From: Paramacrobiotus metropolitanus
Lineage: Eukaryota > Tardigrada > Eutardigrada > Parachela > Macrobiotidae
Direction: 5' to 3'
NCBI RefSeq assembly: GCF_019649055.1
Contig: NW_026570225.1
Location: forward strand, 3,100,001 to 3,164,000
DNA: 64,000 nucleotides
The translations under genes were made by a program, and so were the position numbers. The first letter of the stretch is position 1. Each line of letters opens with the position of its first letter. Shown piece by piece: positions 1-64,000 of the stretch. The notes beneath the pieces were generated by a model that was not told the origin of the DNA, did not search any database, and was given only the letters and a program-made list of their open reading frames with translations.

Positions 1-432
1 AAAGTGGCAACCAAAATCTCCTTCCGCAGTTCTCGCGAAGATTTCGTAGATGTCACTTCGTACCTGCAGTAGTCCAAACCACAGAATATAGCAAGCAGCC
101 AACTGCAAATAATAGATTTCTTAATCTTACACGAAGAAATAAGCCATGAAGAAAAACCCGGCGCCCAGCAGCAGATACGACATCAGCGGTATGATGGCAG
201 CATCGACAGGGCCTGCAAAAACTTCTATTACATACAAACGCATGCAAAAACATACATATTAACGCATTACATACATATTAACTATTACATACATATAACG
301 CATATAACGCATACGCATATTAACTATTACATACATATTAACGCATGCAAAGGGTTTTTCTTTTAAGTACTGTACTCACCGGAATATCGTGAATATGTCG
401 ACACATCAAAAAATTCGGATTTCGGTATTTCC
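1..432 (-). CDS. TMEM258: TMEM258, oligosaccharyltransferase small subunit (partial)
   Basis: TMEM258 is a small two-helix subunit of the ER oligosaccharyltransferase, which moves the preformed glycan onto asparagines of entering proteins. Three minus-strand exons are visible: about 432-380, 212-131 and 63 to beyond base 1. Spliced in phase they read STYSRYSGPVDAAIIP, then a hydrophobic helix ending FFMAYFFV, then YEVTSTK. The known family has SRYTSPVNPAVFPHL, a helix ending TAWFFV, and YEVTSTK, so the match is strong. The second helix lies outside the window. The first visible exon starts at an acceptor and adds an acidic stretch (EIPKSEFFDV) before the conserved part, so an upstream start exon is expected but was not found. 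The intron 213-379 is filled by a short AT-rich tandem repeat. Identity is confident; the 5' end is not. Confidence 0.85.
238..352. repeat. AT-rich tandem repeat in TMEM258 intron
   Basis: Degenerate copies of a unit like cattacatacatattaacg, mixed with shorter catataacg units, fill the intron between the first two visible TMEM258 exons. The block is bounded on both sides by acgcatgcaaa. It is a simple intronic minisatellite with no coding signal. Confidence 0.7.
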
Positions 433-2218
433 TGCAAAAATAATATCAGTGTACATTGTACACGCAGTGATATCAGTATACTGCTGTATTTCATGCTAAT
501 TTTCGGTTACAGAAGCTCGGTCTCCGGGTAGATTTCTTCACGAAGATCACAATCGTTAACTCGGAAAACAAGAATGCACACAACTTTCAAAATCCATAAC
601 TTTACAGTAACTCAGATTTATCATAAATCATTTTTCATTAAAGTACAGCACTCAATTTAAATCAGGAAATCTGCAGTTTCTGCAATCGTGATATCAGTTT
701 ACCATTGTGGTGCGCTTGGGTAAGGCGCTGAAATCTCGAATCCCTTTGGAACCTAAAAACATACAAGCTCACATAGCCACAATTCACTTAACTGTCCCAA
801 CATAAAAAATTAGGCTTGCTTAAATACGAAGGAGGTTTACTTTCAAAATTCAATGATGTCTCGGTCGTAAATAAAACAAGTGCTACCGTAGTAGTTCCAT
901 AAATACAAGTATTTCGAAGTACTCGTACATAATTTATACTGATTCACTACTGGCTGCTAGCGGAACGGCATCGGCATCGATCACGGGGACAGCGCCGATG
1001 GGAGCAAATTTAGATCAAATTTTCTCAGTGATTAGGCCGCCCCTCTCGACTGATGTTTAATAAGTTAATGTTTTCTAAGATACTGTGAAAGTTTTGGTCA
1101 AGAAAGTGTTAAACGTTGAAAAATACGGTAAAAAAAGCGGTGGATAAAATAAGCAGTATGGCATAGTTGCAATGCATGTGGCCTGCTACTTATAGAACGA
1201 AGTTTTGCAAAAACGTCTACCATACACCATATTGTAAACTCCATACCTTGAAATACAGATGGGAAACACTGACTAAAAGTTCCTCATGGAAAACCAATTA
1301 AAAGCAAAAGAGTTTTGTGGATTTGCAATGGAAAAAAGGCTAGTAGCCGCAAAAATGAAAAAAGATTCTGACCGTGAGATTCGCACTCGCAATCAGTCGC
1401 CACGTTAGCATGATTTTCGTGCGAGGGCGAAACCCCGGTGCTGCATAAATAAATTAGTGTCATCGTTTGCCGTAAGGGATCCCGTTTACTACTTCCATTG
1501 TATATTGCGGACTGCTGGCGGCGGCAGTTAGCCAGAAAAAAATTACAAGCTTTAAAAACGAAAACATTACACTGCACAAGAATGACAAGATCGACAAGAA
1601 GTTCATAAATGAAAAAGGACGTTTTTTCATTTTCTTCTCCGAATATCCTTGCAGTTACTGTATGTTACAAGACTCAAAGAATATGCTTTGTAGGTGCACC
1701 TGTTCAGCAGCGCTCTTGGACCGCGTATGGAACGATTTGTGACTTTGCAGAACGAGTTAAAATTTGCAGTCAGTTGGTAGATTAGTAGACGGACGGAAGT
1801 GGTCGTGAGAGATTCTGAAAGAACCGCTGGATCACCATCATTTTGTTCCTGTTTCTAGTGCATATAATTGTTATTCGCACCGTTGTTTAAAATCTGTCAT
1901 CTCTACGCCTATTCTTTTCGGCACGACATCACGAATGCCGGTATGTTTAAAAGTATTTGACGAAGCTAGCAGGTTCTCACAAATGATAAAAAGTCTGGAA
2001 TTCTTGTGGTAATCATATTTAAATTTTGTATATTTTAGCGAGGACACTGGACAAACACGACTTTTGTATTTTTTAATATTTTGCAATTCTAAGTTTTATT
2101 ATGTAACATTTCTGTGGCTGCTTTATGTGTTGTGTCCTAGGCCTTATAATACTGATTGAACCTGATAGCTCCACGGCCAGTGAGCGCTAATTAAACCTTC
2201 GTGTTTTCTGGGTTGTAG
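433..2218. other. Intergenic, TMEM258 to CZIB
   Basis: Apart from the orphan exon-like fragment at 961-1060, no exon with conserved protein content was seen on either strand. The start exons of the divergent TMEM258 (minus) and CZIB (plus) genes and their promoters should lie here. Confidence 0.4.
961..1060 (+). pseudogene. Orphan last-exon-like fragment, paralogous to 18318-18448
   Basis: After a splice-acceptor-like ctgctag, an open frame reads TASASITGTAPMGANLDQ, then IFSVIRPPLSTDV and a stop. The same peptide pattern (GANLDQ, then FS-IRPP-S-D) occurs at 18318-18448. The DNA of the two sites is alignable but clearly diverged, including the bases after the stop. No matching upstream exon is visible here and this copy ends earlier, so it looks like a decayed or partial copy. 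The family is not recognised. Confidence 0.45.
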
Positions 2219-3729
2219 AAATTCAACTTAGATATCAGATGCCAGTTGGAAAATGTGAAGGAGTTCGTTCCGGCTTCGATCCAAACTTTTGAATGGCGAA
2301 TAAAGGTGAGACATCGTTTTCTGAAAAATGATGGTCACTTGATCGTGGTTTTGCGTGCGCACTCGTGCTGATACTAATGAGAGTTATGATTAGTTTATCT
2401 ACAAATTTATACTGCCGGGTGTGGTACAGTATACAGTACAGTACAAGTACAGTATGCAAGGACAGTATTAAAGGTTAGTAGAACTGTAGAAGTGTATACA
2501 GTATATGCTGTGGTTTCGTTTGCAGTATCTACTAATTAACAAGTAAATAAATGCATTTAATTTTAACCGTTATTTCGATCTTCGCAGTTCAGATGTACCG
2601 GCTGCAACGAGGAACGCGATACGTTTCGTGTTGTGACTATCGGGGTGAGTTAAATTGAAGTTGCGGATCTAATTGTAAGCGCACCATTATTGCCCCTATA
2701 TGACTTTAATTGTGTTTTTATACGCAATGTTGTTTTATGTCGCCATGGGTAAGGAAACTAAAACAAACTGTAAGTCATGTGCAATTATTCTGACTTGTGA
2801 TTGTTGTTCGTAAGCGTGTCATAGGCGACAGTTAATGGCTGAAACATCAAGAACTTCTTCACGATTATGTTTGTGGGCCGGGTGATATATATTCATTGAC
2901 AAAACAGAGTCCAGCTTCTTTTTGATTGTGATAATAGAATGCGCGACACAATAAAATTGTGAAAACCAAAAGCAGTGTTGCGCAAAATATTATTTAAAAT
3001 TTACACGCAGCTTACGTAGTGCGCTGGGCCAGTTTTTTCTGGTTTGCTACCTTGAGTTTTTCTTTTTCTCAAGGAAAAGTTTCCACAAAGCAACAGTCGC
3101 GGTGAATCAAACCTGGTTGAAACATGCAATTTTTGCGGGAACAAGGGCACAGTCGGTATGTCGACCTTTGATCGCTGATAAATTCGAACTGTGCTTACGG
3201 TTAGAATACTCGTGACAACATATTTATATGTATATCGAATAATTGAAAATCCGTTTTGAATTTCAGACATACTGGAAAAGGCGGCCTCATTTCCATACTG
3301 TGAAGGAGATAGCGGACAGTTTAAGTCGGTTTGCACTTTGGACTGTCGCGGACTGGAACCCGTTAATTTCGATTTCGGGGTACGTAGATTAGAATTTCGA
3401 AAATCTAAATTTTTTTTTCAGAACTTCTCTTCTAGAGTTTTTGATATTTAGCATGAACTAATATCATGAGTTTAATTTTTTTTAATTGATTGGTTTGCAG
3501 CATGGATATTGCGTTTACGCTTCTCATTCCAGTCAAAAATTCTCGGATGTTGACCTGTCAGAAAAGGTGCGACGGGATGTGGTAGTGCTGATTGCAGACT
3601 TGAGAGACCTATGTTAAGTGTTTTCAAGTGTCTTTTAATATTTTGCCCCAGGAGTGGACTGACTATGACGAAATCGCTAAAGAGTCTATAGGGATTATGG
3701 AATTAGAGCACAAATTCGTCCGGAAGTAG
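2219..3729 (+). CDS. CZIB: CZIB, CXXC-motif zinc-binding protein (UPF0587)
   Basis: This is the conserved eukaryotic zinc protein known in human as C1orf123/CZIB. Its molecular role is poorly defined. Six exons splice in phase: 2219-2305, 2588-2644, 3074-3155, 3267-3379, 3501-3566 and 3652-3729. They give LENVKEF-like N-terminal strands, a first CxxC (FRCTGCNEE), a second CxxC (ETCNFCGNKG), then CRGLEPVNFDFG, FSDVDLSEKEWTDYDEIAKES and a C-terminal ELEHKFVRK. Human CZIB has the same order: CGNC, CKLC, CRGLEPVDF, DWTDYDEKAQES and THQFVKC. Both zinc-binding cysteine pairs are present. The first exon found begins at an acceptor, so a very short ATG exon upstream is expected but not identified. 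The protein is then about 160 residues, the usual family length. Confidence 0.9.
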
Positions 3730-5157
3730 TGAAATATATATGCGGTGGATAAAAATGATCGTTTATATGTGTGATTGTTCAAAATTTGTGTCGTTTCAGT
3801 TCTCAAAATTTTTTTAGCAGTGTCTAAGGCTTAATCTGTGATTGACTGTGTATTCTGGGGAAACCTCAAGGTTTAAGGGAATTACTGTATACCTATGTTC
3901 CACCGGTTTACAACGTTTTTATCCATTAACTGTCGTGAACAGCGCTTTATACTTATATCATTCTATGTGAACGCATTAAACAATTGAACCATTCATTTCT
4001 ACCACAAGAATCAAAGCTTCATGTTGTTTCTGTAACTTTTTCACTGAATGCAGATTATACGTTATAAAAGCATTTTCCCACGTTTAGCCGAACAAAGGTT
4101 GCATGTTAAATTCGTATGCGAATTCGTTAAATTCGTATTCGGTCAATTACTACTGTACTATTACCATAAGTACGTATTAGTTACCCTCCTCAGCCTTACT
4201 GTAGTAACTTTAAACGCACTGAAAAATGTATGTTTTGTATAAACGTCAGGGGATTTTTTAAACGACAAACCATATCTTGGTATCCGATGCAACAAGGTAG
4301 TAGTGCAAAGTGTGAAACTCGTTCCTCCATAATCCGTTGACCATATCCGATTCTGATTACGTGTCTGGACCGACTGGAGGTTAGGAGGCTTAGACCTTGG
4401 ACACATATTGTGTAACATACAGTAATGCGGATTGCGGACAGAACTTCTTTTGTAATGTTCGCAGTCGTGTTAAAGGGGAATTTATTTACTTGCCATCTCC
4501 GTTCGCAAAATTTTGAGTTTAAACCGTTTTAGGTTTTTGCTTGGTCGTTTTAAAGAAATGCGAAAGGCATGCCGCTACCTGCATCTTTGCCGACCGGGGA
4601 CCGCGGGCGCCTGATTTGCGCGTTAAAGAAACCACGCCTTCGCGATTACGTCACATTAAAGCGCGAACTTCCGTAGACACTGTACCTAGTGCGATTTGCT
4701 CCAAAGCAAAATGCAACCGGAAGTCGAAAATGATCGTGCTACCGAAAATTGAAATTGACGTCACGCCAAGGAAGCTGTGATTGGTCAGAGTTTTAGCTCG
4801 GCTCGGAAATTTGCCAGGCTAAGCATTTTGGCTGAACCTGTCATCTTCTGAAAATTCCAAAACCGAATTTTGAATTTTCATTTTCATCTTCGGGAGATGC
4901 CGAGAGTGTCTGAAATTCCAAATCTACTGTGTCGTCGTGCCGTACTCCCGTTGTCTAGCAGTTACGAATAACAATCTTTGAATTTATGTTTCTCCATGCA
5001 TATTGCTACTGCCTTTTTTCAGTCGCACAGCACCTTTACCATGTCAAACTGCTTAACTTAAAAATATTGAAAATTCCAGTAAAAAAATGGGCGTAAATCC
5101 AATTAATGGTGCATTTTGAATTTTGCCACAAGCAGCACTTTGTCATCGCACGCGGTC
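3730..5157. other. Intergenic between CZIB and left duplication arm
   Basis: No convincing exon is seen. The longest open frames (for example 4541-4780 plus) have no recognisable motif or splice context. The promoter side of the left-arm DTL copy begins at the arm border, base 5158. Confidence 0.4.
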
Positions 5158-5513
5158 TACTCTGTTCGCTGTGCAGCCTGTGCTCTCTTCACAACATTGA
5201 TCCAAAAACCGGGCCGTCGATGGTTTACCCATTTTTTTCATGTTAAGATACGGCGTGTAGAAGAACTTTTGGAAGTTATTGTGAGTTCCTAAATTTCGAT
5301 ATAAAATTGCGATCTCTTTACAGTAACTTTGTGTTGGCTGGAGTCTAAAAACAAGCATGAAAACCGTACGACACTGATGGAGTGTACGAGTATGGATTGC
5401 TCGTTGATTAGGTTTTGTTGAACTGCAGGCTGCTAAAAACTGCCCAATCCCTACGATTATTTAAAGACTTTTTGGATTATAATTACATTATTTGTTCTGG
5501 TCTGGTATTGAAA

Positions 5514-8500
5514 ATGGATGGCTGGAAAAACAGATCGCCATTGGCTTACTGGGAAGCCCGAAAGGGTAAGCTGATTGTTACATGGGTGCCTGTGATACTC
5601 ATTGTGATTTGTGGTCGACACGGTCTGTGCAAAATTCTGAATTAACAATAAACGTTTTCCGGTACAGGAATAGGATCGGCGCTTCCTCAGGTGTTGCCAA
5701 AGCGAACAGAGCCATTTGTGGACTTGAAGTTCGATCTGTACAGTGATGCAGTTGCCTTCGAAAGGGACCGCTTTCAAACTATCTCGGAGGAGCATAATGT
5801 TGCTATTGTGAGTCTGCTCCATGTTAAGTGGTTTATTCTTTTCAAATTTGTAAGGAATTTTAATTCTTCTGTTTCAGGATCCGACAGTGCTCACCTTCGC
5901 TAACCGTGAGAAATGCGTCACCTGTTGCTGCTGTTTTAACATATGTTGAAATTTTAGTTTCTTTATTAGACTACAATCATCCACATAAGCTCCTCGTGGC
6001 GGACGAAGAAGGGATGATTTATTTCCTGGACACGGGAACCGAGTCTTCGAAACATAAAAGTCTCGCTAGTATGTTGACGATATTCTTCAAATTAAAACAG
6101 TACTGTAGAGTAACCCTGCACTTGACGAGACGTACGCTGTGCCATGAGTGCAGTGCAGCTCTGAGCCAGCTAATGGAATTTGTTCAGTTTTTTTGTGTTG
6201 GTTGATTCGTATGGATTTGACCCTGACTTCTCCAGGGCATGCTTAACGAAACAACCAAGTTTAAGTGATTTCTTAATTGATAATCGATTTCTAGCATTGC
6301 GAATCCACAACCACGCCATCTTCGACGCCAAGTTCCGTCCAGAGGATCCTAGTTTGCAGTTTATCACAGCTTCTGGCGATATGGGATGCGCTTTGGTCGA
6401 TTTCAGTACGCAGTCGGTTGTTGGCACTTTCCTGGGACATCATCAGAACGTGAAGTGCTTAAGTTGGCAAAAGATTCACAGAACAGTACGTTGTTATTTT
6501 GAAACTTTAACTGCGATTTCGTCGATTGCGGATGCAGTCAGCATTATTCTGCTTTATTGAGGTGTTTTTGGTATTTGCTTTTCGATTGTTAAAATTCTTT
6601 AGTGTTTTAAATAAGAAGGCAAAACACAAGTGGAATCGGCTGATGGTACGTTCCGCTGGCATTCATTGTTAGATGCCATTCGTTTTAATGTTCATTTTGT
6701 AATTTTTACTATTTGAATTAGTGACATTACCAGTGAAATATAGATGTCGTCGATTTACGAAGTTTTTGAAACGTTCTTGTTACTTCCACTGGATATCAAT
6801 TCGAATAAATAAACGTAAAATCTTGTAGGGATAATTACTTGTCGTTTAGGTTTTTCACCAGTGCCAACACTTGCCTTTTTTTATTTAGATGTTTTTGCTT
6901 CCGGTGGACGTGACGGGCACGTTATGTTTTTCGATTTGCGATCCGGACTGCATAGTACGATTTTGTCGTTTTTATAAGTCATTTTGGAGCTGATGTCGAT
7001 GAACGTACGTTTAGATGGTAGCCATTATCCAGTGGGATACTTGGTGAACGCTCATTCCCAGTGGACGCCTCGGCAGCCTGCGCTGTTCCGACGAGCGTAC
7101 AGAGTATCCATGCCGAATGTATCTATCAACATTGACAAACTACGTGAGGTTTACACTGCATTGCCAAAAGAATCGAAAAACCATAGAACCAGCATTACCG
7201 ATATTATGTTCCAAACGTCTTACGCATTCTGGACCGCTGGCACTGCAGATAGGTAGGACTGGGTATTTTGGATTGCGGACAATAAACCACAATACTATTG
7301 TGTGGAAACCGAATCCATTGCCCTGTTACCCTTTCGCTAACATTAATATTCTTTTTACTCTAGCTCAATTAGGCTGTGGGATTTGCGTCGTTTGAACAGC
7401 GGGAAAACAGATTCAGTCATGTCTATTCACATGGATAGTGGCTTACCGTTTACATCTTTATGCATGGATTCCACTCGAACATCGCTTTTGCCTCATCAAG
7501 GGACAATGTGATATACCAGTTTAACATTGGGCCTTCTATGGATCCCAAGCCAGTCGCACAATACTTCGGAGCTTCAGTTTCGTCATTTTATGTCAAATGC
7601 TCTCTCAGTGCGGATGACGAATTTCTTGGGTGTGGATCCTTGGATGGAAAAGGGTATATTTTCAAGGTGACCAATCGATTTATGCAATGGACCGTCGAAT
7701 CTACCTGTTGCGCTCGAAATATGACGGCTGTAGCTAATCCAAACCATAACTTTGTTCTTTGTCTTTTACATTTCCAATACGAGTATGCTTTAACTGATAG
7801 GTGAAACAACCAAATGCTGCTCCGGTTAATCTGATTGGCCATACAAAAGAAGAAATTTCGGGAGTTGCTTTTAATTCTGTGGACCCATATCAGTTGGCGA
7901 CCACAGCTGAAGATGTTATTGTTTGGCACGCGGAGCCCTATCTTGACCGATGCCGACCCAGTGAGGTCATCGGAACTGCGCGAATTGATTTGAGGGGGTA
8001 TTCATTCATGTTTTATTGTTATTGAGAATTTCTACCGCTGTTAGATTCATGCTACCTTTGTTATCAGTGGTGAAGAATGTTCAACGATATGGCGGTACAG
8101 GATCATGTCTGTAGGTTTGGAGCAGCGTACGCCGAAACTTCGGAAACGCGAGCGATCGGTATGCACGGCCGACCTTCGCATGCCGCAGTTGAGTGTCTGG
8201 TTGCGGGAACGATCCAAGGGAGGGGCATGTTCCCCATTATCTTCGCCGGCAGCAGAATTTAGAATATCTTCTGAAGTTGATGTTACCCACAGCCAACAGT
8301 CAAGTGCTGCACCAAATGGGATAGCTAGAAGTCAGAGCACACCGCAATCTGACCGCGTAAGTTGGGATGTAGTACATATTGCGCTTGGGTAATAATGTTG
8401 TGATTTGATTATGTGCTTTCTGTATGGAGGGTGTACGTATAAGAGAGATTTCACTGTAGTGGAAAACGCTAGTTCAACGGCTGGCGGTTGTTTGGGATTG

Positions 8501-8638
8501 GTAAATTGAAGTCTGATTGGCCGTTAACGGAAGCCTAATTAGGACTTCTCTTTGCAGAAAAGACGGACAAAAAATCTCACACTGTCTCCATTTTTCAAGC
8601 GGGTACGAGTCGAACAGTCACCGTCAACTCTTCCTTGA
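5514..8638 (+). pseudogene. DTL: DTL/CDT2 copy, left arm, with three 1-base deletions
   Basis: The exon set is that of the intact copy at 21052-24208: 5514-5565, 5668-5807, 5878-5905, 5970-6068, 6295-6485, 6889-6954, 7015-7252, 7364-7666, 7801-7997, 8045-8356 and 8558-8638. DTL/CDT2 is the WD40 substrate receptor of the CUL4-DDB1 ubiquitin ligase. Compared with the right arm, this copy lacks one A in an A-run near 6470, one T in a T-run near 7487, and one T near 8090. The first breaks the frame before the SGGRDG blade, and the second brings a stop within a few codons. Two of the three losses are in homopolymers, so read error cannot be excluded. As written this copy cannot encode a full receptor. 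Confidence 0.75.
8573..8596 (+). other. PIP-box-like motif in last DTL exon (left copy)
   Basis: The last exon encodes KRRTKNLTLSPFFKRVR close to the C-terminus. NLTLSPFF follows the PCNA-binding spacing Q-x-x-h-x-x-aromatic-aromatic, with N in place of Q and basic residues after it. Vertebrate CDT2 also has a C-terminal PIP box that brings the ligase to PCNA. The same codons are intact in the right copy (21094-21117). Confidence 0.6.
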
Positions 8639-9486
8639 AAGACAAATCGTATTGTGGCAAATCTTCCGAAATTATTCTGTAACCTTGCAAAAATTTTTGC
8701 GCGTACGCCGCGTCTCGTGATTAGATATTGGTGTTAAAAGTGGAAGAATTGTTGTAATTATTGTTATTGGTAGCCGTGTGATCATCTTTTTTGGATCTGT
8801 AATGCGCAATATTTTTGATGCTGTATATTTCTGATGCGTTGTACAACTTGTACCAGTACGGAATATTTTTATAGACATTTTCTATACAGAAGTCTGTTTC
8901 AGTGGTTATGTAAAGTCTGTTTGCCGGATTATTTTTGCGGCTCCTGATGATGCCTGATTGGTGATTACCAGTCACAAACTTTCAATAGTACGTCGTTCTC
9001 TTTCGTGAAATCAAAAGGGAATAGATCATTTCATATCCTTTATTCTACGACGTAAAGTGTAAACTGCGAAATTATTTATTTCGATACAGCTGCAAGTGGT
9101 AACCCAGTTATGAGTGCAACTTATGACTAGTACACAACTTCTAACCGCATCCAAAATCTCGAACTTCAATAATCTGTATCTACGACAGCGACAATTTCGT
9201 ATGTTTTAGATTCACAGGAACCCGATACTAGAAAAAGACCAGGTAACACTTTGCAGGTCGCCGGGAGGTAGTAAGTATATTACTATGCTGCTAAAACTAG
9301 TAGCAATCAAACAGTTCTCTAGTAACATTGCATGATGATCAAATAATAAAGCTGCTACAAGGAACGGAACTAGAAGGACATCGGGTATGTAATGTACCGA
9401 GCCAGCAGGCACATATTGCTGATGGAGCAGCCATTACATTAGCACCATAAGACTACACGGCAATATAAATATTGTAGCGATCTGAT
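8639..9486. other. Region between convergent DTL and TTD14 (left arm)
   Basis: This holds the two 3' ends and shared downstream sequence. No additional coding exon is seen. About 60 bases near 8750-8840 are present here but absent from the right arm, which is the largest single length difference between the arms. Confidence 0.5.
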
Positions 9487-12438
9487 TTACAAAACCTTCG
9501 AGGCTTCAGTCATCGAAGGGTTTTTCAACAAATCTGCATGCGCCTGAGCCTGCACCACTCCGTTTTCCACAACAGAATGCGCGCGGTGCTTTTCCGCTGC
9601 AATACTATCCCGATGTCCATTGATCGGCTCACTGACACTGATACTGCGTTCCGGTTGGACTTCTATTTTGCTGAAGTGAAGGGGAGATTTCGATTTTTCA
9701 TGGCGATTAGCATGAATGATATTCGGGTCCACAATTTCTTTCCGAGACAAATTGTACATCGAGTAAGTTTTATCGGCTGTGATTTCCGCTTCGATGTCCA
9801 AAAATTCGGGCAGTGGGATCGCCTCCGTTCGGGCGGTGTACGTTTCCAGAATTTTTAAGCCGCGAATCCTGCAGTCATTAAAATTTACGAGATTCGTTAT
9901 GGCGCACGTATCAGTAAATCAAGACCAAGCTCAGTACAGTACTGTAAATGCTCGGGTGTTTCGCCTACGTTCTTCCAACAATAATTGAGCAATTTCAGAT
10001 CACAGTATTTACAATAAAATTCGTACGTCGACAAATGCAACAATAGACAGAGTATCGTTCAATTACGGCATCCCCAGGCGAGAACTGCACTGCACAGCTA
10101 GCATGCAACGCATACTCACGTACTTGCTAGGATTCTTTTCGGTATATATATCAAGCTGGAAATATTGATTATTCCATAGGAAACAGCGTCGCTTCTTGTA
10201 CAATCGATAATGGGAGGGATCACGTTGAGCAAGGAGCATCTGCGTACACCAAGGATAAACAAAAAGCGACAAAACGTAAATGTAAATGTCAAAATGTGTA
10301 ACTATACGCTGCGTACAAAATAATCACGCTCCGTAAGTTGAGTGCGCTGCTCGATATGTTCGTGTTTATCACCAGTTGTAACCAACCGACGAACGGTGTG
10401 TAGGTACTGCCAGTGATCTGTAAGGCAAAATACAGTATTAGTGATCCGTGAGCATCCGGAAATTACATTTACTATTATTTACTACCAACCAAACTCCAAT
10501 TCCTCAACACTGAATGGTAGAATACCCAGTAACAAAATAATCATCAAAAACTGACTTACTATTTTGTCCTCGTTTACGGAGCCGCGCCTGTTCGAATTCA
10601 TGCGATGCGGTAATCAGATAATCGTGTTCCACAACAAAATCTTGGAACTCATGGAAAGCCTGAAAGTTTCTGGGCTACAAATGAGGCAAAAACTTGCATC
10701 CAAGACAGATAAAATGCTACCGAATCAGCCTGCATCTCACGAACGAGAAACTTTCTTTTCCGACTGTTTGGCAACAAACGATCACCGGTATCGAGTCCAA
10801 GACGAGCGCAAACAGACTAGTAAATAAAAAAATCAACACAAATAATTCGCTAACCCTAAAACAACGAGAATACTCATTACGCCCAGGCTTACTTGAACAA
10901 GGCGTCGCATCTTCATGTCAAATGTTGTTGTGTTGTCCATAACTTCTAGATAAGGATGACCGATCCAAGCCTAAGCAAACCAGATTTTATAACAACAACC
11001 CGTGGATTGTTTGTAAGGTTTTTCCATACCTTCATCACTTTTTCATCTAGTTCTCGAGCCAAATTGACACCTTCACTGCGGCAAGTGTGATTCGCCAAAG
11101 TGTAAAATGTTTCTGCACCGTTCGCAGCTGTCACCTACACATAAAAATAAATGATCCAAAAACTTTTCAAAAAAAACAGATTACGAATCACGAAAACACA
11201 CAAACGATGCCCAAACAACCAGCGGCAAATCAAACGCTGGTATACGTACCAGATGAATAACTTGATTGTAGCGGTTATCTCGGATATCCACAGCATTCAA
11301 ATTGTTCTGTTTCATAATCTTTTCCCATGCTGCCGGTTCCAGATCTAATCCAAATCACACATACAATAGCAGTTATTAAATGCAACCATTTACAAAACAG
11401 TTCACGCAAGTCAAATCAGATCTAATTCTTTCCTATTAGCACAACACAACCGACGTACAGGCAGAAGCATCCATCGTGCCGCGATCGCAGATAATTAAGC
11501 AATTCTTGGCACACGTTTCCGCCAGCGCCATGTATGTCTGCTCAATTTGCATCATCGTTTTCAGGAGGTTTTCTTGAAACACGTGACCTACGACATTTCG
11601 GCATGTTAATTCCGCTCCCGAAGCGGTGAAAATAACTGCCGCATACAGTCGTGTGGACTCAGCTCGGAAAATCGTACCCCTCCACTATAAAATACAATCA
11701 TGACTTAATCACGTATGAATTAATCACACCTTGTTTGACTATAATTTCGGCAGAAAAACTGTTTCGTTACCTGAGCAGCGTGTTGGCGGCTTCCGGTACT
11801 CTGTAAACCTTCCATCCGAGATTCTCAAAAAACGACGACAGACTGGCTTGTCCCGTAGTTTTACCCGCACAGGGTCCTGTAAAATAACGTCGAAAATTTA
11901 TATAGTAGCATAATAAATATACGTTTCGTTCTCGCATATTATATAGCTGAGATAAAGTATATCCGGAACTTCAACTTTTCAGCAGCCGTAAGTGTACGGA
12001 CCGAACAACAAACTGTACTCGAACATTTTGGAAATGTAGCAAACAAATTGCAAAGGTGATTCTATGAGCCATCAGGAAGTGATCAAAACTAAGTCCCATC
12101 ATCGACTTTCGCCATATCGAAGAGTTAGAAGACTGGTTTCGTCAATAATGTAACAACGTTTTCGAAGACCCGACAGTCGAGCGCAGCTGCAGCGTTCGTA
12201 CCCGCGCGCAAGTCGAACCCGTTCGCTTTCACAGTAAAAAATAATATTCGTCCCCGTTTATCATATCGCGCACATCTGATTCCGATTACACCAAATTTCA
12301 CACCGATTACTGTCACAGCGCGCACTTACCCCCGGTAAGAACGACCAAATGAACTTTGCGACCTTCGATCGACTGCATGATTTTTGAAGGTAATTCCGCG
12401 GCAGAGTTCGCCTGTGTGCTGCTGTTATCGGTCGACAT
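9487..12438 (-). CDS. TTD14-like P-loop/CYTH-type protein (TRPL translocation defect 14 family), intact copy
   Basis: In Drosophila TTD14 is a GTP- and phosphoinositide-binding protein needed for light-driven movement of the TRPL channel. Early minus-strand exons: 12438-12330, 11876-11771, 11684-11647, 11587-11459, 11344-11250, 11134-11030, 10970-10893, and one starting 10816; three or four more follow. In order they encode a Walker A motif ([12 protein letters not shown]), [50 protein letters not shown], the [10 protein letters not shown] segment, then the C-terminal triphosphate-tunnel-like half with [43 protein letters not shown] and [10 protein letters not shown]. The start ATG at 12438 opens a short polar leader before HLVVLTGG. 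The tail after [10 protein letters not shown] is variable. Exon edges between 10816 and 9487 are approximate. Exons 1-5 and part of exon 6 lie outside the duplicated arm, so only this copy can be complete. Confidence 0.88.
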
Positions 12439-13947
12439 TTCAAGAATCGAGAGCGAATAAGCTACACAAGGGAAGATCGGCTCACAAACCGAGATACCAG
12501 CCGTTACACCACTTCTACTCCAAAATTCTAAATTGAGTACACTAATGTGCGGCAATATGCAGTGCATCCGAACAACAAAATTCGAAAAACCTCGTATTAA
12601 AATAGTGAAAATACCATTCTTTAACCGTTAGCGGTACGACCAAATGAACGGAAACACGGTGAGAGTGACAACAAATCTGTAGTCACAGTGTGGTCACTGT
12701 GGTGCTTCACATGGGTTGCACCGAACAGTTCTGTAGACCGGAAGTCTCACCACTCATATGTTTTTGTCGTAAAAATGGGAGCGTTCACAGGCTCACAAAT
12801 CAATTTTCTGATTTCTCAATGATTGCATAAACGTTTATACGTAACGGTTATTAGTCATATCTGAGTATATTAAATACGTAACAGTAATAACTAATAAGGT
12901 TCAAAACTTCTGATCGACCAACTGATTGTGAGTAAAATTTTGCTCATATCCAGTAGCATGGTTATAAATTCTTTGCTATATACGTCTATCTGTAAGTATT
13001 TGCACTCTTGATGAAGATGTCGATTACAGTATTTCGACATGGTACTCAATCAAAATAAATATATATGCTTGCGGACATACGATATAAATTATTATTATTG
13101 CCAAATTTCATTCTGGAAGATTGTATTTAGTTAGAAGGGAGCAGTTATCGAGGGAGAAAGGAAGCAACCGCGAACAAAAGGTCACCATGATTGGGAAACC
13201 ATTACATCCCGTAATTTCATCAGCGACTCGAGTATATTGTTTAAATTTCACAAAGTATTTAGTGCGCACTGCGTATTGCATGACTTGGGTAAAAGCCCAA
13301 AATTAAAAGACTACTATATTTAATTATAGAAAAAATTTTAAAGACGTGCCACAATGTGTTCCGGTATAAAATGTGCAGACGGTAAATTGTACCTGAAACG
13401 TCCAATGAACAAGATGAATCAGAAGTATAACTATTAATAGATCACCTTAAAAAACTGCTGACCAGTTACTGATTATATACATGATTCTTGACAAGGTACG
13501 TGTATCCCGTGAGATGCTTATTCATTATAGCGACGCAGAAAGATGCCTGTAGGTGATTCTAAAAAATTCTAAAACATTAATATTCTTATAAAAATCAGCT
13601 TATGTGTGCTGGGATAACGTACACGGTACATTCTGTTTTTTGGCACGTGTGGACCACCCTTAAACTTATTTTTTTATACAGTACATTGTCCTACAACATC
13701 ACTTTCAGTATCTATCTATGTATTTTGATGGGATGATCGGATCCACGCCTCTCGCCGACCAAATGGACATTGTTTATGATGCTGCAAATGCAACTTTCCT
13801 GGACGCACAATAAATTTTTGTTGGTCGTATAGGAACCAATAATACATTTTATACCAGAGCCTACAAATCTGAAACTTATGTCTAAAAAGGTGGAAAATTA
13901 GATCTAATACTTTGTACATATTGTATAAGAAAGTTTGTCCTTCGACG
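12439..13947. other. Divergent intergenic region, TTD14 / IAP-like gene
   Basis: The two genes point away from each other, so both promoters should be here. No exon with conserved content was found on either strand, and none of the short open frames resembles a BIR domain. Confidence 0.45.
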
Positions 13948-15757
13948 ATGGCGATATCGATGGACACAGAGGAAGTGACAATAGTTTCCCAGGTATTGAA
14001 TGTCTTTGCGCTTTATATACAGGTAGATTCGAGTAAGTATGCTATTTGGGAAGGTGGTTTTATTGTACTGATACAGTACATATGTACTGCGCAATTACAT
14101 GTATATACTTTGTAGTTTGTACTTTACAACACAATTTACATTGTCAGCAATACTTATACCTATAGTTACAGTATTTAAACTATACGTATATGGTTTCAAT
14201 TGATATTGTAAAGCGAGATTGTTATTGAAAAGGAGCTGGTTCACGACACCTACACGGTAAAAAGCTATCGCGAGTAAAAACCTGTTCTGTGCGACACCGC
14301 AAATTAATTTTCAGAACAATGTACAAATTCTTAAGGAAACGATATATTTTTTTGCTCTTAACTAAGACACGGACAAATTGTGAGTAATGAGATGCCATAG
14401 CCAAACAAAAATACTTTCATTTCAGATACTACGACGTCCAAAAAAGGACAAGCTTGCGAAAGCGTTTGTCTTTTTACAAAGCAATCCACAAGAAGGTAAT
14501 TAAGCAATTAAAGATTTTTTGTTTTCACCTTCTACATTTTGGCGCTTGTATTGTACAGTCCACAACTCATAGCAACTGTAACTAAATAATGCGCTTTGTG
14601 ATTAGATACCGCGGCTACCAGCTCAACTGCCGATCGAATATCTAATGAATCGCTAGCTTGCGCACAAAAGGAAACCGCCTCCAGTATGCGTGTTATAAAT
14701 TTACATAGACCAAATGCTTTCTTCCCCAAACAAAGGGATAGCTCTTTAAATGATGCAGTTACCCTTTTTGAGGTCCCTTTTTACTGTATGTTTAACCCCA
14801 CATTATACTTGTAAGTTTTCGCGTTGTCCTAATAACAATTTGATTAAATTATGGCATCATATCTGCCTGATGTCCGGTTTTAGCACTGGTATTGCATGTA
14901 AGCTAAGCACTACCCATAAGAACTAAACTGTTATTTTTTACTTGCTAATTTTATTCCTCCGTTCAAGGAGGGAATCTTAAAACATCTTCAGTGATACGTG
15001 AAGTGCAAAGCATGGGTTTCAACAGCGACCAAATCCTCAACGCACTAGTCGAACTGGAAATGCGAGAAAACAATCCGCTACAAGAGCTGACAATTGAATC
15101 CCTTTTGCAACTGATACTGGACTTGTCTTACAGGTAGAACTTAGTAAACACTTACTTTTCAAATCTATTCAATATCGCTTCAATCTTGAAAAACATGAGT
15201 TCTCTGCAACAGTTCGGACGATTTTCAACATGTTCCCGAGAACGAAACTACGAGTGCTACGATGGTGAATGCCGAACAACAAACGTATGAAAATTTCGAA
15301 GGTAAGCTAGTTCATAACAGTACGTATCCACTATCCAGTATCCACTCATTCACATTACAGTGGTGGCCACATAGCTCACACATAACTTGAACAATCAAAA
15401 ATAAAATATTAATCCGGTTTAATTTACAATAATTTTTGTGCTTCTCTGTATGGCTGTAAATTTACCGTGCCGGCAGTACCGTTCGCGACAGCGCGTATGC
15501 CTACATATGTAAATACTTCCGAATTGATCGGAAGACAAGAAACGTGATCGGTACAAGTAATCGGTTTTGGCATCTTTGCAGCGACGTCTGACATTTGCGA
15601 CAAAGCAAAAGATTGCATCATCTGCATGGAAGAGCCGGCGGAAATGGCATTCATACCTTGCGGACACATCAAAACCTGTACACCCTGTTCCGATCTGGTT
15701 ATGCTATGCCCGGTCTGCAGAAAACGCATTAGAAATCGGATGCGAATTTATTTTTAA
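13948..15757 (+). CDS. IAP-type RING protein with UBA-like domain, no visible BIR domain
   Basis: Inhibitor-of-apoptosis proteins are RING ubiquitin ligases that usually carry BIR domains. Five exons join in phase: 13948-13992 (tentative first exon, ATG), 14426-14495, 14968-15133, 15213-15301 and 15582-15757. The third exon encodes a UBA-like helix bundle (SVIREVQSMGFNSDQILNAL and on). The last exon encodes a classic IAP RING: CIICMEEPAEMAFIPCGHI, then CTPCSDLVMLCPVCRKR, ending RNRMRIYF and stop, like the ...RTFLS end of BIRC2/3/XIAP. All seven cysteines and the histidine of the RING are present. A short linker of about 30 residues separates the two domains. The predicted protein is about 185 residues. 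No BIR signature (GFYY, CF.C, H......C) was found upstream, so this is either a BIR-less member or the BIR exons are missing here. It converges with RTCA, 224 bases away. Confidence 0.75.
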
Positions 15758-15981
15758 CTCTAAACTTTCCCAACATTAGAAACCGGTTTAATACTAAGCA
15801 AAACATGACCGAAATAATCATTCTTCCCGTCAAATAAAATACTATTAAATAACCACTACAATAAACCGAAAACAATATTGAGCGACCAAGCAGGCTCTGG
15901 AACGAAGAAAATTATCACGAAATGAGCAGACCGGATCAAATGCACATCGCCTTGTGTTCAAAGTTCAAACCATATCTGAAA

Positions 15982-17943
15982 TCATGCAGACACACTGCGG
16001 AAACCCACTCCTTCACAGCCGATCACTTGATTCCCATTCTCCATCGCATTCAAGCGGAACTGCACTCCCAGCATTTTTTCGCATACGAAAATTGCAGTTT
16101 GGGTGTGCAGCGTCAGCGGACCCGTTAAAATTTCTGAATATCCCTTTGCCAGCGCCATAAAGATGATTAACTGATAATATAAAACAAGTTTTACTGAGTT
16201 TAAAATTGTTTAAATCAGCGAATTCGTACTAATTTAAACTAATGTAAAAAGCAGCTAACCAATGTTATAACTGATTAAGTTCGAGACGCGCATAAGTTCA
16301 TAACCAACCTGATCTTGCAAGTGCTCATCCACACAGACATTCGATGAGACAGCGGTAATAACCATATTAGCAGCCTCAACCGCAACTTCCTTGCTGTGCT
16401 TTGTTCGAGATCCATTTGAGGAGCCGGCAACTACGCAACCTGTTGATGTTTCAGCCCAAACACTGAAAAACACAGAATCATCTGAAAACTCAAAATCAGC
16501 AGATATGAAACATTTCTCAGGATGTCGGAAATGTCATGCCAGAAAAAGCAAAATTTTTTACCCCAGAAATCCTAAAGTCCCAGTAACTTCATTAACTACC
16601 AGTTACACGTAATTGACTGTCACCAGCTGAGTGTAACATTACTAAACTAATCGAAAGCCAAGCCAAAATTAATCACCCACGATTATTCTATAAAATCGAT
16701 TGGATGATAATCGGTTTCATTCGCTAGACACAAGCCCGCAACACGGCAATTGACTCACAATGCGCCACTTCCGGTACCCACAGCGCTGGCCGTCGTCTCT
16801 TTCTTAATGATCTTATTGATCTTTAGTCCAGGAAGCTGCTTACTTAACAGCATCTCAGCATGATTGGCACATTCTTCGCTGACATGCACAGGAAGTTGTC
16901 CAGCGACGTAGGAAAAAATACTCACGGCCGACACCGTGCCGCGCTCCAGCAGCCGTACAGCCGACAACTCCGCAACGGGATTCACTTTCACGATGATCTC
17001 CCCGCCACCTTTCGGATAATATCCCCGGCGCAAAATATTCATCTCGGCTTGGATACCGAATCGGGTTAAAATGGGAAGAAGTACTTTCTCCACATAATCC
17101 ACTGGCGGAGCAAACTGTTGGCCACAAAAATTGGCTGCCTCATCAACACGTAAACAATATAAAGGCGAAAACTATTAAAAATGATTAGAAAATATACAAT
17201 CGGTAACGCGAAATTCCGGCTCACTGGAACATAGCTTCACTTTGCATCCATCGTTTTAAAATATATTTAAAAAAGCCAGGCCTATGAAAATGTCAAAAAA
17301 TTCCGATTTACGACAAAAAGGCAAACTCACATCGGCATTCGTTCCTCCTCTCAGCCGAAGAACAGTGGCGCCGTTGGCGAAGAGCGCACAAGGCAACGCA
17401 ATCTGCAGCAGCAGACACACACTCCTGTACAGCGAAGCACACATGCACTGTCGCATTTCTAACATTAAAATCACTTTTACGATGTTCCTACCCCGCCGTG
17501 GCGGCATCGGCAATGAATTCCCCGCTGGTCAGCTTTCCCGGTGAAAACGAAATTTCTTCCGACTGCAGCTGGCCTCCGCGCAGACTGCCATTGCACATGC
17601 GCTGCACGAGCTCCAGGCCACGCAGGTGCTGATTGCTGCAAAACACGCCACACGTTCCAACAATTCCAGAATTCTGCGGTTTCCTGCCAGAAGAGCATTT
17701 CGCTACTCTGTACCTTAATCCAGGAGTTTTTCGCCCAGCGCGAATTCTATGAACACGCAGAGTTTTCTGCAGAAGAGCGCTGAGAGCCACAGCAATCCGC
17801 AGAATCTGTCCACCCTGGAAATTCGCAAGGCCACCCCTCGTACCGTGTTTAGCGTGATGAAAGTAGAGTGACTAAACTCCACCTACTCCTTCCAAAACAG
17901 ATCCATCGATATCAAAGCCCCAGTCACCGCTGCCACCTTCCAT
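15982..17943 (-). CDS. RTCA: RTCA, RNA 3'-terminal phosphate cyclase
   Basis: RTCA converts RNA 3'-phosphates to 2',3'-cyclic phosphates using ATP, through a covalent histidine-AMP intermediate. Seven exons join in phase: 17943-17887, 17814-17714, 17635-17492, 17424-17331, 17114-16759, 16462-16309 and 16170-15982. They encode IDGSVLEGGGQILR, RIRAGRKTPGLSNQHLRGLE, PCALFANGATVLRLRGGTNAD, PPVDYVEKVLLP, RGYYPKGGGEIIVKV, AETSTGCVVAGSS, VDEHLQDQLIIFMALAKG and TGPLTLHTQTAI, all standard RTCA blocks in the correct order. The active-site histidine region (DEHLQDQ) is present. The C-terminal tail after GCEGVGF is short. It lies between the duplication arms and is single copy, except for a 19-base piece copied near 18636. 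Confidence 0.93.
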
Positions 17944-18179
17944 ATTCAGATATTCCCCGATTTCGGTTTGGGAAACAAAATAAGCCTAACCAGATAAGCA
18001 GTTCAACTGATGCTCACAATAACTTTCTTCAGATTGCTCACGTATTTATCCAACAACCCATGCGACTGACTACCAGGAAATGTCAGTTTGCTTTTTTCTG
18101 ATTTCAAACCAAAACTCAGAACGATGTAAAAGCAAAACGTTCTTAAGACTCAAAACGATAAAAAACTTGCTTACTCATA

Positions 18180-18448
18180 ATGGTGAATGGTGATAACAGT
18201 GGCAGTAACCTGTAACTGCATCCCCTACGAGAATGCGTGAGCGTTCAGCTTGAGCGTTTGAATCCCTTTTTGTTCTGCGTGGTGAAGCGAGAATGGTCAT
18301 TTTTTCCGGTTCTGCAGCCTCATCAACCACGGCATCTACCACGGGAACGGCACATATAGGGGCAAATTTGGATCAGAATATGTTCTCTATGATTAGACCC
18401 CCTGAGTCGCTTGATGCTGACTTGCTGAGTAATGTCATGCTTTCTTAA
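18180..18448 (+). CDS. Possible two-exon small protein ending in a GANLDQ/IRPP block
   Basis: Exon 18180-18204 (ATG, encoding MVNGDNSG) can splice in phase to 18318-18448 through a gtaacc donor and a pyrimidine-rich ttctgcag acceptor. The product is about 51 residues: a Ser/Thr-rich linker, then GANLDQNMFSMIRPPESL, then DADLLSNVMLS and stop. The second exon has a diverged relative at 961-1060, so selection on the peptide is plausible. The first exon is only a guess. The family is not recognised. It lies head-to-head with RTCA and just outside the right duplication arm. Confidence 0.35.
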
Positions 18449-18626
18449 GGCTGAGTTGGTTAGTAAAACAAATTAAAGGCACGTAAAACTCATAAACCCA
18501 TAAACACATAAACAATAAACACGTAAAACGTTGTACTCGTATGTTCTTAATTACTGTATGTATCACGCATTTTTTTGGGTTCCATGGCCGACAAAATCCG
18601 AAACAATTAGGGAAGTCATTACATAA

Positions 18627-18679
18627 GTGCAGTTCTCCACCCTGGAAATTCGCACTGCGAGAACTGCACTGCAATTCGC
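18627..18679. other. Patchwork junction at inner end of the right arm
   Basis: 18636-18654 repeats 19 bases of RTCA (17809-17827). 18657-18673 repeats 17 bases of a left TTD14 intron (10078-10094). The twelve bases agtgcagttctc (18627-18638) are inverted at 18659-18670. The homologous arm starts directly after, at 18680. Short, directly abutting pieces from nearby loci are what template switching during replication repair leaves behind. Confidence 0.65.
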
Positions 18680-20280
18680 AACATTTTACACTTTGGCGAA
18701 TCACACTTGCCGCAGTGAAGGTGTCAATTTGGCTCGAGAACTAGATGAAAAAGTGATGAAGGTATGGAAAAACCTTACAAACAATCCACGGGTTGTTGTC
18801 ATAAAATCTGGTTTGCTTAGGCTTGGATCGGTCATCCTTATCTAGAAGTTATGGACAACACAACAACATTTGACATGAAGATGCGACGCCTTGTTCAAGT
18901 AAGCCTGGGCGTAATGAGTATTCTCGTTGTTTTAGGGTTAGCGAATTATTTGTGTTGATTTTTTTATTTACTAGTCTGTTTGCGCTCGTCTTGGACTCGA
19001 TACCGGTGATCGTTTGTTGCCAAACAGTCGGAAAGAAAGTTTCTCGTTCGTGAGATGCAGGCTGATTCGGTAGCATTTTATCTGTCTTGGATGCAAGTTT
19101 TGCCTCATTTGTAGCCCAGAAACTTTCAGGCTTTCCATGAGTTCAAGATTTTGTTGTGGAACACGATTATCTGATTACCGCATCGCATGAATTCGAACAG
19201 GCGCGGCTCCGTAAACGAGGACAAAATAGTAAGTCAGTTTTTTGATGATTATTTTGTTACTGGGTATTCTACCATTCAGTGTTGAGGAATTGGAGTTTGG
19301 TTGGTAGTAAATAATAGTAAATGTAATTTCCGGATGCTCACGGATCACTAATACTGTATTTTGCCTTACAGATCACTGGCAGTACCTACACACCGTTCGT
19401 CGGTTGGTTACAACTGGTGATAAACACGAACATATCGAGCAGCGCACTCAACACGGAGCGTGATTATTTTGTACGCAGCGTATAGTTACACATTTTGACA
19501 TTTACATTTACGTTTTGTCGCTTTTTGTTTATCCTTGGTGTACGCAGATGCTCCTTGCTCAACGTGATCCCTCCCATTATCGATTGTACAAGAAGCGACG
19601 CTGTTTCCTATGGAATAATCAATATTTCCAGCTTGATATATATACCGAAAAGAATCCTAGCAAGTACGTGAGTATGCGTTGCATGCTAGCTGTGCAGTGC
19701 AGTTCTCGCCTGGGGATGCCGTAATTGAACGATACTCTGTCTATTGTTGCATTTGTCGACGTACGAATTTTATTGTAAATACTGTGATCTGAAATTGCTC
19801 AATTATTGTTGGAAGAACGTAGGCGAAACGCGAGCATTTACAGTACTGTACTGAGCTTGGTCTTGATTTACTGATACGTGCGCCATAACGAATCTCGTAA
19901 ATTTTAATGACTGCAGGATTCGCGGCTTAAAAATTCTGGAAACGTACACCGCCCGAACGGAGGCGATCCCACTGCCCGAATTTTTGGACATCGAAGCGGA
20001 AATCACAGCCGATAAAACTTACTCGATGTACAATTTGTCTCGGAAAGAAATTGTGGACCCGAATATCATTCATGCTAATCGCCATGAAAAATCGAAATCT
20101 CCCCTTCACTTCAGCAAAATAGAAGTCCAACCGGAACGCAGTATCAGTGTCAGTGAGCCGATCAATGGACATCGGGATAGTATTGCAGCGGAAAAGCACC
20201 GCGCGCATTCTGTTGTGGAAAACGGAGTGGTGCAGGCTCAGGCGCATGTAGATTTGTTGAAAAAACCCTTCGATGACTGA
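18680..20280 (+). pseudogene. TTD14-like copy, right arm, truncated and frameshifted
   Basis: The copy begins inside the exon encoding [13 protein letters not shown] and therefore lacks the first five exons, including the Walker A P-loop. Against the left copy it also has: one A fewer near 19033 (frame lost after NSRK), one C fewer near 19144, two bases fewer near 19451 (frame lost after EQRTQ), and one A more near 20265, which changes the C-terminus to ...LLKKPFDD. The later exons with [14 protein letters not shown] and [10 protein letters not shown] are otherwise nearly identical to the left copy. Truncation plus several frame breaks make this a pseudogene. Confidence 0.85.
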
Positions 20281-21051
20281 AGCCTCGAAGGTTTTGTAAA
20301 TCAGATCGCTACAATATTTATATTGCCGTGTAGTCTTATGGTGCTAATGTAATGGCTGCTCCATCAGCAATATGTGCCTGCTGGCTCGGTACATTACCTA
20401 CCCGATGTCCTTCTAGTTCCGTTCCTTGTAGCAGCTTTATTATTTGATCATCATGCAATGTTACTAGAGAACTGTTTGATTGCTACTAGTTTTAGCAGCA
20501 TAGTAATATACTTACTACCTCCCGGCGACCTGCAAAGTGTTACCTGGTCTTTTCTAGTATCGGGTTCCTGTGAATCTAAAACATACGAAATTGTCGCTGT
20601 CGTAGATACAGATTATTGAAGTTCGAGATTTTGGATGCGGTTAGAAGTTGTGTACTAGTCATAAGTTGCACTCATAACTGGGTTACCACTTGCAGCTGTA
20701 TCGAAATAAATAATTTCGCAGTTTACTTTACGTCGTAGAATAAAGGATATGAAATGATCTATTCCTTTTGATTTCACGAGAACGACGTACTATTGAAAGT
20801 TTGGCATCATCAGGAGCCGCAAAAATAATCCGGCAAACAGACTTTACATAACCACTGAAACAGACTTCTGTATAGAAAATGTCTATAAAAATATTCCGTA
20901 CTGGTACAAGTACCATCAGAAATATACAATCAATATACAACAATTCTTCCACTTTTAACACCAATATCTAATCACGAGACGCGGCGTACGCGCAAAATTT
21001 TGCAAGGTTACAGAATAATTTCGGAAGATTTGCCACAATACGATTTGTCTT

Positions 21052-24000
21052 TCAAGGAAGAGTTGACGGTGACTGTTCGACTCGTACCCGCTTGAAAAAT
21101 GGAGACAGTGTGAGATTTTTTGTCCGTCTTTTCTGCAAAGAGAAGTCCTAATTAGGCTTCCGTTAACGGCCAATCAGACTTCAATTTACCAATCCCAAAC
21201 AACCGCCAGCCGTTGAACTACGGTAGCGTTTTCCACTACAGTGAAATCTCTCTTATACGTACACCTCCATACAGAAAGCACATAATCAAATCACAACATT
21301 ATTACCCAAGCGCAATATGTACATCCCAACTTACGCGGTCAGATTGCAGTGTGCTCTGACTTATAGCTATCCCATTTGGTGCAGCACTTGACTGTTGGCT
21401 GTGGGTAACATCAACTTCAGAAGATATTCTAAATTCTGCTGCCGGCGAAGATAATGGGGAACATGCCCCTCCCTTGGATCGTTCCCGCAACCAGACACTC
21501 AACTGCGGCATGCGAAGGTCGGCCGTGCATACCGATCGCTCGCGTTTCCGAAGTTTCGGCGTACGCTGCTCCAAACCTACAGACATGATCCTGTACCGCC
21601 AATATCGTTGAACATTCTTCACCACTGATAACAAAGGTAGCATGAATCTAACAGCGGTAGAAATTCTCAATAACAATAAAACATGAATGAATACCCCTCA
21701 AATCAATTCGCGCAGTTCCGATGACCTCACTGGGTCGGCATCGGTCAAGATAGGGCTCCGCGTGCCAAACAATAACATCTTCAGCTGTGGTCGCCAACTG
21801 ATATGGGTCCACAGAATTAAAAGCAACTCCCGAAATTTCTTCTTTTGTATGGCCAATCAGATTAACCGGAGCAGCATTTGGTTGTTTCACCTATCAGTTA
21901 AAGCATACTCGTATTGGAAATGTAAAAGACAAAGAACAAAGTTATGGTTTGGATTAGCTACAGCCGTCATATTTCGAGCGCAACAGGTAGATTCGACGGT
22001 CCATTGCATAAATCGATTGGTCACCTTGAAAATATACCCTTTTCCATCCAAGGATCCACACCCAAGAAATTCGTCATCCGCACTGAGAGAGCATTTGACA
22101 TAAAATGACGAAACTGAAGCTCCGAAGTATTGTGCGACTGGCTTGGGATCCATAGAAGGCCCAATGTTAAACTGGTATATCACATTGTCCCTTGATGAGG
22201 CAAAAAGCGATGTTCGAGTGGAATCCATGCATAAAGATGTAAACGGTAAGCCACTATCCATGTGAATAGACATGACTGAATCTGTTTTCCCGCTGTTCAA
22301 ACGACGCAAATCCCACAGCCTAATTGAGCTAGAGTAAAAAGAATATTAATGTTAGCGAAAGGGTAACAGGGCAATGGATTCGGTTTCCACACAATAGTAT
22401 TGTGGTTTATTGTCCGCAATCCAAAATACCCAGTCCTACCTATCTGCAGTGCCAGCGGTCCAGAATGCGTAAGACGTTTGGAACATAATATCGGTAATGC
22501 TGGTTCTATGGTTTTTCGATTCTTTTGGCAATGCAGTGTAAACCTCACGTAGTTTGTCAATGTTGATAGATACATTCGGCATGGATACTCTGTACGCTCG
22601 TCGGAACAGCGCAGGCTGCCGAGGCGTCCACTGGGAATGAGCGTTCACCAAGTATCCCACTGGATAATGGCTACCATCTAAACGTACGTTCATCGACATC
22701 AGCTCCAAAAATGACTTATAAAAACGACAAAATCGTACTATGCAGTCCGGATCGCAAATCGAAAAACATAACGTGCCCGTCACGTCCACCGGAAGCAAAA
22801 ACATCTAAATAAAAAAAGGCAAGTGTTGGCACTGGTGAAAAACCTAAACGACAAGTAATTATCCCTACAAGATTTTACGTTTATTTATTCGAATTGATAT
22901 CCAGTGGAAGTAACAAGAACGTTTCAAAAACTTCGTAAATCGACGACATCTATATTTCATTGGTAATGTCACTAATTCAAATAGTAAAATTACAAAATGA
23001 ACATTAAAACGAATGGCATCTAACAATGAATGCCAGCGGAACGTACCATCAGCCGATTCCACTTGTGTTTTGCCTTCTTATTTAAAACACTAAAGAATTT
23101 TAACAATCGAAAAGCAAATACCAAAAACACCTCAATAAAGCAGAATAATGCTGACTGCATCCGCAATCGACGAAATCGCAGTTAAAGTTTCAAAATAACA
23201 ACGTACTGTTCTGTGAATCTTTTTGCCAACTTAAGCACTTCACGTTCTGATGATGTCCCAGGAAAGTGCCAACAACCGACTGCGTACTGAAATCGACCAA
23301 AGCGCATCCCATATCGCCAGAAGCTGTGATAAACTGCAAACTAGGATCCTCTGGACGGAACTTGGCGTCGAAGATGGCGTGGTTGTGGATTCGCAATGCT
23401 AGAAATCGATTATCAATTAAGAAATCACTTAAACTTGGTTGTTTCGTTAAGCATGCCCTGGAGAAGTCAGGGTCAAATCCATACGAATCAACCAACACAA
23501 AAAAACTGAACAAATTCCATTACTAGCTGGCTCAGAGCCGACTGCACTGCACTCACATGGCACAGCGTACGTCTCTCTGAGCTGTAAAAAAAGCTGTCAA
23601 GTGCAGGGTTACTCTACAGTACTGTTTTAATTTGAAGAATATCGTCAACATACTAGCGAGACTTTTATGTTTCGAAGACTCGGTTCCCGTGTCCAGGAAA
23701 TAAATCATCCCTTCTTCGTCCGCCACGAGGAGCTTATGTGGATGATTGTAGTCTAATAAAGAAACTAAAATTTCAACATATGTTAAAACAGCAGCAACAG
23801 GTGACGCATTTCTCACGGTTAGCGAAGGTGAGCACTGTCGGATCCTGAAACAGAAGAATTAAAATTCCTTACAAATTTGAAAAGAATAAACCACTTAACA
23901 TGGAGCAGACTCACAATAGCAACATTATGCTCCTCCGAGATAGTTTGAAAGCGGTCCCTTTCGAAGGCAACTGCATCACTGTACAGATCGAACTTCAAGT

Positions 24001-24208
24001 CCACAAATGGCTCTGTTCGCTTTGGCAACACCTGAGGAAGCGCCGATCCTATTCCTGTACCGGAAAACGTTTATTGTTAATTCAGAATTTTGCACAGACC
24101 GTGTCGACCACAAATCACAATGAGTATCACAGGCACCCATGTAACAATCAGCTTACCCTTTCGGGCTTCCCAGTAAGCCAATGGCGATCTGTTTTTCCAG
24201 CCATCCAT
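21052..24208 (-). CDS. DTL: DTL/CDT2, CUL4-DDB1 ubiquitin ligase substrate receptor, intact copy
   Basis: CDT2 binds DDB1 and directs CRL4 to PCNA-bound substrates such as CDT1 and p21. Eleven exons mirror those of the left arm. The ATG at 24208 starts MDGWKNRSPLAYWEARKG, matching the NGW...PL N-terminus of the family. WD40 blades follow: KLLVADEEGMIYFLDTG, HAIFDAKFRPED, TFLGHHQNVKCLSW, FASGGRDGHVMFFDLRSG, AGTADRSIRLWDLRR, FASSRDNVIYQFNI, FYVKCSLSADDEFLGCGS and LIGHTKEEISGVAFN...VIVWH. A basic, Ser-rich tail (RTPKLRKRERS) leads to a PIP-like NLTLSPFFKR 18 codons before the stop. Every exon join checked is in frame. The protein is about 560 residues, shorter than human DTL (730), mostly in the tail. 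Its partner copy is broken, so this is probably the working gene. Confidence 0.88.
21094..21117 (-). other. PIP-box-like motif in DTL (right copy)
   Basis: It encodes NLTLSPFF followed by KRVRVE. The hydrophobic and double-aromatic positions fit a PCNA-interacting box; the usual first glutamine is asparagine. Confidence 0.6.
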
Positions 24209-24562
24209 TTTCACTATCAGACCAGAACAAATAATGTAATTATAATCCAAAAGTCTTTAAATAATCGTAGGGATTGGGCAGTTTTAGCAGCCTGCAGTTC
24301 AACAAAACCTAATCAACGAGCAATCCATACTCGTACACTCCATCAGTGTCGTACGGTTTTCATGCTTGTTTTTAGACTCCAGCCAACACAAAGTTACTGT
24401 AAAGAGATCGCAATTTTATATCGAAATTTAGGAACTCACAATAACTTCCAAAAGTTCTTCTACACGCCGTATCTTAACATGAAAAAAATGGGTAAACCAT
24501 CGACGGCCCGGTTTTTGGATCAATGTTGTGAAGAGAGCACAGGCTGCACAGCGAACAGAGTA

Positions 24563-25176
24563 CTGTAGGAAAATTAATATACCTTTAGTTTTTTATTACT
24601 TAGTGTTTGCTACCACCCAGTTTCCCTTATTGCACATTGATTTTTCATGGTTAAATAGAGAAATTATGCTTAACGGTTCATGCTTAAGAAAATTTCAACT
24701 AATAAAATAATAATAGAACCATCTAAATTGACAATCGTCATTGGACGTTGTGCGAGATCAACTGCGAGAATACGCGCGCAACATGAAAGCCTGTCTGTGA
24801 TTTGTATAAGACTCGGACGTGCTTTGCATAAACTTACATTTAGCTGAAAAATGCAAGATGCTGTCTGTAACATCATTTTTGTATCAGTTTCAACAATCAC
24901 TCAGTTCCTCGCGCGGAAGCGTAAGTAATCATGATCTCCACCGCGATCATCATCAATTAATGTTACGGTATACGGGAATTTTTCCGTACTTCTGAAAAAT
25001 CCGGAACTAGTGACCTTAGCTTCCAAGTCGCTTGCTACAACCACAGTGCTCAACAGTTTAAAGTCTATTTTCAAAATTAAAGCAGTTAAACAAATGTGTT
25101 TTGGTTGATTTTGTTCAGGATTTCTGCTGTGGATCCACATCTCGGACTGATCAGCGAAAGCGATGCCGGTGTCCAA
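24563..25176. other. Intergenic / possible downstream exon of the 25.2-kb gene
   Basis: Bases 24563-24900 show nothing. From 25176 down to 24901 the minus strand has a 91-codon frame (ends ...DDDRGGDHDYLRFRARN) that could be a further exon of the predicted secreted gene. An alternative splice from that gene (gttgct donor, gatcag acceptor) would instead end in ...ILNKINQNTFV. I could not decide between them. Confidence 0.3.
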
Positions 25177-25626
25177 TCATGCAACCAGCAACCTGGCAAA
25201 ATCGTGCATGCGCAACTGCTTGGATACGGGAATCACATGCAACGGTGTCTGGGGATCCATACCGGCAAACGTGGCGCGTCCAAAAACAGTTGGGCTTTCT
25301 CCTTCGGTCACTGCATCTGTAGCCGGCTCACTCCGATCTGGAACACTCATGGGATCGCCGCGTAAGGAACTTTGTAAAGTTCGCGGCGCCACACTCCGGA
25401 ATGTCGATGATTTATCAGAACGATTATTAACGGGAAGGTGGTCACCTCCGAGACGGTACACCAGTTTCTTTAGCAACCAACGGAACGTGTTGCGATTGTA
25501 CAGTGGAAGATTCAAGATAGCGTTGACGTTGTCCTGGTTGAAAGTGCGATGGCAGCTGTACATGCAGCACTCCAGAATTACAGTCCAGCAGATAAAAAGA
25601 AGTATTTTACCGCAGTATTTTCCCAT
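25177..25626 (-). CDS. Predicted secreted protein of unknown family
   Basis: The ATG at 25626 opens a 150-codon frame with a signal-peptide-like start: MGKYCGK, then a hydrophobic core ILLFICWTVILECC. After it come NTFRWLLKKLVYRLGG and a Ser/Pro/Thr-rich stretch, ending with QLRMHDFARLLVA and stop. The LLKK and GG sites resemble prohormone processing sites, but no repeated peptide is present. An overlapping plus-strand frame of similar length (25163-25651) has no signal peptide and is taken as the shadow. The 3' end may continue by splicing into 24901-25176. The family is not recognised, and expression is the main uncertainty. Confidence 0.4.
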   Translation of the reverse strand: MGKYCGKILLFICWTVILECCMYSCHRTFNQDNVNAILNLPLYNRNTFRWLLKKLVYRLGGDHLPVNNRSDKSSTFRSVAPRTLQSSLRGDPMSVPDRSEPATDAVTEGESPTVFGRATFAGMDPQTPLHVIPVSKQLRMHDFARLLVA

Positions 25627-26513
25627 GTTACAAACGAAAATGCAAAAATAAAGCAGATCCAATAAACTCGAAAACCTTTCAAATTACTATCTTCGATTTC
25701 TCGCATATCAGCACCGGCAATTATACCAGCATTAACAGCAAATATGCATCTTTAACTCGACAGTAAATTGTAATCGCGGTCACATAAAGTTTGCCTTCTG
25801 AATTGTTTTTGAGGTTCCACGGAGGCATTGTCGAGAAAAATACGACCATCTCCTTTGTGTCCGCGCATACACCCCAAACGGTTAGTACAACAATGACTGC
25901 GTAAACGACAATAAATGCTAGCACAAAAGCAACATGTGCAACAGGGGATTATTTTGTAACGAGTCATTTTGTGAAGTAACATTTCTATTGTCCGCCCTAT
26001 TGTGAAGTAACATTTCTACCAGAGGAATCAGAGATCGCCGAATAGCATCTTACTTGTCGGCACATGGATGCAACGATTGCAAAATTAGTACAGAGTCAAC
26101 AATGCGTGTTAGCCTTGTCGGCGCTCGACAGTCGGCATCAGTTGCATTATCGGATAAATAGAAGTACATACCGATAATTCTGTGAAATTCTGCGCTAAAT
26201 TTTCATCGGACCACATTTACCTACACACTGCAAAAACATCTCTACGATGATCGTAATTTTTGACCAACAGTAATTTTTGAAATCGTACTTTTTTTAATGT
26301 GATCGCCTCCTTTTTCATTAACAGCATCGCATGAAAAATATGTATATATTAAAATATGATATTTATACGAGTATGATATAATGAATACCGTGCTATCTGG
26401 AGGTGTTCGATTTAATTACAGTTGACAGCTATTAACAAACACAAGCGCCTGATTGTTTTAGCTATTTGTCGTCTTCTAAAATTAGTTAGTACAATTTGCG
26501 AGAGCACAGCGTA
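25627..26513. other. Intergenic, nothing recognised
   Basis: AT-rich sequence without a supported exon. Short minus frames at 25721-25982 are hydrophobic but have no splice or motif support. Confidence 0.4.
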
Positions 26514-27316
26514 GGGTTGTTAACGGTGCGGTGCGGTGTACACCGGTGTGCCGTCGGTGCGGTTTTTTACAAGAAATCGCACTTACCTTACCGGTGTAAA
26601 GCGAAAATCGCACCGGACGGTGCGGTGAAAATAAAAATCGCACCGCAATTTTTTCACCGCACCGCACCGGTGTACCGGTGTAGCACACGTTAGTAGAAGA
26701 AAAAAGCAACAATTAGCAATTTTATCACTTATCAATCGCCAGAACTTTAGCACTGCTAGCTTTCAGCCTTCTAAAGGCATCACCAGCAGGATGTATCCAA
26801 TCGTAGGAAAACTGTAATGAAGACGTGAAATATCGAAAACAATTTCCCTAAGAATATTTGTGACGAACCAAATCAACGTAGAGCGTGGAAAATCAAGCCG
26901 CCAATATTATTACGCAGCAATGTTACACATTTTCTTTAATCTTATGGCAGCCCGGTTGTTGCAGCAGCTACAAGTTGAAACTTGTGATTGTGAGACTGTG
27001 AGTGAGCAATAGCATTGAGTACTACCTACTTTGTCATACCGACTGATACGGTACTGACTTACAAGCGCCACAGCCGTGCTCCCCGTGGGCATGTGCCCAT
27101 CCAGCAGCGTCATCGCATAAAATGTTTTAAATTTTAAAACACTACGAATTTAGAAATTCGTTAACTGGTGGTTACCGGTGTATGTTAACGCGGTTACCCA
27201 ACCACACCGGTGGCGCCGGTGTGGTTTTTTCAAAACCGCACCGCCTGTACCAATTTTGTTTCGAAATCGCACCGCAATTTTTCAAATTGCACACCGCACC
27301 GTTGCAGCGTCTGCGT
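26514..27316. repeat. hAT-like non-autonomous element with ggtgcggtg ends
   Basis: The left end reads tagggttgttaacggtgcgg with further ggtgcggtg and caccgcaccg copies through 26690. The right end (27170-27310) holds accggtgtgg and caccgcaccgttgcag in the opposite sense. Ends rich in cggtgcggt, facing each other and starting near tagggttgt, are typical of hAT transposon termini. No transposase frame lies between them, and no clear 8-base target duplication was found, so the borders are approximate. Confidence 0.45.
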
Positions 27317-27330
27317 TGAGTAAATTGACG

Positions 27331-27632
27331 GCATGCCGTTTTTGCTACGAGTATAGACTTGAATAACTGCTATATACGAGATTCTGTGGGTATCAAAACA
27401 AAATTGTGCTGATGAAGTGATAATTACAAGTCTGAAAAGCAGAAACGCGATACTATGCAGATTAAGGCAGTAGAATTGAGGTTTAGCATGCCGTTTTGCT
27501 ACGAGTATAGACTTGAATAACTGCTATATACGAGATGGGTTTCAAAACAAAATTGTGCTGATGAAGTGATAATTATTGCAAGTCTGAAAAGCAGAAACGT
27601 TCGATACTATGCATTAACTCAGATTAAGGCAG
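27331..27632. repeat. Tandem direct duplication, two copies of about 140 bp
   Basis: 27331-27470 and 27486-27632 share gcatgccgttttgctacgag, then the same order of blocks through agattaaggcag. They differ by a few small indels. A short unrelated linker separates them. No coding potential. Confidence 0.8.
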
Positions 27633-28534
27633 ACCTAAAGAGAAGTTTTTGTCCAGGTTTTAGACATCATGAACCCACACCGTAATTGTCAAATCATTTC
27701 CGAATAGATCCATGCGTACGTCCACATACAGCACAGTGGCAAAAAAGTGAACAAAAACCACATAGTTATTACATATATGGTTAAGTCTACAATACAGTAA
27801 AAAATCCGGCTATCACACAACAGACCAACGTGCAACAAAACTTGTTAATTTTGCTGCATTTGCTGTCGTAGAAATGCGAGGGAATACGTTTCAATTCCAG
27901 GAGACACTTATAACGAAGAAACATATAGTAAGAAAGGCACATTAAACACAGAAGACATATTATGACCAAATAAACGATCATTGATCGATCTTGTTGTCGC
28001 AGACGCTGTGTCCGATAGGAAAATGCGCGAATGGAACAGTCAAAAGAGAAAGAGCAAACCCTCAGTTTTGTACATATTGAATGTCATCACTCATTCCTGA
28101 ATGATTCAATGGCATGTTCCTTTGGGAATTTCAATGAGTGGGGGATACGAGATTGCGCAAAATGAACTGGAAGAGAAGTGTCCGTTCTGCATGGCTGCCG
28201 GCACTTGCAAGTTGGCAGTATTGCGCGCGCGGCGCACAGTGGCGCACAAACACATCGAACGCCAATTCGCCAGCACTCTGCCATGCGCCTAAACACTGCG
28301 CACCCGCGTTGAGATGTTTTTATGCGCCGGCTTCCATCCACTCAGACGAAAGTCAAATGCCGCGAATCTCTCGTGTCCAGGATAGAAAACAAAAACGGGA
28401 TAAGTGCCGCTGACAACACACATATACTGCACACACGGGGAAAGTGCGTATTAGGAAATGCATTGTTCTGCCGTGTATGGTGGCCGGTTTGGGACAAACA
28501 GTCGGTCAGGCCAGGCAAACACTAGCGGATCACT
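27633..28534. other. Intergenic downstream of CAP gene
   Basis: No supported gene. The minus frame 27787-27981 (hydrophobic, 64 codons) and the plus frame 28101-28292 (contains CPFCMAAGTC) were noted, but neither has splice context or a family match. Confidence 0.35.
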
Positions 28535-30696
28535 CTACGTGAGAAATCCGTTGACGGAATCATGACTGTTGAAACGAACTTGATATTTTGGCGCGGGAAC
28601 ATTTTGAGCAAACTCTCCGGGGAGATTGCCATTCCCCGGGGAACGGTAATAGGCCACAATAATCACAAAATCTGTACTTTTTTTCGTGCTCCGCGCCATC
28701 CCACATCCCATTTCCGATGTCTTTTTCCAGACAACTTGAGCGAAATGGATCGTATCTGTATTAAAGAAGAGGAAAAATGTAAAGCAAATATCAACGACAG
28801 ATATTAAGCTGTGTCCATCACTCATCACAATTGCTGACATGCTCTATCTACGAGTACATGTCGACATAACCGCGCTTCGCCACGCCGACACAAATTGAAT
28901 GTGTACGCCATACAACGCGCTAGTCCCGTTTACACAATCTAATCAAACGGGCCGACCAGCTGATTGCCATTGAAAACTGTTGCCTCATCTGCTGCATATG
29001 TGCACTTGCCCCCGCTTAAACTTCGGTGAAATTCTGCCACTTTTACGTATTGTGCAGGGTGTCAGTACTGCTCCTGTATTCAGATTCAAGCCCAATTAAT
29101 AATCCCTAACCACAGAATTATTTCCAAATCATGTCGATCCACAGTTAGTCATATTCTGTGAAAGCGGCTCTCCAGCCCAGCAATATTCCTTTCACGATAG
29201 CTTCCGTTTCAAGGTTCGGAGTGACTTTGGACTACGACAATGTCAGCAAGATATTTGCGAGCACCGGTGGTCAGTTTGCGTTTCATTTAAAGACACCATG
29301 CAAGAAATAGAAATTTGTGGGGATTTTTAGGTTAAGAGATTACTAAGAGATTAAGTAATCAAATTCGTAAATTTATTCGAACCCTGGCCAATCATGCCCA
29401 GTTTGTCAAAGAGCTGCCGGCTTACTGGAAACCTGTACATGTACAAACGTCGTGCTGCACGCAGATGCTGATGCACCATGTAGGCATGTAAAGCATAGTA
29501 GTCAACGCAGAAGCGTAATAACTAACAATACCTAATCGGAAGCGGATATATCAATAATTAGGCCTCGTCCCGAATTCGAAGCGAATCTCGTTGCGATACA
29601 GCAACTCCACCTCGCGAGGTGGCTTCGCGTACCGTATCTGTAGGCGTAGCCACTGCGACAACCACAGCTCGTGCGGTTGAACAGCTCTGTACCAAACGAA
29701 CACTTTCGTTTGAAATTAGGAATTACGGCCTGCAGTGTAGTATATAGCAATGTTGTGGATGAAGAATGAATGAGCGTGAAATTGGGTTTGGCAGATGTAA
29801 GACGTAAATGATGCGCACGAAATAAAAGATATGGTGATTGCCGTTAACGAATGGACCGATGCTGAAGATCAATGACCCGATTGAGCGCTAATGAGGCGGA
29901 AAGTGTTGATAACTTTTCATCTTAATATCTCGGCTGACGATTAGTATGATGGCTCCCGTCTACAGTTTGTTTTTTCAATAACTCATCAAGTCCTGCTGGT
30001 TGACGAATTGACGGACTCCACGTACAGCATCTATCGGCAGTATTTCGCTGCTTTCTACTCACTCTTCCGCCATCCGGGCTCCGTGAAGTCGTACTGGCGG
30101 ATTTCGTTGTACCAGATTCGCGTAACAACATCGCCACGAATTTCCGCATCTCGACTCATGTTGAGCATGCAGATATTTTCTCCGACTCCTGTAATTTTTA
30201 CGCATTACCACAAGCTTGTTACTGTACTATACAAACTAACGATACCAATCAATTTTTTAAACACCAATTCAATTTGCCAGAATAGAGATTTCAGATACAG
30301 TAATCAAAGCTGCATAATTACTGGAAACAAGAATAGTACCTTCCGCACGATGACATCGTACAGATACATCCCAAGCCAATAGCAACATTTTCTTACGAAG
30401 CATCGTATACAGCGTCAGAGCGCCACAAAATTTAAAATGCTCCAAAAAATTTTTCAGTAATTGTAATTGTATGAAGACTCACAAATGGAATTTGTTTGCT
30501 CAAGCGACGTTTGTTTACGTATTCACATACGTACCTGACTGTTCGCTGTACTGAACAACTCCTTTTTCCGCGATATGTTCGGCCCAGTGTTGAGCTTGTC
30601 GGGCTAATTCTTCGGACCACTTCAACCGAGGACATCCATGAAGGGTGCGAAAATGATTGTGAGCTTCGAAACATTGTTCTTGAAACTTTTCTAACG
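28535..30696 (-). CDS. CAP/SCP-domain protein, GAPR-1 (GLIPR2)-like, 5' end open
   Basis: CAP-superfamily proteins bind lipids or act in secretion and defence; the GAPR-1 subgroup is intracellular at the Golgi. Three exons join in phase: 30696-30535, 30188-30063 and 28755-28535. They encode CFEAHNHFRTLHGCPRLKW and HWAEHIAEKG; then GVGENICMLNM and RIWYNEIRQYDFTEPGW; then HFAQVVWKKTSEMGCGMA, FVIIVAYYRSPGN and a tail GEFAQNVPAPKYQV. These are the CAP signature motifs in order (AHN..R, GEN, WY.EI..Y.F..PG, HF.Q.VW....MG.G, Y.P.GN), with both catalytic-like histidines. GNxxGEFxxNV matches the GAPR-1 end. The first exon starts at an acceptor, so a start exon lies upstream of 30700. The second intron is unusually long (1.3 kb) and contains a second, degenerate CAP-like exon. 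Confidence 0.85.
29551..29717 (-). pseudogene. Degenerate CAP-like exon inside CAP gene intron
   Basis: This minus-strand frame reads PPREVELLYRNEIRFEFGTR, then PNY and stop. It lines up with the exon at 30063-30188 (GDVVTRIWYNEIRQYDFTEP). It has no usable donor before its stop. It looks like a relic of a duplicated CAP exon or gene. A competing reading frame through the same bases encodes a cysteine-rich peptide, so the call is tentative. Confidence 0.35.
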
Positions 30697-31044
30697 CTGA
30701 AAAACGGGAAAGGTTACCTCCTTACCATTAACCCCAAAAAAAGTTAAAATTTCCTTGCAGTTTGCTGTTATAAATCATTTCGGCTAATTTAGATCAGATA
30801 TAACATAATAGCATTATTATGTGGTGCGGTAACATAATTATGTGGTGCGCAATTTGAGCGGCTTCAAACACGATTTTCTACTTGCAAATACAACTAAATT
30901 ATAAAAAGGCAATTATAAAAAGCTAGTCTGTTATATATGTTATGCCGGCATTGTCGCATCGCTAGTATGAATATAAATATTATACTATGTTAAATATCTT
31001 AATAAGCTACGGTCTGAATCTGCTTAGGATTGTGCATGGCATCG

Positions 31045-31182
31045 TATCCCGGGTAAAACAGCTTGTAGGAAAAACGTTAGTTTAACATGTAAGTACCGCT
31101 AGGTGAACGGATGTGTGTCAATTTTAGCCGTTTCCTAACGTTAAGTTAACGTTTCTTTTGCAAGTTGTTTTACTCGGGTATA
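31045..31182. mobile_element. Small MITE-like element with imperfect terminal inverted repeats
   Basis: The left end tatcccgggtaaaacagctt and the reverse complement of the right end, tatacccgagtaaaacaact, match over about 40 bases at roughly 80 percent. TA lies at both outer edges, as for Tc1/mariner-type target duplications. Length is 138 bases with no coding capacity. Confidence 0.6.
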
Positions 31183-34100
31183 CAAGTACATAATTTATTG
31201 TCATTTCCGCAGAAAGCGCATTTCACTAGACAGGACCAGGCGGCCAAGCGGCATATACATGGATCGGGTATCAGGTTCAGTTACTTAAATCAACAATAAC
31301 AAAAGGGATTAAAACTTCAAGAAACCCTATAGAAACAGTGTCCACTGCGTGATATGATTATGCACTGTGTAAGAACTGGATAATTTATGGTTGACGATTA
31401 TTACAAGTAAAGCAAATTTTAGGCAAATCAAAATTTCACAGATCGAGCAAAGTATAGCTTAATCAGGTGAAGACCAGTTAAATCAGCTACCCAGGCATAA
31501 AACTAGGCTCATACTCGTACAATGTCATAGAGATATGCTCATATCTATACGAGTATGCTACAGAAAGTGTATGAAATGTGTTTGAAAGTGCTCGTACCGA
31601 AATTCCGATAGCGTATTACAAAAAGACTAATTACTTCAATAGCACGAAGAAAGTGAAGGCGTAACATAGCTTTTTATCAGAAGAAAAAAAAATGCGCCTT
31701 GTCGTGTAATGAAGTGGTCTTGACATCATATCAGACATGCGTGGGTGATGCTTGTAATTATAAAAATATTTTTTAGAAAGATTTTGGAATGCAGAGGTCC
31801 AACCCGACATCTTGGTTGTATACATATTCAAAAGTTGCACCATTACAAGTTGTCAGAAAAGGTCGGGATTACTTAACTGATATAATAGAACATAATCTAA
31901 TTAAACCGCACAAATGGATACAAGGCTGAACAGCGAAGCGGCAACAGAACCTAAAATTTAATCGATCCGAATAAAAAATCTTATGTACGTCGGCTGGAAA
32001 AATTTCAGTGACAAAATAGCAGTAAAGTGGTACTGCAACTCACAGTCTCACACACTAAAACACTAAAACTACACATTATCTCATTCGCTGTTTAGTGATT
32101 TCTTTTCTTGTTTTTACTTATGTTATGTTATCAAGCGCAATTAGGTACCGCAAAAGGATGCTTGACACGTCTTTCACCATCTACCATCAATCTGCAAACT
32201 TAATTTTAATTTTTGTGTGCAGAAATTTTCTGCGTTTTTAGTTATTTTATTAAAGCTCTAACATGCTTGTGCAATATACGCCATTTTTGTAGTGCGCTGT
32301 CATCAGATAATTATATTGTTTTAACTTTATACTCAACCACTAGTTTATTGTAACACAAGATTACCATAGATGTTAGCCTTATAAAATCATGCATATGTGA
32401 CAGCCAACTTTCAACTCTAACAAAAAATCACCTCCTCATTAATGATACAACCTACCTATATTATTTTAAGAAAACGGTCAATACAAAAAAACAAAATAGC
32501 GCATAACCAGTTATTTTATGCAATAACATGCACGCTTTACGCTAGATTTGTGGGATTTGTTACCTGTTTGTTCCCCTGCTTCGTTTCTGCACCAGAACCA
32601 TAGTGACTGCGATTTAACAATTATTCCGTTCCTGTTTATCAGAGATGCTGGTGGAAATTTATTTGGCTGATTCATATATGGGCATCATAATCCCACCAAT
32701 AAGGGTTTTGTTGCGCATTTCATGCCAGTATCGCTTTCTATACATCGAACTTCGCATCTGATCAAAGGGTTAACGAAGACGATATCGAATGAAAAGGTAT
32801 CGATCGCGGGATGCTCAATGACAGGTGATACGGCGCACCATATGTAACCGCGATGAATAGCTGAAGCGCTAGTGATGCAACAAAGGTCACGCTATATTAC
32901 GGGATCGCACACTGATCCCCGGACTAAATACCATATATAGATCGTAAAAAGCACACCCAGGCATGTGTGGCCATGTTAAATACGGCCGTGGCACACATCC
33001 ATGCTGCATGTCATATTTGATTTGCCAGTCCTGATCAGCATGCAAAGTTCAAAAATAAGAACATGGCCATGTATTGTTGGCACTAAGCGGCTGCATCATA
33101 TGCAATGACATTCATATAACCGAGCCAGCGGCAAATGATGAATGCAGGAAAAAGTGGATTTTAAGAGTCCACATAACCTCCTAAGTCTCAGCTCATACAT
33201 ATTGGCCGCATTCCGGTTGGGCTGAGTAGCAGCAATCTGCATATAACAGTGAAACGGCAAACTGGTCTACGGGAGTATTGTGCCGTTCCTTAAAAACCCG
33301 ACCCAAACTCGCCTGGGCTCTAAGCATGCAAATGCGTAAACAGTGGACAACATGAGTGATCGGCCAGCGCTCGAAAAGGGACCGAAAATCAACAGAACAA
33401 TATGCATATATACATATCAGGGAAGCCGCTCGGCCAGCGTTGTGCGGTGCAGTGCCATTTCGGTGCCCGCGCGGGGGAAAAAGAGAGATGAAAAGTTGCC
33501 GGAAACTGCTCAATCAAAGCCCCAGTTGAAAGGGGACTAACGCTTTGCCACGGCTGACGCGCGCCATGTTGTACCTATTCTTTAACAATAATTGTCGCAG
33601 CTCATGGTGTATTATAACCAACAATCCGTCATATTGCTAATATATCCCATCCATTCATGAATTTTAATAGCGTAACCGTACAAACATATGCATTATGTCC
33701 GCTCGTATACAGATCAGTTGCGAATCGCCGGAGTAATACTGTATGTCGCCTTGTCCAGATACGCTATTAATCCACGATAACGGTAACCATAATCGGGTAG
33801 GAAATGGTAAATGTAACCGTTAAAACAAAAACATATCCCTTTACAAGGATGCTGTAACAGGGTCACACGCGGCCTTCAATTTCGCATACGCAGACGTAAT
33901 ATGAGCCAGCTAGAGGCCGCAGCATCGTTTACATCAGTGTCCATCCACGAGCAGCAACAGTCGTATTTCGCTTTTTCGTCCACAAAGGTCGCACTTTCAA
34001 GGACATACTTAAGAACGGGGAGTCTTTTCTCGTCTAGGCAAATAAATGTTTGTATTTATCCAGTGATGCGATTGTGTACACATCACTGCACATTCGATGG

Positions 34101-35763
34101 CAGTCCTTAAGCCCCCTTCTAACTGTATGCGGTATGCATGTGTTCTATATACAACTGGGGGCCGGGTTCAGTTGGGAAAGCTGACTAAATCTCCCGATCT
34201 ATCAGGAAATCATTCCAATCTGAGAATTCTCCCCGCCAATATTAGCCAACTCTTGCCCAACGTATTCAACTTTATACAAATCACATTTTCTCCTCTCTCT
34301 AACCTCGATTTTGCCGGCTTATCCTGAGGGGATCATTTTGACTTACTAGCGATCATGCATATGTGTGCAGGCAAATGGGACATATATGTATGTATTCAAG
34401 GGATCGGAACAACGACAACGCGCGCAGCGGACAACAGCAGTGAGCGGCAATATAATGCAGTAGGGCTAAGTTGTGAAAGCACTCCCAGATTGTCACACCA
34501 TAAACATATTTACAGCTCTCGTTCGGCTGTCCCACAAAAAAACAGCGTAATTAAAAGCAAACTCATCGGGAAACTTTTGTCATACATAATAAAACGTCCA
34601 GTTCTAAGAGAGAAATTCAGAGATCTCTGGCGATCTCTATATGCCAGCTTCGTGCAAGCTTAAGTATGTACGACACTCGCATACACATAATCCAATCCGA
34701 TAGGTTGCAAAATGCAATTCTCCCAACTGAAATCTGGTGGAAGCACGCAGCATGGCGTCGTAAGTAGCTAACTACAGAAAATTAGTAAACTTAGCTGCGA
34801 TATTTTAAGTGTACTTGCAATTGGGAATTAATTGTTTACATCAATTCGATGCTCCCATGTCCAATTAGGAGCCATTCCTATCGCACCGTGGTGTTAAATT
34901 ACCGCTTCCGGTACAGTTGCGACAACAATCGATACGGGAGTCGGTTGCATGTAAAGGGCATACGGGATATGGAAAAGAATACTACCAAATAGCATTAAAT
35001 TATTCGTATAACAGCAGAGCAGCTAGGTGAAAATTACACTTCTAAACGGTGTGTCGTATGAGATGTGCGTGCACTTCCTGTAAACACTAGAAAATTTGAT
35101 TTTGGTACCACACACATTCGATTGACAATACTAACTGCAAAATTCAAAGGCTATATAGGCTACAGAGCGGACCATATAATAAAAGTCGTAAAATTATTCA
35201 TTTTAATCGAGAAAGAAAAGCTAGTCAGAAACGATGCTATTGACAGCTGCAATATTAAGTACGCTTACCATTTTCGTAACCAAAAATTAGCAGAAAATAT
35301 TTTGTTTGGTTCTATAATTAAAAGTGTTTTCCAAGGGTTAGATTTTAATATTATGAGTTCTATATCACGCGAGAGCTAGCTAATATCAGTCAGTATATAG
35401 ATATGTGTAGATCTACAGATAGAAGCATATAAAATTGCGTGATTAAGCAAAGTCGTACGTAGGTTACAAAAACCTTATTGCACGAAAGTTATTGGTTACA
35501 AAAAACAAAGTATTTGCACTTATTGTTAGTTGGCTGAATTGCTTTCGGGCATTTCTGGCCCAGGAGATCTTTATAGTTTTAGTGTAGGAATAACGGCACC
35601 GGGCACATCAAGACATAGTAGGAAGCAATTCCTATTTGCAACTGGGTTCATAAAAGTTTATAAATTAATCCTGTATGGCATAATGACTGAAGAACAAATG
35701 TGCTAGAAATGACACCATTTTCCACCCACAATTCCCGCATCTGCATGATAAGGTAAATGCATC

Positions 35764-35795
35764 GATCCTCACCTTGCCGATGCAAGGTGAGGATC
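35764..35795. repeat. Perfect 13-bp inverted repeat (hairpin)
   Basis: gatcctcaccttg, loop ccgatg, caaggtgaggatc. The stem is perfect and GC-balanced in otherwise AT-rich DNA. It is too short for a pre-miRNA, and no gene end lies near it. Confidence 0.7.
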
Positions 35796-38700
35796 AATAA
35801 TTCTGTTTCTGTACAAGGCTGGCAAAGAAGCAGAATTATTGTTCGAAAATTCAAACCAAGTTGCAGTTGCCTCTGTAGTACGAGTATAAGCAGTAGGTAT
35901 ACATAGTGCGTGCTCTTGCGTGGATATTGTTTTATTAGTTTGTACGAGTATATAATTAAATTTAATTATTCCGGTATGCAATATTCAGGCACGAGCGCGC
36001 ACTATGAATGTCTTGACTTAGTCTGAATGCATTAATTATATTTTGAGTGCACACTTCAATCTTGTTAACTTAAAGAAACCTATGGCGTGCTAGGTAGCGT
36101 GGTGTAAAGCAATGCATACATATCGGTGAGATATAGTGGAAAATGCAATGCAAAATTCGGTATTTATTATGCCAATGCTGATTACATTCGTGCATTAATT
36201 GGTACCAATTGGAAGACTCTGGTATAACTAATTCAATTTGGGACAACGCGAAAAGTTTACATAAGATAACTTTCCCGAATATTACTAATACAAATACACT
36301 TACTTCTCGACTGTATTGGTAGTTTAAGTACACAGTGCAATACTATCTATTTTCAACTCCTCGTAACAGTTTCTGGTTTAAAAATAACTGTTATGCACGA
36401 GTTCAGACACATAAATAATTTTTTTAAGATGAAAATACGGTTAATGTATACCGTTGATATCTAATTTTTTCTGACAACACTTAATGTTTCTAAGTTACAT
36501 CTAAATAAATTGGAAATAAGTTTCTTTGCAATAATCAATGTATAAGTGTTTTTATGTCGATAATTCATAGAACTTTACAATATGGCAGTACTCTGTGGCT
36601 GATTTCAGTGATTGCGATGGGCACCATCTACACAACATTGTAGAGAGGAAAATATTGATTTTAAAAGGATATCAGTATTAAAACATTTGACGTTTGCATG
36701 TCAACAAAGAACAATATCGTCCTGCAATTACGAGCACAGCTGTAAGAGATTTGCGGTATAGTATTCATTTGTTGTCAATGGCCATGCAGTGACACGAAGG
36801 TGTACAACACGTTGTGGCAAAATGCGTTGTCGAACTATTTGTATATGCACTCTAAAAAGCCTCATAACATTACAGGCATCGCTGCTTATTGTTGTCAGAG
36901 TGCATCAGGAAAGTTGCCGGTTTGGGATTCGGAAATGAAACTGATTTTAGTCGAACATTACAAGTTTCCGGTAATTCTGATCGAAACAAAGCAGCAATCA
37001 ATTCAGTAGACGTCGCTGTACGGAAAAACTGATAAAGAACTACCCAAAGAAGATCCCCAATACACCAGTAGATGACACTTAATTTTATGCATTGTTATCC
37101 AGCTAGTATAGTACGAGTATAATCGCAGTATAATCTTGCAGTAACGTCGTCACTCTCGATTAAAAATCCTCAGAGCCCAGACAAGTCTTATATTTTATTA
37201 TGTATTCCATTATTAAGTATTCCAGTATTATTCCAGTATCAGTAATGCCTGTATAAATACGTATTATAACAAATCCTTCGAGAAACCTAAGAAACCGGCA
37301 AAAAGTATGAGAGCTGGAAACAGTTTATTCAAGGAAATCAAATTTAATTATTCAAGGAATCAAAAAACACTCAGATTCATATGAAGGAGCATTTTGGACG
37401 CGTTATTGAGGTATACATGCATTGTATGCACTATTATGTAATGATAGGATAGAAGTATTGAACAGTATTTTTCCACATTCTACGGACTATAGACGATATC
37501 AATCTATGCAACTCTTCACGGAAAATTACAATAAGGAAAGGTATCGTACAATTTTGATCAGTGGGATACACAGTTACTGATTTTGCTGCAAAATTTTTGC
37601 CATACGTAGTTACTGCCTAATTTTCTTGAAAGGTTTAATACGTAACTAGTTTTATGTAACAGGTAATTTATGTCTTAGACAAGCATAAGCGCATGGGGAA
37701 TAAGCTGTATATAAAACCATAATTAAGTTGATGTGCGTAAGTTCGTCAAAGAATTGTTGAATTTGAACGCCAAGTGATTATTTTCCCGATTGCGAGAACT
37801 GAACATTTTTCATATTTTCTAGTGAATTCGCGGCATGTCGCTTCGTTAGGGCGATGAAGTTTTCATAGATTGAATGCTAGAAAAAAACCGGAGAATTTAT
37901 GAGACAGTCAGATTTTGCAACGTGACGTCACAGCGGAAGTGTAGGACTGGGTCACTAGATCAGACGGACAAGCTATACACTACTGACTATATATCACCGC
38001 CAGTGTGCCAGTGACCACGTACAAAACGTATTGTCTGGAACGCAAAATTACAATACAGTAATACCCACACAATAAAGTAACGTCCATATTTATTACTAAT
38101 TTACTGATGCTGCGCTATGTGCAAGACTGCGAGAACAGCTGTCTCCTGTTCTTGTGCGCTTACAGTACAAGGCAACAATTTTGTTAGTACGTTAATACAG
38201 AGGAGCTATACAGTAGCTATAGCAAAATATGGTATAGCACTTGCTCGTCGTCGAGGTAAGGTTAGTTATTTCAGTTTTGTCTAATGCCGATCGATCGTCA
38301 CCGGCACCGTTTAACTCAAGAAATTAATAGCAATAAATATCATTAACTTCACGCTGGTTTAATAGTGGATGACCGTGTAGTCGTATAACAAGAAAACGTA
38401 TGTAGAGATGTGCTGAAGCACAATGTTTTTTATGTTATTCTGTAGAACCCAACCGCAGCGTTACAAAGCATATAGGTAGTTACTTCCACTGTAAGTTACT
38501 TCTATATTTAGTGGCGAAATTGATTTACCTAGTCGGAATTTTAGGATCATGTTTTCAGTAGGTATGTGATATCTTACCGTACTCATTGGAGAAACTGAAT
38601 GCATATGCATGTCTGCATTGCAAATACCGTAATTTACCGTCAGATAATGTTAAGAGCATAGACTGCTGCACGAAGCTATATTGGCGCATACGTACGTTAA

Positions 38701-41700
38701 AAATACATACAACAACGTTACATGCGCTCTGAAACTTGTAAAAAATTTTGATGTTTGTTGATCGATAAGTTCCGACTGGTGCGGCTTTTGGTGCCTTCAA
38801 TTCAAATATTTGAATATTTATATAAACTGCTTACTGCTTATATATTTATGATAATTGTCTAACCAATTACAAGTTACGGATTTTCATCTGACGGTGTGTT
38901 TGACGCTGGAAGGAACTTTACGATACGGCACGTGCGGTGCCGGTTTTCTTTGGCACTTTTTAAATTATCTCACATACCTCTTAGTTTGACTTCCAACAAA
39001 GGCATCGACTTTGAATCATATAGATGGATAATACGGGATCATGTAGAGCAGGCCGCCGAATAATCCAGCCAGATCCAGAAATGATGGTGATACTGTGAAG
39101 TGCGGTATGAATGGCCTGCAACAAATGAGCCAGTAATGCGCGCATATGTGTCTGTATGCATAGGCGATGAATGTACAATACACGAGCATAAGGTCCAATT
39201 GGACAACATTCTAATGAAGCCCAAGCGATCATTGCACAGTGACTTTAAAATCCACAGGAAGCAAACTTTACCAAATCCATAAACAAGATTGATTACTGCG
39301 TGGTTAAAGAAGTAAGCTCGGGCGGTTGTCGTAAAACGATTCGAGGAACTGGTACATATGTAACGTCATGTCGCATTTTGTCACATCCTATACAATACGA
39401 CTGGCGGCAATGTTGTTTAGCCGCATGTCAAGGAATTCAGCTGGACATTGCTGATCGTGAATGCAACTGTTAGCGGACCCACAAGCAGATCTATATTGTA
39501 GCCGGAGATGGGAAGAACGTCTTGACTCGATTGTATCGGAAGGTTTAAAGTTCTTCGTTGCGTGACAAATTAACAGGGAGTACTGTGCGCTGGTGCAGGG
39601 CATTCCTTGACATTATTTTATTAATGATCGCTCGTTTCATCTGCGTGTGAGACGTCTTTTTTCTGTATGTAGCGCATAGAATGCCGATTATTCACAGGAG
39701 GAAATGCACGAGCTGTCAGGACTTGTCAACATCTTTTGCCTATATCGAGTCCCTGCAGACGTAGGTAACCTTTACTCAAAGCGTGCTTATGCTGGGCTAA
39801 ACGCTAGAAACCGGCAACCGCTGATTTTTTGACTTCACCGATAGTCACGACTCCACAACACGGCATCCTTTAACTATATTTAGGTAGGTTGCATTCCCTG
39901 AGTTTACTGCTGGGATGCATTCGGTTTAGGTGTTGCAATTACTGCAGTAATCAGAAGTACTATTTTCGATCATTATATAGATATATTAGAATTTTTAACA
40001 GATTTATATGCTCCATTTATACGCTACAATTACGGCATCGAAGTAACAATAACATTGTGTCACTAGTTAATGCAAAGCAGTAAGCTTAATTTTGAACTCG
40101 TTTTCTGCGTTTTTTTGCCGAAATTTAGCTATTAATAATTATAAGAATCATTGTGAGTACTATACACACATCCTCTTAGCTGCTCACAGATTATTTCAGT
40201 TTTTATGCAACCGTAAAACAAGAAACTGTCACCGGAATCATGCTATATACCTAGTAGCTAATTATGTATAAAATTATAATTCAGTTTCATAAGAAGTGGT
40301 GCCCTTTAGAACTTTGATGGCTGTTTAATTTCGTGTACTGCTGCAGAACTCTGTAACTTTCTTGCTGTTTGACCATCGCCCGATCTAATTGGACTCATCA
40401 GAATAAAATATAATTCATCCTTACAGATAAATCATAACTCATTTGCACGACTACAGCAGTGATGCTTGCTTGACGCAACAAATTTTGTTGTTTTCTAACG
40501 AATATTAACATAACGATAAAATTCGATCCAGTAATATATTGTTCGTGAATCGGCATAAGAGGTTCGAGTATGTTTGGTTGCGACTTGCGAGATGCTTTAG
40601 TGCACATACCACAACGTTCACATGGCGAATGTTCATATTACGTTAAGAACAGATATGCTATTTAAAATATTCTGTACTGCCTTCAGATTACCTGTTAAAC
40701 GTACCCGGAGTCATCTTTTTCAGTGGTTTATTTATATCCGTATGCTTTACTGTAACTGTGCCTGGAACTGCTTCGTTGACTATGCAGAAATGCAATATTA
40801 GCATTACCGAGTCAAAATATCAGTTTGTCTGCATAATATTATTAAGTTTTAGCTACGCGTTTAGTTTTAGCTAGCTCAAATATCTAAGGGCACATGATAT
40901 CGACATATGCTTTAAAACAATAGGTAAATATATCAGAGTTTTATAAAAACTGATAAAAATTGGCTGGACCTATATATTGTTAAGGCAGCAGAAGCATGCA
41001 AAGGTGCAAATTATGATTCATTCGGCAACTTATTTTTCTCGGTACAATTAATTGCTGGAGATGGAATTTGTAATCGGCTGTCGGATTTGCATAAGCTTGA
41101 CGCGTGATTTGTTGCATTCTGCTTTGTAGAAAGCAAGAAAAACCAAATGCTAAGTGGAACACTAACCAGAATCAGTTGGCGATAAATGGCCACGTCCAGT
41201 ACTAGTATCATGGAGTCCTCCTTAATATGGAGACTAACGGTGTCAAAAGAGTCGTAAAAATCATAAACCTCACGCTGACTTCATTTGCATACGGTAAATG
41301 CAGTCTCGACAGCATTTAGAAGACCATAAGCATCGTATCGATGCGTGTGCCGCCACGGTGATAATCCATACCTAAATGCCATGGATCAGACCTTGTATAT
41401 GTAGAAATCCTTTAATAAACGTTGCCGCGCGCAAGCTCAATGCAAACAACAGACAGTCTACAATCGCAAGTCGCTGTTGTTGATCACTTAAACACGTCGA
41501 CAAATAAGCCAACAGGGTGAATTGTGTTCCCTATTAATTTTCAAAAAATTACCGTACAACTTGAACTGTGGATAAAAATGCCGGGGCCCATAGAAGCGTG
41601 GTTAAGCCGGGGAAATCGCTCCCTAGAGTGTCATAAGAACAGGAAATTACACCGCACACTCTCAAACAGAGAGGGCGTACACATTCATGTCTATTAAAAG

Positions 41701-44116
41701 GGACATTTGGCAAACTGTATAAATTTACTAACCAATTTTGCATCATAAACCCACGGACAAACTAAACTATCCACCCCAGCCCAAATTGATAAAACCAGCT
41801 ACTATTCCCGGTACTTTTCGCCATTGCACACCAGCTGAGTTTGTCATGCATAGCAGCATTTGATACACACTTTATTATCACGTACGTATTCTTCCCATAT
41901 TCGCCTCAGTGGGTGCAGCACCAAGGTCTATTTTGCTTTAATGCCACTTCTACAGCTACATAGAATTCGTGCATATACTGCCCAATGCAATTAAGTGCCC
42001 AGAAATGCCGGTTGAAAGACTTGAATGAATTAGCCAGCCACTAAACAGCTGATATATAAAATTTTATGATGATGGATGCACACCATGTATTACTGTATTT
42101 ATCGTACGCATTAGTGCATCAACAGCACTACTGCATATCGTTGTCCATCTTCTTCTTACGGCTTTCCTGTTCTTATGCAACATTAAATCCATTTTTTCTG
42201 GGTGGTGTGGACAGTCCTTAAAGATTCAATTCAACCGGCATTTCCGCCGCTCGTCGGTCTTGCAGCTCCTTATCCGACAACTATTACAACCGGGCGTTAT
42301 CCGTCGTTGACGGGGGTAAAACGTTAGCAGGGCTATCTTTTCGGCACATCACTAGATGCTATGATCCATGGGGACTGATCAGTCAAATACAGGAAACAGG
42401 ACTCATACATCATTTGGTACGCGGAATTGTTGCATGCCGACATGTGTATAGCGTACTTGAATTTCTATGAAAATCCGAACACAAACTCGCTCAAGCTGCG
42501 TACGAAACGAAACCTAAAATTTAACCGTTATGAATGCATGCATGTAATGCGCTAAAAATACAGTACGTCTCTGAACAATCGGGAGAAAGCTAACGCAGTA
42601 CTATTAGACTACTAGAGTAGTAGTTTTCTTCTTGGTTCCAAATAAACATTGGCTGTTTGCATATATACGTATGCTAACCTATGTGAATCTGTAATCGAAA
42701 ACCATGCCGACAACTTTCACAGTTATGATAAAAAAAGCAATTAGATGCGATACGCAATGCTCAGCTTACCCTCGGGTTGAATTACATTCACCCACGCATA
42801 AGCAATATTTTTTGAAGAACTAAATCTCTCAGTACTGAAAAAATACTTTACTGAAATTAAGGTAATAAAATTTCACCTTCTGATTACGATTGCGATTATA
42901 TATTTGCAATTATTTACAATTAGAGTAGCAAAAAACGATCGATCCATATAAAATGTCATATACATACGCGGGTACTTTAATAACTAGCTACTACATTAAT
43001 ACAGACTTATACAGACATAATACTTGTACAGTGCTACTTGTCTGCAATATTACTATCTGTTATTATTATCTTTAATATTATTATCTGCAAGACGTAACGA
43101 AATCACTTACCTACGTATATGCATGTATGTAATTTCGCTCCGACCTTAATACAACCAATAAGTTGTAAACCGGCTAAAGCTAGCCCCCTTGTAAGTATTT
43201 ATTTGTAATATCGTTAGCATTAGTAATAATGATTGTACTTATCATAATACTGCATATTATAAGACCAGTTGCTTGTATGATTTCTTGTAATTAATTTGAG
43301 TTACATTTCGCGAGCTCATAGCGCATGGATGCGAACCGTAAACTGGTTAGCCTGCAAAGCAGTTTAGTCTGTCACTTAAATTTAGTGTTCTAATTTAATA
43401 AATGGTCACCACTTATCAGCGACTGACCTTTAGTAGGAAACTAGGAACCACCGAGTACCCAGCCATAAATAAAACTTCATAGTAGGTTTAAAATACAGCA
43501 GTGCAGTAGTTAGTACTAGTTACTGTTCGATGCTCTACGTCTACGCACTCACATTCGGGTGCATGTCGATACAATCCACCGAAAAATGGTCAGCCAATAT
43601 TCAATTAACCTAATTGTTTTTTAAATAGCTCACTCACATTAAACTTTCGATTAACGATGCAGTATCGATTCACCAATGCGTGACGGGTCGCTTAATATGG
43701 CTTCTAACTGGCATTTGGCGTCTAACATCACACTCATTCATACGTCACTTATTCATGAGAACTTAAGAGTGGACAAGCCCTGGATGGAACTCAACATAAT
43801 CGGGCATCAGTCTTTTATGCCCCATGGAAACACTGAACATCATTTCACAACGAACCAAATCACGAATAATCACCGCATGAGTATCGGATCGAGTATCAGA
43901 AGCATTGTTCTTTTTAATAGAAATTTCGGATTTCTCCATTTTCAAATGATCAACGCTTGAATCATAATTATCTTGACATCGCAGAAGGGAATATGTCCGT
44001 AAAAAATAGGAATATTCTCAGGAATATTCGCTACAGACCAGAAAAATATACAAAACAATTAAGAATGCGAGAAAATAACGGATTCACCGTATGCTGCAAC
44101 GCCAGGTCGCATTATT

Positions 44117-46410
44117 TCAAGTTTTCTTGCGTGGCTTCATGTTTTCGTAGTCATAGTTGAGGAAAACTTGGGGCTTTTTATTTGGATTGCTATATTCATG
44201 GCCTTGACCCCAGTCATAACCGACAGCATAGCCAAACACTTCTCCTCGCGCACTGAAACAGCAGCGTGTGATGGATTGCGCGCATTTTTCCGATCCCTTT
44301 AATTTAACGCGCGAATCTTTATCCCAGTAGCTATATCGACAATCCCCACCGACCGTGGCCAGCGTTCCGTGGACCGGATGAAAGGCCAGATCATTAACCT
44401 ACAATACAAACAATTCCTTGCAGAAAACCCATAAACAGATTGGTAGAATCAGTGGCTTTAGCATTACAGTAACCTTCTCGACTGTATATAAAGAAAATGT
44501 CATGTAGTAAGTACTAAATTTTAAATTTAAAACAACGAAACTAACACCTGGAACGGTAGCATCATATCAAGGCCGTAGCCATGCCCAAGTGAATTCATAA
44601 TTTGTCAATGCATCTCGTTCTCACAACAAGGAAGTATCGAATTCGTCTCGTAAAATAATTAGCACTTTTCTTAGATAATAAAAGTATGGTAAGTTTGAAC
44701 GCATCTTCAAGTTATCTTGCATTAGAAGAGTCACTGTTATACACAGTCACAAACCGGATAGATTTCCTGAACGTTGGATGCTTGTTCCACACGATGACAT
44801 TTGAAAGTGAAGTTATCTTTCGGATTCGAGGGGTTCAAATACTGAATAGCCACACGTCCTTCAACGCTTCCCACAGCAAAACCAGTGGGCTGGTTGGTTT
44901 TCTTGTCAACGCAAATGGAAACGCATCGCAGCTGCAGACAAACATCATAAATAAGAGCAACGCATTAAAGGTGTAATACACGAAAACGTGCTCCAAAAAA
45001 CAGAATTTAAAATTAAAATAAGGCAAAAAACACCACAAGGTTACCTTACGGTCCTAATAAGCCTCTTCCTACTTTCTGGCGATACTGTACCCAAGTGTAC
45101 ATTGAATACTTACCATATTCTTCAGATTGATCTCCAATTTCTTCCATTCGCGCGGTTGGTTATCCAGCTGATAAACCACACATTGTTTCCCGGCGGTGCA
45201 AGCAACCGCCATAGGATAATACTGTAGAAAAATATCCAAAACCGTTACTTGTATAAAACATGGAATATATAAACTAGCCTGGGTGTCAACGTACCACATC
45301 AGCAGCGTAAAGACGATCCGGCAGCTGCAGCGTACCAACAGGATTTGGTTGACGCGCATCCCAAAACTGCAACAAATTTAAATATTTAACTAAATGTGCA
45401 CTTTAGCATACAAACTGCTTATCGATTTCCGGGTACTATGAAAGTGTAATATATTGATTATTGCGTTCTACATTTTTTTACGTCAATATTAATTCGTATC
45501 CTCTATCATCGGTACTTACTCCGTACTACGGCTATATATCCCAAGGTCTACCCACGGGCACATTAAAATATGTGAAAACGCGTTACTCGTATTATCCAAT
45601 AAATTTGAAAACACGCTAATCATATTAAAAATCAATAAATTAACCGCTCATTCGGGTAACCATGCTTGTTTACTGTGATATTATTATGCTGGTCGATTAA
45701 CCGATCAAGCACCGCCCGAATAGACCCAAATCCAATAATCCCGAATTAGAATTTTTAACATTTAACATATCGTCGGACGAGAAGCATAACGCCAAAACTC
45801 AGCCTACTTGATTAGAAGCACAGACACCTCAGAGACCCCACCTTCAGCGTTTTGTCCCAACTTCCCGTCATCACGCACTGGTACGTGGGAGCCTGCACGA
45901 AATGGACTGATTTGACGGCGTTGTCGTGCGCGCCAATCTGCGTCACTTGGTTCGATGCCAGGTCCCACATCTTCACAGTCTTGTCCGTGGATCCGAAAAA
46001 TATCTTACTTCCATCCTGAAAAACAAAACATCTGAGATAACGCCAGAACCCAATCAGTTCGCTCAGAAAGATCGTACATCACTGTAGCACAGATCAAGAA
46101 CGGGTCCGCCAGCGCTCTGCTGAGCCTTGGGTAGCGCCTGTACGTTGATGCTCGTCGGCGCAGCTCCGAACTGGTTAACCGTTAAAGGGGGAATGTTCAC
46201 CTCCCAGACGCGCACCAACCCATCCCAACTACCAGCCGCCAAATAGTTCTGCTGGATGGATGGTGGGCTGAAGCGCAACGCCTGCACCGTGTCGTCCGGC
46301 GGCGCTGGTAACTCGTAATCCTTCGCTGCTGTAGCCGTCGTCAGTGAGGAGTTCGCAGAAGTCCCGAACAACCCCGAACCGGTTCCGAAACCCCCGGCTG
46401 TTCCAAACAT
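44117..46410 (-). CDS. RAE1: RAE1, WD40 mRNA export and mitotic checkpoint factor
   Basis: RAE1 (Gle2) is a seven-bladed WD40 protein that binds the GLEBS motif of NUP98 and works in mRNA export and spindle assembly. Exons join in phase: 46410-46078, 46015-45842, 45366-45295, 45221-45114, 44931-44754 and 44398-44117. They encode a Gly/Phe-rich FG-like leader ([16 protein letters not shown]), [121 protein letters not shown] and MKPRKKT. Each block has its counterpart in human RAE1. The length, about 380 codons, is normal. It is head-to-head with ALG10. Confidence 0.95.
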
Positions 46411-47175
46411 TTTACTTTAGAAATGCTTGTATGAATGTTCCAAACTTCCAACGGCTTTCCAAGCTGTTGCACTGTTCAGCGAGACTTCACCAAACTGGAC
46501 CAGGCAGCTGAAGATTCCTGGTTTCACTGCCACTCGTATGCTTTGCGCCCGAAACCTGGTAATTCTCCCGATGTTTGTCGACAACTACCGTCTACCAGCT
46601 ATGAGAAAAGTGTCTACGAGAAACTATGAGCTACTAATCAGCAAATGCAAAGGACCTTCGATGCATGACAATGATGACATCATCGCGGAGGACAAGCCAT
46701 AGACAGAAAATGTATAAAAGTGAAAATTGAAAAATGTGGAAGTTTTCCGATCTTGCCTTACAACCACAACGAGCAACTGGCACCGACGCAGTTTATTGCC
46801 ACACCCCAAAGTTCTTTAGGCGAATAATCATACCGGGTTTAGGCGAACTGCCAGCACAACCAATTGGAAAGTTTTCACGTAACAGCGCATAACTGGTGGT
46901 TGCGATCCCGACGGTAAGAAGTATTCACTTCGACTTCCGTTCTCAGCAAGTTTATACTAATTAATTTGTATTTTGTAATAACATTTATTGTTAGACAGTT
47001 AGAGAATAGAGTTCGCAGTATTCTTTAATTGTTTTTGGTTGGCTTATCTGTTGTGATTAGTTTACAATCTTACACTTGAAAGAAAAGCTTCTGAGGTTAT
47101 CTTGCTTATTAGAAAGGTTTTTGCCAAGCGCCAGGCATTTGAAATGGCTAAAATTCAAAAGACACTCTTGTGGTT
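46411..47175. promoter_or_regulatory. Head-to-head intergenic region RAE1 / ALG10
   Basis: The two start codons are 765 bases apart and face away from each other, so this stretch must hold both promoters. No TATA box at a sensible distance was recognised. Frames within it (46427-46702 plus, 46624-46809 minus) have no family match. Confidence 0.5.
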
Positions 47176-49301
47176 ATGCATCAAAACCGTGGTCTGTTAA
47201 CTACGGTCGTCATCGTTTGTGGGATTGTCAGTTTCCAGTTGTTTTCTAACATGTATTATGCTGCTCCGGAACCGTACGTGGACGAGGAATTCCATATTCC
47301 GCAAGCTCTGCGTTACTGTAATGGAAATTTCAGTGAGGTAAGTGCAATGCGGACAGGGACCTGTGCGGTTACAGGCGTGCTCCAAAAATGAAATTTGTGT
47401 TTTAGTGGGATCCAAAATTAACAACCCTTCCTGGGTTATATTTTGTCAGCCTGGCTTTGTGGAAAGTTATTCCCCTATTCATTCCGATAAAACATCCATG
47501 TGTTCTGTGGAATTTACGTTTGACTAATTTCTTCTTCGGGTTGGCAACAATACCCCTGTTTTTGGCCGTGTTAAAGGCTTTTCATCATCAGCATGGCCAG
47601 GTAAGCAGTTTCCACTGTTAGTTTGCAGATTTCTGGTTGATGTTACGCAGTAACGCTTGCGGAATTAATGCTAAATAAATGAAAGGCTGTGCTCTGTAGA
47701 GTGGATTTCGTAAACAGTTATGGAAATTAATACGGATAGTTTATTGTGGAGCGGTCGTAGAAGTGCTTTCCGTGTTTAACTGGAGACACAACGGGAACAG
47801 AATTATTGACAATTAATTTTACAGCGGGAATCCGAAGGAAAATTATTGTTCACAGCTGTGAACATGGCAACGTTTCCGCTGCTGTATTTTTTTATGTTTC
47901 TGTACTACACGGATCAGGCGTCGACATTTTTCGTCTTTTTAACGTGAGTGACCACCTAATATGAAGAAATATAAGATTTTTATTTACTTTCTTTCATAGA
48001 ATGTTTGTTTTCAGCGCTTTCTTTCACTTGCGCGAGGCAAGAAGCCTTGCAGCCTTGGCATCAGCTGCAGCAGTATTTACTCGACAGACCAATGTGATGT
48101 GGGTGGCGTTTTTCGCTCTCTGGGAGATATGGCGGAATTATCAAATTGTTATGGCCAATGTGCTTAAGAAAGACCAATTGGAGAAAATCTCCCCCGATGA
48201 AGATTTGCAGGTCGGTTTAGGAAATTCTGCATGGAAGTTCAGCTTAAGGGAAAAATTGTTTCATAAGTTGTCGTTATCGTGAAAATACATTTACATAAAA
48301 CAGGGAACCGTAACAACCGGAAATTTTGCAGTTTTGTCCGAAAAATTTACGTTCTGCTGGCTAAAAAATGGCTAAAAAATTATCTTCAGTGTTTTGATGA
48401 ATTGTAACTTCGATGTCCCAATTGCTGAACCACTGAAGCGCTCTTCCAGTAGAAGTACATTATGGTCCATTTTGCATGTTGGCTAGAATGTCTACAAATG
48501 CATGACAGCCATCGCAAGATTTTATTGTTTTAGGTTCTCTTTGCTCCATTTGTTTCCCTGAAACGGATGCCAACTGCTGCAAATTTTCGACGACTTTGTG
48601 GATTTTTTATGGGCGTGATTTTTGAGAGTGTGCCACGCATTTGGGGATATGGATTGGTGATGTTGGCGTTTCTGACTTTCGTGATCATCAACCAAGGCAT
48701 CGTTGTAGGTGACCGCTCGGCGCATCAGCCAGTGATCCATATTTCGCAGTTATTCTATTTTGCTTCTTTTGTCCTATTCTTTGCTTCGCCATTTGTGTGC
48801 TCTCCGACGAAACTGCAAAGGTTTTTGGCCCATTGCTACCAGTATCCATTGATAATGATCGTGGCTTTGAAGGGCATCCTCTTGTCGATCAAATATTTTT
48901 CCTATGTACACCTCTACTTAATATCGGACAACCGCCACTATATATTTTATATCTGGAAGAGAATTTTCGAAAAGGACGAAAGGGTAAAATATATTTTGGC
49001 GCCGGTGTATTTGTATGGATTATGGGCTATATTTGACGTTTTAAAGTACTACAAATTTTTCCGAATTTTGGCCTTTTTCCTTGTGATAATTTTAACGTTG
49101 GTGCCACAACAACTATTAGAGTTTCGTTATTTCATTGTGCCTTATTTGATTTTTCGGATGCATTTTTTCAGACCGTCTTATAGGCAGTTAGTATTAGAAT
49201 TTTTGTTGTTTCAAGCCGTTAATGCCATAACTTTATATTTGTTTATTTATAAGCCGTTTTATTGGAATGGTTCCCAAAACGTTCAACATTTTATGTGGTG
49301 A
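47176..49301 (+). CDS. ALG10: ALG10, dolichyl-phosphate-glucose alpha-1,2-glucosyltransferase
   Basis: ALG10 adds the third, terminal glucose to the lipid-linked oligosaccharide in the ER lumen, the mark the oligosaccharyltransferase prefers. Five exons join in phase: 47176-47337, 47406-47600, 47825-47943, 48000-48210 and 48534-49301. Visible motifs are YVDEEFHIPQALRYC, the catalytic-loop acidic cluster of DIE2/ALG10 proteins; then WDPKINTLPGLYF; then RLTNFFF; FTRQTNVMWV; and IRVTNF-like hydrophobic helices across the last exon (HPLLIADNRHY-like HLYLISDNRHYIFYIWKRIF), ending in QLLEFRYFIVPYLIFR. Many membrane helices run throughout. About 484 codons, within the family range (about 470-525). 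The ATG at 47176 precedes the first signal-anchor helix directly. Confidence 0.93.
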
Positions 49302-49773
49302 GATCTGCCTGTTACTTTCAACTTTGCACATCACAGTGTTTGCCTATTTGGCCATATTTCTTTATTCTGTTAATAAAGTTCATAGCACAATTTGTTGTGA
49401 AATATTTTCTGTGCGTCGATATTTTTTTACAAAGCGGAGGCAGTCAAAATCATAAAACGTGGATAAGTGCGGAACATGAGATCAGAGTCGAACACTGCCC
49501 TTCAATCCGTAAGAAGCCGTCGGTAGTTTGATTGATCCATACAATGTCGGGTCGGAATTAGAAGTTGTGGCCGTAAGTTCTTAATAAATTCACCGGAGGA
49601 GCCGTGAAATCATCGTCGCAAATGATGGGGTGTTCAAACCATGTTTGCCCAAAAATGTCGCAGACAGCTGCAAATTCGTTCAAGTAGAATGTAAATCAAA
49701 ATTGTTTTCAATTATGGAAAATAATAACTACGAATGTACAATGTAGTTATACGTAGTCAACAGTTTATTGCGA
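49302..49773. other. 3' region between ALG10 and the 50-kb membrane gene
   Basis: Convergent 3' ends. A plus-strand frame at 49262-49531 overlaps the ALG10 end and is a shadow. Nothing else is seen. Confidence 0.4.
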
Positions 49774-50313
49774 TTAATCTGCAAATTATTGTGATCGTAT
49801 AAGATCGATACTTTTATGGTAACAGTATATCGTAAAATTATTAATAGAATTGTTATATACTATATGTACCTTGTGTGATGGCACTGTCAGAAGTGGTTGT
49901 TGATTTGATTGTTCGGCTTGCATTGCTTGCATCCATAAAATAGACGAACTTTCCCATACATATGGCATTGAGTTTAAGGACAGCCGCTGCCACGGCGATG
50001 TCAAATATTAACTTCAGATAGCGTTGGAACAGGCTGACCAAGAATGTGGATGTTTCATGGTTGAAAAGAAGTTCTGCAACATGGAATAATTACTTATATA
50101 TTATTGTTACTCTGCAGTCTAGAAATATACAACACAAGTTAAGCACAAATCGTTTTCATTCTTACCACTGAGTGTTGATTTCTCCAAAAGCGAGAGATAA
50201 ATGGCGGAACCATACTTCAAGAACACAAAATATATACAACTAGTGATCATGGCTGCAGCAACACCTGCAAACATGCCGGTACGGAAGAATGTCAACATCT
50301 TGGTGATCTTATT
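49774..50313 (-). CDS. Unrecognised membrane protein, C-terminal exons
   Basis: Two exons join in phase: 50313-50166 and 50073-49870. A tiny last exon (49778-49774) would close the frame with a stop just after ...AITQ. The first encodes TKMLTFFRTGMFAGVAAAM, then ITSCIYFVFLKYG; the second encodes NHETSTFLVSLFQRYLKLI, then FDIAVAAAVLKLNAICMG. This gives two or three hydrophobic helices and a short Ser/Thr-rich tail. Good gtaag and gtacat donors and pyrimidine-rich acceptors flank them. The start exon was not found. An open frame at 51394-51630 on the same strand might belong to it but cannot be joined with confidence. The family is not recognised. Confidence 0.5.
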
Positions 50314-51797
50314 CTACACCCGAAAAATAAATTTAGAGATCAATAGGTCGCAGTAAATGCAGAAGCGGTAGACTTTGTGTTCACTGCTGACCCGGGCCAG
50401 TGTTCAGTGTCGAATGCTTTGCACGAAGAGTTAACACAGAATCACCAATGAACAAGGCAGTCAAATTAAAAAATTCACAGTTATCCAAAACATGTGTCTC
50501 TGTTTATATAAGTATCGTTTCGCTATAGCGATTAGCGTATTGTACATTTGAATGTACGGTATTTCTATAAGCACAAGGCCATCAATTTTACGGGTGTAGA
50601 TGTCGACATGTACGTTAGGAGACAACTCGTAAATTGACCTGCTGCCGCGGGGTTTTGACGTAAATTCCTTTAGTAATCGATCAGTATTTTGACACGGTAT
50701 CCGACATTTTCTGTCAAAAAGCGCAGATAAATTGGCTGTTGTCTCGCTTGCATTGCATACGAAAAAAGTTGGCCATGAACAAAAGTCAAAAACTGCAAGT
50801 AAATATTTTTCAATAGCTAATACAAACTATAAACACGAAATAAACTGCTAATAACGAACCAGTTGTATCGACAGTAATGTCCGAACATTCCTTGTTATGA
50901 TTTTGACAGCCTAAAAAAGGAGTTTTGAAATTTCATTATCAATAGTAGCACTTGTGGCATCACGTTGCAGGTTGCATACGCCGTTACATTACTTACATAC
51001 ATATACCTACATAGTTTTTATACATATATATTTTTTTCTGTGTCAGCACAGCTGCGGACAATAAAACTCTATAATATTATAAACACTGTTCTTTGATTTT
51101 GAGTTTTGATTATTTTGAAGTTGTTTTTGACCCTATGTCTATGGCATATATATATTACGTAGTCTTTCAAGCAACAGTTTCGGCAGTGTCGAATACCTCT
51201 ACAAGTCGAAAGAAGTGTATCAGTAAATTCATGCACCTGTTTTATCAAAATTACAATTTTTATAGTTTTAATTATTACCGTATTATATAAAGGAAATTTC
51301 TGAATGCAATATGTTTGTTATGACAGTACAGAGCAATACACACTCCAGTTTATGTTTTGTTCTTGTAGCATAAAAAACTGGGTATCCGCATACTTATAGA
51401 CTATACAGAGTAGAGTAGGCTTGTCCTAAAAAAAGGAAGTAGTGTTCTTTAAGTGGTGCTTCACAGACAAACCAACCACTGACATTTTGTGGCATTTCAA
51501 CAAAAACCGAAGACTTGTGACGAAATTTCATACGTGTTTTCTGTCCGGAAAACTCCAGGCACCGTAGCACGGTGTTAGGTATGTAGTCAGAAGTTATTGT
51601 TGTGCAGGCCGAGTAATGGTAAGCAAGCATCGATAAACTAATCAGCCAAAGGGGTAGATAAATGCTGAATTACCGGGATGCGTGCTGTAAAAATGCGGTT
51701 CGAGCCGAAAAGGCTCCAAGTCGCACGGATACCAGAAATTCATCGGTGGTTTGTTAATTATATTTTCTGCTTAATAAATTTCTCAAAAATAATTTTT
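50314..51797. other. Upstream of membrane gene; one possible exon at 51394-51630
   Basis: The minus frame 51630-51394 (MLAYHYSACTTITSDY..., 78 codons, with NVSGWFVCEAPLKEH) could be a small protein or exon, but it has no family match and no clear donor. The rest is AT-rich with a tacata-type simple repeat near 51000. Confidence 0.3.
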
Positions 51798-53445
51798 TCA
51801 GTTATCATAATAAGCCGACGCAACATAAAACTCGTTGGGATTTCCGCGTACATCCCATTTATATGTGAGAACTTTGACCGGGGCGCCGCCCATTCGCAGA
51901 CTGCATTCTCCATTGGGAGCCACCACAAAGCACGTTGTTAGCACAGCGATGGACATTTCCGGGCTCTCCCCAATGGCTATTGTGGATTTAATTTTTGTGT
52001 GACCGTTCCATGTAAACTGCATTCCGTAAAGGTCCGGCTGCAATGACGTGCAATTTACAGAAAACATTAATATTACCCATTTACAAGTACTTGGCACCTA
52101 GTACGAAAAAATTTTAATTATAGTGTTATCATTTATCATTATAATTTATAGTGTTCCGGTTTTATAAATATAGCAATATAGATCTAGAGGGATGGTGTAT
52201 GTTGCGCAACGTCTGCTATTTTTGCAGCTCTTGCCTACGAAAATAGTGTTTTTGCTCTCGGTGAGCAAATGTTTTAGACACTAACGACCAACAGCTTACA
52301 TCAGCTTGACCTTTCCACCGGCCGTATTTCGCTCTGCCTGCTGTTTCCTCTCGTGTGAACATAACCCAGTTGTGAAATCCTTCTACACTATCGCTTGGAG
52401 AGGTGCCATTGATTTCTCCCACAAATGTATGCTCGAAGCCAGAAGTGTCTGGTTGTCCTCGGCGACGGTAAATGGTGAACCAGATCATCCGCAGGAAATC
52501 TTTGAATTTGTCTTTGGTCGCCGGTACTAAATCTGTAATTTATTGAAATGGCTGTTGCAGATGTTGTGAAGCATCAGTGTTTCTAATTGGCAACACTGTT
52601 TAAGAATATTGATAAGCAATACGTAACTAATGCAAAATATATCATCTGCACGTAATAGAAATCATTATCAATGGTACTTAATATTGCTTTTACTGCTGAT
52701 GAAATTAAATATACTGCTGTACTGTAAAAGCTTAATATAGCGTAGATATAATAAGTACTTTTTTTGCTCAGGTATTCAAAGGCTTTTTGCATGACCGGTG
52801 TTGCCATAATAGCATCTAAAAATGCCGTTTCTTCCTGTTTTTCTTGAGCGGTTACTTCTTCCGCCTGGCCTAGGACTGGATTATAATTGTCAAACAAGGC
52901 GATAAGTGCTTTATACGTTGGTTTTTGAAACACCGACTGCTCCACTTTGGTGAATAACCTGAAACAGTTTATCGGCATCAGCGGATACAGAATTACATTA
53001 CAGAAAACGAAATAAATAAATTTTTAATAGTAAGTGTACGCATGTCATGCCGGTTAGTAATGTATCGAAACGTTTTTCATCCTAAAGGAGAATTATGTTC
53101 ACACTGTCGTTTATTCTGTTCATTACAGTTTTGCATGATGGAAACGAACTTATTTCTCCAGTTTTCAGAAAACCCAAATTTAGAAATTAAATATAAGTAG
53201 CAATAACTTTAGCAGCTTTCCTGCCGGCATAATCAGACTGATGGTTAGCTTACTTACTTTCCATTGGTGCTTCTGGTGTTAACAGCCCAGTGCTGATTAA
53301 TTGCTGCAGCATTCCCTTGTTGGTCGAGCCGATATAGTTCTTCCGAAAAGGTCAGTAAGTCTGGATCCACAGCATCAACACCACGTGTGCTAAAGCAAAA
53401 GAAAACGAACACGAGCGCGCCGCCTAAAAGTGGGAAGATGGACAT
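51798..53445 (-). CDS. EndoU/XendoU-family poly(U)-specific endoribonuclease, secreted
   Basis: EndoU enzymes cut RNA at uridines, usually leaving 2',3'-cyclic phosphate ends. Exons join in phase: 53445-53258, 52958-52759, 52526-52300 and 52037-51798. The ATG at 53445 starts a signal peptide (MSIFPLLGGALVFVFFCFS). Then come LFTKVEQSVFQKPTYKALIA, LFDNYNPVLGQAE, FLDAIMATPVMQKAFEYL, the two catalytic-histidine blocks TSGFEHTFVGEI and EGFHNWVMF, and the C-terminal block MQFTWNGHTKIKSTIAIGES, SPEMSIAVLTTCFVV, ending YVASAYYDN. The lysine expected from the family (catalytic K) is available in HTKIKST. About 284 codons: signal peptide plus one EndoU domain, with no somatomedin-B domains. It is a single full domain and looks functional. 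Confidence 0.93.
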
Positions 53446-54079
53446 GCTGACGGTAAGTGATAGTTCGGCCCACGGATGCTAACTGATGCTTGCAAGTACT
53501 ATTCTCGAAACCGCAGACTGCACTCCCATAATTACTTTGTTTATATTCGTTTCAGTTTGTCGAAAAGTTTTTCACTGCGTTCCTGCTTTAAATTCGTCAA
53601 TGGGCAAAATAAAATTCTGCAAATTAAGCACAGTAGCCACAAATATCACCAATAGTACTGGACTTTGCCATTTTAAGGTGGTGCATGTTTTACACCTGCA
53701 GTTTTGACGTGGCAGATTTTGCGGTATTCACCACCAATGGTGCTACGACTGCAAGAATTTTATAATAGATGCACCGCGTTAAATTAAGAGGAACTGAGGA
53801 ACTGCATGGATTTCGCTCGAGTGGAAAAAATGCTACACAGTCTTTAAGCATTTCTACCTGCATAAGTAGCGTCGTTCTTCAGATGACCTTTGTGCAAAGT
53901 CATACGTATGTGCAACCATCGATGCTCGTCGGAATAAATGTGACAAATTTGATTTACAGATTAGGGGCTTAATGTTGCTTTTTAATGTTTAAATTTTAAC
54001 TATGAAGTAATGTACCAGCGCTCGCTTTTTTGTTAACTGGATGACTGTTGCCAATATTTATATATACAAAGCTAACTGA
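53446..54079. other. Upstream of EndoU; nothing recognised
   Basis: Short plus-strand frames (53486-53707, 53769-53972) have no motif support. The EndoU promoter should be within the first few hundred bases. Confidence 0.4.
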
Positions 54080-54106
54080 GCCGTTTTTTCGGCCAACATC
54101 TCCTCC

Positions 54107-54655
54107 TACACCGTTCGACACTAATTTTAACACGATAGCTCAAAAAATCCCTAAAATCATCTAGTTTGCGGCAACGACTTTCGTTTTTCAATCTTTTCGT
54201 CCTTCGATTTACGAAACGGCTCCAAAACGAATTTCGCTGATTGGTCGACCATTAGAAAGTAACAGAGGATTGGCGGAAATGCGTAATTTTCGAACCTAAA
54301 CCGCTGACACATGGCAATGTACGAACATATGCATATTATTGTTAAGCCACACTGCCACATACTCAGTTTGTCCAGTCGGCTGGTTCATTTTACGGGAATG
54401 CAAATTTTATCGTTAAAAAAGTACACTCCTCCTACACCGTTCGCAACTAACTGAGCCGTTTTTTTGTCCAATTTTTACACGATAGCTCAAAAAATGCCTA
54501 AAATCGTGTAGTCTGCGTCAACGACTTTCGTTTTTCGATCTTTTCGTCCTCCGATTTACGAACCGCGTTCGAAATGAATTTCGCTGATTGGTTTACCTTT
54601 AGAAATTAAAATTGGATTGGCGGAAATGCGAATCGTTTCGAACGAAAACCGCTGA
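54107..54655. repeat. Diverged tandem pair of about 0.23 kb, period about 325 bp
   Basis: 54107-54310 and 54430-54655 share ctcctacaccgttcg, then cacgatagctcaaaaaat, then cgactttcgtttttc, gatttacgaa, ggattggcggaaatgcg and accgctgac in the same order, at clearly less than full identity. The second copy is repeated again inside 56111-56837. Confidence 0.75.
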
Positions 54656-54974
54656 CTAACAGCATGAGGTAAAACTACACTTCTAAGCCAAAGATCACTG
54701 TACCGTTAGTTAATACTGTTAATATACTGGATAAAGTGGAGATACAAAAATACGGAAAGGCATAACGTAAAACGGACTGATTAATGTAACAGTAATTAAC
54801 GTGGTTGGTAGCCTGGTTCTGAACATGCATATGTTTTTATAATTACTATTATTTATATACAGAGCTAACTTCGCCGTTTTGCTTCATTTACAGAGATTTT
54901 CGATTTTCGAAGATAGCAGGACAGGACATGCAGATGTTCTTATAATTAGTATTATTTATATACAGAGTTAGCTT
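54248..54974. repeat. 727-bp direct repeat, copy 1
   Basis: Starts accattagaaagtaac and ends tacagagttagctt. It matches 56111-56837 with the same length and no difference in the parts compared. The flanks differ after gagttagctt (here tgcggtaatt, there cgccgttttg). Confidence 0.9.
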
Positions 54975-55273
54975 GCGGTAATTCGCAGAATAAAAAAGTT
55001 GAAATTAATAATTCTCAGTCGCAGAGAGGAAGCCCGTACACTACAAAATCGGTTCAGTACGAGTATATTGGGACTGATCGACGCACCGACGCAGATGACT
55101 GTAGAAAACCTAAAATTGTGAATCCAACTTTAGCGGACTCTAAAAATGCAGTAACTGAAGTTGACGGTCAGGAAGTAAAAATGGTGTATGACGAAAAACC
55201 GTGTGTGGTTGAAGAACTTCCAAATGCGCCTGTAAATTTTCTGGGAATTTATTCCCGAAGATATCCCTTTTGA
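54962..55273 (+). CDS. Orphan open frame between the 727-bp repeats, no ATG
   Basis: A frame of about 100 codons is open from the repeat edge (TELACGNSQNKKVEINNSQS) through KPKIVNPTLADSKNAV, TEVDGQEVKMVYDEKPC and NAPVNFLGIYSRRYPF to a stop at 55273. The composition is protein-like, but there is no start codon near its beginning, so it would need an upstream exon (a tatatacag acceptor precedes it) or is a relic. The family is not recognised. Confidence 0.35.
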   Translation, partial: TELACGNSQNKKVEINNSQSQRGSPYTTKSVQYEYIGTDRRTDADDCRKPKIVNPTLADSKNAVTEVDGQEVKMVYDEKPCVVEELPNAPVNFLGIYSRRYPF

Positions 55274-56110
55274 ATGCCGTCTTACGGTGATTGTACGTTT
55301 GCGGATTGAGTCGCATTGGTAACCGCCTTGAGTTGCAATGCTGACTGAATACATGCAGTTGCTGGTATTTCGCAAATTCAAAGTGGTGTTTTATTTTATT
55401 TTTATTTTCTCCATCGCGGATGTTTTTTGCCTTGAATTTTTCATCGGCGATTTACATTAAATTTAACTTTGCCACTAAAAATCTTCATTTATTGCGTTCC
55501 GACGTTTTCCTGTTTGTACTCCGATCTCCGACTGCCGTTCTGCCAACCTTCTCACTATCCTGCCTACTCTCGTCTTCCATCCCGTCCAGGATCCTCTCCT
55601 CACTTTCCATCTCATTCAGTCACCCGTGGAGGAGGATCAGTCATTCGTTCTTGGACGGTGGATGGATTTGCCCACCTTTGCCCAGTCGTGAGCATGAGAA
55701 CTCGTTTAGTTATTATTCCTGTTTTTACCTTTCTTTTCTGTTCTTTTTGTGTTGGGTTCCCCAAAAGCCGTTTGCGGGGGTGACGGAATATAGCAGTACA
55801 GTACGTAAAGTGACGGCTTGACTCGTACTTTCTATTATTCGCTGTACCTTCTCGATCGTTCTCTTTTGTGTTCGGATTTACTTTTGGTTGTTTCTACACG
55901 GATGCGCCGTGTCTATATAAGTCCGTGAGTGGCAGTACTTTCATCATCAGTTCTCTCATTATGAGTTTGGCAGTGATCGGAGTTTCTAATTAAAATATCG
56001 TCGGAGATGCAGTCTCGCTTCGCGTAGATTCGTAGACTTAGCTATGCCACATTGAGATATTAGCTCATACTCTGTCGTTGAGTAGGTCGGTAGGATAGAT
56101 TATTATGAGA
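55274..56110. other. Unique segment between the 727-bp repeats with pyrimidine-rich part
   Basis: Includes a C/T-rich stretch (about 55500-55700) and a core promoter (55914-55951). An open frame at 55420-55821 is a product of the pyrimidine-rich bias and is not called. Confidence 0.4.
55914..55951 (+). promoter_or_regulatory. TATA box plus arthropod-type initiator
   Basis: TATATAA at 55914-55920 is followed by tcatcatcagttc, with TCAGT at 55947-55951, so the initiator A (55949) lies 35 bases from the first T of the TATA box, slightly over the usual 30-31. The sequence continues in a normal leader-like stretch. It faces the second 727-bp copy and the minisatellite. No gene directly follows it. 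Confidence 0.5.
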
Positions 56111-56837
56111 ACCATTAGAAAGTAACAGAGGATTGGCGGAAATGCGTAATTTTCGAACCTAAACCGCTGACACATGGCAATGTACGAACATATGCATATT
56201 ATTGTTAAGCCACACTGCCACATACTCAGTTTGTCCAGTCGGCTGGTTCATTTTACGGGAATGCAAATTTTATCGTTAAAAAAGTACACTCCTCCTACAC
56301 CGTTCGCAACTAACTGAGCCGTTTTTTTGTCCAATTTTTACACGATAGCTCAAAAAATGCCTAAAATCGTGTAGTCTGCGTCAACGACTTTCGTTTTTCG
56401 ATCTTTTCGTCCTCCGATTTACGAACCGCGTTCGAAATGAATTTCGCTGATTGGTTTACCTTTAGAAATTAAAATTGGATTGGCGGAAATGCGAATCGTT
56501 TCGAACGAAAACCGCTGACTAACAGCATGAGGTAAAACTACACTTCTAAGCCAAAGATCACTGTACCGTTAGTTAATACTGTTAATATACTGGATAAAGT
56601 GGAGATACAAAAATACGGAAAGGCATAACGTAAAACGGACTGATTAATGTAACAGTAATTAACGTGGTTGGTAGCCTGGTTCTGAACATGCATATGTTTT
56701 TATAATTACTATTATTTATATACAGAGCTAACTTCGCCGTTTTGCTTCATTTACAGAGATTTTCGATTTTCGAAGATAGCAGGACAGGACATGCAGATGT
56801 TCTTATAATTAGTATTATTTATATACAGAGTTAGCTT
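56111..56837. repeat. 727-bp direct repeat, copy 2
   Basis: Pairs with 54248-54974. It runs directly into the minisatellite, whose first unit (cgccgttttgcttcatttac, then gattttcgaagatag) also occurs once inside the repeat itself, so copy 2 sits in the original context. Confidence 0.9.
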
Positions 56838-58370
56838 CGCCGTTTTGCTTCATTTACAAGAATTTTCGATTTTCGAAGATAGAAGTACAGGGATTTTCGC
56901 CGGTCAGCCAAAAATACAGAAATTTTTGCCAGTTAGATAGAAGTACAGGGATTTTGCCGTTTAGATAAAAGTACAGCGACTTTCGCCGATCAAATAGAAG
57001 TCAGGGATTTTCGCCGGTTAGATGGAGGTACAGGAATTGTTGCCGATCAGATAGAAGTACAGGGATTTTCGTCGGTCAGATAGAAGTACAGGGATCTTCG
57101 CCGGTCAAATAGAAGTACAGGATTTTCGCCGGTTAGATAGAAGTACAAGATTTTCGCCGGTCAGCCAAAAATACAGAAATTTTTGCCAGTTAGATGGAGG
57201 TACACGAAATTTCAGTTGTCAGATAGAAGTCAGGGATTTTCGCCGGTTAGATGGAGGTACAGGAATTTTCGCCGATCAGATAGAAGTACAGGGATTTTCG
57301 CCGGTCAGATAGAAGTACAGGATTTTCGCCGGTCAGAAATACAGAAATTTTTGGCAGTTAGATAGAATTACAGAGATTTTCGCCGTTTAAATAAAAGTAC
57401 AGGGACTTTCGCAGATCAGATAGAAGTACAGGGATTTTCGCCGGTCAAATAGAAGTACAGGATGTTCGCCGGTCAGATAGAGGTACAGGATTTTCGCCGG
57501 TTAGACAAAAGTACAGAAATTTTTGCCGGTTAGATAAAAGTACAGGGACTTTCGCCGATCAGATAGAAGTACAGGGATTTTCGCCGGTCAGATAGAAGTA
57601 CAGGATTTTCGCCGGTCAGCCAAAAATACAGAAATTTTTGGCAGTTAGATAGAATTACAGAGATTTTCGCCGTTTAAATAAAAGTACAGGGACTTTTGCA
57701 GATCAGATAGAAGTACAGGGATTTTCGCCGGTCAAATAGAAGTACAGGATGTTCGCCGGTCAGATAGAGGTACAGGATTTTCGCCGGTTAGACAAAAGTA
57801 CAGAAATTTTTGCCGGTTAGATAAAAGTACAGGGACTTTCGCCGATCAAATAGAAGTACAGAGATTTTCGCCGGTTAGATGGAGGTACACGAAATTTCGT
57901 CGGTCAGATAGAAGTCAGGGATTTTTGCCGGTTAGATGGAGGTACAAGATTTTCGCCGGTCAGCCAAAAATACAGAAATTTTTGCCAGTTAAATAGAAGT
58001 ACAGGGATTTTTGCCGTTTAAATAGTACAGGGACTTTCGCCGTTCAAATAAAAGTACAGGGACTTTCGCCGATCAGATAGAAGTACACTGATTTTCGCCG
58101 GTTATATGGAGGTACACGGATTTTCGCCGGTCAGATAGAAGTACAGGATTTTCGCCGGTCAGACAAAAGTACAGAATTTTTGCCGGTTAGATAGAAGTTC
58201 AGGGATTTTGCCGTTTAGATAAAAGTACAGGGACTTTCGCCGATCAAATAGAAGTACAGGGATTTTCGCCGGTTAGATGGAGGTACACGAATTTTCGTCG
58301 GTCAGATAGAAGTACAGGGTTTTCGCCGGTCAGACAAAAATACAGAAATTTTTGCCGGTTAGGTACTGTA
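56838..58370. repeat. Minisatellite, about 29-30 bp unit
   Basis: About 50 units close to gatagaagtacagggatttt plus cgccggtca. Variants alternate (gttagatggaggtaca, gtcagccaaaaatacagaaat, gatcagatagaagtaca), and blocks of several variants recur together (for example 57340-57500 and 57640-57780), showing higher-order duplication. Stop codons and unit-length changes exclude a coding repeat. Confidence 0.95.
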
Positions 58371-58500
58371 CGCGCGCGAATTTAAGGAACAGAAAATTGC
58401 CCCAGACCGCCTGCACTAGGCGTCGGCTTCTTTGATATTAAAGAAACCGATGTCTAGTGCGGGCGGTCCAGAAAATTACTATCCTTAAATTCGCGCGAGT
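58371..58500. mobile_element. Long imperfect foldback (130 bp) inside the minisatellite
   Basis: The arm 58371-58433 starts cgcgcgcgaatttaagga and runs through agaccgcctgcactagg to cttcttt. It is followed by a loop of about six bases (gatatt), and the reverse-complementary arm ends ccttaaattcgcgcg. The arms match at about 80 percent. It is unrelated to the minisatellite and interrupts it, like a foldback MITE or an inserted hairpin RNA locus. Confidence 0.7.
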
Positions 58501-58795
58501 ATCCAAGAAGATACAGGGTTTTTTGCCGTTTAGATAAAAGTACAGGGACTTTCGCCGATCAGATAGAAGTACAAGGATTTTCCCCGGTTAGATGGAGGTA
58601 CACGGATTTTCGTCGGTCAGATAGATCTCAGGGATTTTGCCGGTTAGATAGAAGTACAGGAATTTTCGCGGGTCAGATAGAACTACAGGATTTTCGCCGG
58701 TCAGATAGAAGTACAGGAATTTTCGCCTGTTAGAACAGAGGGATAGGGATTTTCGCCGGTCAGACAAAGGGGCAGTGACTGTCGGCGGTTAGACG
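58501..58795. repeat. Minisatellite continuation, degenerating
   Basis: The same unit resumes after the foldback (gatagaagtacaaggatttt and variants). It decays toward gacggaggtggtg at 58795, after which the motif ggctgatatgttatt occurs twice (58808, 58833). Confidence 0.85.
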
Positions 58796-58902
58796 GAGGT
58801 GGTGTCCGGCTGATATGTTATTAATAACATTTTTGGCTGATATGTTATTTGGCTCAACCTTCTTTGTTGACGACGATTTTAGCGATGGCACCTCAATAAA
58901 TT

Positions 58903-59084
58903 GAAGTATATGTATACACGTTCCGTTTTTTTTGCTGGTCGCCTTTTAGTCGGTTTTTTACATAAGTATGCATTGGCGGAACAGAAAATCACGCAGTAAA
59001 TTACTTCAGTACGTAATACACTTCGTCTAACCTCTTACCGATACACGTTCCGTTAATTATAACAGAACGTGTATACATATACCG
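58903..59084. mobile_element. MITE-like segment with 24-base inverted ends
   Basis: gaagtatatgtatacacgtt (from 58903) and the reverse complement of aacagaacgtgtatacatat (59061-59084) agree at about 22 of 24 positions. A second copy of acacgttccgtt next to the right end forms a smaller hairpin (59042-59071). No coding content in the 182 bases. Confidence 0.5.
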
Positions 59085-62000
59085 TTTGTATAATCCAAAA
59101 CAAACCGCTTTCCGATCCAATTAAATGCCGTTTCCTAAATCTTTATAAAACTACTACATTATTTTCTTCAGTTTTAAAAATTCTCAACCGAGGCCGGAGG
59201 CCGAGGTTGAGCTTGTTACTAATAAAGATGGTGGTGTGATTTACTATATTGATTCCCATGATCGTATCCGAAGCCGGTAGCCGAAGAAATCACCGACAGC
59301 CTTATGTACACACAATAGAATCCTGCAATGACGTTCGTAAAACGCGATACTTACAAATTGCTGGACAAGTATATAATAATTATAGATGTGATATATACAT
59401 GTTAAATAACATTATGTGCTAATGGTGCTATAATGCTATTGATAATAATAATTATGATATGATGCACAATTGGATAATAACTGATCATAAGTCGATTTTG
59501 TCAATACTGTTATGATGTTGTCGACCAATAAGCAGCGCATGCTGCAAATCGTTTTACATAAAAAAGTAAAACGCGATCTGAAAATGAAAAAGCTAATCGC
59601 AAAAAATCCAAGATTATGGAGTAAAAATTATTACCATCTAAAACAAAATTAAAGTGAAAACTTTTTAAGATTTATAAAAACTAAAATCCGTTTTGAAAAC
59701 CGGCAATTCCCACAAAACTCTGGAGATTTAAAACATTATCGCCACTTAATTACCTGAGGTACTGTCTACCAATTTTCTTCCACTAACGCAACGAATGCTT
59801 GTACGTACCAACAATAATACTGTAATCTAGGTACTATTAATAAATACTAGTGGTGGTTGTTAACCACATCCTTGCACCGAGCGCGAGCGCCGGTCCGCTG
59901 GGAATGTGAAACTATGAATCGACATGGCGCGCGAACCCAGTTCTGATGGCGCTCTTCGGGAATGGTGTAACCAGCCGCTGGTTACCAGCGTATATGTAAT
60001 ATAAGCTCGCTGGTGCAAGTTTTGCGCTGGCCTGTTCCAGACTATTGTTACGATCCCGAGATCTACTGTCATTCTGGGAAACTACATTGAGGAAAACACT
60101 ATAGAACACTACATTTAGGAAAACATTCAAAAAAAATTTCGCTGTGGATAAAAACAAATGGTTTTTATCGAAATTCTGACCAGAAAATTTCGTGCTAAAG
60201 TATTAACGACACCAAGTATTATTGCGCGCTTCCAGTACCATTAGAAAACGATGTTAATGACATCTTTGAAACAGCGCGTAGGCTATGAAATACCACTGCC
60301 AATGGAAATGAAAATTTGTAGAATTGGAAAAGCGTGACCGACGCTTTTCGTGGGCGACAGACAAACTCTGCTACGGGAAGCGTATACTCTGCTATGGAAT
60401 GCTATGAATGCGTGCATCGCTTGACGAAGGCATAGAGTAGCACCTCGCGCTTCGCGCTCGGTGCAGATTACTGCACATACTTTTGCAGTATAGGTACGAT
60501 TCTGTATTATATGGACTATTTGCACTATGGATTATGGTTCTATTCCAGAACTGTTTTCGCATGACCCGTTGTCGCCTGGCAATGTACATGAGTTCGTTTT
60601 TAGGGTGCGTTTTAGTAAGTACTTACCGGCATTTGATTTCTCAAGCGTCCCCGAACTCCGTCATTTAAAAATATGTACCGTGCGTACCTCTACTTATAAA
60701 GACTATATCTGTACTGACTGACTGTTCTCTATAGTAAAACAAGCGATCATTTGCAGTGCGCAGTTTTACATCAAATTAAATAACATCAACATTAATGAAA
60801 TAAAATGGACAATCTCCAGACCGTCCAGCACAAGTTAGTAAGCGCGGTTATGGGAGCTAACAAAAAGCCACAAAATTACTATGAAAAGTCAATATTTTGC
60901 TTAAAATAAATTCTGGAAATGAATGAATGAATTCTGGAAATATCGGTAAGAATGACAAAATGCGCGAACAGTGATTAGAACAACTAAATATCGGGAAGTA
61001 TAGCTGCTGTACATAAATACACCAAGCTCGATAATAATATTGTGCTTTATTGACATTAGATTTAAAAATCTACGAATACTCTAGAGTAAGTAAGTAACTG
61101 TTACCACTCATCAGATTGATATTTATTTTTGGTCTTTTGTTGATGCATTATATCAGTAATAATTGATGCACTTCCCGAAATACTTGCTATGGGTATTCCA
61201 ACTGTTTGTAAGCCCTGCCGCTTCATTGTCTTATGAATACATGTATACGGAAACAGTATGGCCTAAAATTGCCATGGTCGAAGCGCAACACTCATTTTTT
61301 TGCCTTTAAGGATGCGTTTTTCATTTGATGCACGGTGTGCGATATAAATGTTCAGCAGTCATGCTCACACAATCTCAATATCAGCATTGCTATTTGAACC
61401 GATTTTACCTTAAACATTATCTTCTGGCTGCAAATTTGAAAAGTTTTCCATAATGTTAATGGCATAAACGTAGTAGTACTATTATTGGGCTGTGGTAAGT
61501 ATGTCCATGTTGGTTTACGACGATTACCGAAAGAGTCGTGGCCGAAAGGTGACGATTGTATTATACTCAATTTTTTCTGACGGCTGGATGTGTTAACTTT
61601 AATCACAATTCTGAGCTGGAAATCGCAAATTTGCGTTTTGTGGATCCCCCTTTTATATTACGACACAAGCCTTTTTCATGAATGCATCATGGATTGTGAC
61701 CTGCCATACGCTGATGAGAATTCAACGGACTAATCGGTAAATGTACAATGGATACGTCAAAAGTTGTATGCTGTTTCAGAACAGTTTATTTAATTCAAAA
61801 AACCAACTAATTTGATAAGTACCAAATAGACTGCAATAAAAAAAATCATACACCAGGAAAGTTTACTCAGCAAAATAGGCACGTGTGACATAGTTGATAT
61901 AGCAGTCAACGTAAATTATACAAGCCCGTTGATTACTTATTGCACGTTAATTAGTCAAGCTTGTATATATTGCACTCGCTCTCATACAGCACTTTGTCTA

Positions 62001-62355
62001 TAACATTATTTATTGTTATTAATTGTCGAAAAGTGTGCCAGAAATTTTGAAGTGGCTGGTATGTACTTATGTAGTATGCGCACTATAGTGCATCGTACCG
62101 TAGTTGTATACGCACTAACTTTTTGCAGTATTACAATTTCATAGCAATTAATTTCGTTGAGGTGATGCCTGGATTAATCCGACCACTTAAAAAATTTGGA
62201 TATGTCCGGCTAGGCGGCCTTAATTAAGTACAGTTCAGTTACTAAAAACGACACATCTACTGTTGTAATGTTTGGTCAGATCAAGAGATTTTCCAATACG
62301 TACGGTCATATGTGCTATCAGCCCCTTTTCTGCAGGAGAATGACCCGCGGGACAA
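59085..62355. other. Intergenic with one short coding-like fragment
   Basis: A 35-codon plus frame after a ttcttcag acceptor, about 59177-59280, reads QPRPEAEVELVTNKDGG, then VIYYIDSHDRIRSR and stop. It is too short to assign. Frames at 59860-60160, 60483-60721 and 61352-61606 have no motif or splice support. Near 60440 a GC-rich imperfect hairpin (gcacctcgcgcttcgcg...) is present. Confidence 0.35.
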
Positions 62356-64000
62356 ATGAACTGTTATCCAGATGCACAAAAATCGGCCTTGCCCGCTGCA
62401 TTGGATACACCAGGAAATTCTTGCGCTGGATTAGATCTGACTCCGTATCTCAATTTCCTTCTGGACGTTAACAACCCGGAATCTCCCGTTCCAACGCCTC
62501 TGCAGTTTCCTTGTAAATATTCACTCGCGGCATTTGATGCGCAGTCGAAGCCACCTAATAATGCACGTGCAGACCACAGCCGGTCCAGAAGTGTGTCGAA
62601 TTTAGCTAAGGATATCAACACCCGGCTAGATCGACTGGAATCTGAGCTGTCAAAGATCGTCAAAAATGTTACGGGCAAAAAGAGTCAAAAAACCCACGGC
62701 CGCGCCTCATCCGCATCCAGCAGCAGCACGGATGAATTCGAAGAGCGCGCGCGCCAGTCGAAATGCACATACGCGGCACGATCGGCTTCGACGCAAAACG
62801 GAAGTAACGAGCGTCGGGTAAGCGGTGCATGTCAGACCCGTCACGGAAATGATACGTTTCGGATATCAGCATACGGTGGAAAGCCGTCGAAAGTAAAACT
62901 CATTCCGCCCGAGTGCTTCGAAAGCCGCCGTTCAATTGGGGATTCTGCACTGGAAAGACGCAGTTCTGCACACTGCGCAAAGGGCATAATAACCCCAGAG
63001 CAAAACGCTGCAGTTTCGGAACCGGTAAAAAGCAAACAATGATATTATTAAATCCGTCCCTGCATGAAACAATGTATTATTTACATTTATTTTATTATTA
63101 AATTTGGTGCAATATGCATAAGATGAAACGGATTGTGTATTGCTTAGATTAAATATGAAAGCAACACCTGTGCCAGATTGGAGCTGGATTTGGATCAAAC
63201 CAAACGAGAAATGCGCGGTCTTCGCGACGAATTAAATTCTTGCCGTGATGCTCGAGATACTACCAAGCGGCGGGCCGATAAATTGGAAGCGCAGTTGGCC
63301 GATGAATGCACAGAACGGCGGAAACTGCAGCGAAAGCTGGAGGACAATATCAGCGTCATTTCCGACTTGACCTTTAAGTTGGAATGCCTGCAATCACGCG
63401 AGCGAGAGCTGGGCACAGTGGCTCAGCAAAAGGAAAAAGACAAAGCAGCCTTGCAGGAACTGCAGCGGGAAAACAGCTGTCTGAAAGAAGAACTGCAGCG
63501 ACTGAATAAACTGTCGCATTGTCGAAGGTCAAGCTCGCTGGATGCCGATAAACAACAACATGCAACCCGGCAAGCCGTGGATGACGCGTTAAAAAAAGCC
63601 ACGGCAAAATTTTGCCGCTTCCACACCGATGAAATACGCTCACTAGAGAATAAGTTGCGCACCGAGCAGAACAGATGTCAAGAAAATACTAAATTGCAGC
63701 AGGTAACGGCAGAAGATCAAAATGAGTTACAGCAGTTGCGGAAAAATGTTAGTCAACTGCAAAGTGAACTGCTCACTGTAAAAACGCACGAAGAATGCTT
63801 CAGGAATAAATGTCTACATTTGGAATGCAAAGTGCAACAATCGGACGACGTCATTCAGCAGAAACAACAGGAAACTGATCAGCTGCGGTGTTCAGTGGAA
63901 ATGCTACGAAAAGAGTGCGAACGCATACCGCAACTGAAAGAAACCATTGCTGTGCTGCATGCCGAAAAATGCTCTTTAGCCATCTACAAGGACACCGCGG
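62356..64000 (+). CDS. Long coiled-coil protein, 5' exons (continues past window)
   Basis: Exon 62356-63024 (ATG at 62356) splices through ccg|gtaaaa to an acceptor gcttag at 63147; the next exon, 63148 to beyond 64000, is open to the window end. The first exon encodes a Pro/Ser-rich head with one heptad segment (DINTRLDRLESELSKIVKNV) and a Ser-rich, basic middle (HGRASSASSSSTDEFEERAR). The second is almost pure heptad repeat: RLELDLDQTKREMRGLRDEL, LEAQLADECTERRKLQRKLE, LQELQRENSCLKEELQRLN and LRKNVSQLQSELL. At least 500 residues. The architecture fits centrosomal, ciliary or cytoskeletal scaffold proteins, but no specific family is recognised. The upstream start is uncertain. Confidence 0.7.

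Follow-up and report, generated by a model that had tools for sequence, protein, structure and literature searches.

The window analyzed here, a stretch of 64,000 nucleotides from the tardigrade Paramacrobiotus metropolitanus, contains two long mirror arms in inverted orientation. The left arm (B, 5158 to 11111, plus strand; 5,954 nt) carries a predicted DTL gene on the plus strand and the 3' part of TTD14 on the minus strand, and the right arm (B', 18680 to 24562, minus strand; 5,883 nt) is its inverted copy. A gap-tolerant alignment of the arms gave 5,834 matching columns with 9 substitutions; of its 33 indel events, 11 are missing on the left and 22 on the right. This bears out an earlier first-pass annotation describing mirror arms of about 5.9 kb; identity sustained over kilobases is beyond chance. 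Between the arms lies a unique spacer of 7,568 nt (C, 11112 to 18679) that is single in the assembly and holds TTD14 exons 1 to 5 together with RTCA, an RNA 3'-terminal phosphate cyclase gene on the minus strand (16255 to 17943; PF01137 match of 1.9e-16 for one exon). The limits of RTCA were set by eye from open frames; exon 1 lies within the spacer, and 16255 marks the end of the part that was read. A complete, 477-bp dispersed transposon (4682 to 5158, plus strand), nonautonomous and similar to miniature inverted-repeat elements (MITE-like), ends where the left arm starts. Elsewhere in the window, a 255-codon frame (48534 to 49301) matches ALG10 (3.6e-58), and an Rfam scan of the window returned nothing at gathering scores. 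A nematode origin, also considered, drew no support: the canonical SL1 22-mer was not matched at up to 1 mismatch, and COX1 was not found; an Rfam SL1 search, with 50 of 33,806 candidates scored, was likewise empty but carries little weight.

The first gene present in both arms is predicted to be DTL (denticleless, CDT2), as its product is a WD40 propeller nearest to DTL: PDB Denticleless (9c5t) was matched with an E value of 2.4e-39, and the best chain of another kind with 1.5e-12. In the right arm, DTL runs on the minus strand from 24208 to 21335, where the model ends, as a single open frame of 563 codons in 11 exons, and all 10 introns begin with GT and end with AG. These exon limits were set by eye, with the frame and human DTL as guides, so that openness is partly built into the model. 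The left copy (5514 to 8356, plus strand, for the modeled part) is broken. Its exon 5 has lost both the acceptor (20 nt missing at 6127) and the donor (2 nt missing at 6145), and one base is missing at each of 6469 and 7486; the changes at 7994 and 8090 offset each other. Immediately ahead of the DTL start, substitutions at 5505 and 5508, 3 bases apart, also distinguish the arms, leaving an AG on the right and none on the left. The modeled part of DTL falls within the arm. The first-pass annotation had called DTL open on the right and frame-broken on the left, and the consensus reads this way in both cases, with the exon limits on the right guided by the frame.

The second gene, with an AAA_28 match in its N-terminal 244 residues (E value of 1.5e-19), is putatively TTD14, following the first-pass label. 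Its left model comprises 12 exons on the minus strand (9487 to 12438), starting in the spacer and passing 11111 to end within the left arm; exon 6 (11134 to 11030) crosses this inner seam, and exons 1 to 5, in the single-copy spacer, are open as modeled. Because TTD14 is continuous across 11111, the left inner seam is ancestral. The right remnant (18680 to 20299, plus strand) begins inside exon 6 at 18680, just as expected from the earlier proposal that the first exons were never copied, and full-length TTD14 therefore exists on the left only.

Two other statements about TTD14 stand in part. The left gene, described as open, is open to its end only if a weak upstream donor, GTTCGT, is used at exon 8; with the ordinary donor, GTGAGA, a stop follows directly after that exon. 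In the right copy, where exon 8 is one base shorter, the ordinary donor joins exon 9 in frame with few residues changed, and at this one place either arm may carry the correct form. The right gene, described as truncated with four further frame changes, is truncated and does differ from the left in the length of exons 8, 9, 10, and 12 (left positions 10756, 10644, 10335, and 9521, respectively), but at 9521 the base is missing in the left arm and not in the right. The sole clear loss is the 5' part of right TTD14, and it is probably only through these missing 5' exons that the right copy is a true dead gene.

We searched the assembly (169,799,020 bases in 533 contigs) for further copies. It fits P. 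metropolitanus: of 5 DM-domain matches, two are on contig 5 (2.135 and 2.163 Mb), and PMC11191345 assigns a pair of DMRT paralogs in this species to scaffold 5 (1.96-2.37 Mb). A 601-nt DTL probe matched two places, and no second copy of the spacer was found, with just 18 short weak repeat matches. The outer flanks had no common match of 200 bp at 90% identity within 264 kb and, near the seams, only short chance matches. With flanks unrelated at the thresholds used and a single spacer, we rejected a simple fold-back or an allelic join, in which the arms would be two alleles. The truncation of the right TTD14 copy suggests that the arm DNA was formerly single copy, and this DNA now lies inverted on both sides of the spacer. 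Among the papers searched, none names both Paramacrobiotus and denticleless.

The right inner junction is new, as its templated pieces indicate. A 54-bp stretch at this seam (18626 to 18679) includes pieces of 17, 19, and 12 nt with identifiable local templates: 18657 to 18673 equals 10078 to 10094 (17 nt), 18636 to 18654 equals 17809 to 17827 at the start of RTCA exon 2, 0.8 kb away (19 nt), and 18626 to 18637 equals 10080 to 10091 in inverted orientation (12 nt). The 17- and 12-nt pieces match the right arm as well (19693 to 19709), which places their arm source 1.0 kb away if taken from the right arm and 8.6 kb away if taken from the left. The 19-mer occurs, with at most one mismatch, in two places in the whole assembly. 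A match of at least 17 nt was found for 13 of 400 random local segments of 100 nt, a count that includes segments lying in the transposon or over the source of the 19-mer. The mosaic fits template-switching repair and is not something that an assembler would write; with such pieces at this junction, the duplication is likely to be a true one.

On the outer side of the left arm, the sequence common to both arms opens with the transposon's final base, followed by its target triplet. The element is flanked by a 3-bp target duplication, ACT (4679 to 4681 and 5159 to 5161), and is one of a family with more than 10 further copies at 83 to 99% identity. By eye, the flanks in nine aligned rows (the window copy and L001 to L008) have the form ANT and are identical on both sides; L009 and L010, among the ten copies retrieved, were omitted as too diverged. 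Matching ACT flanks are what an ordinary insertion leaves, which suggests that the left outer junction is older than the transposon. They favor a history in which an inverted copy was inserted, and a microhomology join could mimic them. No templates of at least 13 nt were found at 24562/24563 or before the transposon.

Consensus errors in nanopore assemblies persist in long repeats, where they take the form of one-base homopolymer losses, with indels outnumbering substitutions. The arms have an indel-to-substitution ratio of 33:9. In a pair of rDNA copies from the same assembly, a block of 1,586 nt contains 11 gap openings and 3 mismatches, and across 1,914 matching columns the count is 36:11, including losses of 25 and 38 nt; the ratios in the arms and in the rDNA pair do not differ (P = 1.0). 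This control is a single pair whose second copy reaches the contig end, has no conserved 18S motifs, and could be a real pseudogene. The nine transposon rows, in contrast, carry 27 substitutions, 9 deletions, and 3 insertions, and their ratio of 12:27 differs from that of the arms (P = 2e-5); these short copies show no indel excess, a point against the error reading, and they were not retained as an error control. Among the 33 indels in the arms, 16 are single-base events, and 11 of these 16 fall in runs whose longer form is at least 5 bases, a length reached by about 40 of 4,328 runs.

Other features of the locus fit errors less readily. The arms include losses of 20, 21, and 53 nt, large for errors of this type, and the neighboring substitutions at 5505 and 5508 also speak against it. 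The surrounding 264 kb holds two shorter duplications, one of 727 bp that is identical and one of 374 bp with 2 substitutions; neither contains indels, whereas 6.2 would be expected in the two at the rate seen in the arms (P = 0.002). These come from a set comprising two arm pieces and three pairs, the third of which (230 bp, 90% identity, in a minisatellite) was left out. If errors fell at random, the clean split of the breaks by gene would arise with a chance of 3 to 11%, counting 9521 with the right arm, and we do not find this compelling for reciprocal loss. We also considered whether one arm is simply of worse quality over a stretch; the idea was set aside after runs tests counted by indel (P = 0.20) and by event (P = 0.96).

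Because the spectrum in the arms matches that of the rDNA pair, is biased to homopolymers, and is unlike that of the transposon copies, we read most of the frame breaks as consensus errors. On this reading, uncorrected nanopore errors would account for most small indels, among them those that break left DTL and right TTD14, and the two DTL copies would probably be close to identical, with neither disrupted. The published assembly (170,483,395 bases in 684 scaffolds, N50 of 1.03 Mb) was built from R9.4 nanopore reads by a route of Canu, nanopolish, Pilon, HaploMerger2, and again Pilon, according to the passages of PMC8277472 on its construction. During such polishing, short reads would be expected to favor whichever copy is correct, and the wrong copy could stay uncorrected.

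The first-pass annotation had gone further and proposed a reciprocal loss caught in progress, a claim that is not supported, as the frame breaks show the residual error spectrum seen in the rDNA pair; we regard real reciprocal loss as doubtful. In its full form, that account places the inverted insertion on the right; the original left DTL then decays as the new one takes over, and TTD14 has to remain in place. The matching target duplication on the left, frames that are largely as described, and the clean shorter duplications nearby all speak for it. The divergence is nevertheless rich in indels and poor in substitutions, with a homopolymer pattern and an rDNA control that point the other way, and left TTD14 itself requires a weak donor; taken whole, the account is quite unlikely. 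A related and similarly improbable version holds that transposon excision on one chromatid freed the 5.9-kb block, that template-switching repair captured it in inverted orientation at a distance of a few kilobases, and that the arms now really divide labor. Each gene would be kept only where regulatory or coding continuity survives, and the divergence of about 0.15% would be a snapshot of reciprocal loss.

Real decay could also follow an inversion of the spacer plus one arm through staggered breaks, in which case the arms would represent the breakpoint segment in duplicate. Genes would then survive at their native junctions, TTD14 on the left, where it spans the seam, and DTL on the right, where it would retain its former upstream sequence, and the detached copies would decay. 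TTD14 is indeed continuous on the left, it is the right DTL that is open, and the arms flank the spacer much as duplications flank Drosophila mojavensis inversions 2h and 2q in the descriptions given in PMC3355041. Against this, the matching ACT flanks of the transposon beside the left arm suggest that the outer junction there predates the element, and the indel spectrum points to errors rather than to decay, which makes the scenario unlikely. An assembly artifact, in which two haplotypes or a chimeric read were merged in one contig, draws on the sample and pipeline as set out in parts of PMC8277472: DNA was pooled from about 3,000 animals, Canu was set to preserve heterozygous variants before HaploMerger2 was run, and the authors suspected concatenated reads and discarded those above 1 Mb. 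However, templated pieces placed precisely at a junction mark a repair scar and are not an assembler product. The sequences outside the arms are unrelated at the thresholds used, and the spacer, which a fold-back would not leave as unique DNA, occurs once. An artifact is accordingly very improbable, and we hold with high confidence that the inverted duplication is a real structure.

The explanation that we prefer, and consider reasonably probable as a whole, combines a real, recent inverted duplication with frame breaks that are mostly consensus errors. The duplication is probably very recent. A broken end would have been mended by an error-prone pathway that copies short nearby stretches, with polymerase theta-mediated end joining and microhomology-mediated break-induced replication as candidates, and this repair would have linked the spacer, at its right end, to the second arm copy, at the inner end where that copy is truncated. 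Because the other end of the copied block is a transposon terminus, one break probably lay at the transposon. An old left outer seam would mean that an arm copy was inserted in inverted orientation on the right, its outer end perhaps deriving from a transposon excision break; if that seam is new, the spacer and one arm would have been inverted with staggered breaks, and DTL then did not move. Which arm holds the ancestral DTL would differ accordingly: the left would be native if an inverted copy was inserted, and the right would be native for DTL, and the left for TTD14, if the spacer was inverted by staggered breaks.

If the duplication is real, it offers a young, natural tardigrade rearrangement in which the repair scar can still be read and one end abuts a transposon, and it should help the study of break repair in desiccation-tolerant animals. 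Should the frame breaks prove to be errors, this locus also warns that mirror copies in the long repeats of nanopore assemblies can mimic complementary pseudogenes. The one-base homopolymer losses and the indel excess of the arms, as in the rDNA pair, resemble nanopore consensus errors; the losses of 20 to 53 nt and the two clean shorter duplications nearby do not.

The seam resembles the templated insertions attributed to polymerase theta or microhomology-mediated break-induced replication, in which short nearby pieces appear at a rearrangement junction (PMC7202663; PMC8421209). Its templates lie at least 0.8 kb away, unlike the class limit of less than 40 bp stated in PMC7202663, and polymerase theta is here a candidate. 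For the architecture as a whole, the closest comparison is with the D. mojavensis inversions as portrayed in the relevant passages of PMC3355041: inverted duplications flank the inverted segment in both 2h and 2q, the copied segment in 2q is without the first exon of CG1208, and in 2h one copy is intact and the other eroded. The tardigrade locus, read from one genome, differs from 2h and 2q in a spacer of only 7.6 kb, nearly identical arms, and a transposon at one end. It shares with both inversions kilobase-size, originally single-copy DNA lying inverted on either side of a segment and, with 2q, a partial gene copy lacking 5' exons, here right TTD14.

The start of the left arm meets the end of a 477-bp transposon (4682-5158), which belongs to a family whose target-site duplications are 3 bp long and follow the pattern ANT. 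This family has more than 10 copies, several of which are nearly identical. A distinct dispersed repeat occupies 26508-27292 and shares 71-97% identity with copies on many contigs. Farther along, two copies of a 727-bp direct duplication (54248-54974 and 56111-56837) are 100% identical; this duplication adjoins a minisatellite at about 56686-58800, which advances in steps of roughly 29 bp.

Upstream of the right-arm DTL copy, the minus strand carries an open reading frame of 168 codons (25177-25683), for which a Pfam search returned no match. The window also carries one open exon of ALG10 (48534-49301; match 3.6e-58) and one of an XendoU endoribonuclease (52583-53023; match 3.6e-22).

As an indel control, we compared the first rDNA copy with a second located at the end of contig 184 of the same assembly (L032 1-6954). 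Pairwise comparison revealed many indels between them, including in the 18S gene; the second copy looks like either a poor contig-end consensus or a pseudogene.
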